DNA from: Lentisphaeria bacterium
GTDB lineage: Bacteria > Verrucomicrobiota > Lentisphaeria > Victivallales > Victivallaceae
Assembly (NCBI GenBank): GCA_017504435.1
Contig: JAFVRD010000002.1
Span: forward strand, 1 to 59,575
Reading direction: 5' to 3'
Length of the DNA: 59,575 nt
Positions 1 through 59,575 of this stretch are shown here, piece after piece (position 1 is the first letter of the stretch; every line of letters begins with the position of its first letter). Made by a program: the position numbers and the translations under genes. The notes beneath the pieces were generated by a model. That model saw only the letters and a list, made by a program, of their open reading frames with translations, searched no databases and had not been told where the DNA came from.

Positions 1-24
1 GGTGTGTGATAGATTGTCATTCAT
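1..24 (-). CDS. Start of a truncated CDS (first 8 codons)
   Basis: On the minus strand an AAGGAG-like ribosome binding site (about 33-38) lies 9 bases before an ATG at 24. The frame then reads MNDNLSHT and stays open to the window edge. An ATG two bases further on, in another frame, is also possible. Only the start is visible, so no function can be given. The RBS and spacing are the only support. Confidence 0.4.
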
Positions 25-125
25 TACTGTAAACTCCTTGTTTGTATGTGTGCGGTTGGCGAACCAAGCATAACATAGCATGGAGTTTACTCTTTTAAAC
101 TTGAAGCTGAAGCTATTCGGCTACT

Positions 126-150
126 TACCGGCTCTGCCGGTAGTTTTTTT
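126..150 (+). terminator. Rho-independent terminator
   Basis: A 7-bp stem (TACCGGC/GCCGGTA) with a TCT loop is followed by G and seven T on the plus strand. The minus strand has no T run, so it acts on plus-strand transcription. The transcript it ends is not identified. Confidence 0.65.
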
Positions 151-165
151 ACGCTGAAGCAATAT

Positions 166-197
166 AAGAAAAAAGGACTTGTCGTTAAACAAGTCCT
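166..197 (-). terminator. Terminator after the tRNA 3'-end fragment
   Basis: AGGACTTGT (174-182) and ACAAGTCCT (189-197) form a perfect 9-bp stem with a 6-base loop. A run of T follows on the minus strand. It sits just beyond the 17-bp tRNA fragment, as the terminator at 331-363 sits beyond the intact tRNA. Confidence 0.65.
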
Positions 198-206
198 GTA
201 AAGTGC

Positions 207-223
207 TGGTAGCGGGGGCTGGA
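207..223 (-). repeat. 17-bp copy of the tRNA-Met 3' end
   Basis: The 17 bases at 207-223 are identical to 376-392, which are the CCA end, acceptor strand and part of the T-arm of the tRNA. The match stops sharply at both ends. The rest of a tRNA is absent. It could be an attachment-site remnant of an integrated element or the remains of a tandem tRNA duplication. Confidence 0.6.
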
Positions 224-330
224 CGAGGCGAAGCCGAAGAGCCGGAACGAAGTGACGGCAATCGCCTTTATGGAAGCATCGCTGACAAAAAGGCACTTGG
301 GAGTAAAAGTATTACGGCGTTTTATGACAA

Positions 331-363
331 TAAAAAAAGCCGGAATCTTTTACGACCTCGGCT
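331..363 (-). terminator. Terminator of the tRNA transcript
   Basis: The arms 338-347 and 354-363 pair at 8 of 10 positions around a short loop. The minus strand continues into seven T. It lies 13 bases beyond the tRNA CCA end. Confidence 0.6.
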
Positions 364-375
364 GTTGTTTTTATT

Positions 376-450
376 TGGTAGCGGGGGCTGGAATCGAACC
401 AACGGCCTTCAGGTTATGAGCCTGACGAGCTACCACTGCTCCACCCCGCA
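376..450 (-). tRNA. tRNA-Met (CAT), probably the initiator
   Basis: The minus strand folds into a full cloverleaf. It has a 7-bp acceptor stem, T8, a GAGC/GCTC D-stem, anticodon stem TCAGG/CCTGA around loop CTCATAA (anticodon CAT), a five-base variable loop and T-stem GTTGG/CCAGC with loop TTCGATT. The CCA end is encoded. Positions 1 and 72 are T and T and cannot pair, which is the hallmark of bacterial initiator tRNAs. The anticodon stem has AGG/CCT rather than the classical GGG/CCC, so the initiator call is likely but not certain. It has its own promoter and terminator. Confidence 0.9.
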
Positions 451-463
451 ACGTTGTGTATAT

Positions 464-492
464 AATATAATACACTCAAATTAATTTGTCAA
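464..492 (-). promoter_or_regulatory. Sigma70-type promoter of the tRNA
   Basis: On the minus strand a consensus -35 TTGACA (492-487) and a -10 TATATT (469-464) are 17 bases apart. They end 13 bases before the tRNA 5' end. This is the best promoter match in the window. Confidence 0.75.
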
Positions 493-509
493 ATCATATT
501 GGCAAAATT

Positions 510-1223
510 TTAACTCTTTTTACAATTGCTGAAAAGCCATTCCCAGTTGGCGTCAACCGCAAATGCCGGTTCCCAGGAATTATGTCCGCAACCGGACAAT
601 TCAATGTAAGAAATCTTTTTACCTCCGGCATTCCTGACCGCATTGACTATATCTCTGCTCCGACTGACCGGTACTGTGAAATCATTGTCGCCATGATAAG
701 TCAGAATCGGAATATCTTTCAACTTTTCCGCCATCCCCACATCCGCTCCACCGCAAACCGGAAACGCTCCGGCAAATTTATCCGGATCACGGCTGAGTAT
801 ATCCCATGTCCCGTAACCACCCATGGATATGCCAACCACATAAATCCGATGCAAATCGGCATCTGTACAGGAAATTTCAAAATCCAACATCATCCTCACC
901 AGACGCATGGATCCGGATTCCGGCGGCAAGGTGTGACGCAATTCATTCCATGGGGTATCAACCCACTGTTTATTTTCAGGACACTGCGGAAAAAGCAGTA
1001 AAACTTTCTGCGATTTTTTTTCGCACCAGTTGATGATTTCGGCGGCTCCATGATGCAGCTGGGAGTCATTGTCGATGCCGCGCTCACCGGCACCATGCAG
1101 GAAAAGCAGTACCGGAGTTTTTCCGGGCAATTCCGGATGAACTGTTTTGCGGCAATAGAGCAATTTCCGCCCGTCATGAGCAACAAATTCAACTTGCTCC
1201 ATCGCATATTTTTCAGCGAACAT
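510..1223 (-). CDS. Alpha/beta-hydrolase, phospholipase/carboxylesterase-like
   Basis: The 237-residue protein is an alpha/beta-hydrolase. The nucleophile motif GISMGG puts Ser at 133, the HGDND-TVP motif puts Asp at about 181, and GCGHNSW puts His at 214. The LHGAGERG loop near residue 43 is the usual oxyanion-hole region. The closest family is the short feruloyl-esterase/phospholipase-carboxylesterase group. No signal peptide is seen, so it is probably cytoplasmic and acts on a small ester. The start at 1223 is backed by a GGGAG site upstream; a second Met at residue 8 is possible. It follows panD by 24 bases and is probably co-transcribed. The substrate is unknown. Confidence 0.85.
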   Translation of the reverse strand: MFAEKYAMEQVEFVAHDGRKLLYCRKTVHPELPGKTPVLLFLHGAGERGIDNDSQLHHGAAEIINWCEKKSQKVLLLFPQCPENKQWVDTPWNELRHTLPPESGSMRLVRMMLDFEISCTDADLHRIYVVGISMGGYGTWDILSRDPDKFAGAFPVCGGADVGMAEKLKDIPILTYHGDNDFTVPVSRSRDIVNAVRNAGGKKISYIELSGCGHNSWEPAFAVDANWEWLFSNCKKS

Positions 1224-1247
1224 AGTTATAACTCTCCCAGTGTAAAA

Positions 1248-1607
1248 TCAATTATGACGGTGAGCTATTTCATTGTTTTCATCAAGTACGATCACGGTGG
1301 GACGGTGAGACGCGACATCTTTTTCCTCGACACCGGCAAATGCCATGATTGTCACCACATCGCCGACGTTTCCAAGTTTTGCTGCCGGTCCGTTAAGACA
1401 GAAATCACGTGAACCGGCTTTCCCCGGGATCGCATACGTTTCCAACCGGGAACCATTATTGCGGTTGGCAACTAAAATCTTTTCGTAGGGACGGATATCA
1501 GCTTCTTTCAACAATTCAGGATCTATTTCCAAACTTCCCTCATAATCAACTACACATCTGGTGATTCTGGCGGTATGGATTTTGCCATTCAACATTTGTC
1601 TGAACAT
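1248..1607 (-). CDS. panD: Aspartate 1-decarboxylase precursor
   Basis: PanD makes beta-alanine from aspartate for pantothenate and coenzyme A. The 119-residue length fits the family. The self-cleavage site Gly24-Ser25 is present in YEGSLEID; Ser25 becomes the pyruvoyl group. The N-terminus is MFRQMLNGKIHTARIT and the GRNNGSR-like region is present. No other pantothenate genes lie nearby. It is first in a small unit with the esterase. The hairpin at 1669-1690 lies upstream. Confidence 0.95.
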   Translation of the reverse strand: MFRQMLNGKIHTARITRCVVDYEGSLEIDPELLKEADIRPYEKILVANRNNGSRLETYAIPGKAGSRDFCLNGPAAKLGNVGDVVTIMAFAGVEEKDVASHRPTVIVLDENNEIAHRHN

Positions 1608-1884
1608 AATAACATTCCTTTCTATAAAAATAATTTTACTTGCTATTTTAAGTGCAGAACTTCAATCTGTCACGCAAATAATTGCGTGACTTCGTTTCCG
1701 GCAGGAGGTGTCGGATTTCACCGGCATGACTGCCTGCGGCAGATATTTCGCCGCTTTGGCGGCGACCCGCCGGCATCGTGGACAAATAAAAAGCCGCCTT
1801 GTCCCGGCGCAGCCCTGGCGGAGCCGGGTGGACCGCGTCCGGATAGCACCCGGTGGCGTATTTTATCCTTTTATCAGTACTTTT
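1608..1884. other. Intergenic stretch with hairpin and GC-rich block
   Basis: No gene is seen. Positions 1669-1690 form a perfect 9-bp stem with a 4-base loop. From about 1690 to 1855 the sequence becomes clearly richer in G+C than its surroundings. It contains further short palindromes, such as CGCCG...CGGCG at about 1750 and CCCGGC...GCCGGG at about 1803-1828. No T run marks a clear terminator. It could be a structured RNA, a degenerate repeat or a gene remnant. Confidence 0.4.
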
Positions 1885-2463
1885 TCAGTTCAGAGCTTTA
1901 TCTTTTTTATTTTTGGACTTTTTATCCTTCTTTTTCTTCTCTTTCTTTTTCTTCTTTTCTGCTGCTTTTTTCTTCTCTTCGTCCTGTTTTTGGTATTTGG
2001 CATCCAGCTTTGAAACTTCGGCAGGTTCAGAGCCGCCCAAATTGGTTATTCCCTGAGATATGGCGTGTATAAATCCGATTCCGGACATTTTGCAATCTTT
2101 TTTCGATACCAAAACATTCATATCTCCGTCAACTACCGCATAATGCGGAGCTTTACCGGCTTTTGCGAATATCTGCTGCTGCAAATTCTGAATTTTTTCT
2201 TTACGGGCACTGTCATTTTCATCATCCACATTCAAATAGAGACACACCGCATATTTTTTGGCAAATCCGGCAAAATCCTTATCGGCTGCCAAAGGATTCA
2301 ACTTTTTTTCCGTACCCTTATCAACAATCACCAGCAACACCGGTTTGCTGCGTTTTCTGGCTTTGGCAAATGCCGATTCTATTTTGGTCTCCCAACCGGA
2401 CGGAGCAACGGCAGATACGGTACAAAGTGCCGCGATCGCCCACATCAGAACAAATTTTTTCAT
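1885..2463 (-). CDS. Secreted thioredoxin-fold-like protein with poly-Lys tail
   Basis: The 192-residue protein starts with a signal peptide (about residues 1-19). Residues 20-150 look like a thioredoxin-type domain: an ExAFAKAR helix, the KPVLLVIVD strand, and a late HYAVVDGDMNVL strand pair. The usual CxxC is absent, so it is not expected to be a redox enzyme. From about 155 to the end the protein is almost all Lys, Glu and Asp, with long Lys runs. The tail could bind nucleic acid, envelope anions or nothing. It follows tgt by 41 bases. Function unknown. Confidence 0.7.
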   Translation of the reverse strand: MKKFVLMWAIAALCTVSAVAPSGWETKIESAFAKARKRSKPVLLVIVDKGTEKKLNPLAADKDFAGFAKKYAVCLYLNVDDENDSARKEKIQNLQQQIFAKAGKAPHYAVVDGDMNVLVSKKDCKMSGIGFIHAISQGITNLGGSEPAEVSKLDAKYQKQDEEKKKAAEKKKKKEKKKKDKKSKNKKDKALN

Positions 2464-2504
2464 CTCACACCATTTTTCTCAGTTTCACTTCCGGATAAAA
2501 CTGT

Positions 2505-3599
<1,095 letters not shown>

Positions 3600-3606
3600 T
3601 CAGCCG

Positions 3607-4152
3607 TTATTTTACAAACATCGTTTCATAAAGTTTGCGGCATTCATCCTCCATGCCTAATGCCGCTGCGATCTCACGGGCAAAATCGAATACTGCTCCG
3701 GGGCCTTTGCCGGTGACAATATTGCCGTCACGGTATGCCGGAACATCCAGATAATGTAATCCGCCAAGTTGGTCATCAAATCCCGGATACATCGTAAATT
3801 TATTATCGGTCAACAAACCGTTTTGAGCCAATACAAACGGTGCGGCACAAATCGCCGCGATAACAATTTTGCGCTCTGCACTGCGGTTCAGCAGATCTTT
3901 CACCTGACCGTCTGCCGCCAGATTTGCCGCACCGGGCATTCCCCCCGGCAACACGACCACGTCGTAATCGCCCATGCACGCTTCGCCAAGCGATGCATCC
4001 GTGGAGATCTCCATACCGTGCGCTCCGGAGGCGCGTTTGCAATTCAATGCCGCTGTAGTAACTTTAATGCCCAAACGGCGCAGAATATCGGCGGTACCGA
4101 TCGCCTCAAGCTCTTCAAATCCGTCTGCAAATACTACCAATGCCTGTTTCAT
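3607..4152 (-). CDS. DJ-1/PfpI family protein
   Basis: The 181-residue protein matches the DJ-1/YajL subgroup. It has a Glu in the early FADGFEELEA motif and the nucleophile elbow AAICAAP with Cys102. VVVLPGGMPGAANL is the central strand and turn. Family members are proposed glyoxalases, deglycases or chaperones; which applies here cannot be told from sequence. An AAAGGAGG site 9 bases upstream fixes the start. It lies between the HD phosphohydrolase and tgt. Confidence 0.88.
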   Translation of the reverse strand: MKQALVVFADGFEELEAIGTADILRRLGIKVTTAALNCKRASGAHGMEISTDASLGEACMGDYDVVVLPGGMPGAANLAADGQVKDLLNRSAERKIVIAAICAAPFVLAQNGLLTDNKFTMYPGFDDQLGGLHYLDVPAYRDGNIVTGKGPGAVFDFAREIAAALGMEDECRKLYETMFVK

Positions 4153-4168
4153 ATAAAAAAATCCTCCT

Positions 4169-6385
4169 TTAATAAGCGATCCGTCCGTGGTTGATGCTGA
4201 TAAGATCTGCGATAAAACATTCCCGAACCGTATTCAATTCTTCCAGTGTCAAAGTGGAATTACGCAGTTGACCGCCGCGCATCCTGCCCAAAAATATTTC
4301 GTTCACCAACGACTCCAGCTTTGCCGGGGTCGGTTTGTGAAGTGAACGGCTCGCCGCTTCGCAGGCATCGGCAAGCGAAATAATAGTCAGCTCCTTCTCG
4401 GTCGGCGGCTCCCCGTCGTAACGGAACTGGGTCTCCAGCACCTGAGGGGTTCCGGCAGGATTGGCGGCATTTTCTTCAAGGGCACGGCGATAGAAAAACG
4501 AGATAAGATCATCTCCGTGATGGGTGCTGATCGCATCCCGGATCAAACGGCTCATACGGTATCTGCGGGCAAGTGCCAAACCCTCTTTGACATGGCCGCG
4601 GATAATACCGCAGCTGCGCTGCGGCGGCATGGCTTCATGATCTTTGGGACTGTCAACATTGTTTTCCACAAAATATTGCGGCATGCTCAATTTGCCGATG
4701 TCGTGAAATAATGCACCGGCTTTGGCACGCAACGGATTGGCATGAATCGCTCTGGCAGCATCTTCGGCAAGGGTCGCCACCGTCATGCTGTGCATCATGG
4801 TGCCGGGAGCCTCACGTTTAAGTTTTTCCAACAGCGGATGGCTGAAATCACACAGCAGTACCAGAGACATGTTGGTCTCGGTATTGAATATAAGTTCAAA
4901 TGCGAACACCAGCAGCAAACCGCACACACTGCAGATAAACGCATTGGCGCAAATCACCTCTCCGGTGATTTTCCATAATGCGGCATTTCCGAATGACACC
5001 AGAATATCAATATTTATCAGCGTATTCAATACTATGCTGCCCAGTAATACCCGGATGAAAAAACTGCGGTAGTTGCGAACATTGCGAACTATGAAACTCA
5101 TCAGTGCCGAAATCGCGAACCAGCGCAGCGCCAGCTCAAATGAACGATCCGGCATGATCATCAACGCAGTCAGAGACGCAACTGCAAATCCGGAAAAAAT
5201 CGCACTGCGATGCCCCTGCAATACTGACATCAGTGCCGCTCCGAATGTGATCGGAACAAAGAAAAATACCATTCCGAATTCGCGGATGATGCCTTTGGTG
5301 AAAAAATCCAGAAACAACTGCAAAGCACCGAAATTTGCCGCCAATGCCAGAATTATTACCGTACCGCCCAGTGCGACCCGGCGAATCGAACGGAACAGAT
5401 CCGGATTGGTGAAATAGAGAAAAAACAATGCGATCGCCAGAATCAGCAAACTCAATATCACCCGGAAGAAAAATACTTTCGCTCCGAAACCGGAACGCAG
5501 CGTCTGTTTCTCTGATTTCAACATGTCGGCATGTACTGCAGTAAGCACCTCTCCGCGTTCAATGAGCAGATCGCCCAGTTTTTTATGACTGACTACCGGA
5601 GTTACTGCATTGGCAGCCCGTTCTTCCTCCTGATGAGTCTTTAATTCATCAAAAACTACCGTGCCGGTAGATGATAATGCGGCAATGCAATCGATAAATT
5701 CCCGCCGTGCCGCACCGGTCAATTGAATGGCATCTGCCATTTTTCCCGACCATATTTTGATATCCGGAGGTCTGATCAGATACTCATTGCCGCGGCTGCT
5801 GATAACTTTTACCGGACGCTCCGGCAATACTATATTTCTGCCGGCAATACCATAACGCAACTCCGATGCAATAAATGAGCGTAATCCGGCGCGGTACAGC
5901 CGGCATGCTTTGCTGATGGCTTTGAATTCAAGCAGTTCAGCTGCAAGTTTGGACGGCAGATCATCTGCCGGTTCATAGTCATTGCCATCCCGGTCACGTT
6001 TCGCCACTGCCTGAAAAAATTTTTTGGTTTCCTGCTCCACCACGATCTGCAGCGACGGATCGACCCGGTAAACCGCCGGAGCATCAGCTCTTGCCTTTTC
6101 ACGCAACCGCCGGGTTTCAGCATTGTCAGTGTAAGAAAAATCGCATCGTGCCAATACCGGAAACGGAGATTTGCGATGTTCTGTCACCGTCAGCATATCC
6201 CGCTGACGGCTGTCAGATACCGTCAGCATGACCGCTACTGATATCCAGATAAAAACCAATACCAATACCACGGATACCGGCGAACGTTCCACACTTTCTT
6301 CAATATATTCGCCGTCTATCAGCGGCCGGTCGGAAGCTGCCCGCCGCCGGTACAGAATCGGAGGCAAAAAATTTTCCCAATTCAT
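4169..6385 (-). CDS. 7TM-HD phosphohydrolase, PgpH/YqfF family
   Basis: The 738-residue protein has one N-terminal membrane helix (about 38-56), an extracytoplasmic 7TMR-HDED-like region (57-300) and several membrane helices (306-500). The cytoplasmic HD domain has LFHDIGK with His561-Asp562, and further conserved His residues such as DHEAM and STHHGDD. Characterised relatives (PgpH of Listeria) hydrolyse cyclic di-AMP. The start overlaps the phoH stop by 4 bases (ATGA) and has a GGAG site. The phoH-HD order is also common in Firmicutes, where ybeY follows; here a DJ-1 gene follows. Confidence 0.9.
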   Translation of the reverse strand: MNWENFLPPILYRRRAASDRPLIDGEYIEESVERSPVSVVLVLVFIWISVAVMLTVSDSRQRDMLTVTEHRKSPFPVLARCDFSYTDNAETRRLREKARADAPAVYRVDPSLQIVVEQETKKFFQAVAKRDRDGNDYEPADDLPSKLAAELLEFKAISKACRLYRAGLRSFIASELRYGIAGRNIVLPERPVKVISSRGNEYLIRPPDIKIWSGKMADAIQLTGAARREFIDCIAALSSTGTVVFDELKTHQEEERAANAVTPVVSHKKLGDLLIERGEVLTAVHADMLKSEKQTLRSGFGAKVFFFRVILSLLILAIALFFLYFTNPDLFRSIRRVALGGTVIILALAANFGALQLFLDFFTKGIIREFGMVFFFVPITFGAALMSVLQGHRSAIFSGFAVASLTALMIMPDRSFELALRWFAISALMSFIVRNVRNYRSFFIRVLLGSIVLNTLINIDILVSFGNAALWKITGEVICANAFICSVCGLLLVFAFELIFNTETNMSLVLLCDFSHPLLEKLKREAPGTMMHSMTVATLAEDAARAIHANPLRAKAGALFHDIGKLSMPQYFVENNVDSPKDHEAMPPQRSCGIIRGHVKEGLALARRYRMSRLIRDAISTHHGDDLISFFYRRALEENAANPAGTPQVLETQFRYDGEPPTEKELTIISLADACEAASRSLHKPTPAKLESLVNEIFLGRMRGGQLRNSTLTLEELNTVRECFIADLISINHGRIAY

Positions 6386-7347
6386 TTTGTATTTTCTCCG
6401 GGAGTTGCATTATACGCAGTGATTATTTTTTCCAGCAAGGCATGACGCACCACGTCGGAAGTATTGAAAAATACAAATCCGATCTCTTTGAGGTGCCGCA
6501 GAGTTCTGACCGCCTGTACCAAACCGGACCTTTCGTTGCCGTTCAAATCGCTCTGGGTAGGGTCTCCGGTGATAACACAGCGGGAACCGAATCCCATCCG
6601 GGTCAGAAACATCAGCATCTGCTCACTGGTGGTATTCTGGGCTTCATCCAGGATAATAAATGCTCCATTCAAGGTTCTGCCGCGCATGAATGCCAGCGGC
6701 GCAACTTCAATAACATTGCGGGCGATCAAAGATGCCGCTTCTTCGGGAGAGACCATTTCGTAAAGGGCATCATACAGCGGACGCAGATACGGAGAAACTT
6801 TTTCTTCAAGTGAACCGGGCAGAAATCCCAGTTTTTCGCCGGATTCACGGGCGGGACGGGTCAATATGATCCGGTTCACTTCGCCTTTCAACAGCATGGA
6901 GACAGCCATCGCCATTGCCAGATAGGTTTTGCCTGTACCGGCAGGACCGATCCCAAATACGACCTCTTTTTTCCTCATGCACTCCAAATATTCGCGCTGA
7001 CGTACGGAACGGGGGAGGATATCTTTTTTCCCCGGAGAGAGAGTAATCCGGTTCTGCCACAATTCCTGCAGATTATCCGCCTGCACCGGAGTATTGCCGC
7101 GCAGGATCATTTCCACATCGGCACGGTCAAGTTCTTTCCCGCGCAGAATAAACAACCTCTGCATGGCATCCAATGCCGCCAATGCCGCAGTCACCCGTTC
7201 CGGTTCGCCACTGAGTTCCACCCAATTTTCCCGCGCAACACAATCCACATTGAAAATATGCCGGAAACGGTCAAGCAGCCGGACTTCATCTCCGGTACCG
7301 GCGGCACGCAGAGAGAAACCCGGCTCAAAATAAAAACGTTCGCTCAT
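6382..7347 (-). CDS. phoH: PhoH-like ATPase
   Basis: The 321-residue protein is a PhoH/YbeZ-type P-loop ATPase. Walker A GPAGTGKT is at 134-141. Walker B is the FIILDEAQN stretch, followed by sensor GDPTQSDL. The N-terminal 100 residues resemble the small KH-like domain of the family. Members are linked to RNA metabolism and ribosome work together with YbeY. It is translationally coupled to the HD gene by an ATGA overlap and lies 17 bases beyond the LysM gene. The RBS is weak. Confidence 0.92.
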   Translation of the reverse strand: MSERFYFEPGFSLRAAGTGDEVRLLDRFRHIFNVDCVARENWVELSGEPERVTAALAALDAMQRLFILRGKELDRADVEMILRGNTPVQADNLQELWQNRITLSPGKKDILPRSVRQREYLECMRKKEVVFGIGPAGTGKTYLAMAMAVSMLLKGEVNRIILTRPARESGEKLGFLPGSLEEKVSPYLRPLYDALYEMVSPEEAASLIARNVIEVAPLAFMRGRTLNGAFIILDEAQNTTSEQMLMFLTRMGFGSRCVITGDPTQSDLNGNERSGLVQAVRTLRHLKEIGFVFFNTSDVVRHALLEKIITAYNATPGENTK

Positions 7348-7364
7348 TTAGACCCGTAAAGTCA

Positions 7365-8030
7365 TCAAAGTTTCGGAACGATCAGTTTCATTCCCGGACG
7401 CAGCTGGTTCGGGTTTTTCAAAATATCCGCATTGGCTTTGAAAATAACACCGCTATGACGGGCACTGCCGTAATGCTGTTGAGCAATTTTACCCAGCGTA
7501 TCCCCGGATTTGACCACATACACGGTGCTGGCAGTCGGGTCAGGAGGCATATTTCCAACCGCAACTTTTTCTGCGCCAGCGACAGGTTTTTCTGCGTCAG
7601 CAACAGGTTTTGCTGCGTCAGCAACAGGTTTTGCTGCGTCAGCGACAGGTTTTTCTGCGTCAGCGACAGGTTTTTCTGCGTCAGCGACAGGTTTTTCTGC
7701 GTCAGCGACAGGTTTTTCTGCGTCAGCGACAGGTTTTTCTGCAATCGGTTCCAACGCCGTAACTTCAGCATCAGATTTCACGTCCGGACTTACCGGATCC
7801 GGCTGCAATTTTACTTTCGGACGGGGTTGAGATATCCGGTCTTCAGTATTATCATAAACTGCAGGAGCTTTGGTCGGAGCAGGACGGTATCCGGGATAAT
7901 TGGCACGGATGATCTTTTCCCATTCCAACTCTTCCTGAGAACGGGAAACTCCAGCGACATGAGTACTGCGGCATCCGGAAATCACCAAAAGTGCCGTCAT
8001 GGACACAACAGCAAGGAACATGGTTTTCAT
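7365..8030 (-). CDS. LysM lipoprotein with KPVADA repeats
   Basis: A lipoprotein signal ends at Cys20 (LVISGC). The middle holds eight 7-residue units: five EKPVADA, two AKPVADA and one EKPVAGA, about residues 98-153. The C-terminus (169-221) is one LysM domain with YVVKSGDTLGKIAQ...LRPGMKLIVP, which binds peptidoglycan. The repeat is probably a flexible spacer between membrane anchor and wall. The repeats are nearly identical at DNA level, so their number can vary. An AGGAGG site supports the start. Confidence 0.85.
   Translation of the reverse strand: MKTMFLAVVSMTALLVISGCRSTHVAGVSRSQEELEWEKIIRANYPGYRPAPTKAPAVYDNTEDRISQPRPKVKLQPDPVSPDVKSDAEVTALEPIAEKPVADAEKPVADAEKPVADAEKPVADAEKPVADAAKPVADAAKPVADAEKPVAGAEKVAVGNMPPDPTASTVYVVKSGDTLGKIAQQHYGSARHSGVIFKANADILKNPNQLRPGMKLIVPKL
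7571..7738 (-). repeat. Eight 21-bp tandem repeats in the LysM gene
   Basis: Eight units of 21 bp lie head to tail with no spacer. Units 4-8 are identical and units 1-3 differ by one to three bases. The 21-bp unit keeps frame, so copy-number change would lengthen or shorten the spacer by seven residues without breaking the gene. Confidence 0.9.
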
Positions 8031-8087
8031 TTGTAAAAATTCCTCCTGAACATATTTAAGGTTGAAATTGTTCCGTTTATTACGCGG

Positions 8088-9344
8088 TTATCTTTCAAAT
8101 TTTTTGAACAGCATCGCTCCATTATGACCGCCGAAACCCAAATTGCAGTTAAGTGCATAATTAACATCACGTTTGACAGCAGTATTGGGTGTATAATCCA
8201 GATCGCACTCCGGGTCAGGAGTTTCATAGTTGATCGTCGGCGGAACAATACCGGTTTCAATGCTCTTGATACAGGCAATACATTCCAAACCGCCGGCAGC
8301 CCCCAGGGAGTGTCCGGTCGTACCTTTGGTACTGCTGATCGCAACTGTTTTGGCAGCATCTCCCAGCGCCGCTTTGAGTGCCAATGTCTCATATTTATCA
8401 TTCAAATGAGTACTGGTACCGTGAGCGTTGATATAATCCAATTCATCAGGAGAGATCCCGGCATGACGCATTGCCATTTGAATAGCACGGGCACAGCCGT
8501 TGCCGTCCGGGGCGGGACTGGTGATATGATACGCATCAGCAGTAGCTCCATAACCGACGACTTCCGCCAAAATCGGCGCACCGCGGCGCACCGCATGACC
8601 GAGTTCTTCCAATACCAGGACTCCGGCACCTTCAGACATCACAAATCCGTCCCGGTCAAGATCAAACGGACGGCTGGCATGCAACGGATCATCATTGCGG
8701 GTACTGAGAGCTTTCAACGCACAAAATCCGGCCAGACCCAACGGCACGATACTGGCTTCTGCACCGCCGGCGACCATCACATCCGCATCATCATGTTTGA
8801 TCGTCCAGAATGCTTCTCCGATGGAGTGACATCCGGTGGCACACGCCGTAACCAGCCCCATATTGGGACCGCGCAAATCATAACGCATGGCGACCGAACC
8901 TGCCGCCATATCACTGATCATCATGGGAATCAGAAACGGAGAGACCCGGTCAGGACCGCGATCATTGAGAACCAGACATTCCCTGCCCAAAGTTGCCAGA
9001 CCGCCGACTCCGCTGGAAACCATACAGCCGAAACGTTCGCCGTCTGCACGTTTTTCGCCGGGATTTGAATCCAGCTGAGCATTGCGGAGAGCTTCTCCGG
9101 CGGCAATCACCGCATATTGGGTGAACAAATCCATGCGGCGCGCCTCTTTGACGTTGATATGCGCGCTGACATCCAAATCTTTGATCTCACCGGCGATATG
9201 CGTCCGGTAAGCACTTGTATCAAATCTGGTGATCGTACCGATGCCGCAACGTCCGTTGACAAGCGAATCCCAGAAAGTTGTCACATCATTGCCGACGCAG
9301 GAAAGTACTCCGCATCCGGTAACGACTACTCTGCGTTCTTCCAT
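8088..9344 (-). CDS. fabF: Beta-ketoacyl-ACP synthase II
   Basis: FabF condenses acyl-ACP with malonyl-ACP in fatty acid elongation. The 418 residues fit the family. The nucleophile Cys lies in VTACATGCHSIGEA. The two catalytic His are in HGTSTHLND and TTGHSLGAAGG. The N-terminus RRVVVTGCGVLS is typical. Its start has no good RBS. It lies downstream of acpP with a 210-base gap. No other fab genes are in the window. Confidence 0.95.
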   Translation of the reverse strand: MEERRVVVTGCGVLSCVGNDVTTFWDSLVNGRCGIGTITRFDTSAYRTHIAGEIKDLDVSAHINVKEARRMDLFTQYAVIAAGEALRNAQLDSNPGEKRADGERFGCMVSSGVGGLATLGRECLVLNDRGPDRVSPFLIPMMISDMAAGSVAMRYDLRGPNMGLVTACATGCHSIGEAFWTIKHDDADVMVAGGAEASIVPLGLAGFCALKALSTRNDDPLHASRPFDLDRDGFVMSEGAGVLVLEELGHAVRRGAPILAEVVGYGATADAYHITSPAPDGNGCARAIQMAMRHAGISPDELDYINAHGTSTHLNDKYETLALKAALGDAAKTVAISSTKGTTGHSLGAAGGLECIACIKSIETGIVPPTINYETPDPECDLDYTPNTAVKRDVNYALNCNLGFGGHNGAMLFKKFER

Positions 9345-9554
9345 AAGAATAGTCCAAAATAAAATTATTGCTTAAACTGTATTGAGAAAAAAGCAAGGGT
9401 CACCAATCGTAGACCGACCAATGACCCGAAACCTCTGCACCATCTTTGAAAATATGCACTGCCGAATTCAACACTGCCGTTTTACCGACAATATCATGCT
9501 CAAAAATGCCCGCCCTCCTCAAGTGGTGCGTTCTTACGCCGAATATGCGTAAAA
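9345..9554. other. Gap between acpP and fabF
   Basis: No recognised gene. On the minus strand an AGGAGGG-like site near 9517-9523 is followed by a frame with no normal start codon that encodes about 33 residues. The nearest ATG gives only nine codons. It may be leader sequence or a remnant. Confidence 0.3.
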
Positions 9555-9791
9555 TCAGTTGGATTTGCTTTCAATGAAAGCGATCGCATCACCGACGGTG
9601 GTCAGTTTTTCAGCTTCTTCATCCGGAATTTCAGCACCGAATGCTTCTTCCAAAGCCATGACCAATTCGACCTGATCCAGAGAATCGGCACCGAGATCTT
9701 CGACAAATTTGGCTTCCGGGGTGACCTGATCTTCAGCAACGCCAAGCTGATCAACGACGATTTTTTTCACTTTATCAGCGATTTCGGACAT
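9555..9791 (-). CDS. acpP: Acyl carrier protein
   Basis: The 78-residue acidic protein carries the phosphopantetheine site [10 protein letters not shown] with Ser37. The length and the flanking helices ([16 protein letters not shown]) are typical. It carries acyl chains for fatty acid and lipid synthesis. The start has an AAGGGA site. A promoter and a palindrome lie upstream at 9848-9889. Confidence 0.96.
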
Positions 9792-9847
9792 CTTTCTTTC
9801 CCTTTCTTAAAAAATTGGTTTTAGAGTCCCAGTGTTTCATAACTACA

Positions 9848-9889
9848 GTACGACAGTTATATCGTACCACACATAATATCGCTTCTCAA
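9848..9889 (-). promoter_or_regulatory. acpP promoter with overlapping palindrome
   Basis: On the minus strand TTGAGA (9889-9884) and TACGAT (9866-9861) are 17 bases apart. GTACGA (9848-9853) and TCGTAC (9862-9867) form an inverted repeat that covers the -10 box. This is the layout of a repressor operator. The regulator is not known. Confidence 0.45.
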
Positions 9890-9949
9890 CAGCAAAAAGT
9901 CAAGTCTTTTTTTTATTTTATCTGTCGAAAAGCCGTAAAAATATATCTT

Positions 9950-11344
9950 TTACGCAGAAACAAGTTGATTTTTCCGGGGCACTTTCCGCAATACCACCCT
10001 CCAATATGCCCACAGTATCGCCGCATTCAGCATCCATGTCGCCGGATACAGCGCCAGCAATGCCTCCAAACTGATATCTGCCGGAAACCACAGCCAAAAC
10101 GTTTTGATATAGATGACCCGCACCACACAAACGCAAAAAATCGTTATCACCGTAGGCATTACCGACTTACCGATCCCGCGCAATGCGCTGGTAAATATCT
10201 CCATCAGACCGCAGGTAAAAAATAACGGCATGCAGACCATGAATCTGCGGACACCGAAATCAAGCACTTCCGGATTGCTGTTAAAGCAGCTCAGCAACGG
10301 GCGGGCGAATATCATCAGCGTCACCCCCAATACAAACATGAATGCCGCACACAATCCCGCACAATAAAATACGCTCTGCCGCAATCTGCCGAATTGTTTT
10401 CCACCGTAGTTCTGCCCCACAAAACTCAATACCGTCTGACCGATGGCTGCTGACGTTACAAAGCCAATGACCTCCCAGGTCAATGCAGCCGTAAATCCGG
10501 CGATCGCCGCCGAACCGAAAGAATTTATCGCAGATTGGATAAGTAAATTGGACAGCGAAAAACATGATGCCTGAAATCCCGCCGGAATACCTATCCACAT
10601 CATCGCCCGTAAACTTTTCCATTCGATCCGCAGATTGCTCAATTTCACCCGGCAGGGATCGCGCAGCTGGATCAATACCCGCAAAATCAATATCGCTGCC
10701 ACCCCCTGACTGATAACCGTGGCAGTCGCCACTCCGGCGACATCCCAGTGGAAACAGAGCACAAAAAACAAATTCAGTACAACATTGACTATCCCGGCGA
10801 TGATCAGGAAATAAAACGGTCTTTTGGTATCTCCCATTGCCCGCAAGACCGCACTGCCGAAGTTATAGAGCATTATCAGCGGCATACCGGAAAAATAGAT
10901 CAGCATATAGAGCGTTGCCATATCCAGCACATCTGCCGGAGTATCCATCCATTGCAGCATCGGACGGGCGACAAACAGACCGATCACCGCCAGCATTACC
11001 CCGCCGATCAATGAGATCATGATGGCAGTATGGGTGGTGCGGCTGGTCAATTTGCGGTTTTTCTCTCCCAGATAACGGGCGACCAGAACATTTGTCCCGA
11101 TCGACAGCCCGATAAATATATTGATTATCAAATGAGTCAACGGTCCGGTACAGCCCACCGCCGCCAATGCCTGATGTGAAGCGAATTTGCCGACTACGAC
11201 CAGATCCGCAGCATTAAAAAGCAGTTGCAATATACCGCTGATGACCAGCGGCACTGAAAATGTTATGATCTGCCGGAACAACGGTCCACGGCACATATCC
11301 ATCTGATAATCCCGGCTTTTGATGCCGACAACTTTGACAGCCAT
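9950..11344 (-). CDS. MATE family efflux transporter
   Basis: The protein of about 464 residues has twelve predicted membrane helices and the MATE pattern: an N-terminal half with FSVPLVISGILQLLFNAADL and GTNVLVARYLGE, and a related C-terminal half. MATE proteins export cationic drugs or metabolites using Na+ or H+. I start at the ATG at 11344 (MAVKVVG). A TTG at 11377 extends the frame by 11 residues but adds nothing membrane-like. It lies 45 bases after the RND gene and may share its transcript. Confidence 0.9.
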   Translation of the reverse strand: MAVKVVGIKSRDYQMDMCRGPLFRQIITFSVPLVISGILQLLFNAADLVVVGKFASHQALAAVGCTGPLTHLIINIFIGLSIGTNVLVARYLGEKNRKLTSRTTHTAIMISLIGGVMLAVIGLFVARPMLQWMDTPADVLDMATLYMLIYFSGMPLIMLYNFGSAVLRAMGDTKRPFYFLIIAGIVNVVLNLFFVLCFHWDVAGVATATVISQGVAAILILRVLIQLRDPCRVKLSNLRIEWKSLRAMMWIGIPAGFQASCFSLSNLLIQSAINSFGSAAIAGFTAALTWEVIGFVTSAAIGQTVLSFVGQNYGGKQFGRLRQSVFYCAGLCAAFMFVLGVTLMIFARPLLSCFNSNPEVLDFGVRRFMVCMPLFFTCGLMEIFTSALRGIGKSVMPTVITIFCVCVVRVIYIKTFWLWFPADISLEALLALYPATWMLNAAILWAYWRVVLRKVPRKNQLVSA

Positions 11345-11389
11345 TATTTTTTCCGTTTCATGTAATTTGCAAAACAAAAGCCTGTTTTC

Positions 11390-14300
11390 TCACCGTCTGC
11401 GCTGAAGTTTCATCCGGATGCGGTTCCAGAGACCATCGCCATTCTCTCCGGGAACAAACAGGAAGTAAAGTGCCGGGATCACATAAAGCGTCAGCAGCGA
11501 TGAAAAGAGCAATCCGCCGACCACACCCACACCGCAGCTGGCACGCAATTCCGATCCCAGACCGCTTCCGAATGCCATCGGCAGCATTCCCGCCACCGAA
11601 GCGATACTGGTCATCACGATCGGACGGAATTTCGCTTCCACAGCCAGCAGCATTGCCCGGTGCGGTTTTTCGCCATGAGCGATCAGAGTACTGCATTCAT
11701 CCATGATCAGAATCGCATTATTGACCACGATACCGATCATCATGACCCCTCCGAGCAGTCCCATCATCGACATGGACATGCCGAAAAGATAAAGTGTCAG
11801 ATACATGCCGAGAAATCCCAATGGCACGGTGAACATGATCAAAAACGGCTTTGTCCATGATTCCATGATCGCAGCGATAAGCAAGTATGTCAGCAATGTT
11901 GCCAATATTATCACCTGAACAAACTCTCTGGAGGTCTCTTTCATCATCTCCACGCTGCCGCTCATCCGGACACTGTATCCCGGCGGCAGCGACTCTTTGG
12001 CGACCTGAGCGATACGGTCGGAAACTGTTCCCAGAGCCATGCCGGGAGCAGTATTGGCAAACAGCCACATGGTACGCACTTTGTCATAGCGGTTGATGAC
12101 CACCGGATGGGATTCATCGGAGATTTCCGCAAACACCTCAGTGCCCAGCGGATTGCTCCCTTTGTACCCCGGAGCAGTCTGTTTCAGCTGAGCTTCACCG
12201 TATTCCTTGCGGTTTTTGACCCGGATATTGAATGTCCGCGCTCCGGAACGGAAGTCACCGACTTCGATACCGTCCAGGGAACTAAGCAAAGCATTATAGA
12301 GCTCCGATGCTGAAAGTCCCATATTCTGCAAAATCGTCCGGTTGGGGGAAACACTGATATTGGTTTTGCGTTCCCGGCGGCTGGAATCCATATCCCGCAC
12401 CATGCCGCTGACGGTCATTGCTTCGACAACTTTTCGTTCCGCAGCTTCCAGCACCTCCAGATCCGGGCCGTTGATAACACAGCGGATCTCTGCACCGCTG
12501 CCGCCGAATGTGGGAGGGATGGAGAGAGTCACCAGACAATTGTCCAGATAACTCAATTCTTTGCGGATCATGGCCTGAAGTTCATAAATATCTTCATTAC
12601 GTTCCAGTTTGCCGGTAGTTTTCAAATTGATCTGTCCGAGATACACCGCCGCACCGACCTGACCGCGGGTGGAATTCGCCGTACCTACCTGAATTGACAT
12701 ACCTTTGATAAAATCAAATTTTTTCAGATGATCCGCAGCCTCTTTGATCAATTTTTCAGTTGTTGCCAGATTGTAATTGGTCGGAAATTCAAATTTTATT
12801 CTGATCTCGCCCTGATCGCAGAACGGCAGAAATGAGAGACCGACCTGCGGAATGACCAGTTTCCAGATCAGCACCGAACCGATAACGGTCGCCAGAACCA
12901 GTTTTCCGGGATTCCGCATGACCCATTCAATACTTTTATTGAATTTCCGGCACAACCAGTCATAACCTCTGTCCCACGGACGGAAAAGTTTACCGAGCAA
13001 TGAATTTTCCGCGACAGCGGAGTCCTGATTTTTCAACAGCACGCATGCCAGGATCGGTGTCAGGGTAAAACTGACAAAAAGCGATACCAGTGTCGCCGCC
13101 ACCATCACCCCGGCAAAAGGCACCATCATACTGCCGATACGGGTGGTCATCATCATCACCGGTACAAATACCACCACGTTGGTCAAAGCCGAGGCGGAAA
13201 CAGCGGCAATGACTTCTGCAGTACCTTTTTCTGCGGCTTCATGGATCTCTTCCCGGTTGGAAATATGTTTGAAAATATTTTCAATGACCACGATCGAGTT
13301 GGTCACCAATATCCCGACCGAACAGCCCAGAGACAACAGGGTCATGATATTGAATGAGTAGTCCATATATGCCATCAGTGCAAAAGTCACGACCACGGAA
13401 ATCGGCATGGAGATCATGACGATAAACGTTGAACGCGGTTCATGCAGGAACAAAAACAGCAGTACCGCCGTCAGAATGATACCGGTAACGATACTGCTCC
13501 AGGCATCATCGACGGAAGCCTGAATAAATTCACCGGCATCTTTGAACCATACAAGTTCCATTCCGGTCGGCAATTCGCCGTTGTTTCTCAACTGTTCAAA
13601 CCGTTTCCGGATCCCTTTGATAACCTCAATGGCGTTGGCTTCACCTTTTTTCACGATATAGAAACTGGCGGCAGGCTTGCCGTCTACAAACGCTTTGCTC
13701 CGCACTTCCCGGCTCATAAGTTTGACCTCGGCAATGTCGCGTAAATAGATACGTTTGCCTTTGAATTTTCCGATTTCCAGCGAAAGGATCTCTTCAAAAT
13801 TCCGGTAATCGCCGGTAAAGGTGATATTTTTTTCATGGATGCCGCTTTGGATACGGCCCAGCGGTTTGCGGACATTGTTGGCTTCAAGTTTTTTCACCAC
13901 CGCACCGGCATCAAGATTCATTGCGGTCAGCTTCGCCCGGTCAAGCAGAATATGCACCTGCATCTCGTTGGCACCGTAGACCCGCACTTCACCCACACCC
14001 GGCACAGATGAAAAACGGTCTGCGATCACATCGTCAGCATAATCATAAAGATCATCCTGAGTGCGGTCGCCGATCAAATAGAGCTGTACCACGGTGGTGG
14101 CATTGGTGTCGATTTTCCGGATCAACGGCTCTTTGGCACCTTCAGGCAAATCTTCCCGGATGCGGTTCAGAGCCTCCCGGATATCGGTTGCCGCGACATC
14201 AACATTGGTTCCCATGTTGAATTCCAGCTGGATGCGCGCTTCATCCTCCATTGCCATACTGGTGACATGCAAAATGCCGTCAAGGGATGAAACGGCATCT

Positions 14301-14503
14301 TCGATACGCCGGATGATCTCCACTTCGATCTCGGCGGGACTGGCACCCTGATATTCGCAGCGCACCAGTACGGTGGGGATCTCCATGTTGGGAAGCAGAT
14401 CGATACTCAGCCGGGGATAAATGGAAATGCCGATCATCACCAGCACGATAATAAATGCCGTCATCGCAATGGGACGGCGGACTGACCAGCGGCTGAGAAA
14501 CAT
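11390..14503 (-). CDS. RND efflux pump inner-membrane subunit
   Basis: The 1037-residue length and double-repeat plan (membrane helix, large periplasmic loop, six-helix bundle, twice) match the AcrB/HAE1 family. The opening MFLSRWSVRRPIAMTAF and the motif GCSVGILVTNSIVVIENI in the helix-4 region are typical. It would work with the adaptor encoded just upstream and an outer-membrane channel that is not in this window. Its ATG overlaps the adaptor stop (TAATG). The substrate cannot be inferred. Confidence 0.95.
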   Translation of the reverse strand: MFLSRWSVRRPIAMTAFIIVLVMIGISIYPRLSIDLLPNMEIPTVLVRCEYQGASPAEIEVEIIRRIEDAVSSLDGILHVTSMAMEDEARIQLEFNMGTNVDVAATDIREALNRIREDLPEGAKEPLIRKIDTNATTVVQLYLIGDRTQDDLYDYADDVIADRFSSVPGVGEVRVYGANEMQVHILLDRAKLTAMNLDAGAVVKKLEANNVRKPLGRIQSGIHEKNITFTGDYRNFEEILSLEIGKFKGKRIYLRDIAEVKLMSREVRSKAFVDGKPAASFYIVKKGEANAIEVIKGIRKRFEQLRNNGELPTGMELVWFKDAGEFIQASVDDAWSSIVTGIILTAVLLFLFLHEPRSTFIVMISMPISVVVTFALMAYMDYSFNIMTLLSLGCSVGILVTNSIVVIENIFKHISNREEIHEAAEKGTAEVIAAVSASALTNVVVFVPVMMMTTRIGSMMVPFAGVMVAATLVSLFVSFTLTPILACVLLKNQDSAVAENSLLGKLFRPWDRGYDWLCRKFNKSIEWVMRNPGKLVLATVIGSVLIWKLVIPQVGLSFLPFCDQGEIRIKFEFPTNYNLATTEKLIKEAADHLKKFDFIKGMSIQVGTANSTRGQVGAAVYLGQINLKTTGKLERNEDIYELQAMIRKELSYLDNCLVTLSIPPTFGGSGAEIRCVINGPDLEVLEAAERKVVEAMTVSGMVRDMDSSRRERKTNISVSPNRTILQNMGLSASELYNALLSSLDGIEVGDFRSGARTFNIRVKNRKEYGEAQLKQTAPGYKGSNPLGTEVFAEISDESHPVVINRYDKVRTMWLFANTAPGMALGTVSDRIAQVAKESLPPGYSVRMSGSVEMMKETSREFVQVIILATLLTYLLIAAIMESWTKPFLIMFTVPLGFLGMYLTLYLFGMSMSMMGLLGGVMMIGIVVNNAILIMDECSTLIAHGEKPHRAMLLAVEAKFRPIVMTSIASVAGMLPMAFGSGLGSELRASCGVGVVGGLLFSSLLTLYVIPALYFLFVPGENGDGLWNRIRMKLQRRR

Positions 14504-15672
14504 TATTTATTCTCCCCGGATTTGATGATGGTGAGCAAAGCACCGTTATTGATAAAAGTCTGACCGCTGACGACAAAACGTTTGCCGGCTATGGCGGGGT
14601 AATTGATTATTTCGGTATAACCTCCGGAAGATATGCCGCACTGAACATCGACACTTTCAGCGCGGTTGTCTGAATTGACCGTATAAGCAAGCCGGCGGTC
14701 ATTGGCACGGAGCAAAATCGCGTCAGACGGCAAACCGTAAGCAGTTTTCTCCTGCAGGATCAGTTTGATTTCGCACAGCATACCGCTGACCAGCTGGATC
14801 TCCTCCGGAACGGTTATTTTGAGTTTGAATGTCCGGCTGTCCGGATCAATGGCAGGGGATTTGTAAGTCACTGCGGCAAACCCGGCGGAACGACCGTCCT
14901 GCCGGAAAAATTCCACTTTGGTCTTGCCGGGGGTGACCTGATCGTAATAAACGGCACTGATGTGGCAAATGACTTCAAGCCGCTGGTGATTTTCCAGTTT
15001 GAGAATATCCTGACCGACGGTGACAAATTCGTTTTCTTCAACGAATTTATCCACGATCACACAATCAAACGGTGCTCTTATGACCGAATCATCCAGATTT
15101 TTTTTGGCAATGGCAAGATTGCTCTGAGCCTGCTTGAGCTGACTGGAAGCATTGAGGATCGCCGCCTGCGCGCTCTGAACTTCGGTCTGCGCTTTTTTAT
15201 ATGCGGTTTCGATATTTTCAAAACTCGCCTGACTGATCGCCTTGGATTCCCGCAATGTCAGGGCACGTTCATAATCGTGTTTCGCCTGACTGCAGACGAT
15301 CTCATTGTTTTTCAATGCCAGTTTGGCACTTTGCAATGCGGCATCTTTGACTTTGATCTCATCTTCTTTGACCACCACCTGATTTTTCAGCACATGGTGG
15401 TCGATCCCGAAAAGCACATCTCCGGCAGTACGGATATCTCCCTCATCAACCCGGAACACCTCCAGTGTGCCGCTGATCTTTGCCGAAATAGTAGCGTATT
15501 CGACCGGCATGACAGTACCCTGAAGCGGTATTTCTTCACGGAAAGTCCGCTGCTGAAGCGTACTAACCTCCACCCGGGTGGTACGCTCACGATGTTTTTT
15601 GACCTCCTTGCCGCATCCGGCAAATAACAGCACCACAGCAGCGGCACCCGGCACAAGTGCAGAAAATTTCAT
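14503..15672 (-). CDS. RND periplasmic adaptor lipoprotein
   Basis: A lipoprotein signal ends at Cys20 (LLFAGC). The 389-residue protein then shows the lipoyl-like halves (GTVMPVEYATISAKISGTLEVFRVDEGD and the DSVIRAPFDCVIVDKFVEENEFVTVG region reads similarly), a long coiled-coil hairpin (about 95-190) and a beta-barrel domain. This is the membrane-fusion partner of the RND pump. It is first in the operon. TTGACA at 15782-15777 on the minus strand could be its -35 box but no clear -10 follows. Confidence 0.93.
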   Translation of the reverse strand: MKFSALVPGAAAVVLLFAGCGKEVKKHRERTTRVEVSTLQQRTFREEIPLQGTVMPVEYATISAKISGTLEVFRVDEGDIRTAGDVLFGIDHHVLKNQVVVKEDEIKVKDAALQSAKLALKNNEIVCSQAKHDYERALTLRESKAISQASFENIETAYKKAQTEVQSAQAAILNASSQLKQAQSNLAIAKKNLDDSVIRAPFDCVIVDKFVEENEFVTVGQDILKLENHQRLEVICHISAVYYDQVTPGKTKVEFFRQDGRSAGFAAVTYKSPAIDPDSRTFKLKITVPEEIQLVSGMLCEIKLILQEKTAYGLPSDAILLRANDRRLAYTVNSDNRAESVDVQCGISSGGYTEIINYPAIAGKRFVVSGQTFINNGALLTIIKSGENK

Positions 15673-15824
15673 GTTATATATCCTTCAGGGGTTATTATTT
15701 TATGTTGTTCAGGAAATATAGTTGCAAAAATTAAAATTACAATATATTAAAATAAAAAAAATGATAGGTAAAAACTTGTCAAATTCCGGTCATTGCAGAG
15801 TAACTTCTGCAGAAATAACTCTCT

Positions 15825-16439
15825 TTACAGCCAACAGATGACTATGCCGACCGCAAGCGGGATGGTAAAATTGTCATCCAGTTTCAATTGTTTCTGGAAC
15901 AATTCAACAACTGCGGCAAGCACCACTCCCGCCAAACCCCACAGGTAAAAATTTCCCGGCATTTGGGAAATGAAAAATACTGCCGCCAATGCCGTATACC
16001 CTGCCAGAATAAAACTCAGAAAACCTTCCAGTGATTTCCCGTTGACCAGTTTGTGCCGTCCGAATTTGCGCCCGATCAATGCCGCCGCCGCATCTCCGGT
16101 CAGCATCACTGCCAGTGCCGCCGCCGCAATCACCGGGGCAAAGAGCAGATTTATCAGCAGTGCCGCCGCCAGCACCGGAGCTCCGCCGGAAACGATCCAT
16201 TGACCGGGACGAACCTCTTTACGAAGCATTTTTCCGAATAATTTACCGTACAACCTGCCCAGATATTTGCCATTATTGGCATAATCATGTTCTGACACCA
16301 CCGTAAGAACCAGCAGCAGTGCAAACATTATACATGCACACCACTGATATTGAGCCAGCAGCAGAGTTGCTGCAACCATCCAGAGTGATGAGAGATGAAC
16401 AAGTTTACGTTTTATTTCTTCAAAGTAGCTTATTTCCAT
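15825..16439 (-). CDS. Dolichol-kinase/CTP-dependent lipid kinase-like membrane protein
   Basis: The 204-residue protein has six or seven hydrophobic helices. It begins EIKRKLVHL, a hallmark of the SEC59/DGK1/VTE5 lipid kinase family, and has the later GDAAAALIGRKFGRHK...GKSLEG block that forms the nucleotide site. Family members phosphorylate polyprenols, diacylglycerol or phytol with CTP. The lipid used here is unknown. It stands alone between the efflux operon and the CBM gene. Confidence 0.78.
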   Translation of the reverse strand: MEISYFEEIKRKLVHLSSLWMVAATLLLAQYQWCACIMFALLLVLTVVSEHDYANNGKYLGRLYGKLFGKMLRKEVRPGQWIVSGGAPVLAAALLINLLFAPVIAAAALAVMLTGDAAAALIGRKFGRHKLVNGKSLEGFLSFILAGYTALAAVFFISQMPGNFYLWGLAGVVLAAVVELFQKQLKLDDNFTIPLAVGIVICWL

Positions 16440-16557
16440 GGTATTTTTCCAAATAAATTTTCCATTATCATGCTCTCCTGAAATATATCATAAAAGCAAC
16501 AGGTTTTCAAACCGGAAACAAGCTTTGTCGAATATATTTTCCTTCAGCAACAGAGCC

Positions 16558-16594
16558 AAAAAAACGGATGCCGCAGCTGTCGCCGCGGCATCCG
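16558..16594 (-). terminator. Terminator after the CBM-like gene
   Basis: A perfect 10-bp stem (16565-16574 with 16585-16594) around a 10-base loop is followed by seven T on the minus strand. It lies 28 bases past the stop of the gene ending at 16622. A T run also follows on the plus strand. Confidence 0.8.
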
Positions 16595-16621
16595 GAACGA
16601 TTTTTTAATTACGCAAGTACT

Positions 16622-17635
16622 TTACTTGACCGGGATGATACTGATATCATCAACACAAACAGTATCTCCCTGAGCCAGATTGGTACTGCGGACATAGAGT
16701 TCAAACTTGTCCGCTTCCACTCTGGGAATGAAAGTAACTTTGTAAACCTGCCAATCTTTTTTGCCAAGCGCGATTTGGGGAACACCGTCATAAACGATGG
16801 TAATGTTGTCCATATCGCTTTCCCGGACTTGAACGGCAACCGATTTTTTGGTCACATCGCTCAAACCGGCTTTGGCACGGAATGAAAGTTGATATTTTTT
16901 GCCTGCCTGCAGCGGCGGCAGCTGCTGGATAAGGGTCAGGAATGCTTTATATTTGTTGGCAGGATCACCGTTGATATTGAGTACACCATCCGGTGCGATC
17001 GCAAACGGTGCGGTCTGGGCTTTGCCGACCCGGCTCACCCACGGATCAAGGCTGTTTGCCTCAAAATCACCATTCCGGACGAGATTTTCCACTGCGGCGG
17101 CATTACCGGCGGCAGCTTTGCCATTGACCGGAGTCAGGGTGATATTATCAACGGTGATCTGATCGCTGTCGCTCAAATTGGCAGAAATCACATAAAGGCG
17201 GAAAGATGCGGCATTGCCGGACGGACGGAATTTGGCAACATATTTTTTGCTGTTTTTATTTCTCAAACCCACATCGAATCCGGAATATGCGATCGTGACA
17301 TTGCTCTCATTGGCCTGCCGGACTTTTATCCAGCAATACTTTTTCCCGATTTCCGGTACGTTGGCAGTCACATCTGCAGAAATAATATATTCCTGCGCCG
17401 GGTCAAGCAGCGGCAGTTCCTGAACCAATGACACAAATGCGTTGTATTTACCGGCCTGATTCCCGGAAACGGTCAATTTGCCGTTTTCAAAAACATGATA
17501 TTTTTTGCCTCCGGTATACTGCGGAGATTGCCACAAATTTCCCTCCTGGGCAAAATCACCGTTTTGAACCAGATTTCCGGCTCCGCAAATTCCGGTCAAT
17601 ACCAATGCGGCGGCAGCAGTTGTAAAAAATTTCAT
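16622..17635 (-). CDS. Secreted protein with two CBM4/9-like domains
   Basis: A signal peptide (about 1-19) precedes two related domains, about 20-170 and 183-336. Each begins NLVQNGDF or NLVRNGDFE and shows the KYxxFxxLxQELPxLxxxxxY and F-x-LYVxSxNLSxxD-x-(I/V)-x-VD(N/D)I pattern of CBM4/9 beta-sandwiches. Such domains bind glycans. There is no catalytic part, so it may be a binding or surface protein. A GGAGG site five bases upstream fixes the start. It follows the DUF4434 gene by 19 bases. Confidence 0.8.
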   Translation of the reverse strand: MKFFTTAAAALVLTGICGAGNLVQNGDFAQEGNLWQSPQYTGGKKYHVFENGKLTVSGNQAGKYNAFVSLVQELPLLDPAQEYIISADVTANVPEIGKKYCWIKVRQANESNVTIAYSGFDVGLRNKNSKKYVAKFRPSGNAASFRLYVISANLSDSDQITVDNITLTPVNGKAAAGNAAAVENLVRNGDFEANSLDPWVSRVGKAQTAPFAIAPDGVLNINGDPANKYKAFLTLIQQLPPLQAGKKYQLSFRAKAGLSDVTKKSVAVQVRESDMDNITIVYDGVPQIALGKKDWQVYKVTFIPRVEADKFELYVRSTNLAQGDTVCVDDISIIPVK

Positions 17636-17654
17636 TTTTCCTCCTTAACCTTTT

Positions 17655-18554
17655 TCATGCTTCTTTGCCAATATATTCCATGTACCGGCGGTACAAATTG
17701 CGTGCCGCAAGATACTGTGAATTCGGGCTGAGAAAATGCGGTGCTTCAAACGTGATGAGTTTATCCACATACGGCTGAACGATGTCGATCTTATAACGCA
17801 TTTTCATCCATTCAATGGGCGGAAACTTCCACCGCATATCCCGGTCAAACGTTTCCACATTTGACCAGTAAGCGACTCCGTGTTTCTGAAAAACCTCGTA
17901 AGTGGCTCTGACGTAATCTCCCAACTCTTTGAAATCGGTATGACCATCCATAAACGCATAGGCACTGATAAGTCCTTCCATATACTCCAATTGATAATCA
18001 AAGTGTTTGGCATGGACTTCCGGCGGCACCGGATAATCCGGCACATACTTCCTGCCGCAGTAGCGCGGAGATGCTATGATCGGACGGACTTTATCATATT
18101 TGCGGATGTGTTCACACAGCGGTTTCCAGATTTTGTATGGATGCAGCATCATGCTGCCTTCGAAACTCATGTACCATCCGTAAAAAGCCGGGTGAGTTCC
18201 GTAGCGGGCAAGCAATTCATCAACAAAGTCATTGTTGATTGCGACCTCATTTTCCCAATCATTGACTGCGGAATGTTTCACCGTTTCGTACAATCCCATG
18301 TAGAGTTTCAAACCGGTACGTTCTGCTTCATTGAGCATGATCGCGATCAAATCGGGATCTTCATAGAGAGTCGGTTTGATCACTTCACTGTTGAACATGG
18401 CGTGATCTTTGAAACCGGCACGGATGATAATGACTGAGTCCATCCCCATTTTTTTGAATGAATCGAACTCCTTTGCCCAATCCGCAGCCGTAAAATTATT
18501 GCTGGGGATGTCCCAGGCAACTCCATCTACGAATGTTCCGGAAATAATTTTCAT
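17655..18554 (-). CDS. DUF4434-like (TIM-barrel) protein
   Basis: The 299-residue protein resembles DUF4434 proteins, thought to be TIM-barrel glycosidase relatives. Visible are SGTFVDGVAWDIPSNN at the N-terminus, GMDSVIIIRAGF, and FYGWYMSFEGS, whose Glu could be catalytic. No signal peptide is seen, so it is cytoplasmic if the start is right. I start at the ATG at 18554 because AAAGGAG lies 8 bases upstream; an ATG six bases earlier is too close to it. It shares a divergent control region with the 1417-residue protein. Confidence 0.75.
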   Translation of the reverse strand: MKIISGTFVDGVAWDIPSNNFTAADWAKEFDSFKKMGMDSVIIIRAGFKDHAMFNSEVIKPTLYEDPDLIAIMLNEAERTGLKLYMGLYETVKHSAVNDWENEVAINNDFVDELLARYGTHPAFYGWYMSFEGSMMLHPYKIWKPLCEHIRKYDKVRPIIASPRYCGRKYVPDYPVPPEVHAKHFDYQLEYMEGLISAYAFMDGHTDFKELGDYVRATYEVFQKHGVAYWSNVETFDRDMRWKFPPIEWMKMRYKIDIVQPYVDKLITFEAPHFLSPNSQYLAARNLYRRYMEYIGKEA

Positions 18555-18831
18555 ATTCATAGCTCCTTTCAGGATCATATTCCGTAACTGCACTATAAAA
18601 TATACTCATTGAAAACCATTCACAAAATGGATTATTTGGACAAAACATGCAAAAAATGCTTTTTTTTGTCAATCTCGTCATTTTTATACCTTATTCCAAT
18701 TGATAAAAATTTATTTTTTATGAAAATTGCACGGTATTGGCAAAATCATCCATTCCCAAAACATTGTTGCGGTGGTAAAATAATTATCAGCACGAAAAAT
18801 TGACTCTAACCAAGTTTGAAAGGGATCGGGT
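18555..18831. promoter_or_regulatory. Divergent control region
   Basis: The 277-base AT-rich region separates the DUF4434 gene from the large secreted protein. An imperfect inverted repeat lies at about 18637-18670 (GACAAAA-x-GCA to TGC-x-TTTTGTC). On the minus strand TTTTGT and TATATT 17 bases apart near 18599 could be a weak promoter. No confident plus-strand promoter was found. Confidence 0.35.
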
Positions 18832-21800
18832 ATGAAAAAATTCATTTTGTTGTTCGCGTTGTCCGCATATGCACTGCACGGGGCAACTCTGGCCAACCGG
18901 CATGTGGCGATAGATTTTGATGAGAACAGGAATTTTGCCATCCGCAGCATCACCAATAAGCAAACCGGCAGAACCATAAAATGCGCTCCGGAAAAAGACA
19001 ACGGGTTGTGGACACTTTATCTTTACAACGGCAATGTCTATACCGCTTTTTCAGCCCCGGAGGGGAGCCGCCCTGTCGCAACATCCGGTGTCGAACCTGA
19101 CGGTACCGGAAAACTTATCATCAATTGGCGGAAAATGTCCGCCGGCAAAGGACAGCTGGTCGATGTGCAGGCGGTGATCAAACTCGCTCCGGAAAGCAAA
19201 ACCGCAGATTGCAAACTGAATATTGATATCAGCGGCACTCCCGCTCCATTGTGGGTATTCCGTTACACGTTCCCGGAGATCCACAATGCCGCTTCGCTGG
19301 GTGATGATTATCTGATCTGGGGTTTCCACTACGGCAGACTGATACGTTCTCCCGGAAATAAAATCAATTCCGCCTTCGGTGATCCGTGGGATTCGGCATT
19401 TGCGGCATTTTACGGCAGTGAAAAACACCGGGGAGCCATTCAGGAGATAAATACTCATCCGGCGTACCGTGCCAACGGCTATCTGCGCGGTCAGGCCCCG
19501 GATGAAACGGCTCTGCTTGTAATGGCTGATGATAAAGAAGGTATGCACAAATATATCCGTTTCACTCCGGGAAGCACCGGTGAGGGGTTCTCCATTCTGC
19601 CGGAACACTATCCGGCTTATCCGGATTGGCCCAAAAGCAATTACCGTAAACAGAGCATCTCTGTAACTCTGCCCTACCATGTAAAAATCGGCACCGTCGC
19701 CGGTGGTATGGGAGCAAGCATCAATGCCTACCGCGAAATGGTCAAAGATCATCCATTCCTGAAACGGGGCAAAATCCATGATCCGGCGGCCGGATATTCT
19801 CCGAAAATAAAAGATAACGTTTTCTGGGGCAAATTCTACTTTGCCGCCAACAAAGTCGTCCGTGATATTGCCGAATATCATCAATATCTGCAGGTCCCGG
19901 TCAATATATTCTGGTACCGCTACTATACCAACCTTTTCGATGATCACAATCTGGACTATCTGCCGACCATGGGATTTTTCCGCGAGGGCGTACGGGCATT
20001 GAAAGATCTGAATATCGGCATGACCCCTTATATCTGCTACGGCATCTGGGATATAAATGCCGAATCTTTTGACCGCAAAAATGTCATTTCCGCCGCAGCA
20101 CTCAACACCGGCGGTAAAGCGGTCGAATGGCGTTTTGACTATTTACCGTACCGGGAGATCATAAATCATTTTCTGAATCCTTCCGCACCTTTGACTCACA
20201 ATGAATATCTCAAAGTTTCCGGCAAGATCCAGGGACAATTCGGTGCAGCCGGACAATATTGCGACGTGCTTGCCAGCTTACGTAAACTGTGCTACTCCAA
20301 AGAATTCAATGCTGTAAACGGCGGAAATTACTGGCTCGCCGGGGCCAATAAAACCGCTGCTGAATTGCGGTCAATGGCGGTCAAACTCAATCCGGAAGCA
20401 GTGATCACTTCAGAAAGTTTCAATGAATACTATATCGGCAATATAGATGCCTTTCTGATGCTGGATATGACCCGGGAAGCACCGGTAAGTTTCGGCAGCG
20501 GCAACAATATTGAGGTCTATCCGGTCTCCTCCATGATGTTTCACGATTATACCACCTTTTTCGGCGGAGACGGTAATCCGGCAGAAAGAGGTGAATTCAC
20601 CCGCTGGCTGCTGGGTACATATTTTTCGCAGGGTATGCAGCTTGCATACGGTTCGATCGCCCTGCCGGTCCCCGGAACGGCAAAAGACGGCAATGACCTC
20701 TTTCTGCGCGAACTCTGCCGCAGCTGGTATCAAAGCGGCGGCAAATTCCTCAACGGGGGCAAACATCTGGAAACTGAAATTCTGAAAACAGAAAAATTCC
20801 TCGGCACTTCCCCGTTATCCATTGTTTCTCCGCAGGAGATCTCCATTCCCGGCAAAATACCGATCGTCAGTCCGGCGATCCTGGGCGGTGCGTGGCTGGC
20901 TCTGGACGGTTCTCTGGGGGTAAATCTGGTCAATATCACCGACCGGGAGATCTCTGCAAAAATCATTATCCGGCCGCAAAGTGCCGGTTGTCAGGCGCGT
21001 CAGGTCTGGCAGACCTGGCCGCTGCCGGTCAAATCCTGCGGCAGAATCAGTGCCGACGGCTCCTATACCACCGAAATAAAATTCCCGCCGCGCGGTGTGG
21101 TCATGTTTGAACTCAATGAGCGCAAACCTCAACCCCGGGAATTGCTGAATATCACATCTTTTGCCGTATATTCCGATCCGGAAAAAGGCACTTTCCCGAC
21201 AGTTACCCGGAGTGCTGACAAACTCTATATTTCCGATGAAACGATGACCGAGAACAATATTTCCAACGGCCAAAATATTATCCGGCTGCGGAATTCCACT
21301 GACGGCAGATTGCGGGTGAACCACAGCAGTAAATGCAATTGGGTCCAGCAAAGCGGACGGGGCGGTTCACGGCAGAAAACTGACCGTTCATTCCACGTTC
21401 TGCAGACCGCTCCATTGACTTTTGCCGGCAATGGCATGCTCTTTTTGCATGGCTCACCTCAGGCTCTTTACGGACGGCTGAAAACCGTTGCCGGCGGCGA
21501 ATTGGCTGCCGCAGACGGCAAAACGCTGCTGATCAATATTGATGGTGAAATCAAATTTTTCTCCACCGGCAAAGTCAAACTTGCCCCGGGGACATATCAC
21601 TTTGCCGTATTCAGCGGTTATGCTCCGCGCCCCGGTGAAAGTGCGGAAGATTTCGCCTCGGAATTGTCATTCCGGGCAGCAGAGACCGGCGGTAAACTGC
21701 TCAATGCAGTTCTCCTGACCGAAGCGAACCGGATCGCCGGTGAAAACGCATTGACCATCGGAAACGGTGCAGCTTATGTCCTTACCAACGGAGCGCGGCT

Positions 21801-23085
21801 GATCAACACTACTCCCACCGATGAAGCGGTTTTCGGTCTGGTCAAAGAACTGGATTACGATTTTACTTATGCTCAGAAAATAATCGACAGTGATTGCCGG
21901 GTACTCAACGATGAATTATCCGGATATTATGACCTGCGAACGCTGACACCTCTGAAAAATACCATCCAGACCCTCGATCTGGAAGGTGCCAATAATATGG
22001 TGCGGATCCTGAAAAGTGTGCGTACCCAAAATACGGGCAACCGGCAGGTACTCTTTACGGATCTGAGTTATCTGGAAACCGTGGAACCTATGCTTATGAC
22101 CATAACTCCGCCGGAAATCATCCGTTTCGGCAACGGCGATGGCAATGTCTCGGTCAAACTTTATATCCGCAACGTTTCCAATACCGATTTGCCGTTGACC
22201 TTGAAAGCGATACTGCCGAACCGCAGCTGGAAATGTCATCCCGTCAATCTGACGATGAAAAAACTTGCTGCCGCTGACGTCCGGCTGACGATCGAACCGC
22301 CAGCCGGATTTGAGGGCAAAATCCGGATCCCGTTTAAACTGACCTACGCCGGATTTGAAGGCGGCAAAACCCATGAATATCTGGATTTCACCGTCAAAAA
22401 ACTGGATTTCCGCCCGGTAGTACCTGCAGGAAATACCGGCAAAAGCCAAATCCAAAAATCTCTGCCGCGTCTCCGGCACGGTATCAATGCCGTTGTCATC
22501 GCCGGAGATGACCGGACGATCGAAGTCGATCTGACCGGTGAAACCTCCGGATGGGCGGCAATCAAAAATGTAACGTATTCGATCACATCGGCAACTCCGA
22601 AAAAAATGCCGGTCGCTTCCGGCGTGATAAATTTGGATGCTTCCGGACACGGAAAATTGAAGATATCTGTTCCGGCACCGGGAGCATACTTTGTTGATTT
22701 CAAAGCCAAATGGTGCCGGTATGATTTCAAAAACCGTCACTATGGCATCTTTGCCTCCGGCAACACCCCGTTGAATTTCAGCAATGCCGATCACGACCTG
22801 TACTTTTATGTCAAACCGGGGGTCAAAGAGTTTTTGATCGGCGGAATTGATGGCGGAGCTGCGGAAACCGTTGAACTGACGGTCAGTACACCTGACGACA
22901 CGGTTGCCTGGACACATGCCGGGAATATTTCCCGCGGCGAAATGTTCCCGGTCGCAGTTCCTCAGGGAATGGATGGAAAAGTCTGGAGAATCAAAGTCTG
23001 CAATGTGGACGACTTCGCACTCATCCTTGGCGAAGGGATCTCTCAACTGATTTCCCTGGATCCGGCAGCGGTCATCAACGATTGA
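18832..23085 (+). CDS. Large secreted glycosidase-like protein, unknown family
   Basis: The 1417-residue protein has a signal peptide (1-18). Residues 19-300 look like a beta-sandwich. Residues about 310-600 look like a TIM barrel, with NIFWYRYYTN, GMTPYICYGIWD, a possible acid/nucleophile pair in QYCDVLASLR and ITSESFNEYY, then DAFLMLD. The rest is a series of beta-rich domains (NEW3-like ALKAILPNRSW and others). It resembles DUF6259-type or clan-D-like hydrolases only in general plan, so the family is a guess. An AAAGGGA site supports the start. A strong terminator follows. Confidence 0.7.
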   Translation: MKKFILLFALSAYALHGATLANRHVAIDFDENRNFAIRSITNKQTGRTIKCAPEKDNGLWTLYLYNGNVYTAFSAPEGSRPVATSGVEPDGTGKLIINWRKMSAGKGQLVDVQAVIKLAPESKTADCKLNIDISGTPAPLWVFRYTFPEIHNAASLGDDYLIWGFHYGRLIRSPGNKINSAFGDPWDSAFAAFYGSEKHRGAIQEINTHPAYRANGYLRGQAPDETALLVMADDKEGMHKYIRFTPGSTGEGFSILPEHYPAYPDWPKSNYRKQSISVTLPYHVKIGTVAGGMGASINAYREMVKDHPFLKRGKIHDPAAGYSPKIKDNVFWGKFYFAANKVVRDIAEYHQYLQVPVNIFWYRYYTNLFDDHNLDYLPTMGFFREGVRALKDLNIGMTPYICYGIWDINAESFDRKNVISAAALNTGGKAVEWRFDYLPYREIINHFLNPSAPLTHNEYLKVSGKIQGQFGAAGQYCDVLASLRKLCYSKEFNAVNGGNYWLAGANKTAAELRSMAVKLNPEAVITSESFNEYYIGNIDAFLMLDMTREAPVSFGSGNNIEVYPVSSMMFHDYTTFFGGDGNPAERGEFTRWLLGTYFSQGMQLAYGSIALPVPGTAKDGNDLFLRELCRSWYQSGGKFLNGGKHLETEILKTEKFLGTSPLSIVSPQEISIPGKIPIVSPAILGGAWLALDGSLGVNLVNITDREISAKIIIRPQSAGCQARQVWQTWPLPVKSCGRISADGSYTTEIKFPPRGVVMFELNERKPQPRELLNITSFAVYSDPEKGTFPTVTRSADKLYISDETMTENNISNGQNIIRLRNSTDGRLRVNHSSKCNWVQQSGRGGSRQKTDRSFHVLQTAPLTFAGNGMLFLHGSPQALYGRLKTVAGGELAAADGKTLLINIDGEIKFFSTGKVKLAPGTYHFAVFSGYAPRPGESAEDFASELSFRAAETGGKLLNAVLLTEANRIAGENALTIGNGAAYVLTNGARLINTTPTDEAVFGLVKELDYDFTYAQKIIDSDCRVLNDELSGYYDLRTLTPLKNTIQTLDLEGANNMVRILKSVRTQNTGNRQVLFTDLSYLETVEPMLMTITPPEIIRFGNGDGNVSVKLYIRNVSNTDLPLTLKAILPNRSWKCHPVNLTMKKLAAADVRLTIEPPAGFEGKIRIPFKLTYAGFEGGKTHEYLDFTVKKLDFRPVVPAGNTGKSQIQKSLPRLRHGINAVVIAGDDRTIEVDLTGETSGWAAIKNVTYSITSATPKKMPVASGVINLDASGHGKLKISVPAPGAYFVDFKAKWCRYDFKNRHYGIFASGNTPLNFSNADHDLYFYVKPGVKEFLIGGIDGGAAETVELTVSTPDDTVAWTHAGNISRGEMFPVAVPQGMDGKVWRIKVCNVDDFALILGEGISQLISLDPAAVIND

Positions 23086-23126
23086 TACCGCTTCTGCCGG
23101 TGAAATGATCACTGCTTGTTGTTCTA

Positions 23127-23171
23127 AAGGCGGCTGCTTACCTTTGCGGAGGTTTTGCAGCCGCCTTTTTC
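23127..23171 (+). terminator. Rho-independent terminator of the large secreted gene
   Basis: AAGGCGGCTGC (23127-23137) pairs perfectly with GCAGCCGCCTT (23157-23167) and is followed by a T run. It lies 41 bases past the stop at 23085. Confidence 0.88.
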
Positions 23172-23363
23172 TATAGGTCCTGCACAGAAAGAGCACTGAG
23201 CGTATTATTATACGCGTTGTGCCATTCTCCCGAACCATCATCCTTTTTTACTTGTCACTGCGTAATGCAACGAAGACGGAAGAATAGCAAGGCTTTTTTG
23301 AAAAACATCTGTTTTCAGGCGAGCAGATAAACTTGCTTTATCTCTCCTCAATTGGGAGCATTA

Positions 23364-24617
23364 TTATAAGACCTTTGTAATGTCCGCACTTTTACCAGAT
23401 TTCAGCACCGCAATAAAAAACAGTCCGGCAACAAAAATAATCTGACTGAATACCAATGCCCACACCGCCCCTTGCAAATGGGCAACATGACAGCCAAACA
23501 CTGTACTTCCCCACAGCACGGATCCATAAATCAGAGTATTGAACATCAAAAGCGTTTGCGAACTGAAACGCATAACCAGCGGACGGAACACTGTTCCCGC
23601 AAAACCGAGCCCTGAAACCAAAGCAAGCGGCAATAAAAGCTCTTTACCTGCCGCCAGATAATCCGGATACAACAACCGTAACCCGATATAAGAAAACACC
23701 CACGCTCCGACAATGATAAACGGGACTGCCGCTGATGTATATTTCAAGGTTTTTTTCAATAATGCATTTTGGTCGGATTTATCACATCCACTGAATTTTG
23801 CCAGCAAATAACTGTATAATGGATTTCCGATAAACAAAATCATTTTACTGCAAACACTCACGGCATAAAACACATTCAACGACAAGGCATCCAAATGATT
23901 AAACAAAATAAAGCGTTCAAAATTTCCAGCTGTAAGCAATACTGCCGCAATAACAGCCAGCTTCAGATAAGAATTCACCGTTTCTGCAAACTTTTCACTT
24001 CTCCCGCCGCGCACCCGGATAAATTCAACTGAACGCCGGAATTTATCAATCACAGCAAACAGTTGGACCGCTGCTTCTCCGGCAATAAATACTATTATCC
24101 AGTGAATGTGAAAAAAAATAAACCCCAGAACACCAAACAGCAATCCGGTTGCATAAATAATATTCATGTAAAGAACATAAGTGAATTCCTGACGCAAACG
24201 GTAACATGCTGCTATGTAAAACCTGCCGGCACACAGCAGTGTCACACCGGCACATGCAGTCCATAATAACCAGCTGCATGAAAAAAATACTTTTACTGCC
24301 AGAAACAGGAAAAACAAAATGCCGCCGCCGGAAAATAATATTTTACTGACATCACCAACCGCAGACATCCCGGATTTTTTATAGGACGTGGCTTTGATGA
24401 GCAATGTATTGCCGCATTCCTCGCCAAGCACACTCCCGGCAATGTTAAATCCGGTGACAAACAGGATGACAAAAGCAAAATCATCTTCGGAAAGCCGCAG
24501 TGCAAAACACGGCATTAAAAATAATTGCTGAACAATCAAGTAAATACCGAAAGCCGCCGTAAGACATCCCATGTCCATAACGGACGCCGGTAAAATTTTT
24601 TTCAAATTGATTTTCAT
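23364..24617 (-). CDS. Wzx-like polysaccharide flippase (MOP family)
   Basis: The 417-residue protein has about twelve hydrophobic helices and the look of a Wzx/oligosaccharide flippase. It would move a lipid-linked glycan across the inner membrane. I start at the ATG at 24617 because it overlaps the upstream stop in an ATGA; a longer frame to 24662 has no support. It is last in the pgl-like operon, which fits its role. Low sequence conservation is normal for this family. Confidence 0.8.
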   Translation of the reverse strand: MKINLKKILPASVMDMGCLTAAFGIYLIVQQLFLMPCFALRLSEDDFAFVILFVTGFNIAGSVLGEECGNTLLIKATSYKKSGMSAVGDVSKILFSGGGILFFLFLAVKVFFSCSWLLWTACAGVTLLCAGRFYIAACYRLRQEFTYVLYMNIIYATGLLFGVLGFIFFHIHWIIVFIAGEAAVQLFAVIDKFRRSVEFIRVRGGRSEKFAETVNSYLKLAVIAAVLLTAGNFERFILFNHLDALSLNVFYAVSVCSKMILFIGNPLYSYLLAKFSGCDKSDQNALLKKTLKYTSAAVPFIIVGAWVFSYIGLRLLYPDYLAAGKELLLPLALVSGLGFAGTVFRPLVMRFSSQTLLMFNTLIYGSVLWGSTVFGCHVAHLQGAVWALVFSQIIFVAGLFFIAVLKSGKSADITKVL

Positions 24618-25369
24618 ACAGCCGGCCGCGGATCCAAACTCATACGGTATACTTGAATACAATGCCTGCCTTTGCGGTTACGGTATTCCGAAAAAATGCA
24701 CTGCCATTGATCCGTTGCCATCCCGACATCCGAAGCTGAAAAAAACTTTCCAGCCGGCACTTTTACTACCCAGTAGATAGTGGAAACTCCGGAATATTTT
24801 CCGGCTTCGCTTATAAATAATTCCGGAGAGGTGATATCTGTAACTTCACTGTTTTTATTGGACAGACCGCTGTAATATGCCACCCGGGAATTTTTTCCAG
24901 CCTCCCAAGTATCACACAATACAGCTTTTTCTCCGGGACGGATCGCTGCCCGGATGGCATTCCCGGCACTTATCAAATTATTCCGGTACGGATCGACATA
25001 GAAGTTGTCAGCGAGCATCATCAAACCAATAGCAATTACCAGCAGACGGGCGATCAGCAGCCGGTATTTTTCCAATATCGTTCCGGCAGAAGCGCAAAAA
25101 CGCCGCAATACCGGGAAATCGTAATTGTAAAGCACTATGGCAATCAGCGGTATTTGCAGCAGCAATATACAAAGCATATAACGGCTGCTTTGTATTCCCA
25201 GCAGCATCCTCCAGAGTGACGTGACCGCAAAATAGGACAAAATCAAAAATATTCTCCAGTCAGCAGCCTCTCTGCGGAAATTTTTCCGGTATATCCAAAC
25301 AGACAACAACGCTATGAAACCCAACGGGAAACAAAATTTTTCAATGAAAAATATGATATTCTGGAACAT
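24614..25369 (-). CDS. C-terminal half of a GT-C glycosyltransferase (frameshifted)
   Basis: The 251-residue frame holds about four membrane helices and a C-terminal periplasmic domain. It has no RBS before its ATG, and a stop codon lies just upstream in its own frame. It overlaps the N-terminal frame (25341-26168) by 29 bases in another phase. Removing one base of the A5 run at 25347-25351 joins the two into one protein of about 517 residues, the usual size of GT39/ArnT-like GT-C enzymes. Confidence 0.65.
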   Translation of the reverse strand: MFQNIIFFIEKFCFPLGFIALLSVWIYRKNFRREAADWRIFLILSYFAVTSLWRMLLGIQSSRYMLCILLLQIPLIAIVLYNYDFPVLRRFCASAGTILEKYRLLIARLLVIAIGLMMLADNFYVDPYRNNLISAGNAIRAAIRPGEKAVLCDTWEAGKNSRVAYYSGLSNKNSEVTDITSPELFISEAGKYSGVSTIYWVVKVPAGKFFSASDVGMATDQWQCIFSEYRNRKGRHCIQVYRMSLDPRPAV

Positions 25370-26168
25370 TTTGCGGTTTCTCTATATAACTTGATTTAGT
25401 ATTTACCCGGAAACGAAACATTGCCAAGTCATAAAAAAGCAGCATTTCTTTGGGAGAAGGTGCCAACAGCAACAGAAATAATGTGCCTGATATCAGAGCT
25501 CCGGCAAGATATCCGCCCGCCCAAACAAAAAGCCGCGACAGTTTTATTTTCTTAAAAAAGAGCAGCAGCAGACAGAATAACAGAATAACCAGATTTATTT
25601 CCAGAAACTCCAGCCTGCTGAATACCGCCGGTACAAAAAACAGCCCCGCCGCGCCCCACCATAATATTTTATCTTTTTTTACCCCTTCTGCCACGCAGAA
25701 TAATCCGCTTATCAGAAAAAATAATCCACATGACTCCCGTAATAATCCGGCATTTATCTCTATGAAATTTGTAAAAACAGCATAGATAAATACCGTTGCC
25801 AGACTGATTTCTTTTTTAACATCAAATGCCCTGCACAATCCATACAGAGGGAAAATCATCAATGTCCCGAATAAAATATTGGTTACAAGTATTCCGGCTG
25901 CAATATCACCAGTCAGATACGCTCCGAGACGGAAAAAGTAAAACGGTACGGCAGAGATATACCAGCAAGACTGCAGTTGACCACTCTGCTCCCATTCTTT
26001 GATTATACCGATATATTCCAACCCGTCTCTGGACACAACCGGAGAACCGTAAAACCCATACCACAATCTCAATAACAAAGTCAAAATGAAACACCCCCAC
26101 AAAAGTACGTTCATACTTCCAGGAGCAAGAGGGGTATTTAATTTTATTGCTCTGTCTTTCCAGCTCAT
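25341..26168 (-). CDS. N-terminal half of a GT-C glycosyltransferase (frameshifted)
   Basis: The 275-residue frame begins with a membrane helix followed by a loop with SRDGLEY, the acidic first-loop motif of GT-C enzymes, and continues through about seven helices. It ends early at a stop made by a one-base shift in a homopolymer. GT-C enzymes use polyprenyl-phosphate sugars to glycosylate lipids or proteins at the outer face of the membrane. It lies 9 bases after the aminotransferase gene. It could be a pseudogene, a phase-variable gene or a sequencing error. Confidence 0.7.
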   Translation of the reverse strand: MSWKDRAIKLNTPLAPGSMNVLLWGCFILTLLLRLWYGFYGSPVVSRDGLEYIGIIKEWEQSGQLQSCWYISAVPFYFFRLGAYLTGDIAAGILVTNILFGTLMIFPLYGLCRAFDVKKEISLATVFIYAVFTNFIEINAGLLRESCGLFFLISGLFCVAEGVKKDKILWWGAAGLFFVPAVFSRLEFLEINLVILLFCLLLLFFKKIKLSRLFVWAGGYLAGALISGTLFLLLLAPSPKEMLLFYDLAMFRFRVNTKSSYIEKPQNVPEYHIFH

Positions 26169-26177
26169 AAAAATCCA

Positions 26178-27323
26178 TCAGCCTTTTTTACAGGAAATAA
26201 GCAGATCCGCCACATCGCCAAGCAACTGATCATCGATCGCAGTTCCGCTGGGCAGGCAAAGACCGTCAGTAAACAATTCTTCACACACTTTACCACCATA
26301 AACGCGGCAACCCATTTTCCGGAATACCGGCTGTAAATGCAGAGGTTTCCAAAGAGCCCGGGTCTCTATATTATATTCTTCAAATTTCTGGCGGATTATT
26401 TCCGGTTCCGGGAAGATATTCTGATCAAGCAGCACTGTTGTCAACCAGTAATTGGAATACACTCCCGGGAATGATTCATTCTGGAAAACGATTCCTTCCA
26501 CGGGCTCAAGAAATCTCCGGTAAATTTGATTTATCTGACGTCTTCTCCGGACTCTTTCTTCCAAAACATCCATCTGACCGCAACCGACTGCAGCAACTAT
26601 ATTACTCATCCGATAATTATAACCGATTACGCTATGCTCATAATAAGGTTTGGGGTCTCTGGCCTGAGTGGACAGAAACACCGCACGTTTAGCATCATCT
26701 GCAGACTTGGTAAGCAAGGCTCCGCCACCGGATGAAGTGATGATTTTGTTGCCGTTAAAAGAATATATTCCATAATCCCCCAGACTGCCTGCTTTGCAGC
26801 CCTGGTAACTGCTGCCGAGAGCTTCTGCCGCATCTTCAATGACCGGAATATCATATTTGCGGGCAACAGTATTGATCCGGTCTACCTGATAAGGCATTCC
26901 ATACATATGCACTGCGATAACAGCAGCAATACGGTGATTGGCAGCCGTTTCATTGACAATAGCTTCTTCCAGCAAATCCGGATCCATATTCCAGGACTCT
27001 TTTTCTGAATCTACAAATACCGGGACCGCACCGCAATAAATGACCGGATTCACAGTACCGCAAAATGTAAAACTGGGACATATTACGCGATCACCTGGCT
27101 GTACATCAAGACACATCAACGCCAAATGTATCGCCGCCGTTCCGGAGGCAAAAACACCACAATACGGCATCCCGGAATAGTCGCAAAGACGCTTTTCAAA
27201 TTCTACAGTCATCGGTCCCAACGGAGCAATATAATTTGATGCAAAAGCCTGAGCAACATATTCCTTTTCAGTACCGCCCATATGCGGAGGAGACAGAAAT
27301 AAACGAGAATCAAGTCGTTTCAT
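26178..27323 (-). CDS. DegT/DnrJ/EryC1 sugar aminotransferase, PglE-like
   Basis: The 381-residue PLP enzyme has Lys193 in YSFNGNK as the cofactor site and EDAAEALGS and ASGTAAIHLAL as phosphate and ring contacts. The opening LSPPHMGGTEKEYVAQAF is close to PglE, which converts UDP-4-keto sugar to UDP-4-amino sugar. It follows the acetyltransferase by 3 bases, with an AAAGGA site. Together with the dehydratase and acetyltransferase it would make UDP-bacillosamine or a close relative. Confidence 0.88.
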   Translation of the reverse strand: MKRLDSRLFLSPPHMGGTEKEYVAQAFASNYIAPLGPMTVEFEKRLCDYSGMPYCGVFASGTAAIHLALMCLDVQPGDRVICPSFTFCGTVNPVIYCGAVPVFVDSEKESWNMDPDLLEEAIVNETAANHRIAAVIAVHMYGMPYQVDRINTVARKYDIPVIEDAAEALGSSYQGCKAGSLGDYGIYSFNGNKIITSSGGGALLTKSADDAKRAVFLSTQARDPKPYYEHSVIGYNYRMSNIVAAVGCGQMDVLEERVRRRRQINQIYRRFLEPVEGIVFQNESFPGVYSNYWLTTVLLDQNIFPEPEIIRQKFEEYNIETRALWKPLHLQPVFRKMGCRVYGGKVCEELFTDGLCLPSGTAIDDQLLGDVADLLISCKKG

Positions 27324-27326
27324 AAC

Positions 27327-27944
27327 TTATATATCCTTTATTTTTTTTACCGGCACACCGACATAAACGCCGGAATCCGGAAGATTTTTCACGACAACCC
27401 CTCCTGCGCCGATCAGACATCTGTCTGCTATGACACACCCGTGTATCAAAGTCGCACCAATACCGACATGTACAAAATCACCGATAACGACATCTCCACC
27501 GACAACAGCTCCGGGAGCCAAATGACTGAAATCCCCCAGACAACAGCCATGCTCAAATACCGATCCGGTATTGACAATACTGTGTTTCCCGATCCGGCAG
27601 CCCGGATTGATTACAGCATTGGCCATGACCGCACTTCCGGAACCGATTTCCACATTTTCGCCGATGACAGCCGCCGGATGCACCGCGGTGTACCATGACA
27701 GATAAGCAAAGCGTTCCGCTATTTTCCGACGAATCTCCGCCGAACCGATTCCAATTATATAATATATATCCTTACTGCGGTTTTGGCAACTGGCGATATC
27801 CCCCAGCAACGGAGCATCCACCAGTGTTTTTTTAGTTTCATCATCATCAAGAAACCCCAGCAAATCATCACCGGATTTTCTTACAATATCAGCGATAACA
27901 TTTCCATGGCCTCCTGCCCCGATTACGATGACCTTTTTTTTCAT
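27327..27944 (-). CDS. NeuD/PglD-family sugar acetyltransferase
   Basis: The 205-residue protein has an N-terminal nucleotide-sugar domain (VIVIGAGGHGNVIADI) and a left-handed beta-helix of hexapeptide repeats (about 90-190). PglD acetylates the 4-amino group made by PglE. His residues in the NTGSVFEHGC region fit the catalytic His of the family. I start at the ATG at 27944, which overlaps the upstream stop in an ATGA and has GAGAGG before it; a GTG at 27950 is less likely. Confidence 0.87.
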   Translation of the reverse strand: MKKKVIVIGAGGHGNVIADIVRKSGDDLLGFLDDDETKKTLVDAPLLGDIASCQNRSKDIYYIIGIGSAEIRRKIAERFAYLSWYTAVHPAAVIGENVEIGSGSAVMANAVINPGCRIGKHSIVNTGSVFEHGCCLGDFSHLAPGAVVGGDVVIGDFVHVGIGATLIHGCVIADRCLIGAGGVVVKNLPDSGVYVGVPVKKIKDI

Positions 27945-29095
27945 TTGCACCTCTCATGGATAACATTATAGATCCGGGAGGTTTCCCGGGCAGTTTCTTC
28001 AATATCCAATAACCGGCGGACTTTTTCCCGTCCCTTCTCAGCCATTTTGACGGCTTGCGGATAATTTTCAATGGTCTGTATGATCGCCTGCGCTAATGCT
28101 TCAGGATTTTTGGCAGGTACAGTCAAACCGGTTTCACCATGGCATACAATATCAGGAAAGCCGCCGACATCTGTGGACACCGTAGGTACTCCTGCCGCAA
28201 GACTTTCTGCAGCCGCGCCCAGATTTTCACTGTGGGAAGGATGAACCGCGACATCAAGCTCCCGGTAAACCGCTGCCAAATCACTCCGGAATCCGGTAAA
28301 AATGATTTTCCCTCTGCCGACTTTCGCCGCATACTCCCGCAATTGTTTTTTGTAATATTCTCCGCCGCAAAAAATATCTCCGATGATCACTCCGTAAAGT
28401 TCCGGGTGAGTTCGCTGAACTATACCTATTGCGTCAATGAAATCTTCATGGCCTTTCAAACCGCGCCGCTGTCCGAGATAACGTTTCGGAGGATAAATAT
28501 AACTGACCATACCTGCCAGCCGGATATTTTCAGGCAATCTCAATTCACGATGCAAAATTCCGGATGCATCGGCATATTTGTCACACGCCGCGCCGCCGTA
28601 TCCTCCGTAGTAATTCAAAAAGATGTGTTCCGGATCTGCTCCGGCATCTTTCAGATAAATCCCGCTGCGTTGACATGAAGGTGCCCAAAAGTCACGTTCC
28701 CCGGCAAGATGTATATCCAGCCAACGGAAAAATACACTCTCCAAATGTAAAGGTCCGGGAATTTGAAACAGACGCGGCACGGACAAAGAAAACATCGCCA
28801 AACGGACAAAAAAGGCATTGGTAACAAAATGCACATGCACCAGATCCGGTTGAATTTCCGCAAGTAATTTACGGAATTTTAATATCCGGGGCAATAATTT
28901 CCACGGAGCTTTTACCGGCAAAGCGGCATCAAATCCGATAACTTCCATACCGTATTCACGATATTTAAGCGCGCTTCCGTGATCTGCAAAAGGCAACATG
29001 ATCACCAGCCGGTGACCAAGAGACTTCAATTGACATGCCAGATCAAATGCCCAAGTCGCACCCTGATTCGTTTTGACGATATAAAGTATCTTCAT
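27941..29095 (-). CDS. GT4-family glycosyltransferase, PglA-like
   Basis: The 384-residue protein is a GT-B fold enzyme. The C-terminal half has GLKGHEDFIDAI and the donor site HPSHSENLGAAAESLAAGVPTVSTDVGG with the conserved Glu. It probably adds the second sugar to the lipid-linked monosaccharide made by the phosphoglycosyl transferase. The sugar is not known. It overlaps the genes on both sides by 4 bases. Confidence 0.88.
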   Translation of the reverse strand: MKILYIVKTNQGATWAFDLACQLKSLGHRLVIMLPFADHGSALKYREYGMEVIGFDAALPVKAPWKLLPRILKFRKLLAEIQPDLVHVHFVTNAFFVRLAMFSLSVPRLFQIPGPLHLESVFFRWLDIHLAGERDFWAPSCQRSGIYLKDAGADPEHIFLNYYGGYGGAACDKYADASGILHRELRLPENIRLAGMVSYIYPPKRYLGQRRGLKGHEDFIDAIGIVQRTHPELYGVIIGDIFCGGEYYKKQLREYAAKVGRGKIIFTGFRSDLAAVYRELDVAVHPSHSENLGAAAESLAAGVPTVSTDVGGFPDIVCHGETGLTVPAKNPEALAQAIIQTIENYPQAVKMAEKGREKVRRLLDIEETARETSRIYNVIHERCK

Positions 29096-29757
29096 TTTTT
29101 CCCGGATGCCTCTATTTCCTGTTTTCGCTCAACATCAAAATCCAACAGCAGATTGGAATCACCGATTTTTATTTCATCTGTTCTGAACAGTGCGGCAAAT
29201 GTCTGAAAAATAATTTTGACATCTAAAAGCAGTGAAATATTATTCACATATTCCACATCCGCTTCAAAACGCTTTTTCCAAGTCAGCAAATTGCGTCCCC
29301 GTACTTGCGCCAATCCGGATATTCCGGGGCGCACCAGTGCCCGTTTACGCTCTTCATCAGTATAATACGGCAAATAACGCATCAGCAGTGGTCTGGGACC
29401 GATAAAACTCATTTCGCCACGCAGGATATTCCATATTTCCGGCAATTCATCCAGCGACGTTTTACGCAACAGCAACCCGGCTTTGGTCAATCTTTCCTGA
29501 TCCGGGAGTAAGTTGCCATCTGCATCACGCCGGTCAGTCATAGTCCGGAACTTGTACAGTTGGAAAGGTTTTTCATTCAAACCGGGACGTTCCTGCCGGA
29601 AAATCACCGGAGTACCCAGAAAAAATCTGACCAACAGTGTCAACAACAACAGCACTATCCAGCCGCCGCAAACCAGAAACAGCAGAACCAGCAATATATC
29701 CGCCCCCCTTTTTACATAGCGGGGATATATTCCCGGAGGAGGTATTTGGCCGTCCAT
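29092..29757 (-). CDS. Phosphoglycosyl transferase, PglC-like
   Basis: The 221-residue protein has one hydrophobic N-terminal hairpin (about 20-45) and the monotopic PGT core: RQERPGLNEKPFQLYKFRTM, RKTSLDELPEIWNILRGEMSFIGPRP with the catalytic Asp-Glu pair, and RPGISGLAQVRGRN. It transfers a sugar phosphate from UDP-sugar to undecaprenyl phosphate. The small size fits PglC rather than the long WcaJ type. It follows the dehydratase by 3 bases. Confidence 0.92.
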   Translation of the reverse strand: MDGQIPPPGIYPRYVKRGADILLVLLFLVCGGWIVLLLLTLLVRFFLGTPVIFRQERPGLNEKPFQLYKFRTMTDRRDADGNLLPDQERLTKAGLLLRKTSLDELPEIWNILRGEMSFIGPRPLLMRYLPYYTDEERKRALVRPGISGLAQVRGRNLLTWKKRFEADVEYVNNISLLLDVKIIFQTFAALFRTDEIKIGDSNLLLDFDVERKQEIEASGKK

Positions 29758-29760
29758 TTT

Positions 29761-31689
29761 TTAATTCTCCACCGGTTTATATGTATAAACCATTTCTTTG
29801 ATGGCAGCGATCAATTCCTGATGGTCATTGCGTGCAATCAGTTCCGGTAATTCCGGAATAAACTTATTCATCAGTTTATCACGATCAAAAGGGATGGGAT
29901 TACTGATAAAGATCTTGCTGTGTTCAGATGCGGTCATGCCCTCTTCCGCCAGCGACAATTCTTCGTAAAGTTTTTCGCCCGGGCGCAAACCGGTGAATTC
30001 GATCTTTATATCCTGATAAGGCCGGAGACCGGACAATTTTATCAAAGTCTCTGCCAGCGAGAGTATCTTAAATGGTTTTCCCATGTCCAAAATAAAAATC
30101 TCACCGCCTTTTGCCATCGCTCCGGCCTGCAAAACCAGAGAGGCTGCTTCCGGAATAGTCATAAAATATCTGGTTATTTCAGGATGGGTCACCGTCAACG
30201 GCTGACGTGCTGCGATCAACTTCTGAAACAGAGGAACCACCGAACCGTTACTGCCCAGGACATTGCCGAACCTGACTGCCACAAATTCGGTTTTTCCGGG
30301 TTCATTGAGAGATTGAATGATCATTTCGCACAAACGTTTGCTTGCCCCCATAACATTAGTTGGATTGACAGCTTTATCGGTTGAAATCAGTACAAATTTT
30401 TTCAACCCGTATTGTTTAGCTGTCAGCGCAATGTTATACGTGCCGAGACAATTGTTTTTCATAGCTTCAAACGGAGATATCTCCATCAGCGGCACATGTT
30501 TGTGAGCAGCCGCATGAAAAACCATATCCGGATTGAATTCCTGAAACACCGCTTCCAAACGATGCTTGTCACGAACTGATCCGATTCTGACAAAAAGATT
30601 CAAATCGGGATATTTTCTGCGTAATTCGTTTTCAATATCATAAGCGTTGTTCTCGTAAATATCAAAGATGATCAACTTTCCGGGAGCATATTTGCAAACC
30701 TGCCGGCAAAGTTCAGAACCGATAGAACCGCCGCCGCCGGAGACAAGAATGACCTTTCCGCTGATATCTGATGATATACAGCTTGTATCAAGTATGGATT
30801 GTTCCCTGCCCAACAGATCAGTAATATCTATTTTCCGGATGTCATTCACAGAAACTTTTCCGGAAATAATCTCCGCAGCCGAAGGCAGGGTCAGAAGTTT
30901 GCAACTGGTTTGACTGCATATTTCCAGAATTTTTCGTCTTTCCACATCCGGCAGGGAAGGAATTGCGATCATGATCGTGTTGATATTGTATTTCCCGACC
31001 GCTTCAAGAATCTTATCGCGGCCGCCATAAATCGGCACTCCGAGCATAAACATTTTCTGCTTACGGATGTCATCATCTATAAATACCACCGGTTTGGCAT
31101 TGGAAACTTTTTCTTTTTTTATTTTGATGCACAATTCCCGCCCGCTGAAACCGGCTCCAATGATCATCATAAGCTGCTGTTCTGCAACAACTTTATCTCT
31201 TTTCTTTATCAAGTCAGAAATAACTGCAACAAGTGACCGCCAATGATGGTTTACCATAATCAGGGAAAAATCAAAAATAAGCAGCAGCGGATAGATACCG
31301 TTTGCCACCCGGTAACTACGGTATACAGTTTCACTTATCACTGTAAAAAACAAAATATAAATCAAACAGATACAGAATACTTTCACATGAGTTCTGATTG
31401 TTTCACAATTCCACACTTTGTTATAAAAGCCGAAAATAGAAAACAAAACGATCTGCCCGATACTCCATTGCACACCAAATGCCTTGAAATAGTCCATGGA
31501 GATCCGGTAATCCTCCAAAAACATGTGCATATTGCACATGAAAAAAGCAGCCAGCCAGTATGAAAAAGCAAAAACAATACCATCCATGAGCATGTGGATC
31601 AACACATGACGGACAAAATACATATTCTGTTTTTGCAGCCAACCGGGATTATTCTGATTATCCACAAAAATCTTCCTTCCATAAAACAT
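29761..31689 (-). CDS. Membrane NDP-sugar 4,6-dehydratase, PglF/WbpM-like
   Basis: The 642-residue protein has four N-terminal membrane helices (about 25-150), a CoA-binding-like Rossmann domain (175-290) and a second Rossmann domain with SGGGGSIGSE at 317-326. The active site has TDK in ISTDKAVNPT, which replaces the classical YxxxK, as in PglF and WbpM. It would turn UDP-GlcNAc into the 4-keto-6-deoxy sugar. It is the first gene of the glycan operon. Confidence 0.93.
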   Translation of the reverse strand: MFYGRKIFVDNQNNPGWLQKQNMYFVRHVLIHMLMDGIVFAFSYWLAAFFMCNMHMFLEDYRISMDYFKAFGVQWSIGQIVLFSIFGFYNKVWNCETIRTHVKVFCICLIYILFFTVISETVYRSYRVANGIYPLLLIFDFSLIMVNHHWRSLVAVISDLIKKRDKVVAEQQLMMIIGAGFSGRELCIKIKKEKVSNAKPVVFIDDDIRKQKMFMLGVPIYGGRDKILEAVGKYNINTIMIAIPSLPDVERRKILEICSQTSCKLLTLPSAAEIISGKVSVNDIRKIDITDLLGREQSILDTSCISSDISGKVILVSGGGGSIGSELCRQVCKYAPGKLIIFDIYENNAYDIENELRRKYPDLNLFVRIGSVRDKHRLEAVFQEFNPDMVFHAAAHKHVPLMEISPFEAMKNNCLGTYNIALTAKQYGLKKFVLISTDKAVNPTNVMGASKRLCEMIIQSLNEPGKTEFVAVRFGNVLGSNGSVVPLFQKLIAARQPLTVTHPEITRYFMTIPEAASLVLQAGAMAKGGEIFILDMGKPFKILSLAETLIKLSGLRPYQDIKIEFTGLRPGEKLYEELSLAEEGMTASEHSKIFISNPIPFDRDKLMNKFIPELPELIARNDHQELIAAIKEMVYTYKPVEN

Positions 31690-31726
31690 ATCCGTGCCGG
31701 AACAGGCAATACAGACAGCCTTTCAT

Positions 31727-31755
31727 AATATAGCATTTTGTCAGAAAAAATACAA
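31727..31755 (-). promoter_or_regulatory. Promoter of the pgl-like operon
   Basis: On the minus strand TTGTAT (31755-31750) and TATATT (31732-31727) are 17 bases apart and lie 38 bases before the dehydratase start. No other plausible promoter was seen between the seven genes. Confidence 0.55.
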
Positions 31756-31867
31756 ACAGCTGTCCCCGTTTCAATATACTTTTGTTACGGTACAGTAAAA
31801 GCCCACCCATCCCGCAAGGCCAAAGAGTGTGTTTGAAAATAAGGTTTCGGCAGCAATACCATCAAAC

Positions 31868-31917
31868 ATAAAAAAAGATACTATGAGAGACACAAAAGGT
31901 CTCTCATAGTATCTTTT
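31868..31917 (-). terminator. Strong terminator after the amidohydrolase gene
   Basis: A perfect 19-bp stem (31873-31891 with 31899-31917) has a 7-base loop and is followed by a T run on the minus strand. It begins 9 bases past the stop at 31927. Confidence 0.88.
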
Positions 31918-31926
31918 GTATTGGAT

Positions 31927-32775
31927 TTATCTGCCGGATTCAGCATCCAGACGGAAGTTGTGGGCATTGTGATAGAAGAATTTTTCAGCTTCTTCCGGTT
32001 TGCCCCAACGGTGATAAACAGATCCGATAAGATCAAAAAACAGCGTCCAGAATTCTTTTAACTTCAAAGAACGTTCATTTTCCTCTTTCAATCCGTAAAA
32101 CTGATCCGTAGCAAAGAAAAGTTTTTCATGAAACATCCGGTTGCTGCCTTCATTGGCAGCCCGATCCAGAGAACGGAACAGTTCTCCCAGCATTTCATAA
32201 TGCCGGTAACCGCTGATATCATGGACGATATTGCGGCAGTAATAGAGATTGTGTACCGTCTCTTCAAACCACGGATATCCCAGATGACCGCCGATGATCC
32301 GGAGCTGCGGAAATGCTTCACCGATACCGGCAAGATAAGACGGCCGCATACCGGATGGTCCGTAACCGCAGGAGTTCCGCGTGCGGGTGTTGTAACTCTC
32401 CACCCGCACCGCCATGCCGGTATGGAACAGCATAGGCATATTCAACTCCTGCGCCCGTTCGTAGAACGGATAGAACTTTTCATCATTCCAATGGGTATCG
32501 GGTTTGTAAGGTTTCAACCCGATAAAACCCCGTTCTTTGAGCCGGTCGATTTCATCAACACCTTTGGAAAAATCCAGATATCCGTAAGCATAAACCACTC
32601 CCGGATGTGCCTTTACCGCAGCCAACACCTCATCAGAAGTCGCCAATTGGATCCCGCTGAGGTTGATACCGTCAAGATCCATCAGCCAGATCTCATCGTA
32701 GACTCCGGAATCAGCAAGTTCGTGGAACCCCTGATGATCATGCACCAGATGGGCGTGTGCGTCAATGTATTTCAT
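31927..32775 (-). CDS. Amidohydrolase family (TIM-barrel) metal-dependent hydrolase
   Basis: The 282-residue protein has DAHAHL at the N-terminus, LFHTGMAV in the middle and GGHLGYPWFEE, the metal ligands of amidohydrolase-2 proteins. A late ATDQFYG Asp would complete the site. Members decarboxylate or hydrolyse small rings and lactones. It follows the NagB-like gene by 6 bases, so the two probably act on the same compound. The substrate is unknown. Confidence 0.85.
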   Translation of the reverse strand: MKYIDAHAHLVHDHQGFHELADSGVYDEIWLMDLDGINLSGIQLATSDEVLAAVKAHPGVVYAYGYLDFSKGVDEIDRLKERGFIGLKPYKPDTHWNDEKFYPFYERAQELNMPMLFHTGMAVRVESYNTRTRNSCGYGPSGMRPSYLAGIGEAFPQLRIIGGHLGYPWFEETVHNLYYCRNIVHDISGYRHYEMLGELFRSLDRAANEGSNRMFHEKLFFATDQFYGLKEENERSLKLKEFWTLFFDLIGSVYHRWGKPEEAEKFFYHNAHNFRLDAESGR

Positions 32776-32781
32776 AGCAGA

Positions 32782-33636
32782 TCAAATGTTGAATTTGGGA
32801 GCTTTGGCAGTCGCCATATCGCTGGCGATGATGCAGTTGGGGTGACGGCGGCAATAGGTCACCGGATAATCATCTCCGGGCTGACCGGCGGCGGCGATAC
32901 GGATAATGGTATTCGCCCACAGAAATTCGGTGGATTCATTGCGGGTCATCAGCAGCATGCGTCTGGCACCGAGGCACTGTTTCATACCGAGGGTGATCGC
33001 ACGTTTCGGGAAGTTCTCCAGGTTGCCGCCCACACCTTTGTGACGGGTGGAATCAATGGTACGGGTGAATTCGTTGATCTCCAGGATCCGCGGATTGCTT
33101 TCCGCCACTCCGGGAGCAGGTTCATTGAATGCGACATGACCGTGGATACCGATTCCGCCGTAGCAGACCTCGATACCACCGAGTTTTTCGATCATTTCCG
33201 GCAGTTCGGCAAGGATTTCCGGACGGGGGAAAATGATCTGTTCCGGGGGCATCAGCAGATCCGGACGCACCCGGTCAAAAAAGAGACCGCCCATCTGACC
33301 GCGGAAGCTCAGCGGATTAGTTGCCGGAATAAGCTCATCTTTTTCATCATCCACATATTCGTCCATAAAGAAAAAGCGGACATTTTTCAGAGAGAGAGAT
33401 TCACGGTTGATCTTCTCCGCCATGATCCGGTAAGGCTGGGTCGGACCGACCGGCATAATGAAATTCACCACCTTGTCACCGGCGGCGGCTTTACGGAATT
33501 CAGCGACCATCTCTTCGGCAAGATATTCATAAAGTTCATCCAGCGTTTCAGTAAGTTTCAACTGACCTTTGGATTCAGCGATAAGTTCGTCGATCGAAAG
33601 CGACAGGAGATGGCGGACTTCTTCTTTACGGTTCAT
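32782..33636 (-). CDS. NagB-like protein with altered active site
   Basis: The 284-residue protein belongs to the NagB/RpiA superfamily. FFMDEYVDD matches the catalytic-base loop of glucosamine-6-phosphate deaminase. The second motif reads GIGIHGHVAFNEP, where NagB has GVGNDGHIAFNEP, so the Asp that helps ring opening is His here while the following His and Glu remain. It may act on a different phosphosugar. I start at the ATG at 33636, which has AAGGT 7 bases upstream; the ATG at 33642 is too close. Confidence 0.8.
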   Translation of the reverse strand: MNRKEEVRHLLSLSIDELIAESKGQLKLTETLDELYEYLAEEMVAEFRKAAAGDKVVNFIMPVGPTQPYRIMAEKINRESLSLKNVRFFFMDEYVDDEKDELIPATNPLSFRGQMGGLFFDRVRPDLLMPPEQIIFPRPEILAELPEMIEKLGGIEVCYGGIGIHGHVAFNEPAPGVAESNPRILEINEFTRTIDSTRHKGVGGNLENFPKRAITLGMKQCLGARRMLLMTRNESTEFLWANTIIRIAAAGQPGDDYPVTYCRRHPNCIIASDMATAKAPKFNI

Positions 33637-33706
33637 GATCATGACCTTTCTTGATTAAATTTTTAAGGGTTTTTTACATGCAAAAGCTTGCTCATTGTGT
33701 AAAGTA

Positions 33707-33735
33707 GTAGTATTTTATGGATTATTCAATAACAA
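33707..33735 (-). promoter_or_regulatory. Candidate promoter of the NagB-like operon
   Basis: On the minus strand TTGTTA (33735-33730) and TACTAC (33712-33707) are 17 bases apart. The -35 box is joined directly to the direct repeats at 33731-33767, as expected for an activator site. Confidence 0.45.
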
Positions 33736-33767
33736 TTTTGATGAAATTATAACAATTTTGATGAAAT
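33731..33767. repeat. Two 17-bp direct repeats, probable AraC operator
   Basis: The 17-mer AACAATTTTGATGAAAT occurs at 33731-33747 and 33751-33767, with a 20-bp period. The second copy ends at the base before the AraC start codon. Direct repeats two helical turns apart are the usual sites of AraC-family regulators. They could control the divergent NagB-like operon and the regulator itself. Confidence 0.65.
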
Positions 33768-34592
33768 ATGCGTAAAATCGTTTCCCGCCCCGACACATCG
33801 GCACTGCCGGCATTGCCGCTGCCGGTCTACATCCGCTCCGCCGGATACAACGAAGCGGAATCCGGCTGGCAGGAGTATGATACCGATAAACCTTTTGTGC
33901 AGATATTCTGGTGTGTGCAGGGAGCCGGAGAATTTTTCCTGACCGACGGCAGTTCGGTGACCGTCCACCCCGGGGAAACATTTTTCCGGATGCCCGGAGA
34001 GATCCATCACCACCGTTCCTGTGACCCGGTATCACCGTGGAGTTATTACTGGTTCACCTTTGACGGTCCATCCGCCCGGGAATTCATGCTTGCCTACGGC
34101 TACCGGCAAATCCCGATGTATGCCGGGGAGTGTCCGGTGGAGCTGTTTCTGGAATTGGAGATCATGGTACGCAAACCGGAACCTTATGCCCAGCGGCACG
34201 CGATTTCGCTGGCGGCAGAGATCCTTGCCCAGATGGGCGGCAGGGAAAAATCCGCCCCGGCGGAACATCTTGTCCGCCGGTATCTGGGGGTGGCAAAAGA
34301 AAATATGCGTAATCCGGAGATCACCGTGGAAAGCCTCGCCCGCCGTCTGGGAGTCCACCGGACGACGCTCAACCGGCACTTCAAAGCGGAAATGGGAATT
34401 TCTCCCGGAGCATATCTGGACACCATCCGCCTCCAGCATGCTTTGCGGCTGCTGCGGGATACCGCCATGAATTTAAAAGAAATACCGCAGAATTCCGGTC
34501 TGCTCAACCAGAGTTACTTCTGCGCGCTGGTCAAAAAAGCCACCGGCATGTCACCGAAACAGTACCGTGAATCGCTCAACCCTCAGAAATAA
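33768..34592 (+). CDS. AraC-family transcriptional regulator
   Basis: The 274-residue protein has an N-terminal cupin-like sensor (FFLTDGSSVTVHPGETFFRMPGEIHHH) and a C-terminal double helix-turn-helix, with ITVESLARRLGVHRTTLNRHFKAEMGISPGAYL as the first part and a PKQYR ending. It is divergent from the NagB-like pair, its likely target. No Shine-Dalgarno is seen before the ATG, so it may be poorly translated or leaderless. Its 3' end overlaps the DeoR gene by 17 bases, tail to tail. Confidence 0.88.
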   Translation: MRKIVSRPDTSALPALPLPVYIRSAGYNEAESGWQEYDTDKPFVQIFWCVQGAGEFFLTDGSSVTVHPGETFFRMPGEIHHHRSCDPVSPWSYYWFTFDGPSAREFMLAYGYRQIPMYAGECPVELFLELEIMVRKPEPYAQRHAISLAAEILAQMGGREKSAPAEHLVRRYLGVAKENMRNPEITVESLARRLGVHRTTLNRHFKAEMGISPGAYLDTIRLQHALRLLRDTAMNLKEIPQNSGLLNQSYFCALVKKATGMSPKQYRESLNPQK

Positions 34593-35289
34593 CCGCTTCA
34601 AACATGGATTCCGTTGCGAACCGGAACAGACCTTTGCGGTTGAGTTTGGAACGGTCAAGCAGCAGCATTTTTTTCTCGGAAACCGCCATCAGTTTGAGCA
34701 GCAGGGCAAAGTGCTTCTCATGATTGGTGGTCACTCTGCCGTCATTCAGTCCGAATGCCGAAACAAATGCTTTGGAAATCGAGAGCTGTTCCAGTTCCCG
34801 CAGCACCGACTGTCCCAGAAAAGCGTTGAGCTGCAAATCATATCCGCCGCCCAGACCGATAAGAACGTAATGGCTGGGAAATTTTTGAAAATTTTGAATG
34901 ATCGACACCGCATTGGTCACGATCGTCAAACTTGAAAAGCAGGATTTCAACAACTTTTCCGCCAGCCACGATACTGTAGTGGAAGAGTCCAGAAAAAGGA
35001 TATCTCCGTCTTCGATCCGTTGAAAAGCCCGATCCGCAATGATCTGTTTGGCACGGCAATTCCAGTTGAGCCGATCCAGAAACGCTGCCGAACTGGAGTG
35101 TTCATGGGTTTGAGATTCAAAAGCGACCCCGCCGCGCACTTTCTGCAGCAGCCCCCGTCTGACCAATTCAGAAATATCCCGGTGTATCGTGGCATTGGAG
35201 ACCCCGAACTTTTCCCGCAATTCAGGAATGGAACAATATTTTTTCTCTTTCAGAACATCTATTATCGCATATGCACGAACGTTTTTCAC
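34576..35289 (-). CDS. DeoR/GlpR-family transcriptional regulator
   Basis: The 237-residue protein has an N-terminal HTH (SIPELREKFGVSNATIHRDISELVRRGLLQKVRGG) and a DeoR sensor domain with DGDILFLDSSTT and a late LLDRSKLNRKG. Such regulators sense phosphorylated sugars. I start at a GTG at 35289 because AGGAG lies 7 bases upstream; a longer frame to 35349 would place that site inside the gene. It is divergent from the kinase-isomerase-aldolase operon, its likely target. Confidence 0.88.
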   Translation of the reverse strand: MKNVRAYAIIDVLKEKKYCSIPELREKFGVSNATIHRDISELVRRGLLQKVRGGVAFESQTHEHSSSAAFLDRLNWNCRAKQIIADRAFQRIEDGDILFLDSSTTVSWLAEKLLKSCFSSLTIVTNAVSIIQNFQKFPSHYVLIGLGGGYDLQLNAFLGQSVLRELEQLSISKAFVSAFGLNDGRVTTNHEKHFALLLKLMAVSEKKMLLLDRSKLNRKGLFRFATESMFEAVISEG

Positions 35290-35438
35290 ACTCTGACTCC
35301 TGTAACAGTTTGAATTCTTATCCGGTGAATATAACGCAAAATTTCTCAAAAATCAACCTTTTATCAATAAAAAATGAGATTTTTTGAAAAAATATCTTAT
35401 TGTATCATTTTTATTCTTTTTTTCTCATCTTCCCCCGC

Positions 35439-35472
35439 TTGCTATTGAAAAACGGTTATGCTATATTCAATA
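35439..35472 (+). promoter_or_regulatory. Promoter and operator of the sugar operon
   Basis: TTGCTA (35439-35444) and TATATT (35462-35467) are 17 bases apart. The inverted repeat TATTGAA (35443-35449) and TTCAATA (35466-35472) overlaps both boxes, which suits a DeoR-type repressor. A second imperfect pair, about 35367-35378 and 35405-35416, lies further upstream. Confidence 0.6.
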
Positions 35473-35510
35473 ACGGGTCAATTTGGATAACAGACGGAGG
35501 ACATGGAAAC

Positions 35511-36422
35511 ATGACCAAAAAATTTGATTTTACCGGATTGGGTTTCTGCAGCAATGATTATATTGCCCTGCTCCCGGAAATCCCTTTGGACAGCAAAGTG
35601 AAAATGCTTGAACATCTCATTCAGGGCGGAGGTCCGGCGGCAACATCCACCGTGGCTGCATCCCGATTGGGATTGAAAGCGGCATTCATCAGTTCAGTCG
35701 GCGATGATGATGCCGGCAAAAAGATCATTGCCGACTTTGATACCGAAAAAGTTTTTACCAAAGCCATACAGATCCGTTCCGGCAAAACTTCTCCGGTCGC
35801 ATACTGCTGGACAGATGCCCCCACCGGCAAGCGCAGCGTGGCATGGACCAGCGGTGATCTGGTGGAAGTTACTCCGGATGAGATCGATTATGAATTGATC
35901 GCCGCCTCCAGGGTCCTGCATTTGGACGGACACCACACCCGGGCGGCACTGGCTGCGGCAAAATTTGCCAAAGCCAACGGCGTACTGGTCAATATGGATG
36001 CCGGAACATTGCGGGATGGCGTGCCGGAATTGCTGACGTACACCGATATCCTCATCGCTTCGGAGGAGTTTGCCCGCAGAATAACCGGTATCAACGATCT
36101 GGACAAAGCGATATTCAAACTCGCTGAATATGGAGCCAAAGTCACCGGTATCACCATGGGCGAACTCGGTTCCATGGTGCTGACCCCGGAAAAAAGTATT
36201 CTGCGCTGTCCGGCATTCAAATTGGAAAAAGTCGTGGACACCACCGGAGCAGGGGATGTTTATCATACCGGATTCTGTGTCCGCTATCTGGAGACAGATG
36301 ATCTGATGGAATGCATGCGTTTCGGGTCAGCCGTATCTGCACTCAAATGCGGCAAACTCGGCGGCAGAACCGGTATCCCGAATCGTAATGAAGTTGATTT
36401 ATTCTTAAAACAGCGGGGGTGA
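35511..36422 (+). CDS. PfkB-family sugar kinase, YihV/IolC-like
   Basis: The 303-residue kinase has QGGGPAATSTVAASRLG and GDDDAGKKI at the sugar site and DTTGAGDVYHTGF with the catalytic Asp. The end ALKCGKLGGRTGIP resembles sulfofructose kinase YihV as I remember it; IolC and ribokinase are other relatives. It would phosphorylate a ketose or keto-deoxy acid before aldol cleavage. GGAGG 10 bases upstream selects the ATG at 35511; the frame open from 35400 is not used. It is first in a seven-gene operon. Confidence 0.85.
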   Translation: MTKKFDFTGLGFCSNDYIALLPEIPLDSKVKMLEHLIQGGGPAATSTVAASRLGLKAAFISSVGDDDAGKKIIADFDTEKVFTKAIQIRSGKTSPVAYCWTDAPTGKRSVAWTSGDLVEVTPDEIDYELIAASRVLHLDGHHTRAALAAAKFAKANGVLVNMDAGTLRDGVPELLTYTDILIASEEFARRITGINDLDKAIFKLAEYGAKVTGITMGELGSMVLTPEKSILRCPAFKLEKVVDTTGAGDVYHTGFCVRYLETDDLMECMRFGSAVSALKCGKLGGRTGIPNRNEVDLFLKQRG

Positions 36423-36424
36423 AT

Positions 36425-37798
36425 ATGTCAGAAAATATGAAAATCGTTTATCTGCCTCTGACCAAGGCAAACTGGGTGAATCCGGAACTGGAACTCATGC
36501 GGGAAAAATCCCGGCAGTTCCTTGCTTCACTGCCCAATGTTTCCATTATCGGCGGCGATAAGATGATCGAAACTGAATCGCAGGCGATGGAAGTGCTTGA
36601 ATCATGCCGGAATCAGCACCCGGATCTGGTTGTCGGTCACATGCTTTCATTCGCCCTCGGAGTGGTGCTGCCCCGTTTTGCTCTTGCTCTGCATGTCCCG
36701 ACGGTACTGTGGTCGATCCCTGAACCCGATCCCATGGGCGGCAGATTGCGGGCAAATTCATTCTGTGCGGTAAATATGAATACCCATATTCTCTGGAAAC
36801 TGCACTGTCCGTCATTTCCTGTCCACGGCAATATCGGCGATGCGGGAACTGCCGCCAAACTGGAACAGGCGGTCAAAGTTGCCCGGGCATTGCGGAAACT
36901 GCGTACGCTCAAAGTCGGTTCCATCGGCGGCAGAGTTCCGGGATTTTTCACCTCGGATTACGATGAGATGCTGCTGCGCAACAAGATCGGCAGTGAAGTC
37001 ATCCCGCTGACCGCATTGGAAGCATCATCTATCGCCAGAAATCTGCCGGCTGAAGAAGTCGAAGCGGCGAAAAAAGTACTGCTCGGCGATGCGGTCATGC
37101 ACGACAGCGATGCCCCGAATGATGACCACTTCACCAAATCAGCTGCATTGTTTGCCGCCATCAGTAAAATGGTAAAAAACAACTTCCTTGATGCCGTAAC
37201 TCTGCGCTGCTGGCCCGAAGTCATTGCCGATGAGATGTACGGTATCACCTTGTGTTCAACGATCGGCCACCTGAATAATCATGGCATACTGACTATCTGC
37301 GAAGGCGATGTTTATGCCGCAGTTCTGCAGTCAGCCATGCAGGAATTCAGCGATGCTCCGCCGTTTTTCTGTGATCTGATCAAACTTGATACCGATCCCG
37401 GAGTGGCATGGCACTGCGGTGCCGCCCCCTGCACGCTCTGCCGGGAGGGATTCACCCCGCAGCTCCGGCGCAGTTCCACAGTCGGCGGCGGCGGTACCAA
37501 AGGTTGTGTCTGCGAATTTCCGCTGAAACCGGGCAGAGTCACCCTTGCCCGTCTGGGTGAAACCCGGGACGGAGATGGCTTCCGGATGCTCATTATCCCC
37601 GGCACGGCAGTGGAAACCGATCTGTTTGTCCGGGGCAATCCGCTGAAAGTCCAATTTGATGCCGGCAGCAAGGCGTTGCAGGATGAATTGCTCAACAACG
37701 GCTGGGAACACCATTTTTCGCTGGCATACGGAGATATGACAGAAGAACTGCTCGCATTGTGCAGAGCTTTGGAAATACCGGTAACTATCTTAAAATAA
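36425..37798 (+). CDS. L-fucose/L-arabinose isomerase-fold protein
   Basis: The 457-residue protein resembles the FucI/AraA superfamily in length and layout. It has LRCWPEV, CEGDVYAAV, a metal-site candidate, and GVAWHCGAAP near the C-terminus. Members interconvert aldoses and ketoses with Mn2+. Its substrate need not be fucose. The ATG at 36425 has GGGGGTG before it; a GTG at 36419 is also possible. It overlaps or abuts the kinase gene. Confidence 0.75.
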   Translation: MSENMKIVYLPLTKANWVNPELELMREKSRQFLASLPNVSIIGGDKMIETESQAMEVLESCRNQHPDLVVGHMLSFALGVVLPRFALALHVPTVLWSIPEPDPMGGRLRANSFCAVNMNTHILWKLHCPSFPVHGNIGDAGTAAKLEQAVKVARALRKLRTLKVGSIGGRVPGFFTSDYDEMLLRNKIGSEVIPLTALEASSIARNLPAEEVEAAKKVLLGDAVMHDSDAPNDDHFTKSAALFAAISKMVKNNFLDAVTLRCWPEVIADEMYGITLCSTIGHLNNHGILTICEGDVYAAVLQSAMQEFSDAPPFFCDLIKLDTDPGVAWHCGAAPCTLCREGFTPQLRRSSTVGGGGTKGCVCEFPLKPGRVTLARLGETRDGDGFRMLIIPGTAVETDLFVRGNPLKVQFDAGSKALQDELLNNGWEHHFSLAYGDMTEELLALCRALEIPVTILK

Positions 37799-37810
37799 AG
37801 GAATATTATT

Positions 37811-38605
37811 ATGCCGAACTTACTCATTCATACTGATGTGAAACAGGGGTACAATCCGGTTTTCGCGCTGGGCGAATACAACATGGTATTGACCCGTTTC
37901 GGGATCGTACAGCTGACTCAGGGAACTTCCTGGAGCGGCAATACCGGTGATTTTGAAATGGCGATCGTTACGCTCGGCGGAAAATTTGCCGCCGCCGGAG
38001 ACAACTGGGAATTTGCGGAAGTCGGCGGACGTAAAGATGTCTTTTCCGGCAAACCCCACACCCTTTACCTGCCGCGCAATACCAAATTCACCTTGACGGC
38101 ATTGACAGATTGTGATTTCGCGGTCAACGAATCCCCCGCGACCCGCGACACTGCCAGACCGACGGTCATCACCCCGGAAATGACCCGTACCATCTCCATC
38201 GGCAGAGACAACTTTACCCGTGCCGCAACGATCATGCTCGATGAAAAATTTGATTCTGAACACTTCTACATCGGCGAAGGCATGATCCCGTCCGGAAACT
38301 GGTCAGGTTATCCCCCGCACCGGCACGATTTTGATGATCTGCCCGGTGAAATCGATATGGAGGAAACTTATTTCTACCGCTTCGATCCCCAGCAGGGATT
38401 CGGCATCCAGAAAGTTTACAAAACCGACGGTTCCATTGATGAAACCTATACCGTCAAAAACAACGATACTGTTGCCATTGCCGAAGGATATCATCCGCTT
38501 TGCGGCGCACCGGGTTATCAAATGTATTATCTCTGGACGATGTGCGGCAAAGTCAACCGCGGTCTGATCTCCGCCAAAGATCCGGCACATGATTGGGTGA
38601 AATGA
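37811..38605 (+). CDS. iolB: IolB-like 5-deoxy-glucuronate isomerase
   Basis: The 264-residue bicupin has the IolB signature GNWSGYPPHRHDFDD...EETYFYRFDPQQGFGIQKVY and, later, AEGYHPLCGAPGYQMYYLW, with His and Glu metal ligands. In inositol catabolism IolB isomerises 5-deoxy-glucuronate to 5-dehydro-2-deoxy-gluconate. The other early inositol genes (iolG, iolE, iolD) are absent here, so it may serve a related acid. It lies 12 bases after the isomerase gene with an AAGGA site. Confidence 0.85.
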   Translation: MPNLLIHTDVKQGYNPVFALGEYNMVLTRFGIVQLTQGTSWSGNTGDFEMAIVTLGGKFAAAGDNWEFAEVGGRKDVFSGKPHTLYLPRNTKFTLTALTDCDFAVNESPATRDTARPTVITPEMTRTISIGRDNFTRAATIMLDEKFDSEHFYIGEGMIPSGNWSGYPPHRHDFDDLPGEIDMEETYFYRFDPQQGFGIQKVYKTDGSIDETYTVKNNDTVAIAEGYHPLCGAPGYQMYYLWTMCGKVNRGLISAKDPAHDWVK

Positions 38606-38606
38606 C

Positions 38607-40115
38607 ATGAGCGAAAAAGATCTGCTGCTGGGTATCGATTTCGGTACCGGCGGCTGTAAAGTTACCGCCATCACCACCTGCGGCAGACTGGCAGGAGAAG
38701 CGTCAGTGGAATATCCCACTGAATACGCTCATCCCGGCTGGTCGGAACAACTCCCGGAAGATTGGTACAAGGCGATGTGTTCAGCTCTGCAGACATTGTG
38801 GAGCAAAGGTGTTGACCCGGCACAGGTCGCGGCTCTGGCTTTTGACGGTTCCACACATAATGCGGTTTTGCTGGATGCCGCCATGCGTCCGGTTCGCAAA
38901 ACCATCATGTGGACCGACCAGCGCAGTGCCGCTGAATGTGCTTTTCTGAAAGAAAATTACGGGGAAAAAATCTTTGCCACTGCATACCAGATGCCGACGC
39001 CGACCTGGACACTGCCCCAGATGCTCTGGCTGAAAAAAAATGAACCGGAAGTTCTGAAACAGACCCGGCACATTCTTTTTGTCAAAGATTATGTCCGCTA
39101 TCTGGTCACCGGCGAAGCTGCCACTGACTATATTGAAGCACAGGGAACACTTTTCTTTGATATGAAAAAGATGCAGTGGTCGGAAGAACTTGCCGCATTG
39201 GCAGGTATTTCTGCAGATATGCTGCCGGAACTGATCCGTCCCACTGACCGTACCGGCAGTGTGACGATCCAGGCGGCAAAAGATACCGGATTGCCGGTCG
39301 GCACTCCGGTAGTTTGCGGCACCTCGGATTCTGCCGCCGAAGATTACGGTGCCGGTGCGGTCGCACCGGGAGACTGCATCATCAAACTTGCCACTGCCGG
39401 AAATGTCAATGTGATGACCGATCTGCCTCATCCTGATCCGGGAATGCTTACTTATTCACACGTCGTACCGGGAATGTGGTATTCGGTGGCGGCGACCAAT
39501 GCCGCCGCCCGCTGTCAGCGGTGGTTCCGGGATCTGATGTGTCAGGAGGAGATCGCCAGAGCCGAAGCAATGGGAGTCAAAGCCTTTACCTTGATGGATG
39601 AACTTGCCGCCGCTTCCCCGGCGGGAGCAAACGGAGTGATGTTCCATCCGTATTTGCAGGGTGAACGCTCCCCGTACTGGGATCCGAAATTGCGTGCCAG
39701 CTTTACCGGAGTGTCCATTGCCTCAACCAAAGGTGACTTCATCCGGGCGATTTGTGAAGGAGTGGCATTCTCTCTGCTGGACTGCTACGGTCAGATCGAA
39801 AAAGCCGGTCTGCCGGTCAATCAGATATTCCTGATCGGCGGAGGAGCCCGCAGTGAATTGTGGAGCAAAATCGTCTGTAACGTATTCGATCTGCCGGTGC
39901 AAATTCCTTCTCCGGCGGATGCTTCATTCGGTGCGGCACTGATTGCCGGTACCGGAGTGGGGATCTTCCGCAGCAGCATGGATGCAATCCAGAGGTGTCT
40001 GACCATTGAACGCCACTTGAGTCCGGATCGCAATGCGGCGGAACAATACCGGAAATTGTTTACCGAATACCGGGAGATCCATGATGCGCTCGCCCCGGTT
40101 TATGCAAGAAGATAA
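38607..40115 (+). CDS. FGGY-family carbohydrate kinase, xylulokinase-like
   Basis: The 502-residue protein begins LLLGIDFGTGGCKV (ATP-phosphate site) and has the WTDQR and FDGSTHNAVLLD regions and FLIGGGARSELWSKIVCNVF, all typical of FGGY kinases. Xylulokinase is the nearest named relative. The presence of a second kinase beside PfkB suggests two phosphorylation steps or two substrates. It starts 1 base after the iolB stop. Confidence 0.9.
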   Translation: MSEKDLLLGIDFGTGGCKVTAITTCGRLAGEASVEYPTEYAHPGWSEQLPEDWYKAMCSALQTLWSKGVDPAQVAALAFDGSTHNAVLLDAAMRPVRKTIMWTDQRSAAECAFLKENYGEKIFATAYQMPTPTWTLPQMLWLKKNEPEVLKQTRHILFVKDYVRYLVTGEAATDYIEAQGTLFFDMKKMQWSEELAALAGISADMLPELIRPTDRTGSVTIQAAKDTGLPVGTPVVCGTSDSAAEDYGAGAVAPGDCIIKLATAGNVNVMTDLPHPDPGMLTYSHVVPGMWYSVAATNAAARCQRWFRDLMCQEEIARAEAMGVKAFTLMDELAAASPAGANGVMFHPYLQGERSPYWDPKLRASFTGVSIASTKGDFIRAICEGVAFSLLDCYGQIEKAGLPVNQIFLIGGGARSELWSKIVCNVFDLPVQIPSPADASFGAALIAGTGVGIFRSSMDAIQRCLTIERHLSPDRNAAEQYRKLFTEYREIHDALAPVYARR

Positions 40116-40151
40116 CAACCAATCAACCTTTTTGTTTAAGGAGAAAACAAA

Positions 40152-41606
40152 ATGCTTTCAAGCAAAGACAACTACATGTACGAGATGATCCGTACCGAAT
40201 TGACCGACGCTGTCGGTGAAGAATTCGTCGGCACCGGAAATGCCGATAAATTCGGTCACTCCGTGGACTACTACTGGATCCCGGAAATGTGGCACGATCG
40301 CGGCATGCCGACTCCGAAACCGGATTTCGTTGTCCATCCAGGCAGTGCCGAAGAGGTTTCCAAAGTGATGAAAATCGCCAACCATTACCATATTCCGGTA
40401 GTGCCGTGGGGCGGTGGTTCCGGTTCTCAGGGCGGTGCGCTGCCGGTTTACGGCGGTATCATCCTGGATATGAAACGGATGAATAAATTTATCGGTATCG
40501 ACAAAGAATCCCTGACCGTCACCTGCCAGACCGGTATGATCGCACGTCATCTGGAGTGGCGGTGCAATAAAGAGGGCTTCTCCACCATGCATTTGCCGGC
40601 ATCCATTGCCTGCGCCACCATCGGCGGATTCCTGGCTCACCGCGGTACCGGCGTGCTCTCCACCAAATACGGCAAAATCGAAGATATGGTCATGTCTCTG
40701 GAAGTAGTTACTCCGACCGGAGAGATCATCCGTACTCTGCCGGTTCCCCGTCACGCTTCCGGTCCGGATCTGACCATGCTTTTCCTCGGCAGCGAAGGTA
40801 CTTTGGGCGTGATCACCGAAGTGACTCTCAAAGTCCATCCGGAACCCGAAGCCCGCGAATTCCGCGCCTATATCTTCAAAGATTTCCACACCGCCATGAG
40901 TGCCGGTGCCGAATTGATGCGCAGCCGTCTGCAGCCCTGTGCGATCCGTCTTTACGATGAAGAAGAGACGATCCACCATGTCCGCAGAGTTTTCGGCATG
41001 GAACTGGACAAAGGAGCATATCTGGTATTCGGTTTCGACGGTCCTGCCGATATCGTTGAATGTCAGATGCGCCGCGCCAGAGCGATCATGGAAGAAAAAT
41101 ATCACGGCAAAGACCTCGGCAGCAAAGGCGGAGATCTGTGGTGGCAGAATAAATACAAATTTTTCTACCCGCCGTTCATGTTCCACATCCCGCAGGCATT
41201 CGGCACGCTGGACACTGTGGCGACATTTGCCAATATTGAAAACGTCTATCATGCCATGAAAAAAGTGGTCAACGAAAACTTCCCGCAAGCCCGTTTCATC
41301 GGTCACTTCTCACATTGGTATGAATGGGGCTGCATGCTCTATGCCCGTTTCATTTTTGAAGGTGAAAACGTTCCGGAAGATCCCGCCGAAGCCGCGGCTC
41401 TCTATAACCGGGTCTGGGATATGGCGATCCGTGCCGCTATCGCCAACGGCGGTGTTATCAATGAACACCACGGCGTCGGTCTGAAACTCGGACGGCTGAT
41501 GAAAGAGTTGTACGGTCCTGCGATGCCGGTGCTGGAAGGCATCAAAAAACAGCTCGACCCCAACAACATTATGAATCCCGGCAAATTAGGTTTCAAAGGA
41601 ATTTAA
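40152..41606 (+). CDS. FAD-binding 2-hydroxyacid dehydrogenase, GlcD-like
   Basis: The 484-residue flavoprotein has the FAD_binding_4 region (PWGGGSGSQGGALPVYGGIILDM, GGFLAHRGTGVLSTKYG, GSEGTLGVITEVTL) and a C-terminal FAD-oxidase domain with NEHHGVGLKLGRLMK and NIMNPGKLGF. Relatives oxidise glycolate, D-lactate or other 2-hydroxy acids and pass electrons to a partner. The gene next door encodes a cysteine-rich partner 2 bases away. An AAGGAG site supports the start. Confidence 0.92.
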   Translation: MLSSKDNYMYEMIRTELTDAVGEEFVGTGNADKFGHSVDYYWIPEMWHDRGMPTPKPDFVVHPGSAEEVSKVMKIANHYHIPVVPWGGGSGSQGGALPVYGGIILDMKRMNKFIGIDKESLTVTCQTGMIARHLEWRCNKEGFSTMHLPASIACATIGGFLAHRGTGVLSTKYGKIEDMVMSLEVVTPTGEIIRTLPVPRHASGPDLTMLFLGSEGTLGVITEVTLKVHPEPEAREFRAYIFKDFHTAMSAGAELMRSRLQPCAIRLYDEEETIHHVRRVFGMELDKGAYLVFGFDGPADIVECQMRRARAIMEEKYHGKDLGSKGGDLWWQNKYKFFYPPFMFHIPQAFGTLDTVATFANIENVYHAMKKVVNENFPQARFIGHFSHWYEWGCMLYARFIFEGENVPEDPAEAAALYNRVWDMAIRAAIANGGVINEHHGVGLKLGRLMKELYGPAMPVLEGIKKQLDPNNIMNPGKLGFKGI

Positions 41607-41608
41607 TC

Positions 41609-42646
41609 ATGAATATCGACAAATATACTGACGCCATCAAGAACTGCCGTTTCTGCTTCATGTGCCGCCACCTCTCCGGTATCGGCAATGTGACTTTTAC
41701 CGAAGCTGACACCCCCCGTGTCCGCGCTTCCATGATCTACGGTGTGACCATGGATCCGGAAAAAATGGCAGATAAAGACTTTATTGACACGCTTTACCGT
41801 TCTGATCTGTCCCGTGCCTGCTGTTTTCACTGCGTAAACCACTACGATGAAAACTCTCTGAATATCGCCATGCGTACCGATCTGGTGGAAAAAGGACTGG
41901 CTCCGGATTATGCAAAAGCAATCGCTGAAAACCTGAAATCCTCCAGCAATTGGGAAATTTCCGGCGCAGCCGAGGTGCTGTATTTCACCGATCGTTATAC
42001 GCTGCAGACCGGTACAGTCGCACCGGCGTTTGATGCGATCATGAAAAAAGCCGGTATCAATTATGCGACCGTGTCCGGCGGATGCATCGGCAGAGCGTTG
42101 AAAGTTCTCGGCTTTGCTCAGGATGCCAAAGCTGCAGCGGAAAAATTCGTCAGCACAGTCAAAGCCGCCGGAGCGAAAACCCTGGTGGTCAGCAATCCTG
42201 CCGCTTACGAACTGCTGAAAAACGATTGCGCTGAATTCGGCATTGAAGTGCCGTTTGCCGTCATGCACACCTCCGAATATATCCTGTCACTGGGATTGAA
42301 AGCTGCCAAAGCTGCCGGAGATATCTATTATCTGGAAAGCGATTATCTGAAAAATTACAACGATAATCTCCCCTTCCCGCGCCAGCTGCTCGCAGCGGTC
42401 AACGCCAATATCAAACCTTTCGGAACCAATAACGAAGAATCCTACACCTGCGGTGAAGGTGCGGTTCTGCTTCCGGAAATCGACGAAACCCTCGTGGCGA
42501 AACTGGCGGCATATATCGCCGATCGCGCCGATGATCCTGCTAATGACAAGATCGTGGTCGCCTCTCCGTATACCAAAATTTTCCTGAGCAAATATACCAA
42601 ACTTAATGTGGCTACTCTGGAAGAAGTGGTTGCCGAGGTGCTCTGA
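41609..42646 (+). CDS. Cysteine-rich Fe-S protein, GlcF/HdrD-like partner
   Basis: The 345-residue protein has CxxCxxC at 13-19 (NCRFCFMCRH), then CC-x-x-C at 71-75, so at least one 4Fe-4S cluster is likely. Later Cys in SGGCIGR and ESYTCGEGAV recall the CCG-type domains of GlcF and HdrD, though the classical CCG motif is not clear. With the GlcD-like protein next door it probably forms a membrane-linked dehydrogenase. Confidence 0.75.
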   Translation: MNIDKYTDAIKNCRFCFMCRHLSGIGNVTFTEADTPRVRASMIYGVTMDPEKMADKDFIDTLYRSDLSRACCFHCVNHYDENSLNIAMRTDLVEKGLAPDYAKAIAENLKSSSNWEISGAAEVLYFTDRYTLQTGTVAPAFDAIMKKAGINYATVSGGCIGRALKVLGFAQDAKAAAEKFVSTVKAAGAKTLVVSNPAAYELLKNDCAEFGIEVPFAVMHTSEYILSLGLKAAKAAGDIYYLESDYLKNYNDNLPFPRQLLAAVNANIKPFGTNNEESYTCGEGAVLLPEIDETLVAKLAAYIADRADDPANDKIVVASPYTKIFLSKYTKLNVATLEEVVAEVL

Positions 42647-43473
42647 TGGCTCTGGTAACAATGAAAGAAATGCTCATCGCGGCGCGTAAAGAAAAACGCG
42701 CCGTGGGAGCATTCAATGTCGCCAATTATGAAACGGCACGGGCGGTTCTGCAGGCGGCTGAACAGGAAAAACAACCGGTGATCATCCAGCTGTATATGCG
42801 GCTGTTTGATTCAAACAAAGCCTATGATATCGCCGGATTGCTCATCCGTCTCGCCAACCGTGCCGATGTGCCGGTTGCGATCCATCTGGATCACGGCAAT
42901 ACGGTCAAGCAGGTCAAAGATGCTTTGGCATGGGGATATACCTCGGTAATGTACGACGGTTCCAGACTGCCGTTTGAAGAAAACGTCCGCAATACCGCAT
43001 TCTGCGTCCAGTATGCCAAGAGTTTCGGAGCCTCTGTGGAAGGTGAGATCGGTCATGTTGCCCAGGGTGATGAGACCGCACTGACTGATGTGGAAGAAGC
43101 CGTCGCATTTGCCGGACAGACCGGGGTGGATGCACTGGCGGTTTCCATCGGGACGGCTCACGGTTATTACAAAAGTGAACCGAAACTGGATATCCCGCGC
43201 TGTCAGGCGATCGCCGATGCACTGCCGGAAGTACCGCTGGTACTGCACGGCGGTTCAGGAACGCCGCTGGAAGATGTGCGGAAATCCATTGCCGCCGGTA
43301 TTGCCAAAATCAATATCGCCACCGAATATCAGGATACTTATTTGAAAAGTTCCCGCAAAGAATTGGAACTGCTGGATGGTAAATTCCTTCCGGTAGATAA
43401 ATTCTTCGATCCGGTGGTCGATGCATGCGCGGCACACGCCGCCAGATTGATCCGGTTTTTCGCCGGCAAATAA
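42646..43473 (+). CDS. Class II fructose-bisphosphate aldolase-like, IolJ/GatY-like
   Basis: The 275-residue protein has the zinc site HLDHG at 80-84, SVEGEIGHVAQGDE, SIGTAHGYYK and VLHGGSGTP, all class II aldolase motifs. The family includes FBP, tagatose-bisphosphate and IolJ aldolases; the natural substrate cannot be chosen by sight. Coupled to IolB and a PfkB kinase it would cleave a phosphorylated acid or ketose to two three-carbon units. Its ATG shares one base with the previous stop. Confidence 0.9.
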   Translation: MALVTMKEMLIAARKEKRAVGAFNVANYETARAVLQAAEQEKQPVIIQLYMRLFDSNKAYDIAGLLIRLANRADVPVAIHLDHGNTVKQVKDALAWGYTSVMYDGSRLPFEENVRNTAFCVQYAKSFGASVEGEIGHVAQGDETALTDVEEAVAFAGQTGVDALAVSIGTAHGYYKSEPKLDIPRCQAIADALPEVPLVLHGGSGTPLEDVRKSIAAGIAKINIATEYQDTYLKSSRKELELLDGKFLPVDKFFDPVVDACAAHAARLIRFFAGK

Positions 43474-43534
43474 CCGCAGCAGAAATTCCGTCGCCAGACC
43501 GCATCCGGGCAACCCCCGGTTGCGGATCTTTTCC

Positions 43535-43575
43535 GGCTCTGTACTGAAAAGAAAGGGTACAGAGCCTTATTTTTT
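43535..43575 (+). terminator. Terminator of the sugar operon
   Basis: A perfect 10-bp stem (43535-43544 with 43557-43566) with a 12-base loop is followed by TTATTTTTT. It lies between two convergent genes and fits the plus-strand operon. Confidence 0.85.
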
Positions 43576-43587
43576 ACATATTCAGCA

Positions 43588-45924
43588 TCAGCAGAAAAAT
43601 TTGACCTTGGCTCCCCATGCTTCGCGGTGATCATAAGTGGGCAGACCATCGACGACATGCAGCAGCAGATAATTGTATCCGGCGTCGACCTCGATCGGGA
43701 ACCAGAGCGGATGCATAAATTCAGCCTCCATCAACGGGGGGATCTCTAATACTTTTTTACCGTTGATAAAACCGTATCCGCCGTCGCTGAGCATGGCACA
43801 ACACATGGCTTTCCCGGATTTTTCAGCGAAAAATCTGATTTGCAGATACGCTCCGCAATATCTGGTTTTACAATAAAAGCGTGCCAGATCATAATAACCA
43901 TCCCGATCTATCCGTATTTCTCTGGCGATATCCCGGAACGCCATCGGCTCAAGTGTTTCCGGATGTTCTGTTTCTGTATCGCTTACGGTATATGCGGAAA
44001 GGATCGGCAGCTGTGTCCGTTTCAATCCATCCGGAAATGCCGTCAAACGGGTTTCAGTAGCCCCGAATGGAACCAGATGCAGCAGTGTTTCCTCTTTTTC
44101 AGGAGTGCAGAAAAGCGGTACTTGCGGAGTGTAACGCTGCTGATCGAGTTCGGCGAATGCGCCCGGAACACGCCGGGCGGAGATCTGCAGCAATTCCGGC
44201 GGTGCATCAAAGCCATATTTTTCAGCGTTGACATTGGCAATGACTCTGGCGGCGGTTTGCGGAGCGACCGCATAGTTCCATGCCGAAACCGGTTCCATGA
44301 TCAGCGGAGTGAAACGTTTTTCCGGTTCTTCTTTGCGGCACACGTTTTCAACCGGCAGGGAATATACCAGCGCACCACGCTCAAACCAGCTCCACTGGCG
44401 GTCAGAACACTGGCGGACATCAAGTGCAAAATCAAGGACAAGTTTATCGTTGTTCCGCAATTTTGTCTGCAAAAATTCACCCTTTATATTATCCGGAAGC
44501 TCAAGAGTTTCGCCGTTGAGTTTGATTTTCACCCCGCTGCACCATTGTGGTATGCGCCATGAGAACGGCAATTCGCCGTCACCGGCAAATCGGCATTCAA
44601 AAGAGATTTCCCCTTTGAATGGATATTCGGTATGCTGAATGATCTGATATGATTTGCCCTGATAAATGCCGCTGACATCGCACGGTCCGAAACAAACTGC
44701 CGCCGGGGCACCATTTTCATCGGCCATCCACATCCGGCTGACAAAATTCGGCATTGCCCGGTGAACATTGCCGGGACAGCAGGCTGCGAAATGATCCGGC
44801 CGGTACTGACGCAGCGGAGCCTGTCCGAACAGGAAAGAACTGCTGTTGGAAAACGGCGTTGCCAAAACCTGATTGGGAGCAGACAAATACTGCAATGCGG
44901 AAAAATCTTTGGTAACAGCACCCGGCAAAGCATTGTAGGCAATTTTTTCCGCCTGATCGGCATATTTTCCGCCGCCGCCTGCCATCAGGAAAAATCCCAG
45001 TGAATAGAGGGCATCGGAAATAACACAGGTTTCGTAACCGGTTTCCGGATCACGTCCGAAAGCATGTTCCACCGAGCATGGCACTCCGGAAATCTGTCCG
45101 TGCATATCCATGACCAACTGCCACGCCCGGCATGCCGCATCAAAATAACGTTTATCACCGCCTGCCATATAAAGCATGACCGGCAATTTGATCTCTTCGC
45201 TTAAAGTCACACCATGGAAAATTATGTTGTGATAATTTTCCAAAACGTTCATCGTCAACGCCTCCGAGGCATAATTTTTGTCCTGATGAGTATTGAACAT
45301 ATCATACGCCTGAAATGCTTTTGCAATCAGCGAATCATCTCCGGTACGCGCGGCAATATCAAGCAATCCTTCGATATTGGTGATGTTACGGCTGCCGTCA
45401 CCGATCTCGGCAGCGGAAACCTGCCGGTAATGCTCATGAAATGCGTCCAGCACATTTTCATCACCGGTGACATCCAAATACGCCCGGACTGCCTTGTAAA
45501 ACACCCCCATCGGCCATTCTGAAGAGTATTTATAACACTCGCCGCCCAAGCGGCCGCCGATGTGGTGAGCAAGCAGATAATCCAGATTGCGTTTGAAAAA
45601 GCCGGTCATCTCTTCATTGCCGGTAAGCAGACCGAGCCGCAGCAGTCCATCGAGCATGTACCCGGTTTGCTCATAGGGCCACCAACGGTTGGGGCCCGGA
45701 ACCGGACAGGGCTGTCCGCGGTAATCGAGTTCCCGGAATTCAGCCTGAATGACCCCCTCCCAGCAGCAGGTATTAAAAGGATATTTCTGCTCCTTGACAT
45801 TCCCGGAAAGTCCCGACACCTGACGATCCAGAAATTCCCGGATGAAATCGTGCGGTTTGATTGTATTCAACGGCAATTCGTGGAGTTTGACTGTAACTGT
45901 ATGAATTTTTTTTTGACTGCTCAT
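43588..45924 (-). CDS. GH127-like beta-L-arabinofuranosidase
   Basis: The 778-residue protein matches the GH127/146 (DUF1680) fold. Its (alpha/alpha)6 barrel region carries GYETC (Cys300) and the motif CCPGN with Cys382-Cys383, which would hold the zinc and the cysteine nucleophile. It likely removes L-arabinofuranose from plant side chains. No signal peptide is seen, so it may be cytoplasmic. A GAGGTG site and an AraC operator plus promoter lie upstream. Confidence 0.88.
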   Translation of the reverse strand: MSSQKKIHTVTVKLHELPLNTIKPHDFIREFLDRQVSGLSGNVKEQKYPFNTCCWEGVIQAEFRELDYRGQPCPVPGPNRWWPYEQTGYMLDGLLRLGLLTGNEEMTGFFKRNLDYLLAHHIGGRLGGECYKYSSEWPMGVFYKAVRAYLDVTGDENVLDAFHEHYRQVSAAEIGDGSRNITNIEGLLDIAARTGDDSLIAKAFQAYDMFNTHQDKNYASEALTMNVLENYHNIIFHGVTLSEEIKLPVMLYMAGGDKRYFDAACRAWQLVMDMHGQISGVPCSVEHAFGRDPETGYETCVISDALYSLGFFLMAGGGGKYADQAEKIAYNALPGAVTKDFSALQYLSAPNQVLATPFSNSSSFLFGQAPLRQYRPDHFAACCPGNVHRAMPNFVSRMWMADENGAPAAVCFGPCDVSGIYQGKSYQIIQHTEYPFKGEISFECRFAGDGELPFSWRIPQWCSGVKIKLNGETLELPDNIKGEFLQTKLRNNDKLVLDFALDVRQCSDRQWSWFERGALVYSLPVENVCRKEEPEKRFTPLIMEPVSAWNYAVAPQTAARVIANVNAEKYGFDAPPELLQISARRVPGAFAELDQQRYTPQVPLFCTPEKEETLLHLVPFGATETRLTAFPDGLKRTQLPILSAYTVSDTETEHPETLEPMAFRDIAREIRIDRDGYYDLARFYCKTRYCGAYLQIRFFAEKSGKAMCCAMLSDGGYGFINGKKVLEIPPLMEAEFMHPLWFPIEVDAGYNYLLLHVVDGLPTYDHREAWGAKVKFFC

Positions 45925-45969
45925 AAATGCACCTCATATATATTAAACATCTGTTTTTACCTGATAACA

Positions 45970-45998
45970 AATATAGCCGGACATTGGAAATGAAACAA
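45970..45998 (-). promoter_or_regulatory. Promoter of the GH127-like gene
   Basis: On the minus strand TTGTTT (45998-45993) and TATATT (45975-45970) are 17 bases apart. The weak -35 box suits an activator-dependent promoter. The operator at 46006-46036 ends 7 bases upstream. Confidence 0.65.
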
Positions 45999-46005
45999 GA
46001 CGGAT

Positions 46006-46036
46006 GCCGTCAAAAATTAGCACAATACCGTCAAAT
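46006..46036 (-). promoter_or_regulatory. AraC-type operator upstream of GH127
   Basis: Half-sites GCCGTCAAA (46006) and ACCGTCAAA (46027) are direct repeats 21 bp apart. The whole 31 bp matches the reverse complement of 47095-47125 at 28 of 31 positions. It overlaps the stop codon of the AraC gene and lies 81 bases from the GH127 start. Confidence 0.8.
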
Positions 46037-46912
46037 ATTTTTAGCGATATCCCGACGGTATTCCCGCGGGGTCTGTCCGAATTCGCGGCGGAACAGGCGG
46101 GCAAAGTAATTTCCATCGGTAAAGCCGGCTTCTCTGGCAATATCCGCCAGATTGCGGCTGCTGTCAAGCAATTCACCGGCGGCATGCCGGAGACGGATGC
46201 TCTGGATATAACCGACCGGAGTCATCCCGGTGGCAAGCCGGAAGTGACGGAGAAAGGTTGATTCTGACATATTCGCACGCCGTGCCAGCTGACTTAAAGA
46301 GAGCTTGTCTTTGAAGTGGCGGCTGATGTAATCCATGCAATCTGCCATGCGGGATTGATCGTCCTGCATCGCAATTTTTTCGTTGGCATCATACCCGGCA
46401 AGCAGCAGCGGAATAGCTTCACAGAATGCCCCGAAAACAGAAAGATTATAGCATATTTGCCGGGATCGCTGGATTTCCCACGCCCGGAATAAAATCGTTT
46501 TCAATTGCTCAAGAATATCTGCCGGCAGAGAAAACTTGGGATAAAAACGGTTTTTACGGTAATAATCCGGATGGATGACAAATAATGCTGAAAATCCGGG
46601 ATTGCGGTAAATTTCCCGGTATGGTATCGGAAGCTGATCAAAAATGAAAATAAGATTCATCAGTTGCTTGTTACATTCATCCGTGTAACAATGCGGTGCT
46701 CCGGCAGGAATGACGACCACATCTCCGGCATGAAGCCGTACCGAACTGAATTCGGTAAGATAAGTGGCTTCGCCGCTGAACATGATCGCTATTTCGGTAA
46801 ATTCATGAGAATGAAAACCCAGTTCAGAGCTGGATTCCGTATAGCGGACCCGGATGGGAAGCTTATTTTTCTCAAAAACATCAGCCGAAGTCAGAATATT
46901 ATTTTTACTCAT
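46031..46912 (-). CDS. AraC-family transcriptional activator
   Basis: The 293-residue protein has an N-terminal cupin sensor (HSHEFTEIAIMFSGEATYL, HAGDVVVIPAGAPHCY) and a C-terminal double HTH (LSLSQLARRANMSESTFLRHF and LADIAREAGFTDGNYFARLFRREFGQTPREYRR). It lies between GH127 and GH4, and identical operator layouts precede both, so it almost certainly activates both. A GGGGGT site lies before its ATG. The inducer is probably a plant sugar. Confidence 0.9.
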   Translation of the reverse strand: MSKNNILTSADVFEKNKLPIRVRYTESSSELGFHSHEFTEIAIMFSGEATYLTEFSSVRLHAGDVVVIPAGAPHCYTDECNKQLMNLIFIFDQLPIPYREIYRNPGFSALFVIHPDYYRKNRFYPKFSLPADILEQLKTILFRAWEIQRSRQICYNLSVFGAFCEAIPLLLAGYDANEKIAMQDDQSRMADCMDYISRHFKDKLSLSQLARRANMSESTFLRHFRLATGMTPVGYIQSIRLRHAAGELLDSSRNLADIAREAGFTDGNYFARLFRREFGQTPREYRRDIAKNI

Positions 46913-46940
46913 ACTTACCCCCGGTAAACGGTGCTGTTTT

Positions 46941-46970
46941 ATAATATTTGATATGACTGTTTCAGTACAA
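46941..46970 (-). promoter_or_regulatory. Candidate promoter of the araC gene
   Basis: On the minus strand TTGTAC (46970-46965) and TATTAT (46946-46941) are 18 bases apart, 28 bases before the start. An inverted repeat ATGACT/AGTCAT (about 46952-46979) overlaps it. Confidence 0.5.
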
Positions 46971-47094
46971 AAAAGTCATACCGAACCGTCCAGAGACTAA
47001 TATACTTGCGGATCCGTTTTTTTCAAGCCGTTTTATATACGGTTGAAAAAAGCGATCCGGCGTGATAACGGCAAATTTTTCCTGCCTCAAAAGC

Positions 47095-47125
47095 ATTTGA
47101 CGGCATTGTGCTAATATTTGACGGT
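47095..47125 (+). promoter_or_regulatory. AraC-type operator upstream of GH4
   Basis: Half-sites ATTTGACGGC (47095) and ATTTGACGGT (47116) are direct repeats 21 bp apart. It matches the GH127 operator at 28 of 31 positions in the same orientation relative to the gene. It ends 7 bases before the -35 box and 81 bases before the start codon. Confidence 0.82.
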
Positions 47126-47132
47126 ATCAACC

Positions 47133-47161
47133 TTGTCATATCCGGTATTTTTAACTATATT
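47133..47161 (+). promoter_or_regulatory. Promoter of the GH4-GH78 operon
   Basis: TTGTCA (47133-47138) and TATATT (47156-47161) are 17 bases apart. The same -10 box and spacing precede GH127. Confidence 0.72.
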
Positions 47162-47206
47162 TATTACTGTAGACCTAATTGATGTATTTTTCTTTGGAGG
47201 CTTTGT

Positions 47207-48568
47207 ATGGCAAAAATCGTGTTGGTCGGTGCTGGCGGAGTAATATTCAGCCAGAATTTCATGAAAGATTTTCTGATGTCGGAACATCTGACAGATTCAA
47301 CTCTTACACTTATGGATATTGACCGTGAGCGTCTTGCCAATGCGGAAAAGATTTTTCACATGCTCGCCGCAGAGTTGAACTGCCCGGATCGCCGCATGGA
47401 AGCGACCACAGATCTCGAAGAAGCTCTCAGTGGTGCAGATTTTGTACTAACTATTTTCCGTTCCGGAACTCTTGAACACCAGCGTATCGAATACGAAATC
47501 CCCGCCGCTTACGGAGTGAAACTGGTTGTGGGAGATTCCATGGGGCCCGGAGGAATTTTCCGGGGATTGCGTACATTGAAAGATCTTTTCAAAGTCCTGA
47601 ACACCATGGAAAGAGTCTGTCCCGGAGCCATGCTGCTGAATTATGTCAACCCGATGTCCATAAACACCATTGCGCTCTCCCGCTGTGCAAACACAGTGAA
47701 AGTGTATGGTTTGTGCCACAGCGTGCAGAGTTTGCGCAGCACACTGGCGCAATATCTGAATGTCCCGGCGGATGAATTGGAATATTTTGCCGCCGGAGTG
47801 AACCATCTGGCATTTGCCCTGAAACTTTCCCACCTGGGCAGAGACCTTTATCCGGAATTGCGCAAATTGATCGACGATCCCGGAATTTATCATCAGCAGA
47901 AAGTACAATTTGAAATACTGCGTCACTTCGGCTATTATCCGACCGAAGGCAGCGGACACAACAGTGAATATCTGCCGTTTTTCCGCAAACGTGAAGATCT
48001 GCTGAAAAAATTTTGCGGCGTGACCTGGGAACTGCCGGATGATGATATCAAGTGGTCTGCAGTGCAATCCGGTGAACCCGGCGCATCCGTGGAATGCTGC
48101 CGGCTGCTCCAGATCCGCAATGAAAAAAATATCGCCATGTATCTCAATGGAACTAAAAAATTTGATCTGAAACGCAGTCATGAATACGGCATGCAGATCA
48201 TTGAGGCGATTCTTGCCAATAAACTGTTTCAAGCCAACTTGAATGTGATGAATCATGGCCTGATCCCCAATTTGCCCGCACATGCCGCCGTTGAAGTTCC
48301 CTGCCTGATCGACGGCAGCGGCATACATCCGTGCCAGATACCGGACTTCCCGGAACATCTGGCGGCATTGGACAGAAATATGACCGGAGCGCAAATACTG
48401 GCAGCACAGGGAGCGGTTTCCGGTAAACGTGAAGACATTTTTCACGCACTGGCGGCAGATCCGCTGACCGCAGCGGTTTTGTCTCTGGATGAAATAAAAG
48501 AGATGTGCGGAAAAATGTTTGATTCTCTCGCCGATCAGATAGATGACAGGTTTCAAAAAAATGATTGA
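47207..48568 (+). CDS. GH4-family glycosidase, alpha-galacturonidase/galactosidase-like
   Basis: The 453-residue protein has the NAD-binding start KIVLVGAGGVIFSQ and the Mn2+ ligands Cys170-His171 (GLCHSVQ) and His200 (GVNHLAF). GH4 enzymes cleave by an NAD-dependent redox cycle. LplD-type alpha-galacturonidases and MelA-type alpha-galactosidases are the best guesses, and the neighbours point to pectic glycans. It lacks a signal peptide. A TTGGAGG site 7 bases upstream fixes the start. Confidence 0.9.
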   Translation: MAKIVLVGAGGVIFSQNFMKDFLMSEHLTDSTLTLMDIDRERLANAEKIFHMLAAELNCPDRRMEATTDLEEALSGADFVLTIFRSGTLEHQRIEYEIPAAYGVKLVVGDSMGPGGIFRGLRTLKDLFKVLNTMERVCPGAMLLNYVNPMSINTIALSRCANTVKVYGLCHSVQSLRSTLAQYLNVPADELEYFAAGVNHLAFALKLSHLGRDLYPELRKLIDDPGIYHQQKVQFEILRHFGYYPTEGSGHNSEYLPFFRKREDLLKKFCGVTWELPDDDIKWSAVQSGEPGASVECCRLLQIRNEKNIAMYLNGTKKFDLKRSHEYGMQIIEAILANKLFQANLNVMNHGLIPNLPAHAAVEVPCLIDGSGIHPCQIPDFPEHLAALDRNMTGAQILAAQGAVSGKREDIFHALAADPLTAAVLSLDEIKEMCGKMFDSLADQIDDRFQKND

Positions 48569-51047
48569 TTTACTTCAAATTGATTATCAGGACGGCAATG
48601 CCGTCGTGTCCGGAAATGCTCCGATACGGTTTTCGTGGCGGGCATTGACCGGACAGGACAATTGCCAAATCCGGATATTTGAAGCATCCGGCGGCAAAAT
48701 CTGTGCGGAAAGTCCCGTTATTTCCGGCAACAGGAACTTCTGGACTTATGACGGAGATGCACTGAGTGCCGAAACTTCATACTGCTGGGAAGTGGCTCTT
48801 AACGACGGCAAATATACTGCCCGGTCAGATTTCCGTACCGCACCGCGATTCGCTGACAGCAAGTGGATCGCGGAACCGGCAGGACGGGAATCCCAGCATG
48901 ACCGGATCTCGGTATTCCGGAAAGATTTTGAATTAACGGAAGTGCCGCAGGATGCCATTTTGCATATCACGGCACTGGGTTTGTACCGGGCGGAAATCAA
49001 CGGAGTCCGGGTGGGGGACAGGTTTATGACTCCGGGCTGGACAGATTATTTCCACCGGGTCCCCTATCAATCGTTTGATGTGACAACTCTGCTGCATCCG
49101 GGCCGCAACCGTATTGAAATCGTCCTTGCCGGCGGCTGGTATTGCACCCGGATCGCGACCATGTGGCTTGCTGAGGATGAAATTTACGGGGATACCCCGG
49201 CATTGCGTCTGGAGTTGCGCGGAACGTTCTCCGGCAGACGCAAATTGATAACCGGTTCTGATGAAACATATCTGGTCTCCGCAGAAAGTGAATTTGTCTC
49301 ATCTGATATTTACGACGGTGAAACGGTCGACTATTCCCGCGTCCGGAAAAATTTTCAGCTCTGTCGCACCGTGGAACGCAATGTAAAAATATTTCCCAAT
49401 CCGATGCCGGAAGTCCGGACGATCCGCCGGATAGCTCCGGTCTCTGTCCGTAAATGGAGCGATGACCGTTATATCATAGACTTCGGGATCAATCTTACCG
49501 GCAAAGAAGAATTGTATTTGAAACTGGCAAAAGGTCAGACCGTTACGGTAACTCATGCTGAAGTTCTGAATGATGAGGGTGATGTTTATACCGAAAATTT
49601 ACGCAGCGCGCAGGCTTGCAGCAGTTTCACCGGAGATGGAACGGAACGCACCATGAGTGTGGAATTCACTTTTTTCGGTTTCCGTTACATCGCGGTGGAA
49701 GGGGTGACTGAATTTACCGCCGATATGGTAACGGCATTGCAGATCCACACTCCGATGCGGAAAAGCGGCAGTTTCCGCTGTTCCAATGAATTGCTCAACA
49801 AGCTGTATGACAATATCATCAACGGTCAGAGATGCAATTATCTGGATGTTCCCACCGATTGTCCCCAGCGCGATGAAAGACGGGCATGGCTGGGTGATGC
49901 CCAGGTATTCATGCCGGCAGCTGCATTTAATTTTGATGTGACGGCATTCATGCGCCGGTGGCTGGAGGATGTGGATCTGTGCCGGAACGAACATGGTGAA
50001 TATCCGCCTTATGCGCCGTTTCATTCATCCAGAAAACAATTCCGTGCCGGAGCCGGCTGGGCAGATGCAGGTATCATTTGTCCGGCGGAATTGTACCGCT
50101 ACTACGGAGATACAGCTTTTTTGACCTCCCATTATGAAGCGATGTATCAGTATATGATGCGCCAGATCGAAACTGCGGATAATTTCATCCGCTGTGTGGA
50201 TATTTACCGTGACTGGCTGAATCTGGGGGCGGATACGCCGCCGGAATTGATATGTACAGCGTATTTTGCCTGGGATGCCGCAGTGATGAGCAAAGTCGCC
50301 CGGGTACTGGGTAAAACCGGTGATGCCGAATTCTTTGCTGAACTTTATGAAAACATCTGTACGGCATACCGCAAAAAATTCATCAATGCCAAAGGGATGC
50401 TCGCGGTGGTGACCCAGACAGCAGCGGTGCTGAGTCTTGAATTCGGACTGCTCCGGGGCAAAGATGCTGAAATGGCGGCCAAAATGCTGCGTAATGACGT
50501 TGTCAATCACCGGGCAATGCATCTTTCCACCGGATTTCTCGGTACGCCCCGGCTGCTTCATGCGCTGGCGCGCAACGGTTATCCTGACATCGCCTATAAA
50601 CTGCTGGAGCAGACAACATATCCGTCCTGGCTCTACACAGTGCTGCACGGAGCAACGACGATGTGGGAAAGATGGAACAGCTGGGCGGAATTCGACGGTT
50701 TTGCGGACAGCAATATGAATTCATTCAATCATTATGCGTATGGTGCAGTCGGTGAATTTATGTTCAATTATGTCGGCGGCATCTCCCCGGTATGGGAATA
50801 TCCCGGTATGGAAAAAGTATTGATCGCGCCCCGCCCCGGAGGCACACTTACTTTTGCGGAGGTCGAATACGATTCCCGGCGCGGCAGAATTTGTTCATCA
50901 TGGTACCGCAACGGTCAGGAAACCACATACCGGATAAAGATACCTCCCAATACCATTGGCATAATTGATATCGAAGGTATGGACAAGCATGAAGTATCCG
51001 CAGGTGAATATGAGTATATTATTGCAACGAAAGGAGATATGGCATGA
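48561..51047 (+). CDS. GH78 alpha-L-rhamnosidase
   Basis: The 828-residue protein has the GH78 order: N-terminal beta domains, then the (alpha/alpha)6 barrel. LDVPTDCPQRDERRAWLGDAQVF contains the conserved acidic residues, and the C-terminal part has TTMWERWNSW and SFNHYAYGAVGEF. It removes rhamnose from RG-I, flavonoids or similar glycans. No signal peptide. I start at 48561, overlapping the GH4 stop; the ATG at 48543 has no RBS. Confidence 0.93.
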   Translation: MIDLLQIDYQDGNAVVSGNAPIRFSWRALTGQDNCQIRIFEASGGKICAESPVISGNRNFWTYDGDALSAETSYCWEVALNDGKYTARSDFRTAPRFADSKWIAEPAGRESQHDRISVFRKDFELTEVPQDAILHITALGLYRAEINGVRVGDRFMTPGWTDYFHRVPYQSFDVTTLLHPGRNRIEIVLAGGWYCTRIATMWLAEDEIYGDTPALRLELRGTFSGRRKLITGSDETYLVSAESEFVSSDIYDGETVDYSRVRKNFQLCRTVERNVKIFPNPMPEVRTIRRIAPVSVRKWSDDRYIIDFGINLTGKEELYLKLAKGQTVTVTHAEVLNDEGDVYTENLRSAQACSSFTGDGTERTMSVEFTFFGFRYIAVEGVTEFTADMVTALQIHTPMRKSGSFRCSNELLNKLYDNIINGQRCNYLDVPTDCPQRDERRAWLGDAQVFMPAAAFNFDVTAFMRRWLEDVDLCRNEHGEYPPYAPFHSSRKQFRAGAGWADAGIICPAELYRYYGDTAFLTSHYEAMYQYMMRQIETADNFIRCVDIYRDWLNLGADTPPELICTAYFAWDAAVMSKVARVLGKTGDAEFFAELYENICTAYRKKFINAKGMLAVVTQTAAVLSLEFGLLRGKDAEMAAKMLRNDVVNHRAMHLSTGFLGTPRLLHALARNGYPDIAYKLLEQTTYPSWLYTVLHGATTMWERWNSWAEFDGFADSNMNSFNHYAYGAVGEFMFNYVGGISPVWEYPGMEKVLIAPRPGGTLTFAEVEYDSRRGRICSSWYRNGQETTYRIKIPPNTIGIIDIEGMDKHEVSAGEYEYIIATKGDMA

Positions 51048-51880
51048 GATACATCAAATGGACATTTATTGTGTTTTTGCTGACTGCAGGATTTCAGATG
51101 CGGGCGATCGAGGTTGATATTCTTGAATTGCGGCAGCCGAATCTGATCCAAAATCCGGGCTTCGGCAATCTGCAGCGGCCGAAGTGGCTGCCGGAACATT
51201 GGCGGTTTGAGAATTGCTCGCAAAAAGCCGGTTTTGAATACAATTTCAAAAACGGGGAAGCATATTTATTCACCTCCGGACGTCTGTTTGGTTATTTTCT
51301 TCAAAGCGGCATCCCGGTAGAGGAAGGCAAACGCTATTATATCGGTGCCAAAGTCAAATTGAATACCACCACTTTGATGTGGATACGCACTACGGATTAT
51401 CATGACGGTCTGGATACTCAGAATCACCCCCGGAGCAATACGAATTTGTTTGCCTGTCTGCTGCGTCCGGAACAGGGCAAAGAACTTTTTGATGAATTGC
51501 AATATTTTATCAATCCCGGGCTGTTGTTGAAATTCGGAGATAAAGATTGGACATTATGCGAATCCGAATTAGTCGTTCCCAAAGGCAAAGGGGTAAAAAC
51601 CTATGCTTACCGGATCGGTTCTCTCGGCGGCGAAGAAGGCTGGCTCCGGGTGAAAGAACCGGTATTCCGGCTGGCGGAAAGACATCTGACTGTAACGGTG
51701 CGGGGCGAAAAATGCCGGGAATTGGTGCTTTTTCACAGCAACGGCAGCGTCATGGAACGGCACAAATTAAATCCGGAAACGGCATCTCAAAAAGTGGAAC
51801 TGATCCTGCCGTCCACGATTTCGAGTTACTATATAGAGATCATTGATAATAACAATCAAAAATACCGGAGAAGTTTATAA
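51044..51880 (+). CDS. Secreted CBM-like protein
   Basis: A signal peptide (about 1-21) is followed by a beta-sandwich-like region beginning NLIQNPGFGNL...PKWLPEHWRF, the usual opening of CBM4/9-type domains. The 278-residue protein has no catalytic motif that I recognise. The start overlaps the GH78 stop by 4 bases, with AAAGGAG upstream. It is probably a glycan-binding partner of the next gene. Confidence 0.72.
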   Translation: MRYIKWTFIVFLLTAGFQMRAIEVDILELRQPNLIQNPGFGNLQRPKWLPEHWRFENCSQKAGFEYNFKNGEAYLFTSGRLFGYFLQSGIPVEEGKRYYIGAKVKLNTTTLMWIRTTDYHDGLDTQNHPRSNTNLFACLLRPEQGKELFDELQYFINPGLLLKFGDKDWTLCESELVVPKGKGVKTYAYRIGSLGGEEGWLRVKEPVFRLAERHLTVTVRGEKCRELVLFHSNGSVMERHKLNPETASQKVELILPSTISSYYIEIIDNNNQKYRRSL

Positions 51881-54312
51881 TGAAAAAATTTCTGACAGCT
51901 GCCGTTATATTTGCGGCCATATTGACTGGATTGGCGGTTCCGGCAGAGCAGCATCCGGCAGAATTTCCGTTCGCCGGCAACTCTCTCATCCGGGTGATCA
52001 ATGCCAAAACCGGTAAAATTCTTCACGGTAAATATGAAAACGGTGTTTTTACATGTACTTCTTTGCAAATAAGCATCAAGCCGGCAGCCATCGGCAAATA
52101 CTCTCTGGCAGAGATGCGTTTCGCAGTAAACAGTGATGAACGCTTCTTTCTGACCGTGGAAGTGGAGAAAAAAAATCTGGCGGCAGAAAATTTTTATAAT
52201 GGAAAAAATGTCTGCCGGGTGGAAAAAGATAAACACGAACACAAAACCATGCTGGATACCTTCCCGCTGGCGGCAATATGGAATAAACAGACCGGATTTG
52301 CCATCGGTATCGCTCCTACGACAGTGGCCTCCTATCTTTATTCATCATTTGATCCGGCAGATAAGAAATTCATCTACCGTACCCATGTTGTTGCCGACAA
52401 CAAAAGAGTACAGGATGTGGATGTCGTCGCCGCCGAATTTGAACCCGAATTCGGTCATTGGCAGGCATTGGAAAACTACTACGACGCCTACCCGTCATAT
52501 TTCCGTCCCCATCCCGGAGTGGATGAAAGGATCTACGGCGTTATGGGGTATTTTCTATCTGCGCATAAATCCCGGGATCTGGAAATCAACAGCGGACGCC
52601 ATTTTTCTCTGCAGCTGGAGTGGACATACGCACCGTTTGTGGAGGCCGGAAACTGGTATACCAACAAAGAGGACTGGCTTCAGGGCACTCATATTTGTAC
52701 CAACTATGATGCTTTACGCAAACACCGGGCAGTAACGTGGGATGAATACCATGCCGCCCGGGTCAAACAGTTTGAATCCGGAGACCGGCAGGCCTCTATG
52801 TATCATTATCTTCTGGTAAAAAGCATCAACCGCAAAGTCGCGGAGAAATTCAATGATGCCATCACCCGGGATGAATTGGGCAGAATATCCAAAAGCGACG
52901 GCATGCATCAGACCCCATGGGAAGTCAACAAAACCATAGCGGTCTTTCCCTATGGCTCAAAACTGCGGGAACATCTCGAACATGAAATCGCGGAAATAGT
53001 TGAAAATTATAAAGTTTCCGGTTTTGCTTTTGATATGGTCAATTACAATTTGAACAGTTATGCCCCCTCGCAGATCGAATACGCGGTCGGACGGGATTTT
53101 GATAAAAAATTTCAGGTATTTACTCCTGATACAGTCATTCCGATACCGTTTACCCGCTATATCCACTCTTTAAAAAGAGATAACAAAACGATGGGTGTTT
53201 TTGTGAATTTCGCATTCAACCGGATCGCGGCACACACCGCATTCGCGATCGACGGAGGAATGATCGAATGTACTCCGGATTTTGCGCTGGGCGCATCCAA
53301 AAACCTCCGGGTGCTTGCCGGACAGAAACCGCTGTCGTACTTCCTCGGCTTCGGGATCCGGTTCCACAACAAAGGTATCCGCTGGGGCGAAGTAAATACT
53401 CCGGAAAAAACCCGCGAAGTCGTGGATGGTCTGGCTTATTTTATGCTGTTCAACTGTTTACGTTACGGATATTCGCCCATGAACTGGAATCTGGAATACA
53501 AAGACCGCAACTTTTTCCAACCTTACATGCCGTTGATACTGCGGATCAAAAAAGCCGGGTGGCGTCCGGTCACTGCGGTACGCACGATACCTGAGAACGT
53601 GCCATTCTGGTTCGGCCGCTTCGGGAAAGGCGACGAAAGCGTCATCACCATCACCAATCCGGAACGGCATGCAGTCAGTGCGAAATTTTCCATCGTCAAA
53701 AAACATCTGGGCGAAGGCAAACTTGTCCCGGTGGTTCTGCATGGAAACGATGTCAAATTTACAGACAACGGCACTACTGTTGATTTTGAATACACCCTTG
53801 ATGCCAAAGGTATCCTGGCGATCGGGATGAAAGATGCCAAACGGGAAAATCAAACCCGCACCGTGGGAGATAAAGCAGCCATCGCCGCGATTTTCACTCC
53901 GGAAGATGCTGAAAAAAGCCGGGTGACAGCAGTCGTTCCCGAAGCCGGATTGAAAGTTCTGTATGATTTTATCGACCGTTATTATCCCTATGTCGCTGCC
54001 GCCAGAAAATACACCGGTAAACCTTTCTGCCGGGAACCGGGATTCATGGATGCCTCATTCAATGACATCTGGCGGATGCCGCTGGTAAAAAGTGCCGACG
54101 GGATAGCAGGTAAAAAAATCGTCATTGCCACTGCGGCACAGCTGCCGGAATTAAAGGCGGCGTTTGCCGATCTGCCGGACGGTGACGGTTTGATAGAATT
54201 GCGGGGTGAAACTCTTTACCTTACCGGCAAAAATGACTCTGCTGTCCGCCGGGCGGTGATGAGTTATCTGGAAATTCTTGATGAAGTTGAAAAAAACCGT
54301 AAAAAACGTTAA
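51880..54312 (+). CDS. Secreted TIM-barrel-like protein, unknown family
   Basis: The 810-residue protein has a signal peptide (about 1-21), a beta-rich N-terminal region, and a central part that looks like a TIM barrel. EIVENYKVSGFAFDMVNYN has an Asp at a typical strand end, and FAIDGGMIECTPDF follows. The C-terminus ends with two alpha/beta blocks (KKIVIATAAQLPELKAAF). I do not recognise the family. Its plan recalls the 1417-residue protein. Its ATG shares a base with the previous stop. Confidence 0.68.
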   Translation: MKKFLTAAVIFAAILTGLAVPAEQHPAEFPFAGNSLIRVINAKTGKILHGKYENGVFTCTSLQISIKPAAIGKYSLAEMRFAVNSDERFFLTVEVEKKNLAAENFYNGKNVCRVEKDKHEHKTMLDTFPLAAIWNKQTGFAIGIAPTTVASYLYSSFDPADKKFIYRTHVVADNKRVQDVDVVAAEFEPEFGHWQALENYYDAYPSYFRPHPGVDERIYGVMGYFLSAHKSRDLEINSGRHFSLQLEWTYAPFVEAGNWYTNKEDWLQGTHICTNYDALRKHRAVTWDEYHAARVKQFESGDRQASMYHYLLVKSINRKVAEKFNDAITRDELGRISKSDGMHQTPWEVNKTIAVFPYGSKLREHLEHEIAEIVENYKVSGFAFDMVNYNLNSYAPSQIEYAVGRDFDKKFQVFTPDTVIPIPFTRYIHSLKRDNKTMGVFVNFAFNRIAAHTAFAIDGGMIECTPDFALGASKNLRVLAGQKPLSYFLGFGIRFHNKGIRWGEVNTPEKTREVVDGLAYFMLFNCLRYGYSPMNWNLEYKDRNFFQPYMPLILRIKKAGWRPVTAVRTIPENVPFWFGRFGKGDESVITITNPERHAVSAKFSIVKKHLGEGKLVPVVLHGNDVKFTDNGTTVDFEYTLDAKGILAIGMKDAKRENQTRTVGDKAAIAAIFTPEDAEKSRVTAVVPEAGLKVLYDFIDRYYPYVAAARKYTGKPFCREPGFMDASFNDIWRMPLVKSADGIAGKKIVIATAAQLPELKAAFADLPDGDGLIELRGETLYLTGKNDSAVRRAVMSYLEILDEVEKNRKKR

Positions 54313-54335
54313 AACCCAAAAAGGAGGCATGAATC

Positions 54336-55118
54336 ATGCAAAAAAAACACTTCACTTTCATTGAAATGGTAATCGTTATTATTGTGTTGACCGGTTTGGC
54401 GGCGGTTATTATCCCTGCCTCGCTCCGGGCATCGGAAAAGGGACGGGCCGTTTCATGTACCGACCGCTTGAAAGCATGCGGTGCCGGTTACGCTGCTATG
54501 GCTAATGACAAAGAGGGGAAAGTGCTGCTTTACGGAGCCAAAGGACGGTTGTGGTACACCATGCTGGGCGGCTGGGCAAATGCGGAACAGTACCGGGTAT
54601 TGGGACGGGAAGATGTGGTAAAAAGCGCAGCACAGCGTCAATATTTCGGGCAGGGTTATCTGCCTGCGGATAAATTTCTGAACTCTTTCCGGTGTCCGGA
54701 TCAGCCGTTCGGCAGCGGTGATGCCCGTTATACACAGGTTTATGGTGCCGGAGTGAATACCAGTTTCGGTTCCCAGGGGATCACCGATGTGCTGAAACTC
54801 ACCGTGGACGGCGGTAATTTCTATGGCTACAATGTGCAAAACACCCGCAAACCGGAACAACGCATTATACTGGCTGATTCCGGTTATGCTGCGAAAAAAA
54901 TCCAACGTGGCGACATCAACTGGCACGGCAATGCGACCGGTTTCATGACCAGACACGATGGCAAAGCCAATGTACTGTTCCTGGATGGTCATGTCGGAGC
55001 TCTTGACGGCAACGGGATCGCGGATGCGATCAGTGCCTGCTCCGGGCGGCGTGATGTCAAAGTGTGTGTAATGGACAATGAATGGAAAGTGACCAAATAT
55101 TCGCTTTTCAGAAAGTGA
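54336..55118 (+). CDS. Pseudopilin-like protein with H-X9-DG tail
   Basis: The 260-residue protein begins [19 protein letters not shown], a prepilin signal with Phe+1 and Glu+5 but His rather than Gly at -1. Its C-terminal part has [15 protein letters not shown], where His and DG are nine residues apart, the H-X9-DG motif of Planctomycetes/Lentisphaerae prepilin-associated proteins. These may be surface or secretion components. An AAGGAGG site supports the start. It is close to the next gene (5 bases apart), a homologue. Confidence 0.82.
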
Positions 55119-55123
55119 TCATA

Positions 55124-56083
55124 ATGAAAATATCCCGCAAACAGAAATTTACTCTGATTGAATTGCTGGTGAGTGCAACTTGTCAAGTATGTGTTTTTCC
55201 GTTGTATTACCTCAAAAAAAATTATAAAAACTACACATCCTTACGTCCGACAGGGCGCACTTCACGCTTTTTTTGCATTTGCAAAAAAAGCTCTTCACAC
55301 CTTCACACCTTCACTCAATCGGCGTTTACGCTGATTGAACTATTGGTTGTGATCGCCATCATCGCGATTCTGGCAGCCATGCTTCTGCCTGCACTTCAGA
55401 GTGCCAGAACCCGGGCGCAAGCCGTAAACTGTACCAATTTGCTTGGACAAAACGGCAAAGCCATGGCCCAAATGAGCAATGCTCAGGATGGGGAAGTTTA
55501 TTTGCGCGGTGCAGATAATTTGTGGTACACCATGCTGGGTGGCTGGGATGATGTTTCGACCAGTAAAATTCTTGGTTCACAAGTAGTTATTTCCGATGAG
55601 AATCAAAAAAAATATTTTGGTTTGGGCTACATGCCGGCGGATAAGACTCTGGATTCTTTCCGTTGTCCATCTCTGCCGGTAAATACGGCGTACAATGGCT
55701 GGGAGCAGGTCTACGGTGCAGGCGTAAATACGTCTCACGGAGAACAGCACATCACCGATGTGGCACGGAAACAAGTCGGAACCAAACTTTTTCTCGGTTA
55801 TAAACTTGGCAGCATTTCCCACCCGTCTTTGCGGATATTACTGGGAGATTCCGGCTACATTGCCCAAAAAGCCCAGCGCGGTGATATGAATTGGCATGGT
55901 GCGCAGACCGGATTTGCCGTACGTCACAATGGCAAAGCCAACATCTTATTTGCCGACAGTCACGTCAGCAGTCATAATGGCGTGGAAATAGGTTATATGC
56001 TGGGTAAATATGCCCGTAATGATTATTTCGCTCTGGCGATAGATAATTCATGGGTGGGCAACCGCTATCCTTTGAAACAGTAA
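55124..56083 (+). CDS. Pseudopilin-like protein with duplicated signal and 59-residue insert
   Basis: The 319-residue protein is a homologue of the one just upstream ([36 protein letters not shown]). Its N-terminus has two FTLIELLV motifs. The first (residues 9-16) is followed by 51 unusual residues rich in Ser, Thr, Lys and Cys; the second starts a normal [17 protein letters not shown] helix. The H-X9-DG motif reads DS here. The insert is 177 bp and in frame. If the second motif is the working signal, the leader is about 67 residues. Start at 55124. Confidence 0.8.
55148..55347 (+). repeat. 177-bp insert between near-identical direct repeats
   Basis: Copies at 55148-55170 and 55325-55347 match at 19 of 23 bases, and the differences are mostly synonymous in FTLIELLV. 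The distance between them is 177 bp, exactly 59 codons. The DNA between is AT-rich and includes a 9-bp tandem (CTTCACACC) and the hairpin at 55266-55291. Loss of one repeat unit would restore a normal pseudopilin. Confidence 0.75.
55266..55291. repeat. 12-bp-stem palindrome within the insert
   Basis: GCTTTTTTTGCA (55266-55277) and TGCAAAAAAAGC (55280-55291) are perfect reverse complements around a TT loop. It is translated as part of the insert. Confidence 0.85.
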
Positions 56084-56118
56084 TAAACAGATATTCAAAT
56101 ATACAGAGGGATCAAAAA

Positions 56119-59100
56119 ATGAGTGAATATTCAAATGCCTTGATTTATTCATCGGTTTCCGGAACATCTCCAATAACCGTAAGTATCAACGATGACATTT
56201 TTACCGGAAGTTATGCGGCGGCAAATGTACCTGCCAGCCTTGCCGGGAATGCGGTGATCTGTGATATTAAGACCTCCGCTCATTCTGCGCTTAACGCTCC
56301 GGGCAATTACGGAGTGAAAGATGCATGGTTCACCGGCAATGTCTGTGACTCTGCCGGGGGAGCATTACGCAATGATGGAGCATCACTGACGATTTCCGGT
56401 TCCACATTTCAGAATGGCACTTCCGGCTCTTACGGCGGTGCGATCTACAACTCCGGTCAGCCGGTAACGATTTCCGGTACTGAATTTACCGGCAATTCAG
56501 CAAAGTACGGCGGTGCGCTGCATTTCGGCGGCAGCAATGTGCTGATCAGCAATTCCAAATTTTCCAGCAATTATGCCAGCGAACACGGCGGAGCGGTATC
56601 TCTTTACAATGCCGCCGATATTACGGTATCGAACTCCCGTTTCGACTATAATTACGGCAAAGCAGGCGGAGTTTTTTATACCCAGAATACAGTCAAGCTC
56701 TCCATCAGCGGCAGTACTTTTACCGGCAATACTTCCGGCATTTCCGGAGGAGTCATCTATGCCGGAAGCACCGGGACGTTGAGTATTAGTGATTCACTTT
56801 TTAACCAAAACCTTTCCATGGGTGAGGCCGGTATCGGAGACGGCGGCAGTGTCATCAATATCACCGCCGGCAATGCGCTGATCAGCGGCAGTACTTTTAC
56901 CGGCAATACCTCAAGTGTTGCCCGCGGTGCGATCTATGTCCATGGAACGGCAGCTGTTACCATTGAGAACACGCAATTTAACGATAATTCCTGTCCGACC
57001 GATAAAGGCTGGCAGGCAGCGTCGATATTTGTCCGCGGTCAGGTCTCATTGAACAATGTCGTATTCAATGATGCCTGCATTTCTATTTTTGCGACAAGCG
57101 CAGCGACATTGACGGTAAAAGGATTGGTCACGATAGCTAACAGCGACTCCCGGATCTGGGTACAGACCGGCGGAAAATTCATAATTGACGGCGATGCCCT
57201 TACCGGCGAAAACAAAGTCGCCCGGGCGTTGGATGTGACAAGTTCGAATTGGCAGGTGAACGGTGATGCGGCTCCGGCAGCTTCGGAAAATTACCAATTG
57301 TTCACGCACCACAATGATGTCTACATTGCCGAAAGCAACGCTGTCGTGAATACATCTGTAGTGCTGGTGTCGGACACAATTGCCGCCAATGGTGACGGTG
57401 CGGAATTTACGATCGACGGCAATGATTATGTCGGCGTAGGCTATCGTGATCTGGCATCGGCAATGGCGTTGGAAAACAAATTCCTGGTCGAGAATTATAC
57501 TCACACTTACGGCAGTATTTCTCTGAAGTGTGATGAAAAAATCCAATTCGGTGAAAATGTCCGTTTTGACCGGAATCTTTTAACCGCTCAAGGTCAGGGT
57601 GGAGCAATGATTGTTACCGGAGGAACGTTGAAAAATGTGGCCTTTTCCGGTAATACTGCCTACAATGGCGGTGCGGTTTATTCACACGTTGCTCCGGTCA
57701 TTGACAGTGTAACATTCACCGGCAACAGCGCGACCAACGGCGGTGGAGCTTTGATGCTGGAAACCAATGGCGGCACATTAAGCAGTGTGACATTCACCGG
57801 CAACAGTGCCAACAATTATGGCGGAGCGCTCTATACTTATGGCGGAAAATTGGATATTTCTTCATCAACTTTCCGCAACAACTCTGCCAATACCTTCGGC
57901 GGAGCGATTTTTGCCAGCGGCAGTGCCTCAGTAAAAATTTCTGACACATTGTTTGAGGCAAACCGTACCAAAGCAGCACTGCATATCAACAGTTCTGCCA
58001 GTGGTAATATCATCAGGAGTAAATTCAGCGGCAATCTTAACGGAGCAATGGAAATAACTGGTTCAGCTGAAATCAGCGGTTCAACTTTTTCCGGAAACTC
58101 TGCATTGAATGGCGGAGCGATCATTTTTGATGGCGGCACCAAAACTTTGACGATAACTGACAGCGAATTTTCCGGTAATATTTCCACAAATCCGGCAGTC
58201 GGTGCAGACAGCGGCAGTGCCATTCATGTTCTCTCCGGAACGGTGAATATCTCTGACACGGTGTTTTCCGGCAACTCTGCAGCTTCTGCCAAAGGGGCGG
58301 TTTTTGTCGGTGCCGGATCAAGTGTGGTCATCCGTAACAGCGAATTTTCCGGTAATACTTTCGGCAGTGCCGGATATGCCGCCTCTATTTTCGTCCGCGG
58401 CAAACTGGAATTGGCGAATGTTTCTTTTGATGAATCTGCACAGGCGATGTATTTTTCAGGTTCAAGCGGCGCGGAAGTTACGGTGACCGGTCTGATCACT
58501 CTGAAAAACAGTAAATCAACGATCAATATCGGCGGAGCAGTGTTCCAAATCGCGGGCGGCAGTTTTGTCAGCGAAAACATTGCAGTCAACAAGGCTATTG
58601 AAACCGAATTTTCCGGAACATTCTGCCAGAATGGAGAAATCACAGTTGATGACAGTGAGAAATACACGATCTTTACGGCAAGCAATGATCTCTATGTCAC
58701 CGGCAAAAATTTTGCCGGCTTTGCGGCCATAGTGTCCACTGATGGCGACGTATATAACTTCAACGGATATGCCGGTCCCGGGTATACCTCATTTGCCGCA
58801 GTTGATAAAACGATTTCAGTCGACGGCAATCAGGTCGCTCTCAATACCGCAGTGGTCACAGAATCCATTTCAATTGCTGATGGTATTGGTTCGATAACTG
58901 AACTTATTATTTCGGCAGGAGCAGTGGTAAATTTCACCTCCGGCACCGATTTGAGTGCGGTCGCTATCACCGTGGACGGAACCGGACTTAAAGTCGGAGA
59001 TGTCATTGCCACCGGTGTCAGCGGAACTCTCGGTGCTGATGACATCGTCACCGGCAATGATGAGGTGAGACTGGCGATCGACGGCACCAATTTGGTGCTG

Positions 59101-59575
59101 AAAGAAAAAGCCACCATTTCTGCAGGTACTGTCGTTGATACAAACTTCATCAATGAAGGTTCTGAAAGCCTCATCACCGGCGGTGAAATCAAAGCGGTGT
59201 TTGTCGCGACCAACCTCAATGCCGGCGATGTGAATACCGAAGTTCAGGGCGGTAAGTTCAGCAAATTCTTTGTCGGCGGTGCGCTGGTCAAAACTGAAGC
59301 GGCTGACATGGGTACAGTCACGGTCGCCGTTTCCGGCGGCGAATTCGCCGACCGCATCTACGGTGCCGGTTACGCTTACGGCATCGGTGATGCTGATACT
59401 GTTGAACTTCATGTCGCCAAATCTGAAGTTGTCCTCTCCGGCGGTACAGTCCATGACGGCGTTTTCGGCGGTGCTCATGCCCGTAAAAACGCCCATGTCT
59501 TGGTAGATGCAGTGAATATCAATATTTCCGGCGGTACGTTCAAAGACATTTTCGGCGGCGGCTGGGCTGAACGGA
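56119..59575 (+). CDS. Giant Pmp-like repeat protein, partial
   Basis: The frame is open from an ATG at 56119 (GAGGG site 8 bases upstream) to the window end, 1152 codons. It has many copies of GGA(I/L/V) with FxGN or FxxN, as in Chlamydia Pmp proteins and right-handed beta-helices, in two blocks (about 56300-56960 and 57600-58340). The blocks are joined by regions such as ASIFVRG. From about 59160 the repeat changes to SGG(T/E)F-x-DIFGGG. The N-terminus (MSEYSNALIYSSVSG) is not a signal peptide. Export may rely on a C-terminal signal beyond the window. Confidence 0.82.
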   Translation, partial: MSEYSNALIYSSVSGTSPITVSINDDIFTGSYAAANVPASLAGNAVICDIKTSAHSALNAPGNYGVKDAWFTGNVCDSAGGALRNDGASLTISGSTFQNGTSGSYGGAIYNSGQPVTISGTEFTGNSAKYGGALHFGGSNVLISNSKFSSNYASEHGGAVSLYNAADITVSNSRFDYNYGKAGGVFYTQNTVKLSISGSTFTGNTSGISGGVIYAGSTGTLSISDSLFNQNLSMGEAGIGDGGSVINITAGNALISGSTFTGNTSSVARGAIYVHGTAAVTIENTQFNDNSCPTDKGWQAASIFVRGQVSLNNVVFNDACISIFATSAATLTVKGLVTIANSDSRIWVQTGGKFIIDGDALTGENKVARALDVTSSNWQVNGDAAPAASENYQLFTHHNDVYIAESNAVVNTSVVLVSDTIAANGDGAEFTIDGNDYVGVGYRDLASAMALENKFLVENYTHTYGSISLKCDEKIQFGENVRFDRNLLTAQGQGGAMIVTGGTLKNVAFSGNTAYNGGAVYSHVAPVIDSVTFTGNSATNGGGALMLETNGGTLSSVTFTGNSANNYGGALYTYGGKLDISSSTFRNNSANTFGGAIFASGSASVKISDTLFEANRTKAALHINSSASGNIIRSKFSGNLNGAMEITGSAEISGSTFSGNSALNGGAIIFDGGTKTLTITDSEFSGNISTNPAVGADSGSAIHVLSGTVNISDTVFSGNSAASAKGAVFVGAGSSVVIRNSEFSGNTFGSAGYAASIFVRGKLELANVSFDESAQAMYFSGSSGAEVTVTGLITLKNSKSTINIGGAVFQIAGGSFVSENIAVNKAIETEFSGTFCQNGEITVDDSEKYTIFTASNDLYVTGKNFAGFAAIVSTDGDVYNFNGYAGPGYTSFAAVDKTISVDGNQVALNTAVVTESISIADGIGSITELIISAGAVVNFTSGTDLSAVAITVDGTGLKVGDVIATGVSGTLGADDIVTGNDEVRLAIDGTNLVLKEKATISAGTVVDTNFINEGSESLITGGEIKAVFVATNLNAGDVNTEVQGGKFSKFFVGGALVKTEAADMGTVTVAVSGGEFADRIYGAGYAYGIGDADTVELHVAKSEVVLSGGTVHDGVFGGAHARKNAHVLVDAVNINISGGTFKDIFGGGWAER

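Follow-up and report, generated by a model that had tools for sequence, protein, structure and literature searches.

AraC-family monomers carry two HTH motifs that read successive major grooves of DNA. At the Escherichia coli araI1-I2 operator the direct-repeat half-sites lie about 21 bp apart, and the proximal one meets the -35 element. Binding of AraC at araI2 recruits RNA polymerase to the araBAD promoter (PMC4760080). AraC-type rhamnose regulators of Bacillales, Bacteroides and Enterococcus recognise lineage-specific motifs in the form of a direct repeat with 21-bp periodicity, and the operators of RhaS and RhaR are inverted repeats of 17-bp half-sites (PMC3870299, published in 2013). The word 'Lentisphaera' was not found in the latter study, which does not mention the Lentisphaerota; nothing relevant to a Lentisphaerae AraC regulon was found in the literature searched, and targeted searches for papers on AraC class-II control with a 21-bp repeat returned none.

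The locus described here lies in a window of 59,575 nucleotides (the whole stretch of DNA that was analysed), which is contig C5 of a 2.26-Mb genome, 95% complete, from an uncultured gut-type bacterium. Judged from its sequence, one AraC-type regulator very probably switches on two sets of plant-sugar-cleaving genes that flank it. The layout is the usual class-II arrangement of the AraC family and so, as far as sequence can tell, a sound instance, though an ordinary one, of a familiar type of control. As at araI1-I2 (pBAD), direct repeats about 21 bp apart stand just upstream of a promoter; however, the half-site sequence differs and the regulator misses the cut-off of the AraC equivalog profile. 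With the rhamnose regulators of the 2013 study it shares the AraC family, the 21-bp direct repeat and linkage to rhamnose or rhamnoside genes, although no rhamnose catabolic operon was identified beside the present araC gene. The protein resembles E. coli RhaS and RhaR in its best whole-length profile and in its sensor domain, whereas their half-sites are inverted and the present repeat is direct. The analysis yields a DNA-binding motif and promoter code, open to direct testing, for one AraC subfamily of uncultured Lentisphaerota, and indicates that a two-site reading made from raw sequence can be validated through comparative geometry alone.

The araC gene and its neighbours

The features of the locus are listed in Table 1. 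The regulator has the C-terminal two-HTH domain of the AraC/XylS family (Pfam HTH_18, 5.2e-26; HTH_AraC, 8e-21; both above curated cut-offs) and the N-terminal cupin sensor of its sugar-responsive members (Cupin_2 and AraC_binding, above cut-off). Its best whole-length NCBIfam profile is RhaS, at 96.6 bits, and with a subfamily profile the sensor domain gives a weak match to the solved RhaR structures 5u93 and 5u9e. A true RhaS (equivalog NF010028) is ruled out by the cut-off of 288 bits for that profile, as is an arabinose-operon AraC (NF007860), which is matched over the C-terminal half only at 65.2 bits against a cut-off of 208.

Table 1. Positions of the regulator, its predicted targets and their control elements in the window
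Feature	Positions	Strand	Details
GH127-family glycoside hydrolase (778 aa), predicted target 1	43588..45924	-	Pfam GH127 catalytic and middle domains
GH127 promoter	45970..45998	-	-35 TTGTTT (45998-45993), 17 bp, -10 TATATT (45975-45970); ATG 45924
Operator 1, faces GH127: TTTGACGG TATTGTGCTAATT TTTGACGG	46007..46035	-	exact CCGTCAAA-N13-CCGTCAAA in the + reading
araC-type regulator (293 aa)	46031..46912	-	cupin sensor domain, two-HTH AraC DNA-binding domain
Operator 2, faces GH4: TTTGACGG CATTGTGCTAATA TTTGACGG	47096..47124	+	exact CCGTCAAA-N13-CCGTCAAA in the - reading
GH4 promoter	47133..47161	+	-35 TTGTCA (47133-47138), 17 bp, -10 TATATT (47156-47161); ATG 47207
GH4 glycosidase (453 aa), first gene of predicted target operon 2	47207..48568	+	Pfam Glyco_hydro_4 and _4C
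GH78 alpha-L-rhamnosidase (834 aa), predicted same operon as GH4	48543..51047	+	Pfam Bac_rhamnosid domains
278-aa protein, predicted GH4-GH78 operon	51044..51880	+	overlapping frames
810-aa protein, predicted GH4-GH78 operon	51880..54312	+	family unassigned by Pfam

On the GH127 side the encoded enzyme gives a weak PDB match to the GH127 beta-L-arabinofuranosidase 4qjy. The GH4 protein scores 450 bits against the alpha-galactosidase subfamily PRK15076 (NCBIfam), just below the cut-off of 486, and the alpha-galacturonidase LplD (3fef) is among its PDB GH4 matches; its neighbour matches the rhamnosidase 3w5m at 1.4e-136. The 5' end of the GH78 gene overlaps the 3' end of the GH4 gene, and the later genes of the run overlap at their ends too. 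The next protein shows a weak similarity to CBM_4_9 (E 0.0066, below cut-off), and a Pfam profile search with the 810-aa protein returned no match. This gene pair, which possibly represents an undescribed polysaccharide-active protein, is kept in the genomes G001, G033 and G010 and also beside a 42% AraC relative in G015. Two adjacent and mutually related proteins with pseudopilin-like N-methylation or DUF1559 signals (54336-56083) end the GH4 gene run.

A separate cluster at 34576-43473 encodes a DeoR regulator on the minus strand, a PfkB kinase (IolC/ribokinase-like), a fucose-isomerase-C/sulfoquinovose-isomerase-like protein, IolB (234.7 bits, above cut-off), an FGGY kinase above the xylulokinase cut-off, a GlcD-like FAD oxidase, a class-II aldolase and a 345-aa protein with no Pfam match. 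No protein in the genome exceeds the IolD cut-off, so this IolB lies outside a standard inositol pathway. The cluster adjoins araC in G010 too.

Two matching predicted operators with the same promoter geometry

The two sites on either side of araC are identical at 28 of 31 positions when each 29-mer is extended by one base at both ends (27/29 as 29-mers), and in both the 8-bp cores are 21 bp apart. Each 31-mer is separated by 7 bp from its -35 hexamer and by 81 bp from the ATG (82 bp counted from the 29-mer), and 31 bp lie between core and TATATT at both promoters. The original prediction had been made in these terms (site length, identity, repeat spacing, the intervening araC gene, and distances of 7 bp from site to -35, 17 bp from -35 to TATATT and 81 bp from site to start codon), and every figure proved exact on recheck. 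The direct-repeat half-sites at 21 bp, with a proximal unit that runs into the -35 (which begins at unit base 17) at a fixed distance from the -10, are the features of a class-II, araI1-I2-like operator.

The repeated half-site had been taken to be the 8-bp CCGTCAAA, which is too short. When the two units of each site are compared, the copies are alike over positions 1-14 and not beyond, with the consensus TTTGNCGNTATTGTNCT. Because the match is good over these positions and fails later, the half-site is, from sequence, about 14-17 bp long. The plainest view of this long half-site is given by the drifted GH4 site of G010, in which TTGACGATATCGTGCT occurs twice at 21 bp. A half-site of this length would fit a monomer that reads successive major grooves with its two HTH motifs.

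Of 200 copies of the window generated with a first-order Markov model, none contained the exact pair. In pattern searches of the 2.26-Mb genome that allowed mismatches, the exact CCGTCAAA-N13-CCGTCAAA was found at the two window sites only, and the sole match with one mismatch (C12:25871) falls inside a panC-like coding frame. At up to three mismatches there were 139 matches against 133 for a reversed-pattern control, with no excess beyond the two sites, and a composite pattern that included the -10 box gave extra matches genome-wide only at three mismatches, which is chance level. Such a scan had been expected to fix the other members of the regulon; none emerged. What stands of a regulon read from sequence is thus local, namely the two neighbouring transcription units.

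Conservation of the geometry in the AraC subfamily

A search of 149 related genomes delimited a subfamily of 13 AraC genes in 11 Lentisphaerota genomes, at 40-100% identity and well separated from the next best AraC (35% or less). These genes carry 15 sites of like build, comprising an 8-bp core, 13 bp, a second core, 31 or 30 bp (13/15 and 2/15 sites, respectively) and a -10 element, which is TATATT in 11 of the 15. In 12 of 13 cases the structure stands directly beside the araC gene. Both sites are present in G001 (AraC 94% identical). G033 (89%) keeps the GH4 site and has no GH127 gene beside araC, and in G010 (72%) a diverged GH4 site is found 2.5 kb away from araC, with GH4 on one side and another GH127 gene (43%) on the other. 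The GH4 promoter spacing is kept in all three genomes. Conservation of the GH127 arm is known from two close genomes only, G000 and G001, in which its site was seen. Nine relatives with 40-44% AraC identity follow the same plan with other cores (TTTGTTGC, TTTGCCGN, TTTGATAG), and in these relatives the -35-like hexamer is not conserved.

In this 15-site comparison the core positions in the relatives were placed by eye. An automated grid test, run without any operator motif over 16 periods (15-30) and 28 offsets (48-75), ranked a period of 21 with an offset of about 60-63 first in the orthologues (z 4.9) and, separately, in the relatives (z 4.5). The same cell came first, weakly (z 3.4), at 69 distant AraC loci, drawn from other PVC bacteria, Firmicutes and further groups. 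A simple period count without the -10 box was noisy, with period 30 raised too, and the grid test was used instead. Since the same cell leads in all three sets, the geometry is, on this comparative evidence, a family rule and not a peculiarity of this locus.

In two genomes of the subfamily comparison, G008 and G067, the first genes after the operator (L041 1334-3799 and L042 8478-10946) lie upstream of GH78, and their products, of 821 and 822 aa, match no Pfam family.

A model for activation of both flanking units

The class-II layout, with the sites as operators of the adjacent AraC, had been proposed from the window itself and is supported by the 21-bp period and the 30-31 bp spacing, which are kept while the cores drift. 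The favoured reading, to which we assign a probability of roughly 0.86, is that the two sites are tandem-half-site operators of the AraC encoded between them and serve class-II activation of both flanking units. In this model the cupin domain would bind a sugar, the likeliest signal being L-rhamnose or a pectin oligosaccharide that contains rhamnose, and an AraC dimer would then occupy the two direct-repeat half-sites, which are two helical turns apart. Because the proximal half-site ends at the -35, it is proposed that the subunit bound there contacts RNA polymerase, at promoters whose -10 is good but whose -35 is poor or missing. GH127 would be switched on at one side and the GH4-GH78 operon at the other.

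A repressor could also act where the proximal half-site reaches the -35, with AraC blocking polymerase until an inducer releases it. This is unlikely, as a strong -10 at a fixed 30-31 bp combined with a weak or unconserved -35 is what an activator-dependent promoter needs; moreover, occupancy of araI2 has the opposite effect at araBAD (PMC4760080), and RhaS, RhaR and the Bacteroides AraC-type rhamnose regulator are all positive regulators (PMC3870299). Marginally less probable again is that the sites belong to a different regulator, whether some other AraC protein or a promoter-bound repressor, and adjoin araC by coincidence. The genome does encode other AraC-family proteins, one of them at 33768-34592 in the window, where the DeoR regulator (34576-35349) is also found, but throughout the 11 genomes the site structure goes with this AraC subfamily and adjoins the gene in 12 of 13 cases, and the pattern searches yielded no additional copies near the genome's other regulators. 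That the two promoters arose by recent duplication of DNA and carry no regulatory meaning is scarcely credible despite the near identity of the sites, because the likeness breaks off after the operator and returns only with the -10 box (18/60 over the upstream 60 bp, 14/31 in the spacer to the -10 and 11/39 in the leader), which points to a likeness kept by selection and not to a fresh copy, and because relatives whose AraC is 72-94% identical still carry the sites.

The candidate signal

GH78 adjoins 10 of the 13 subfamily araC genes, compared with 9 of the 69 distant AraC loci (Fisher p 8.6e-6; 3.3e-4 with orthologues collapsed). This adjacency, the RhaS profile as the best whole-length match (though far under its cut-off) and the weak match of the sensor domain to RhaR make a rhamnose-type signal the more likely, and L-rhamnose or a rhamnose-containing pectin fragment or oligosaccharide is favoured with moderate confidence; GH4 and GH127 by themselves do not point to rhamnose. 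Arabinose, rhamnose and galacturonate had been named as the sugars to try, a list that amounts to guesswork; among these rhamnose gains support whereas arabinose and galacturonate are unsupported. A rhamnogalacturonan fragment is a plausible form of the signal, because the GH4 protein comes near the alpha-galactosidase profile and has LplD among its PDB relatives.

Predicted operator and araC stop codon

As originally noted, one operator overlaps the end of araC: the distal core of the GH127-side site contains its stop codon, TGA (46033-46031). At 8 of the 13 loci araC and its target share a strand, with the target downstream, and there the operator is at the stop codon or within 12 bp of it. 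Four loci have the stop inside the operator (the window, G001, G062 and G005); in four others (G028, G123, G015 and the second copy of G001) it precedes the operator by 8-12 bp. As the stop codons sit at different operator positions, the overlap appears to have more than one origin. It may reflect mere compactness. As a long shot, with the target operator and promoter built into, or directly onto, the araC 3' end in this subfamily, an occupied operator could act as a roadblock on the araC transcript and couple target activation to down-tuning of the regulator mRNA or to its 3'-end formation. The stops in the window (46031-46033) and in the loci L036, L044 and L045 are TGA, TGA, TAA and TAG.
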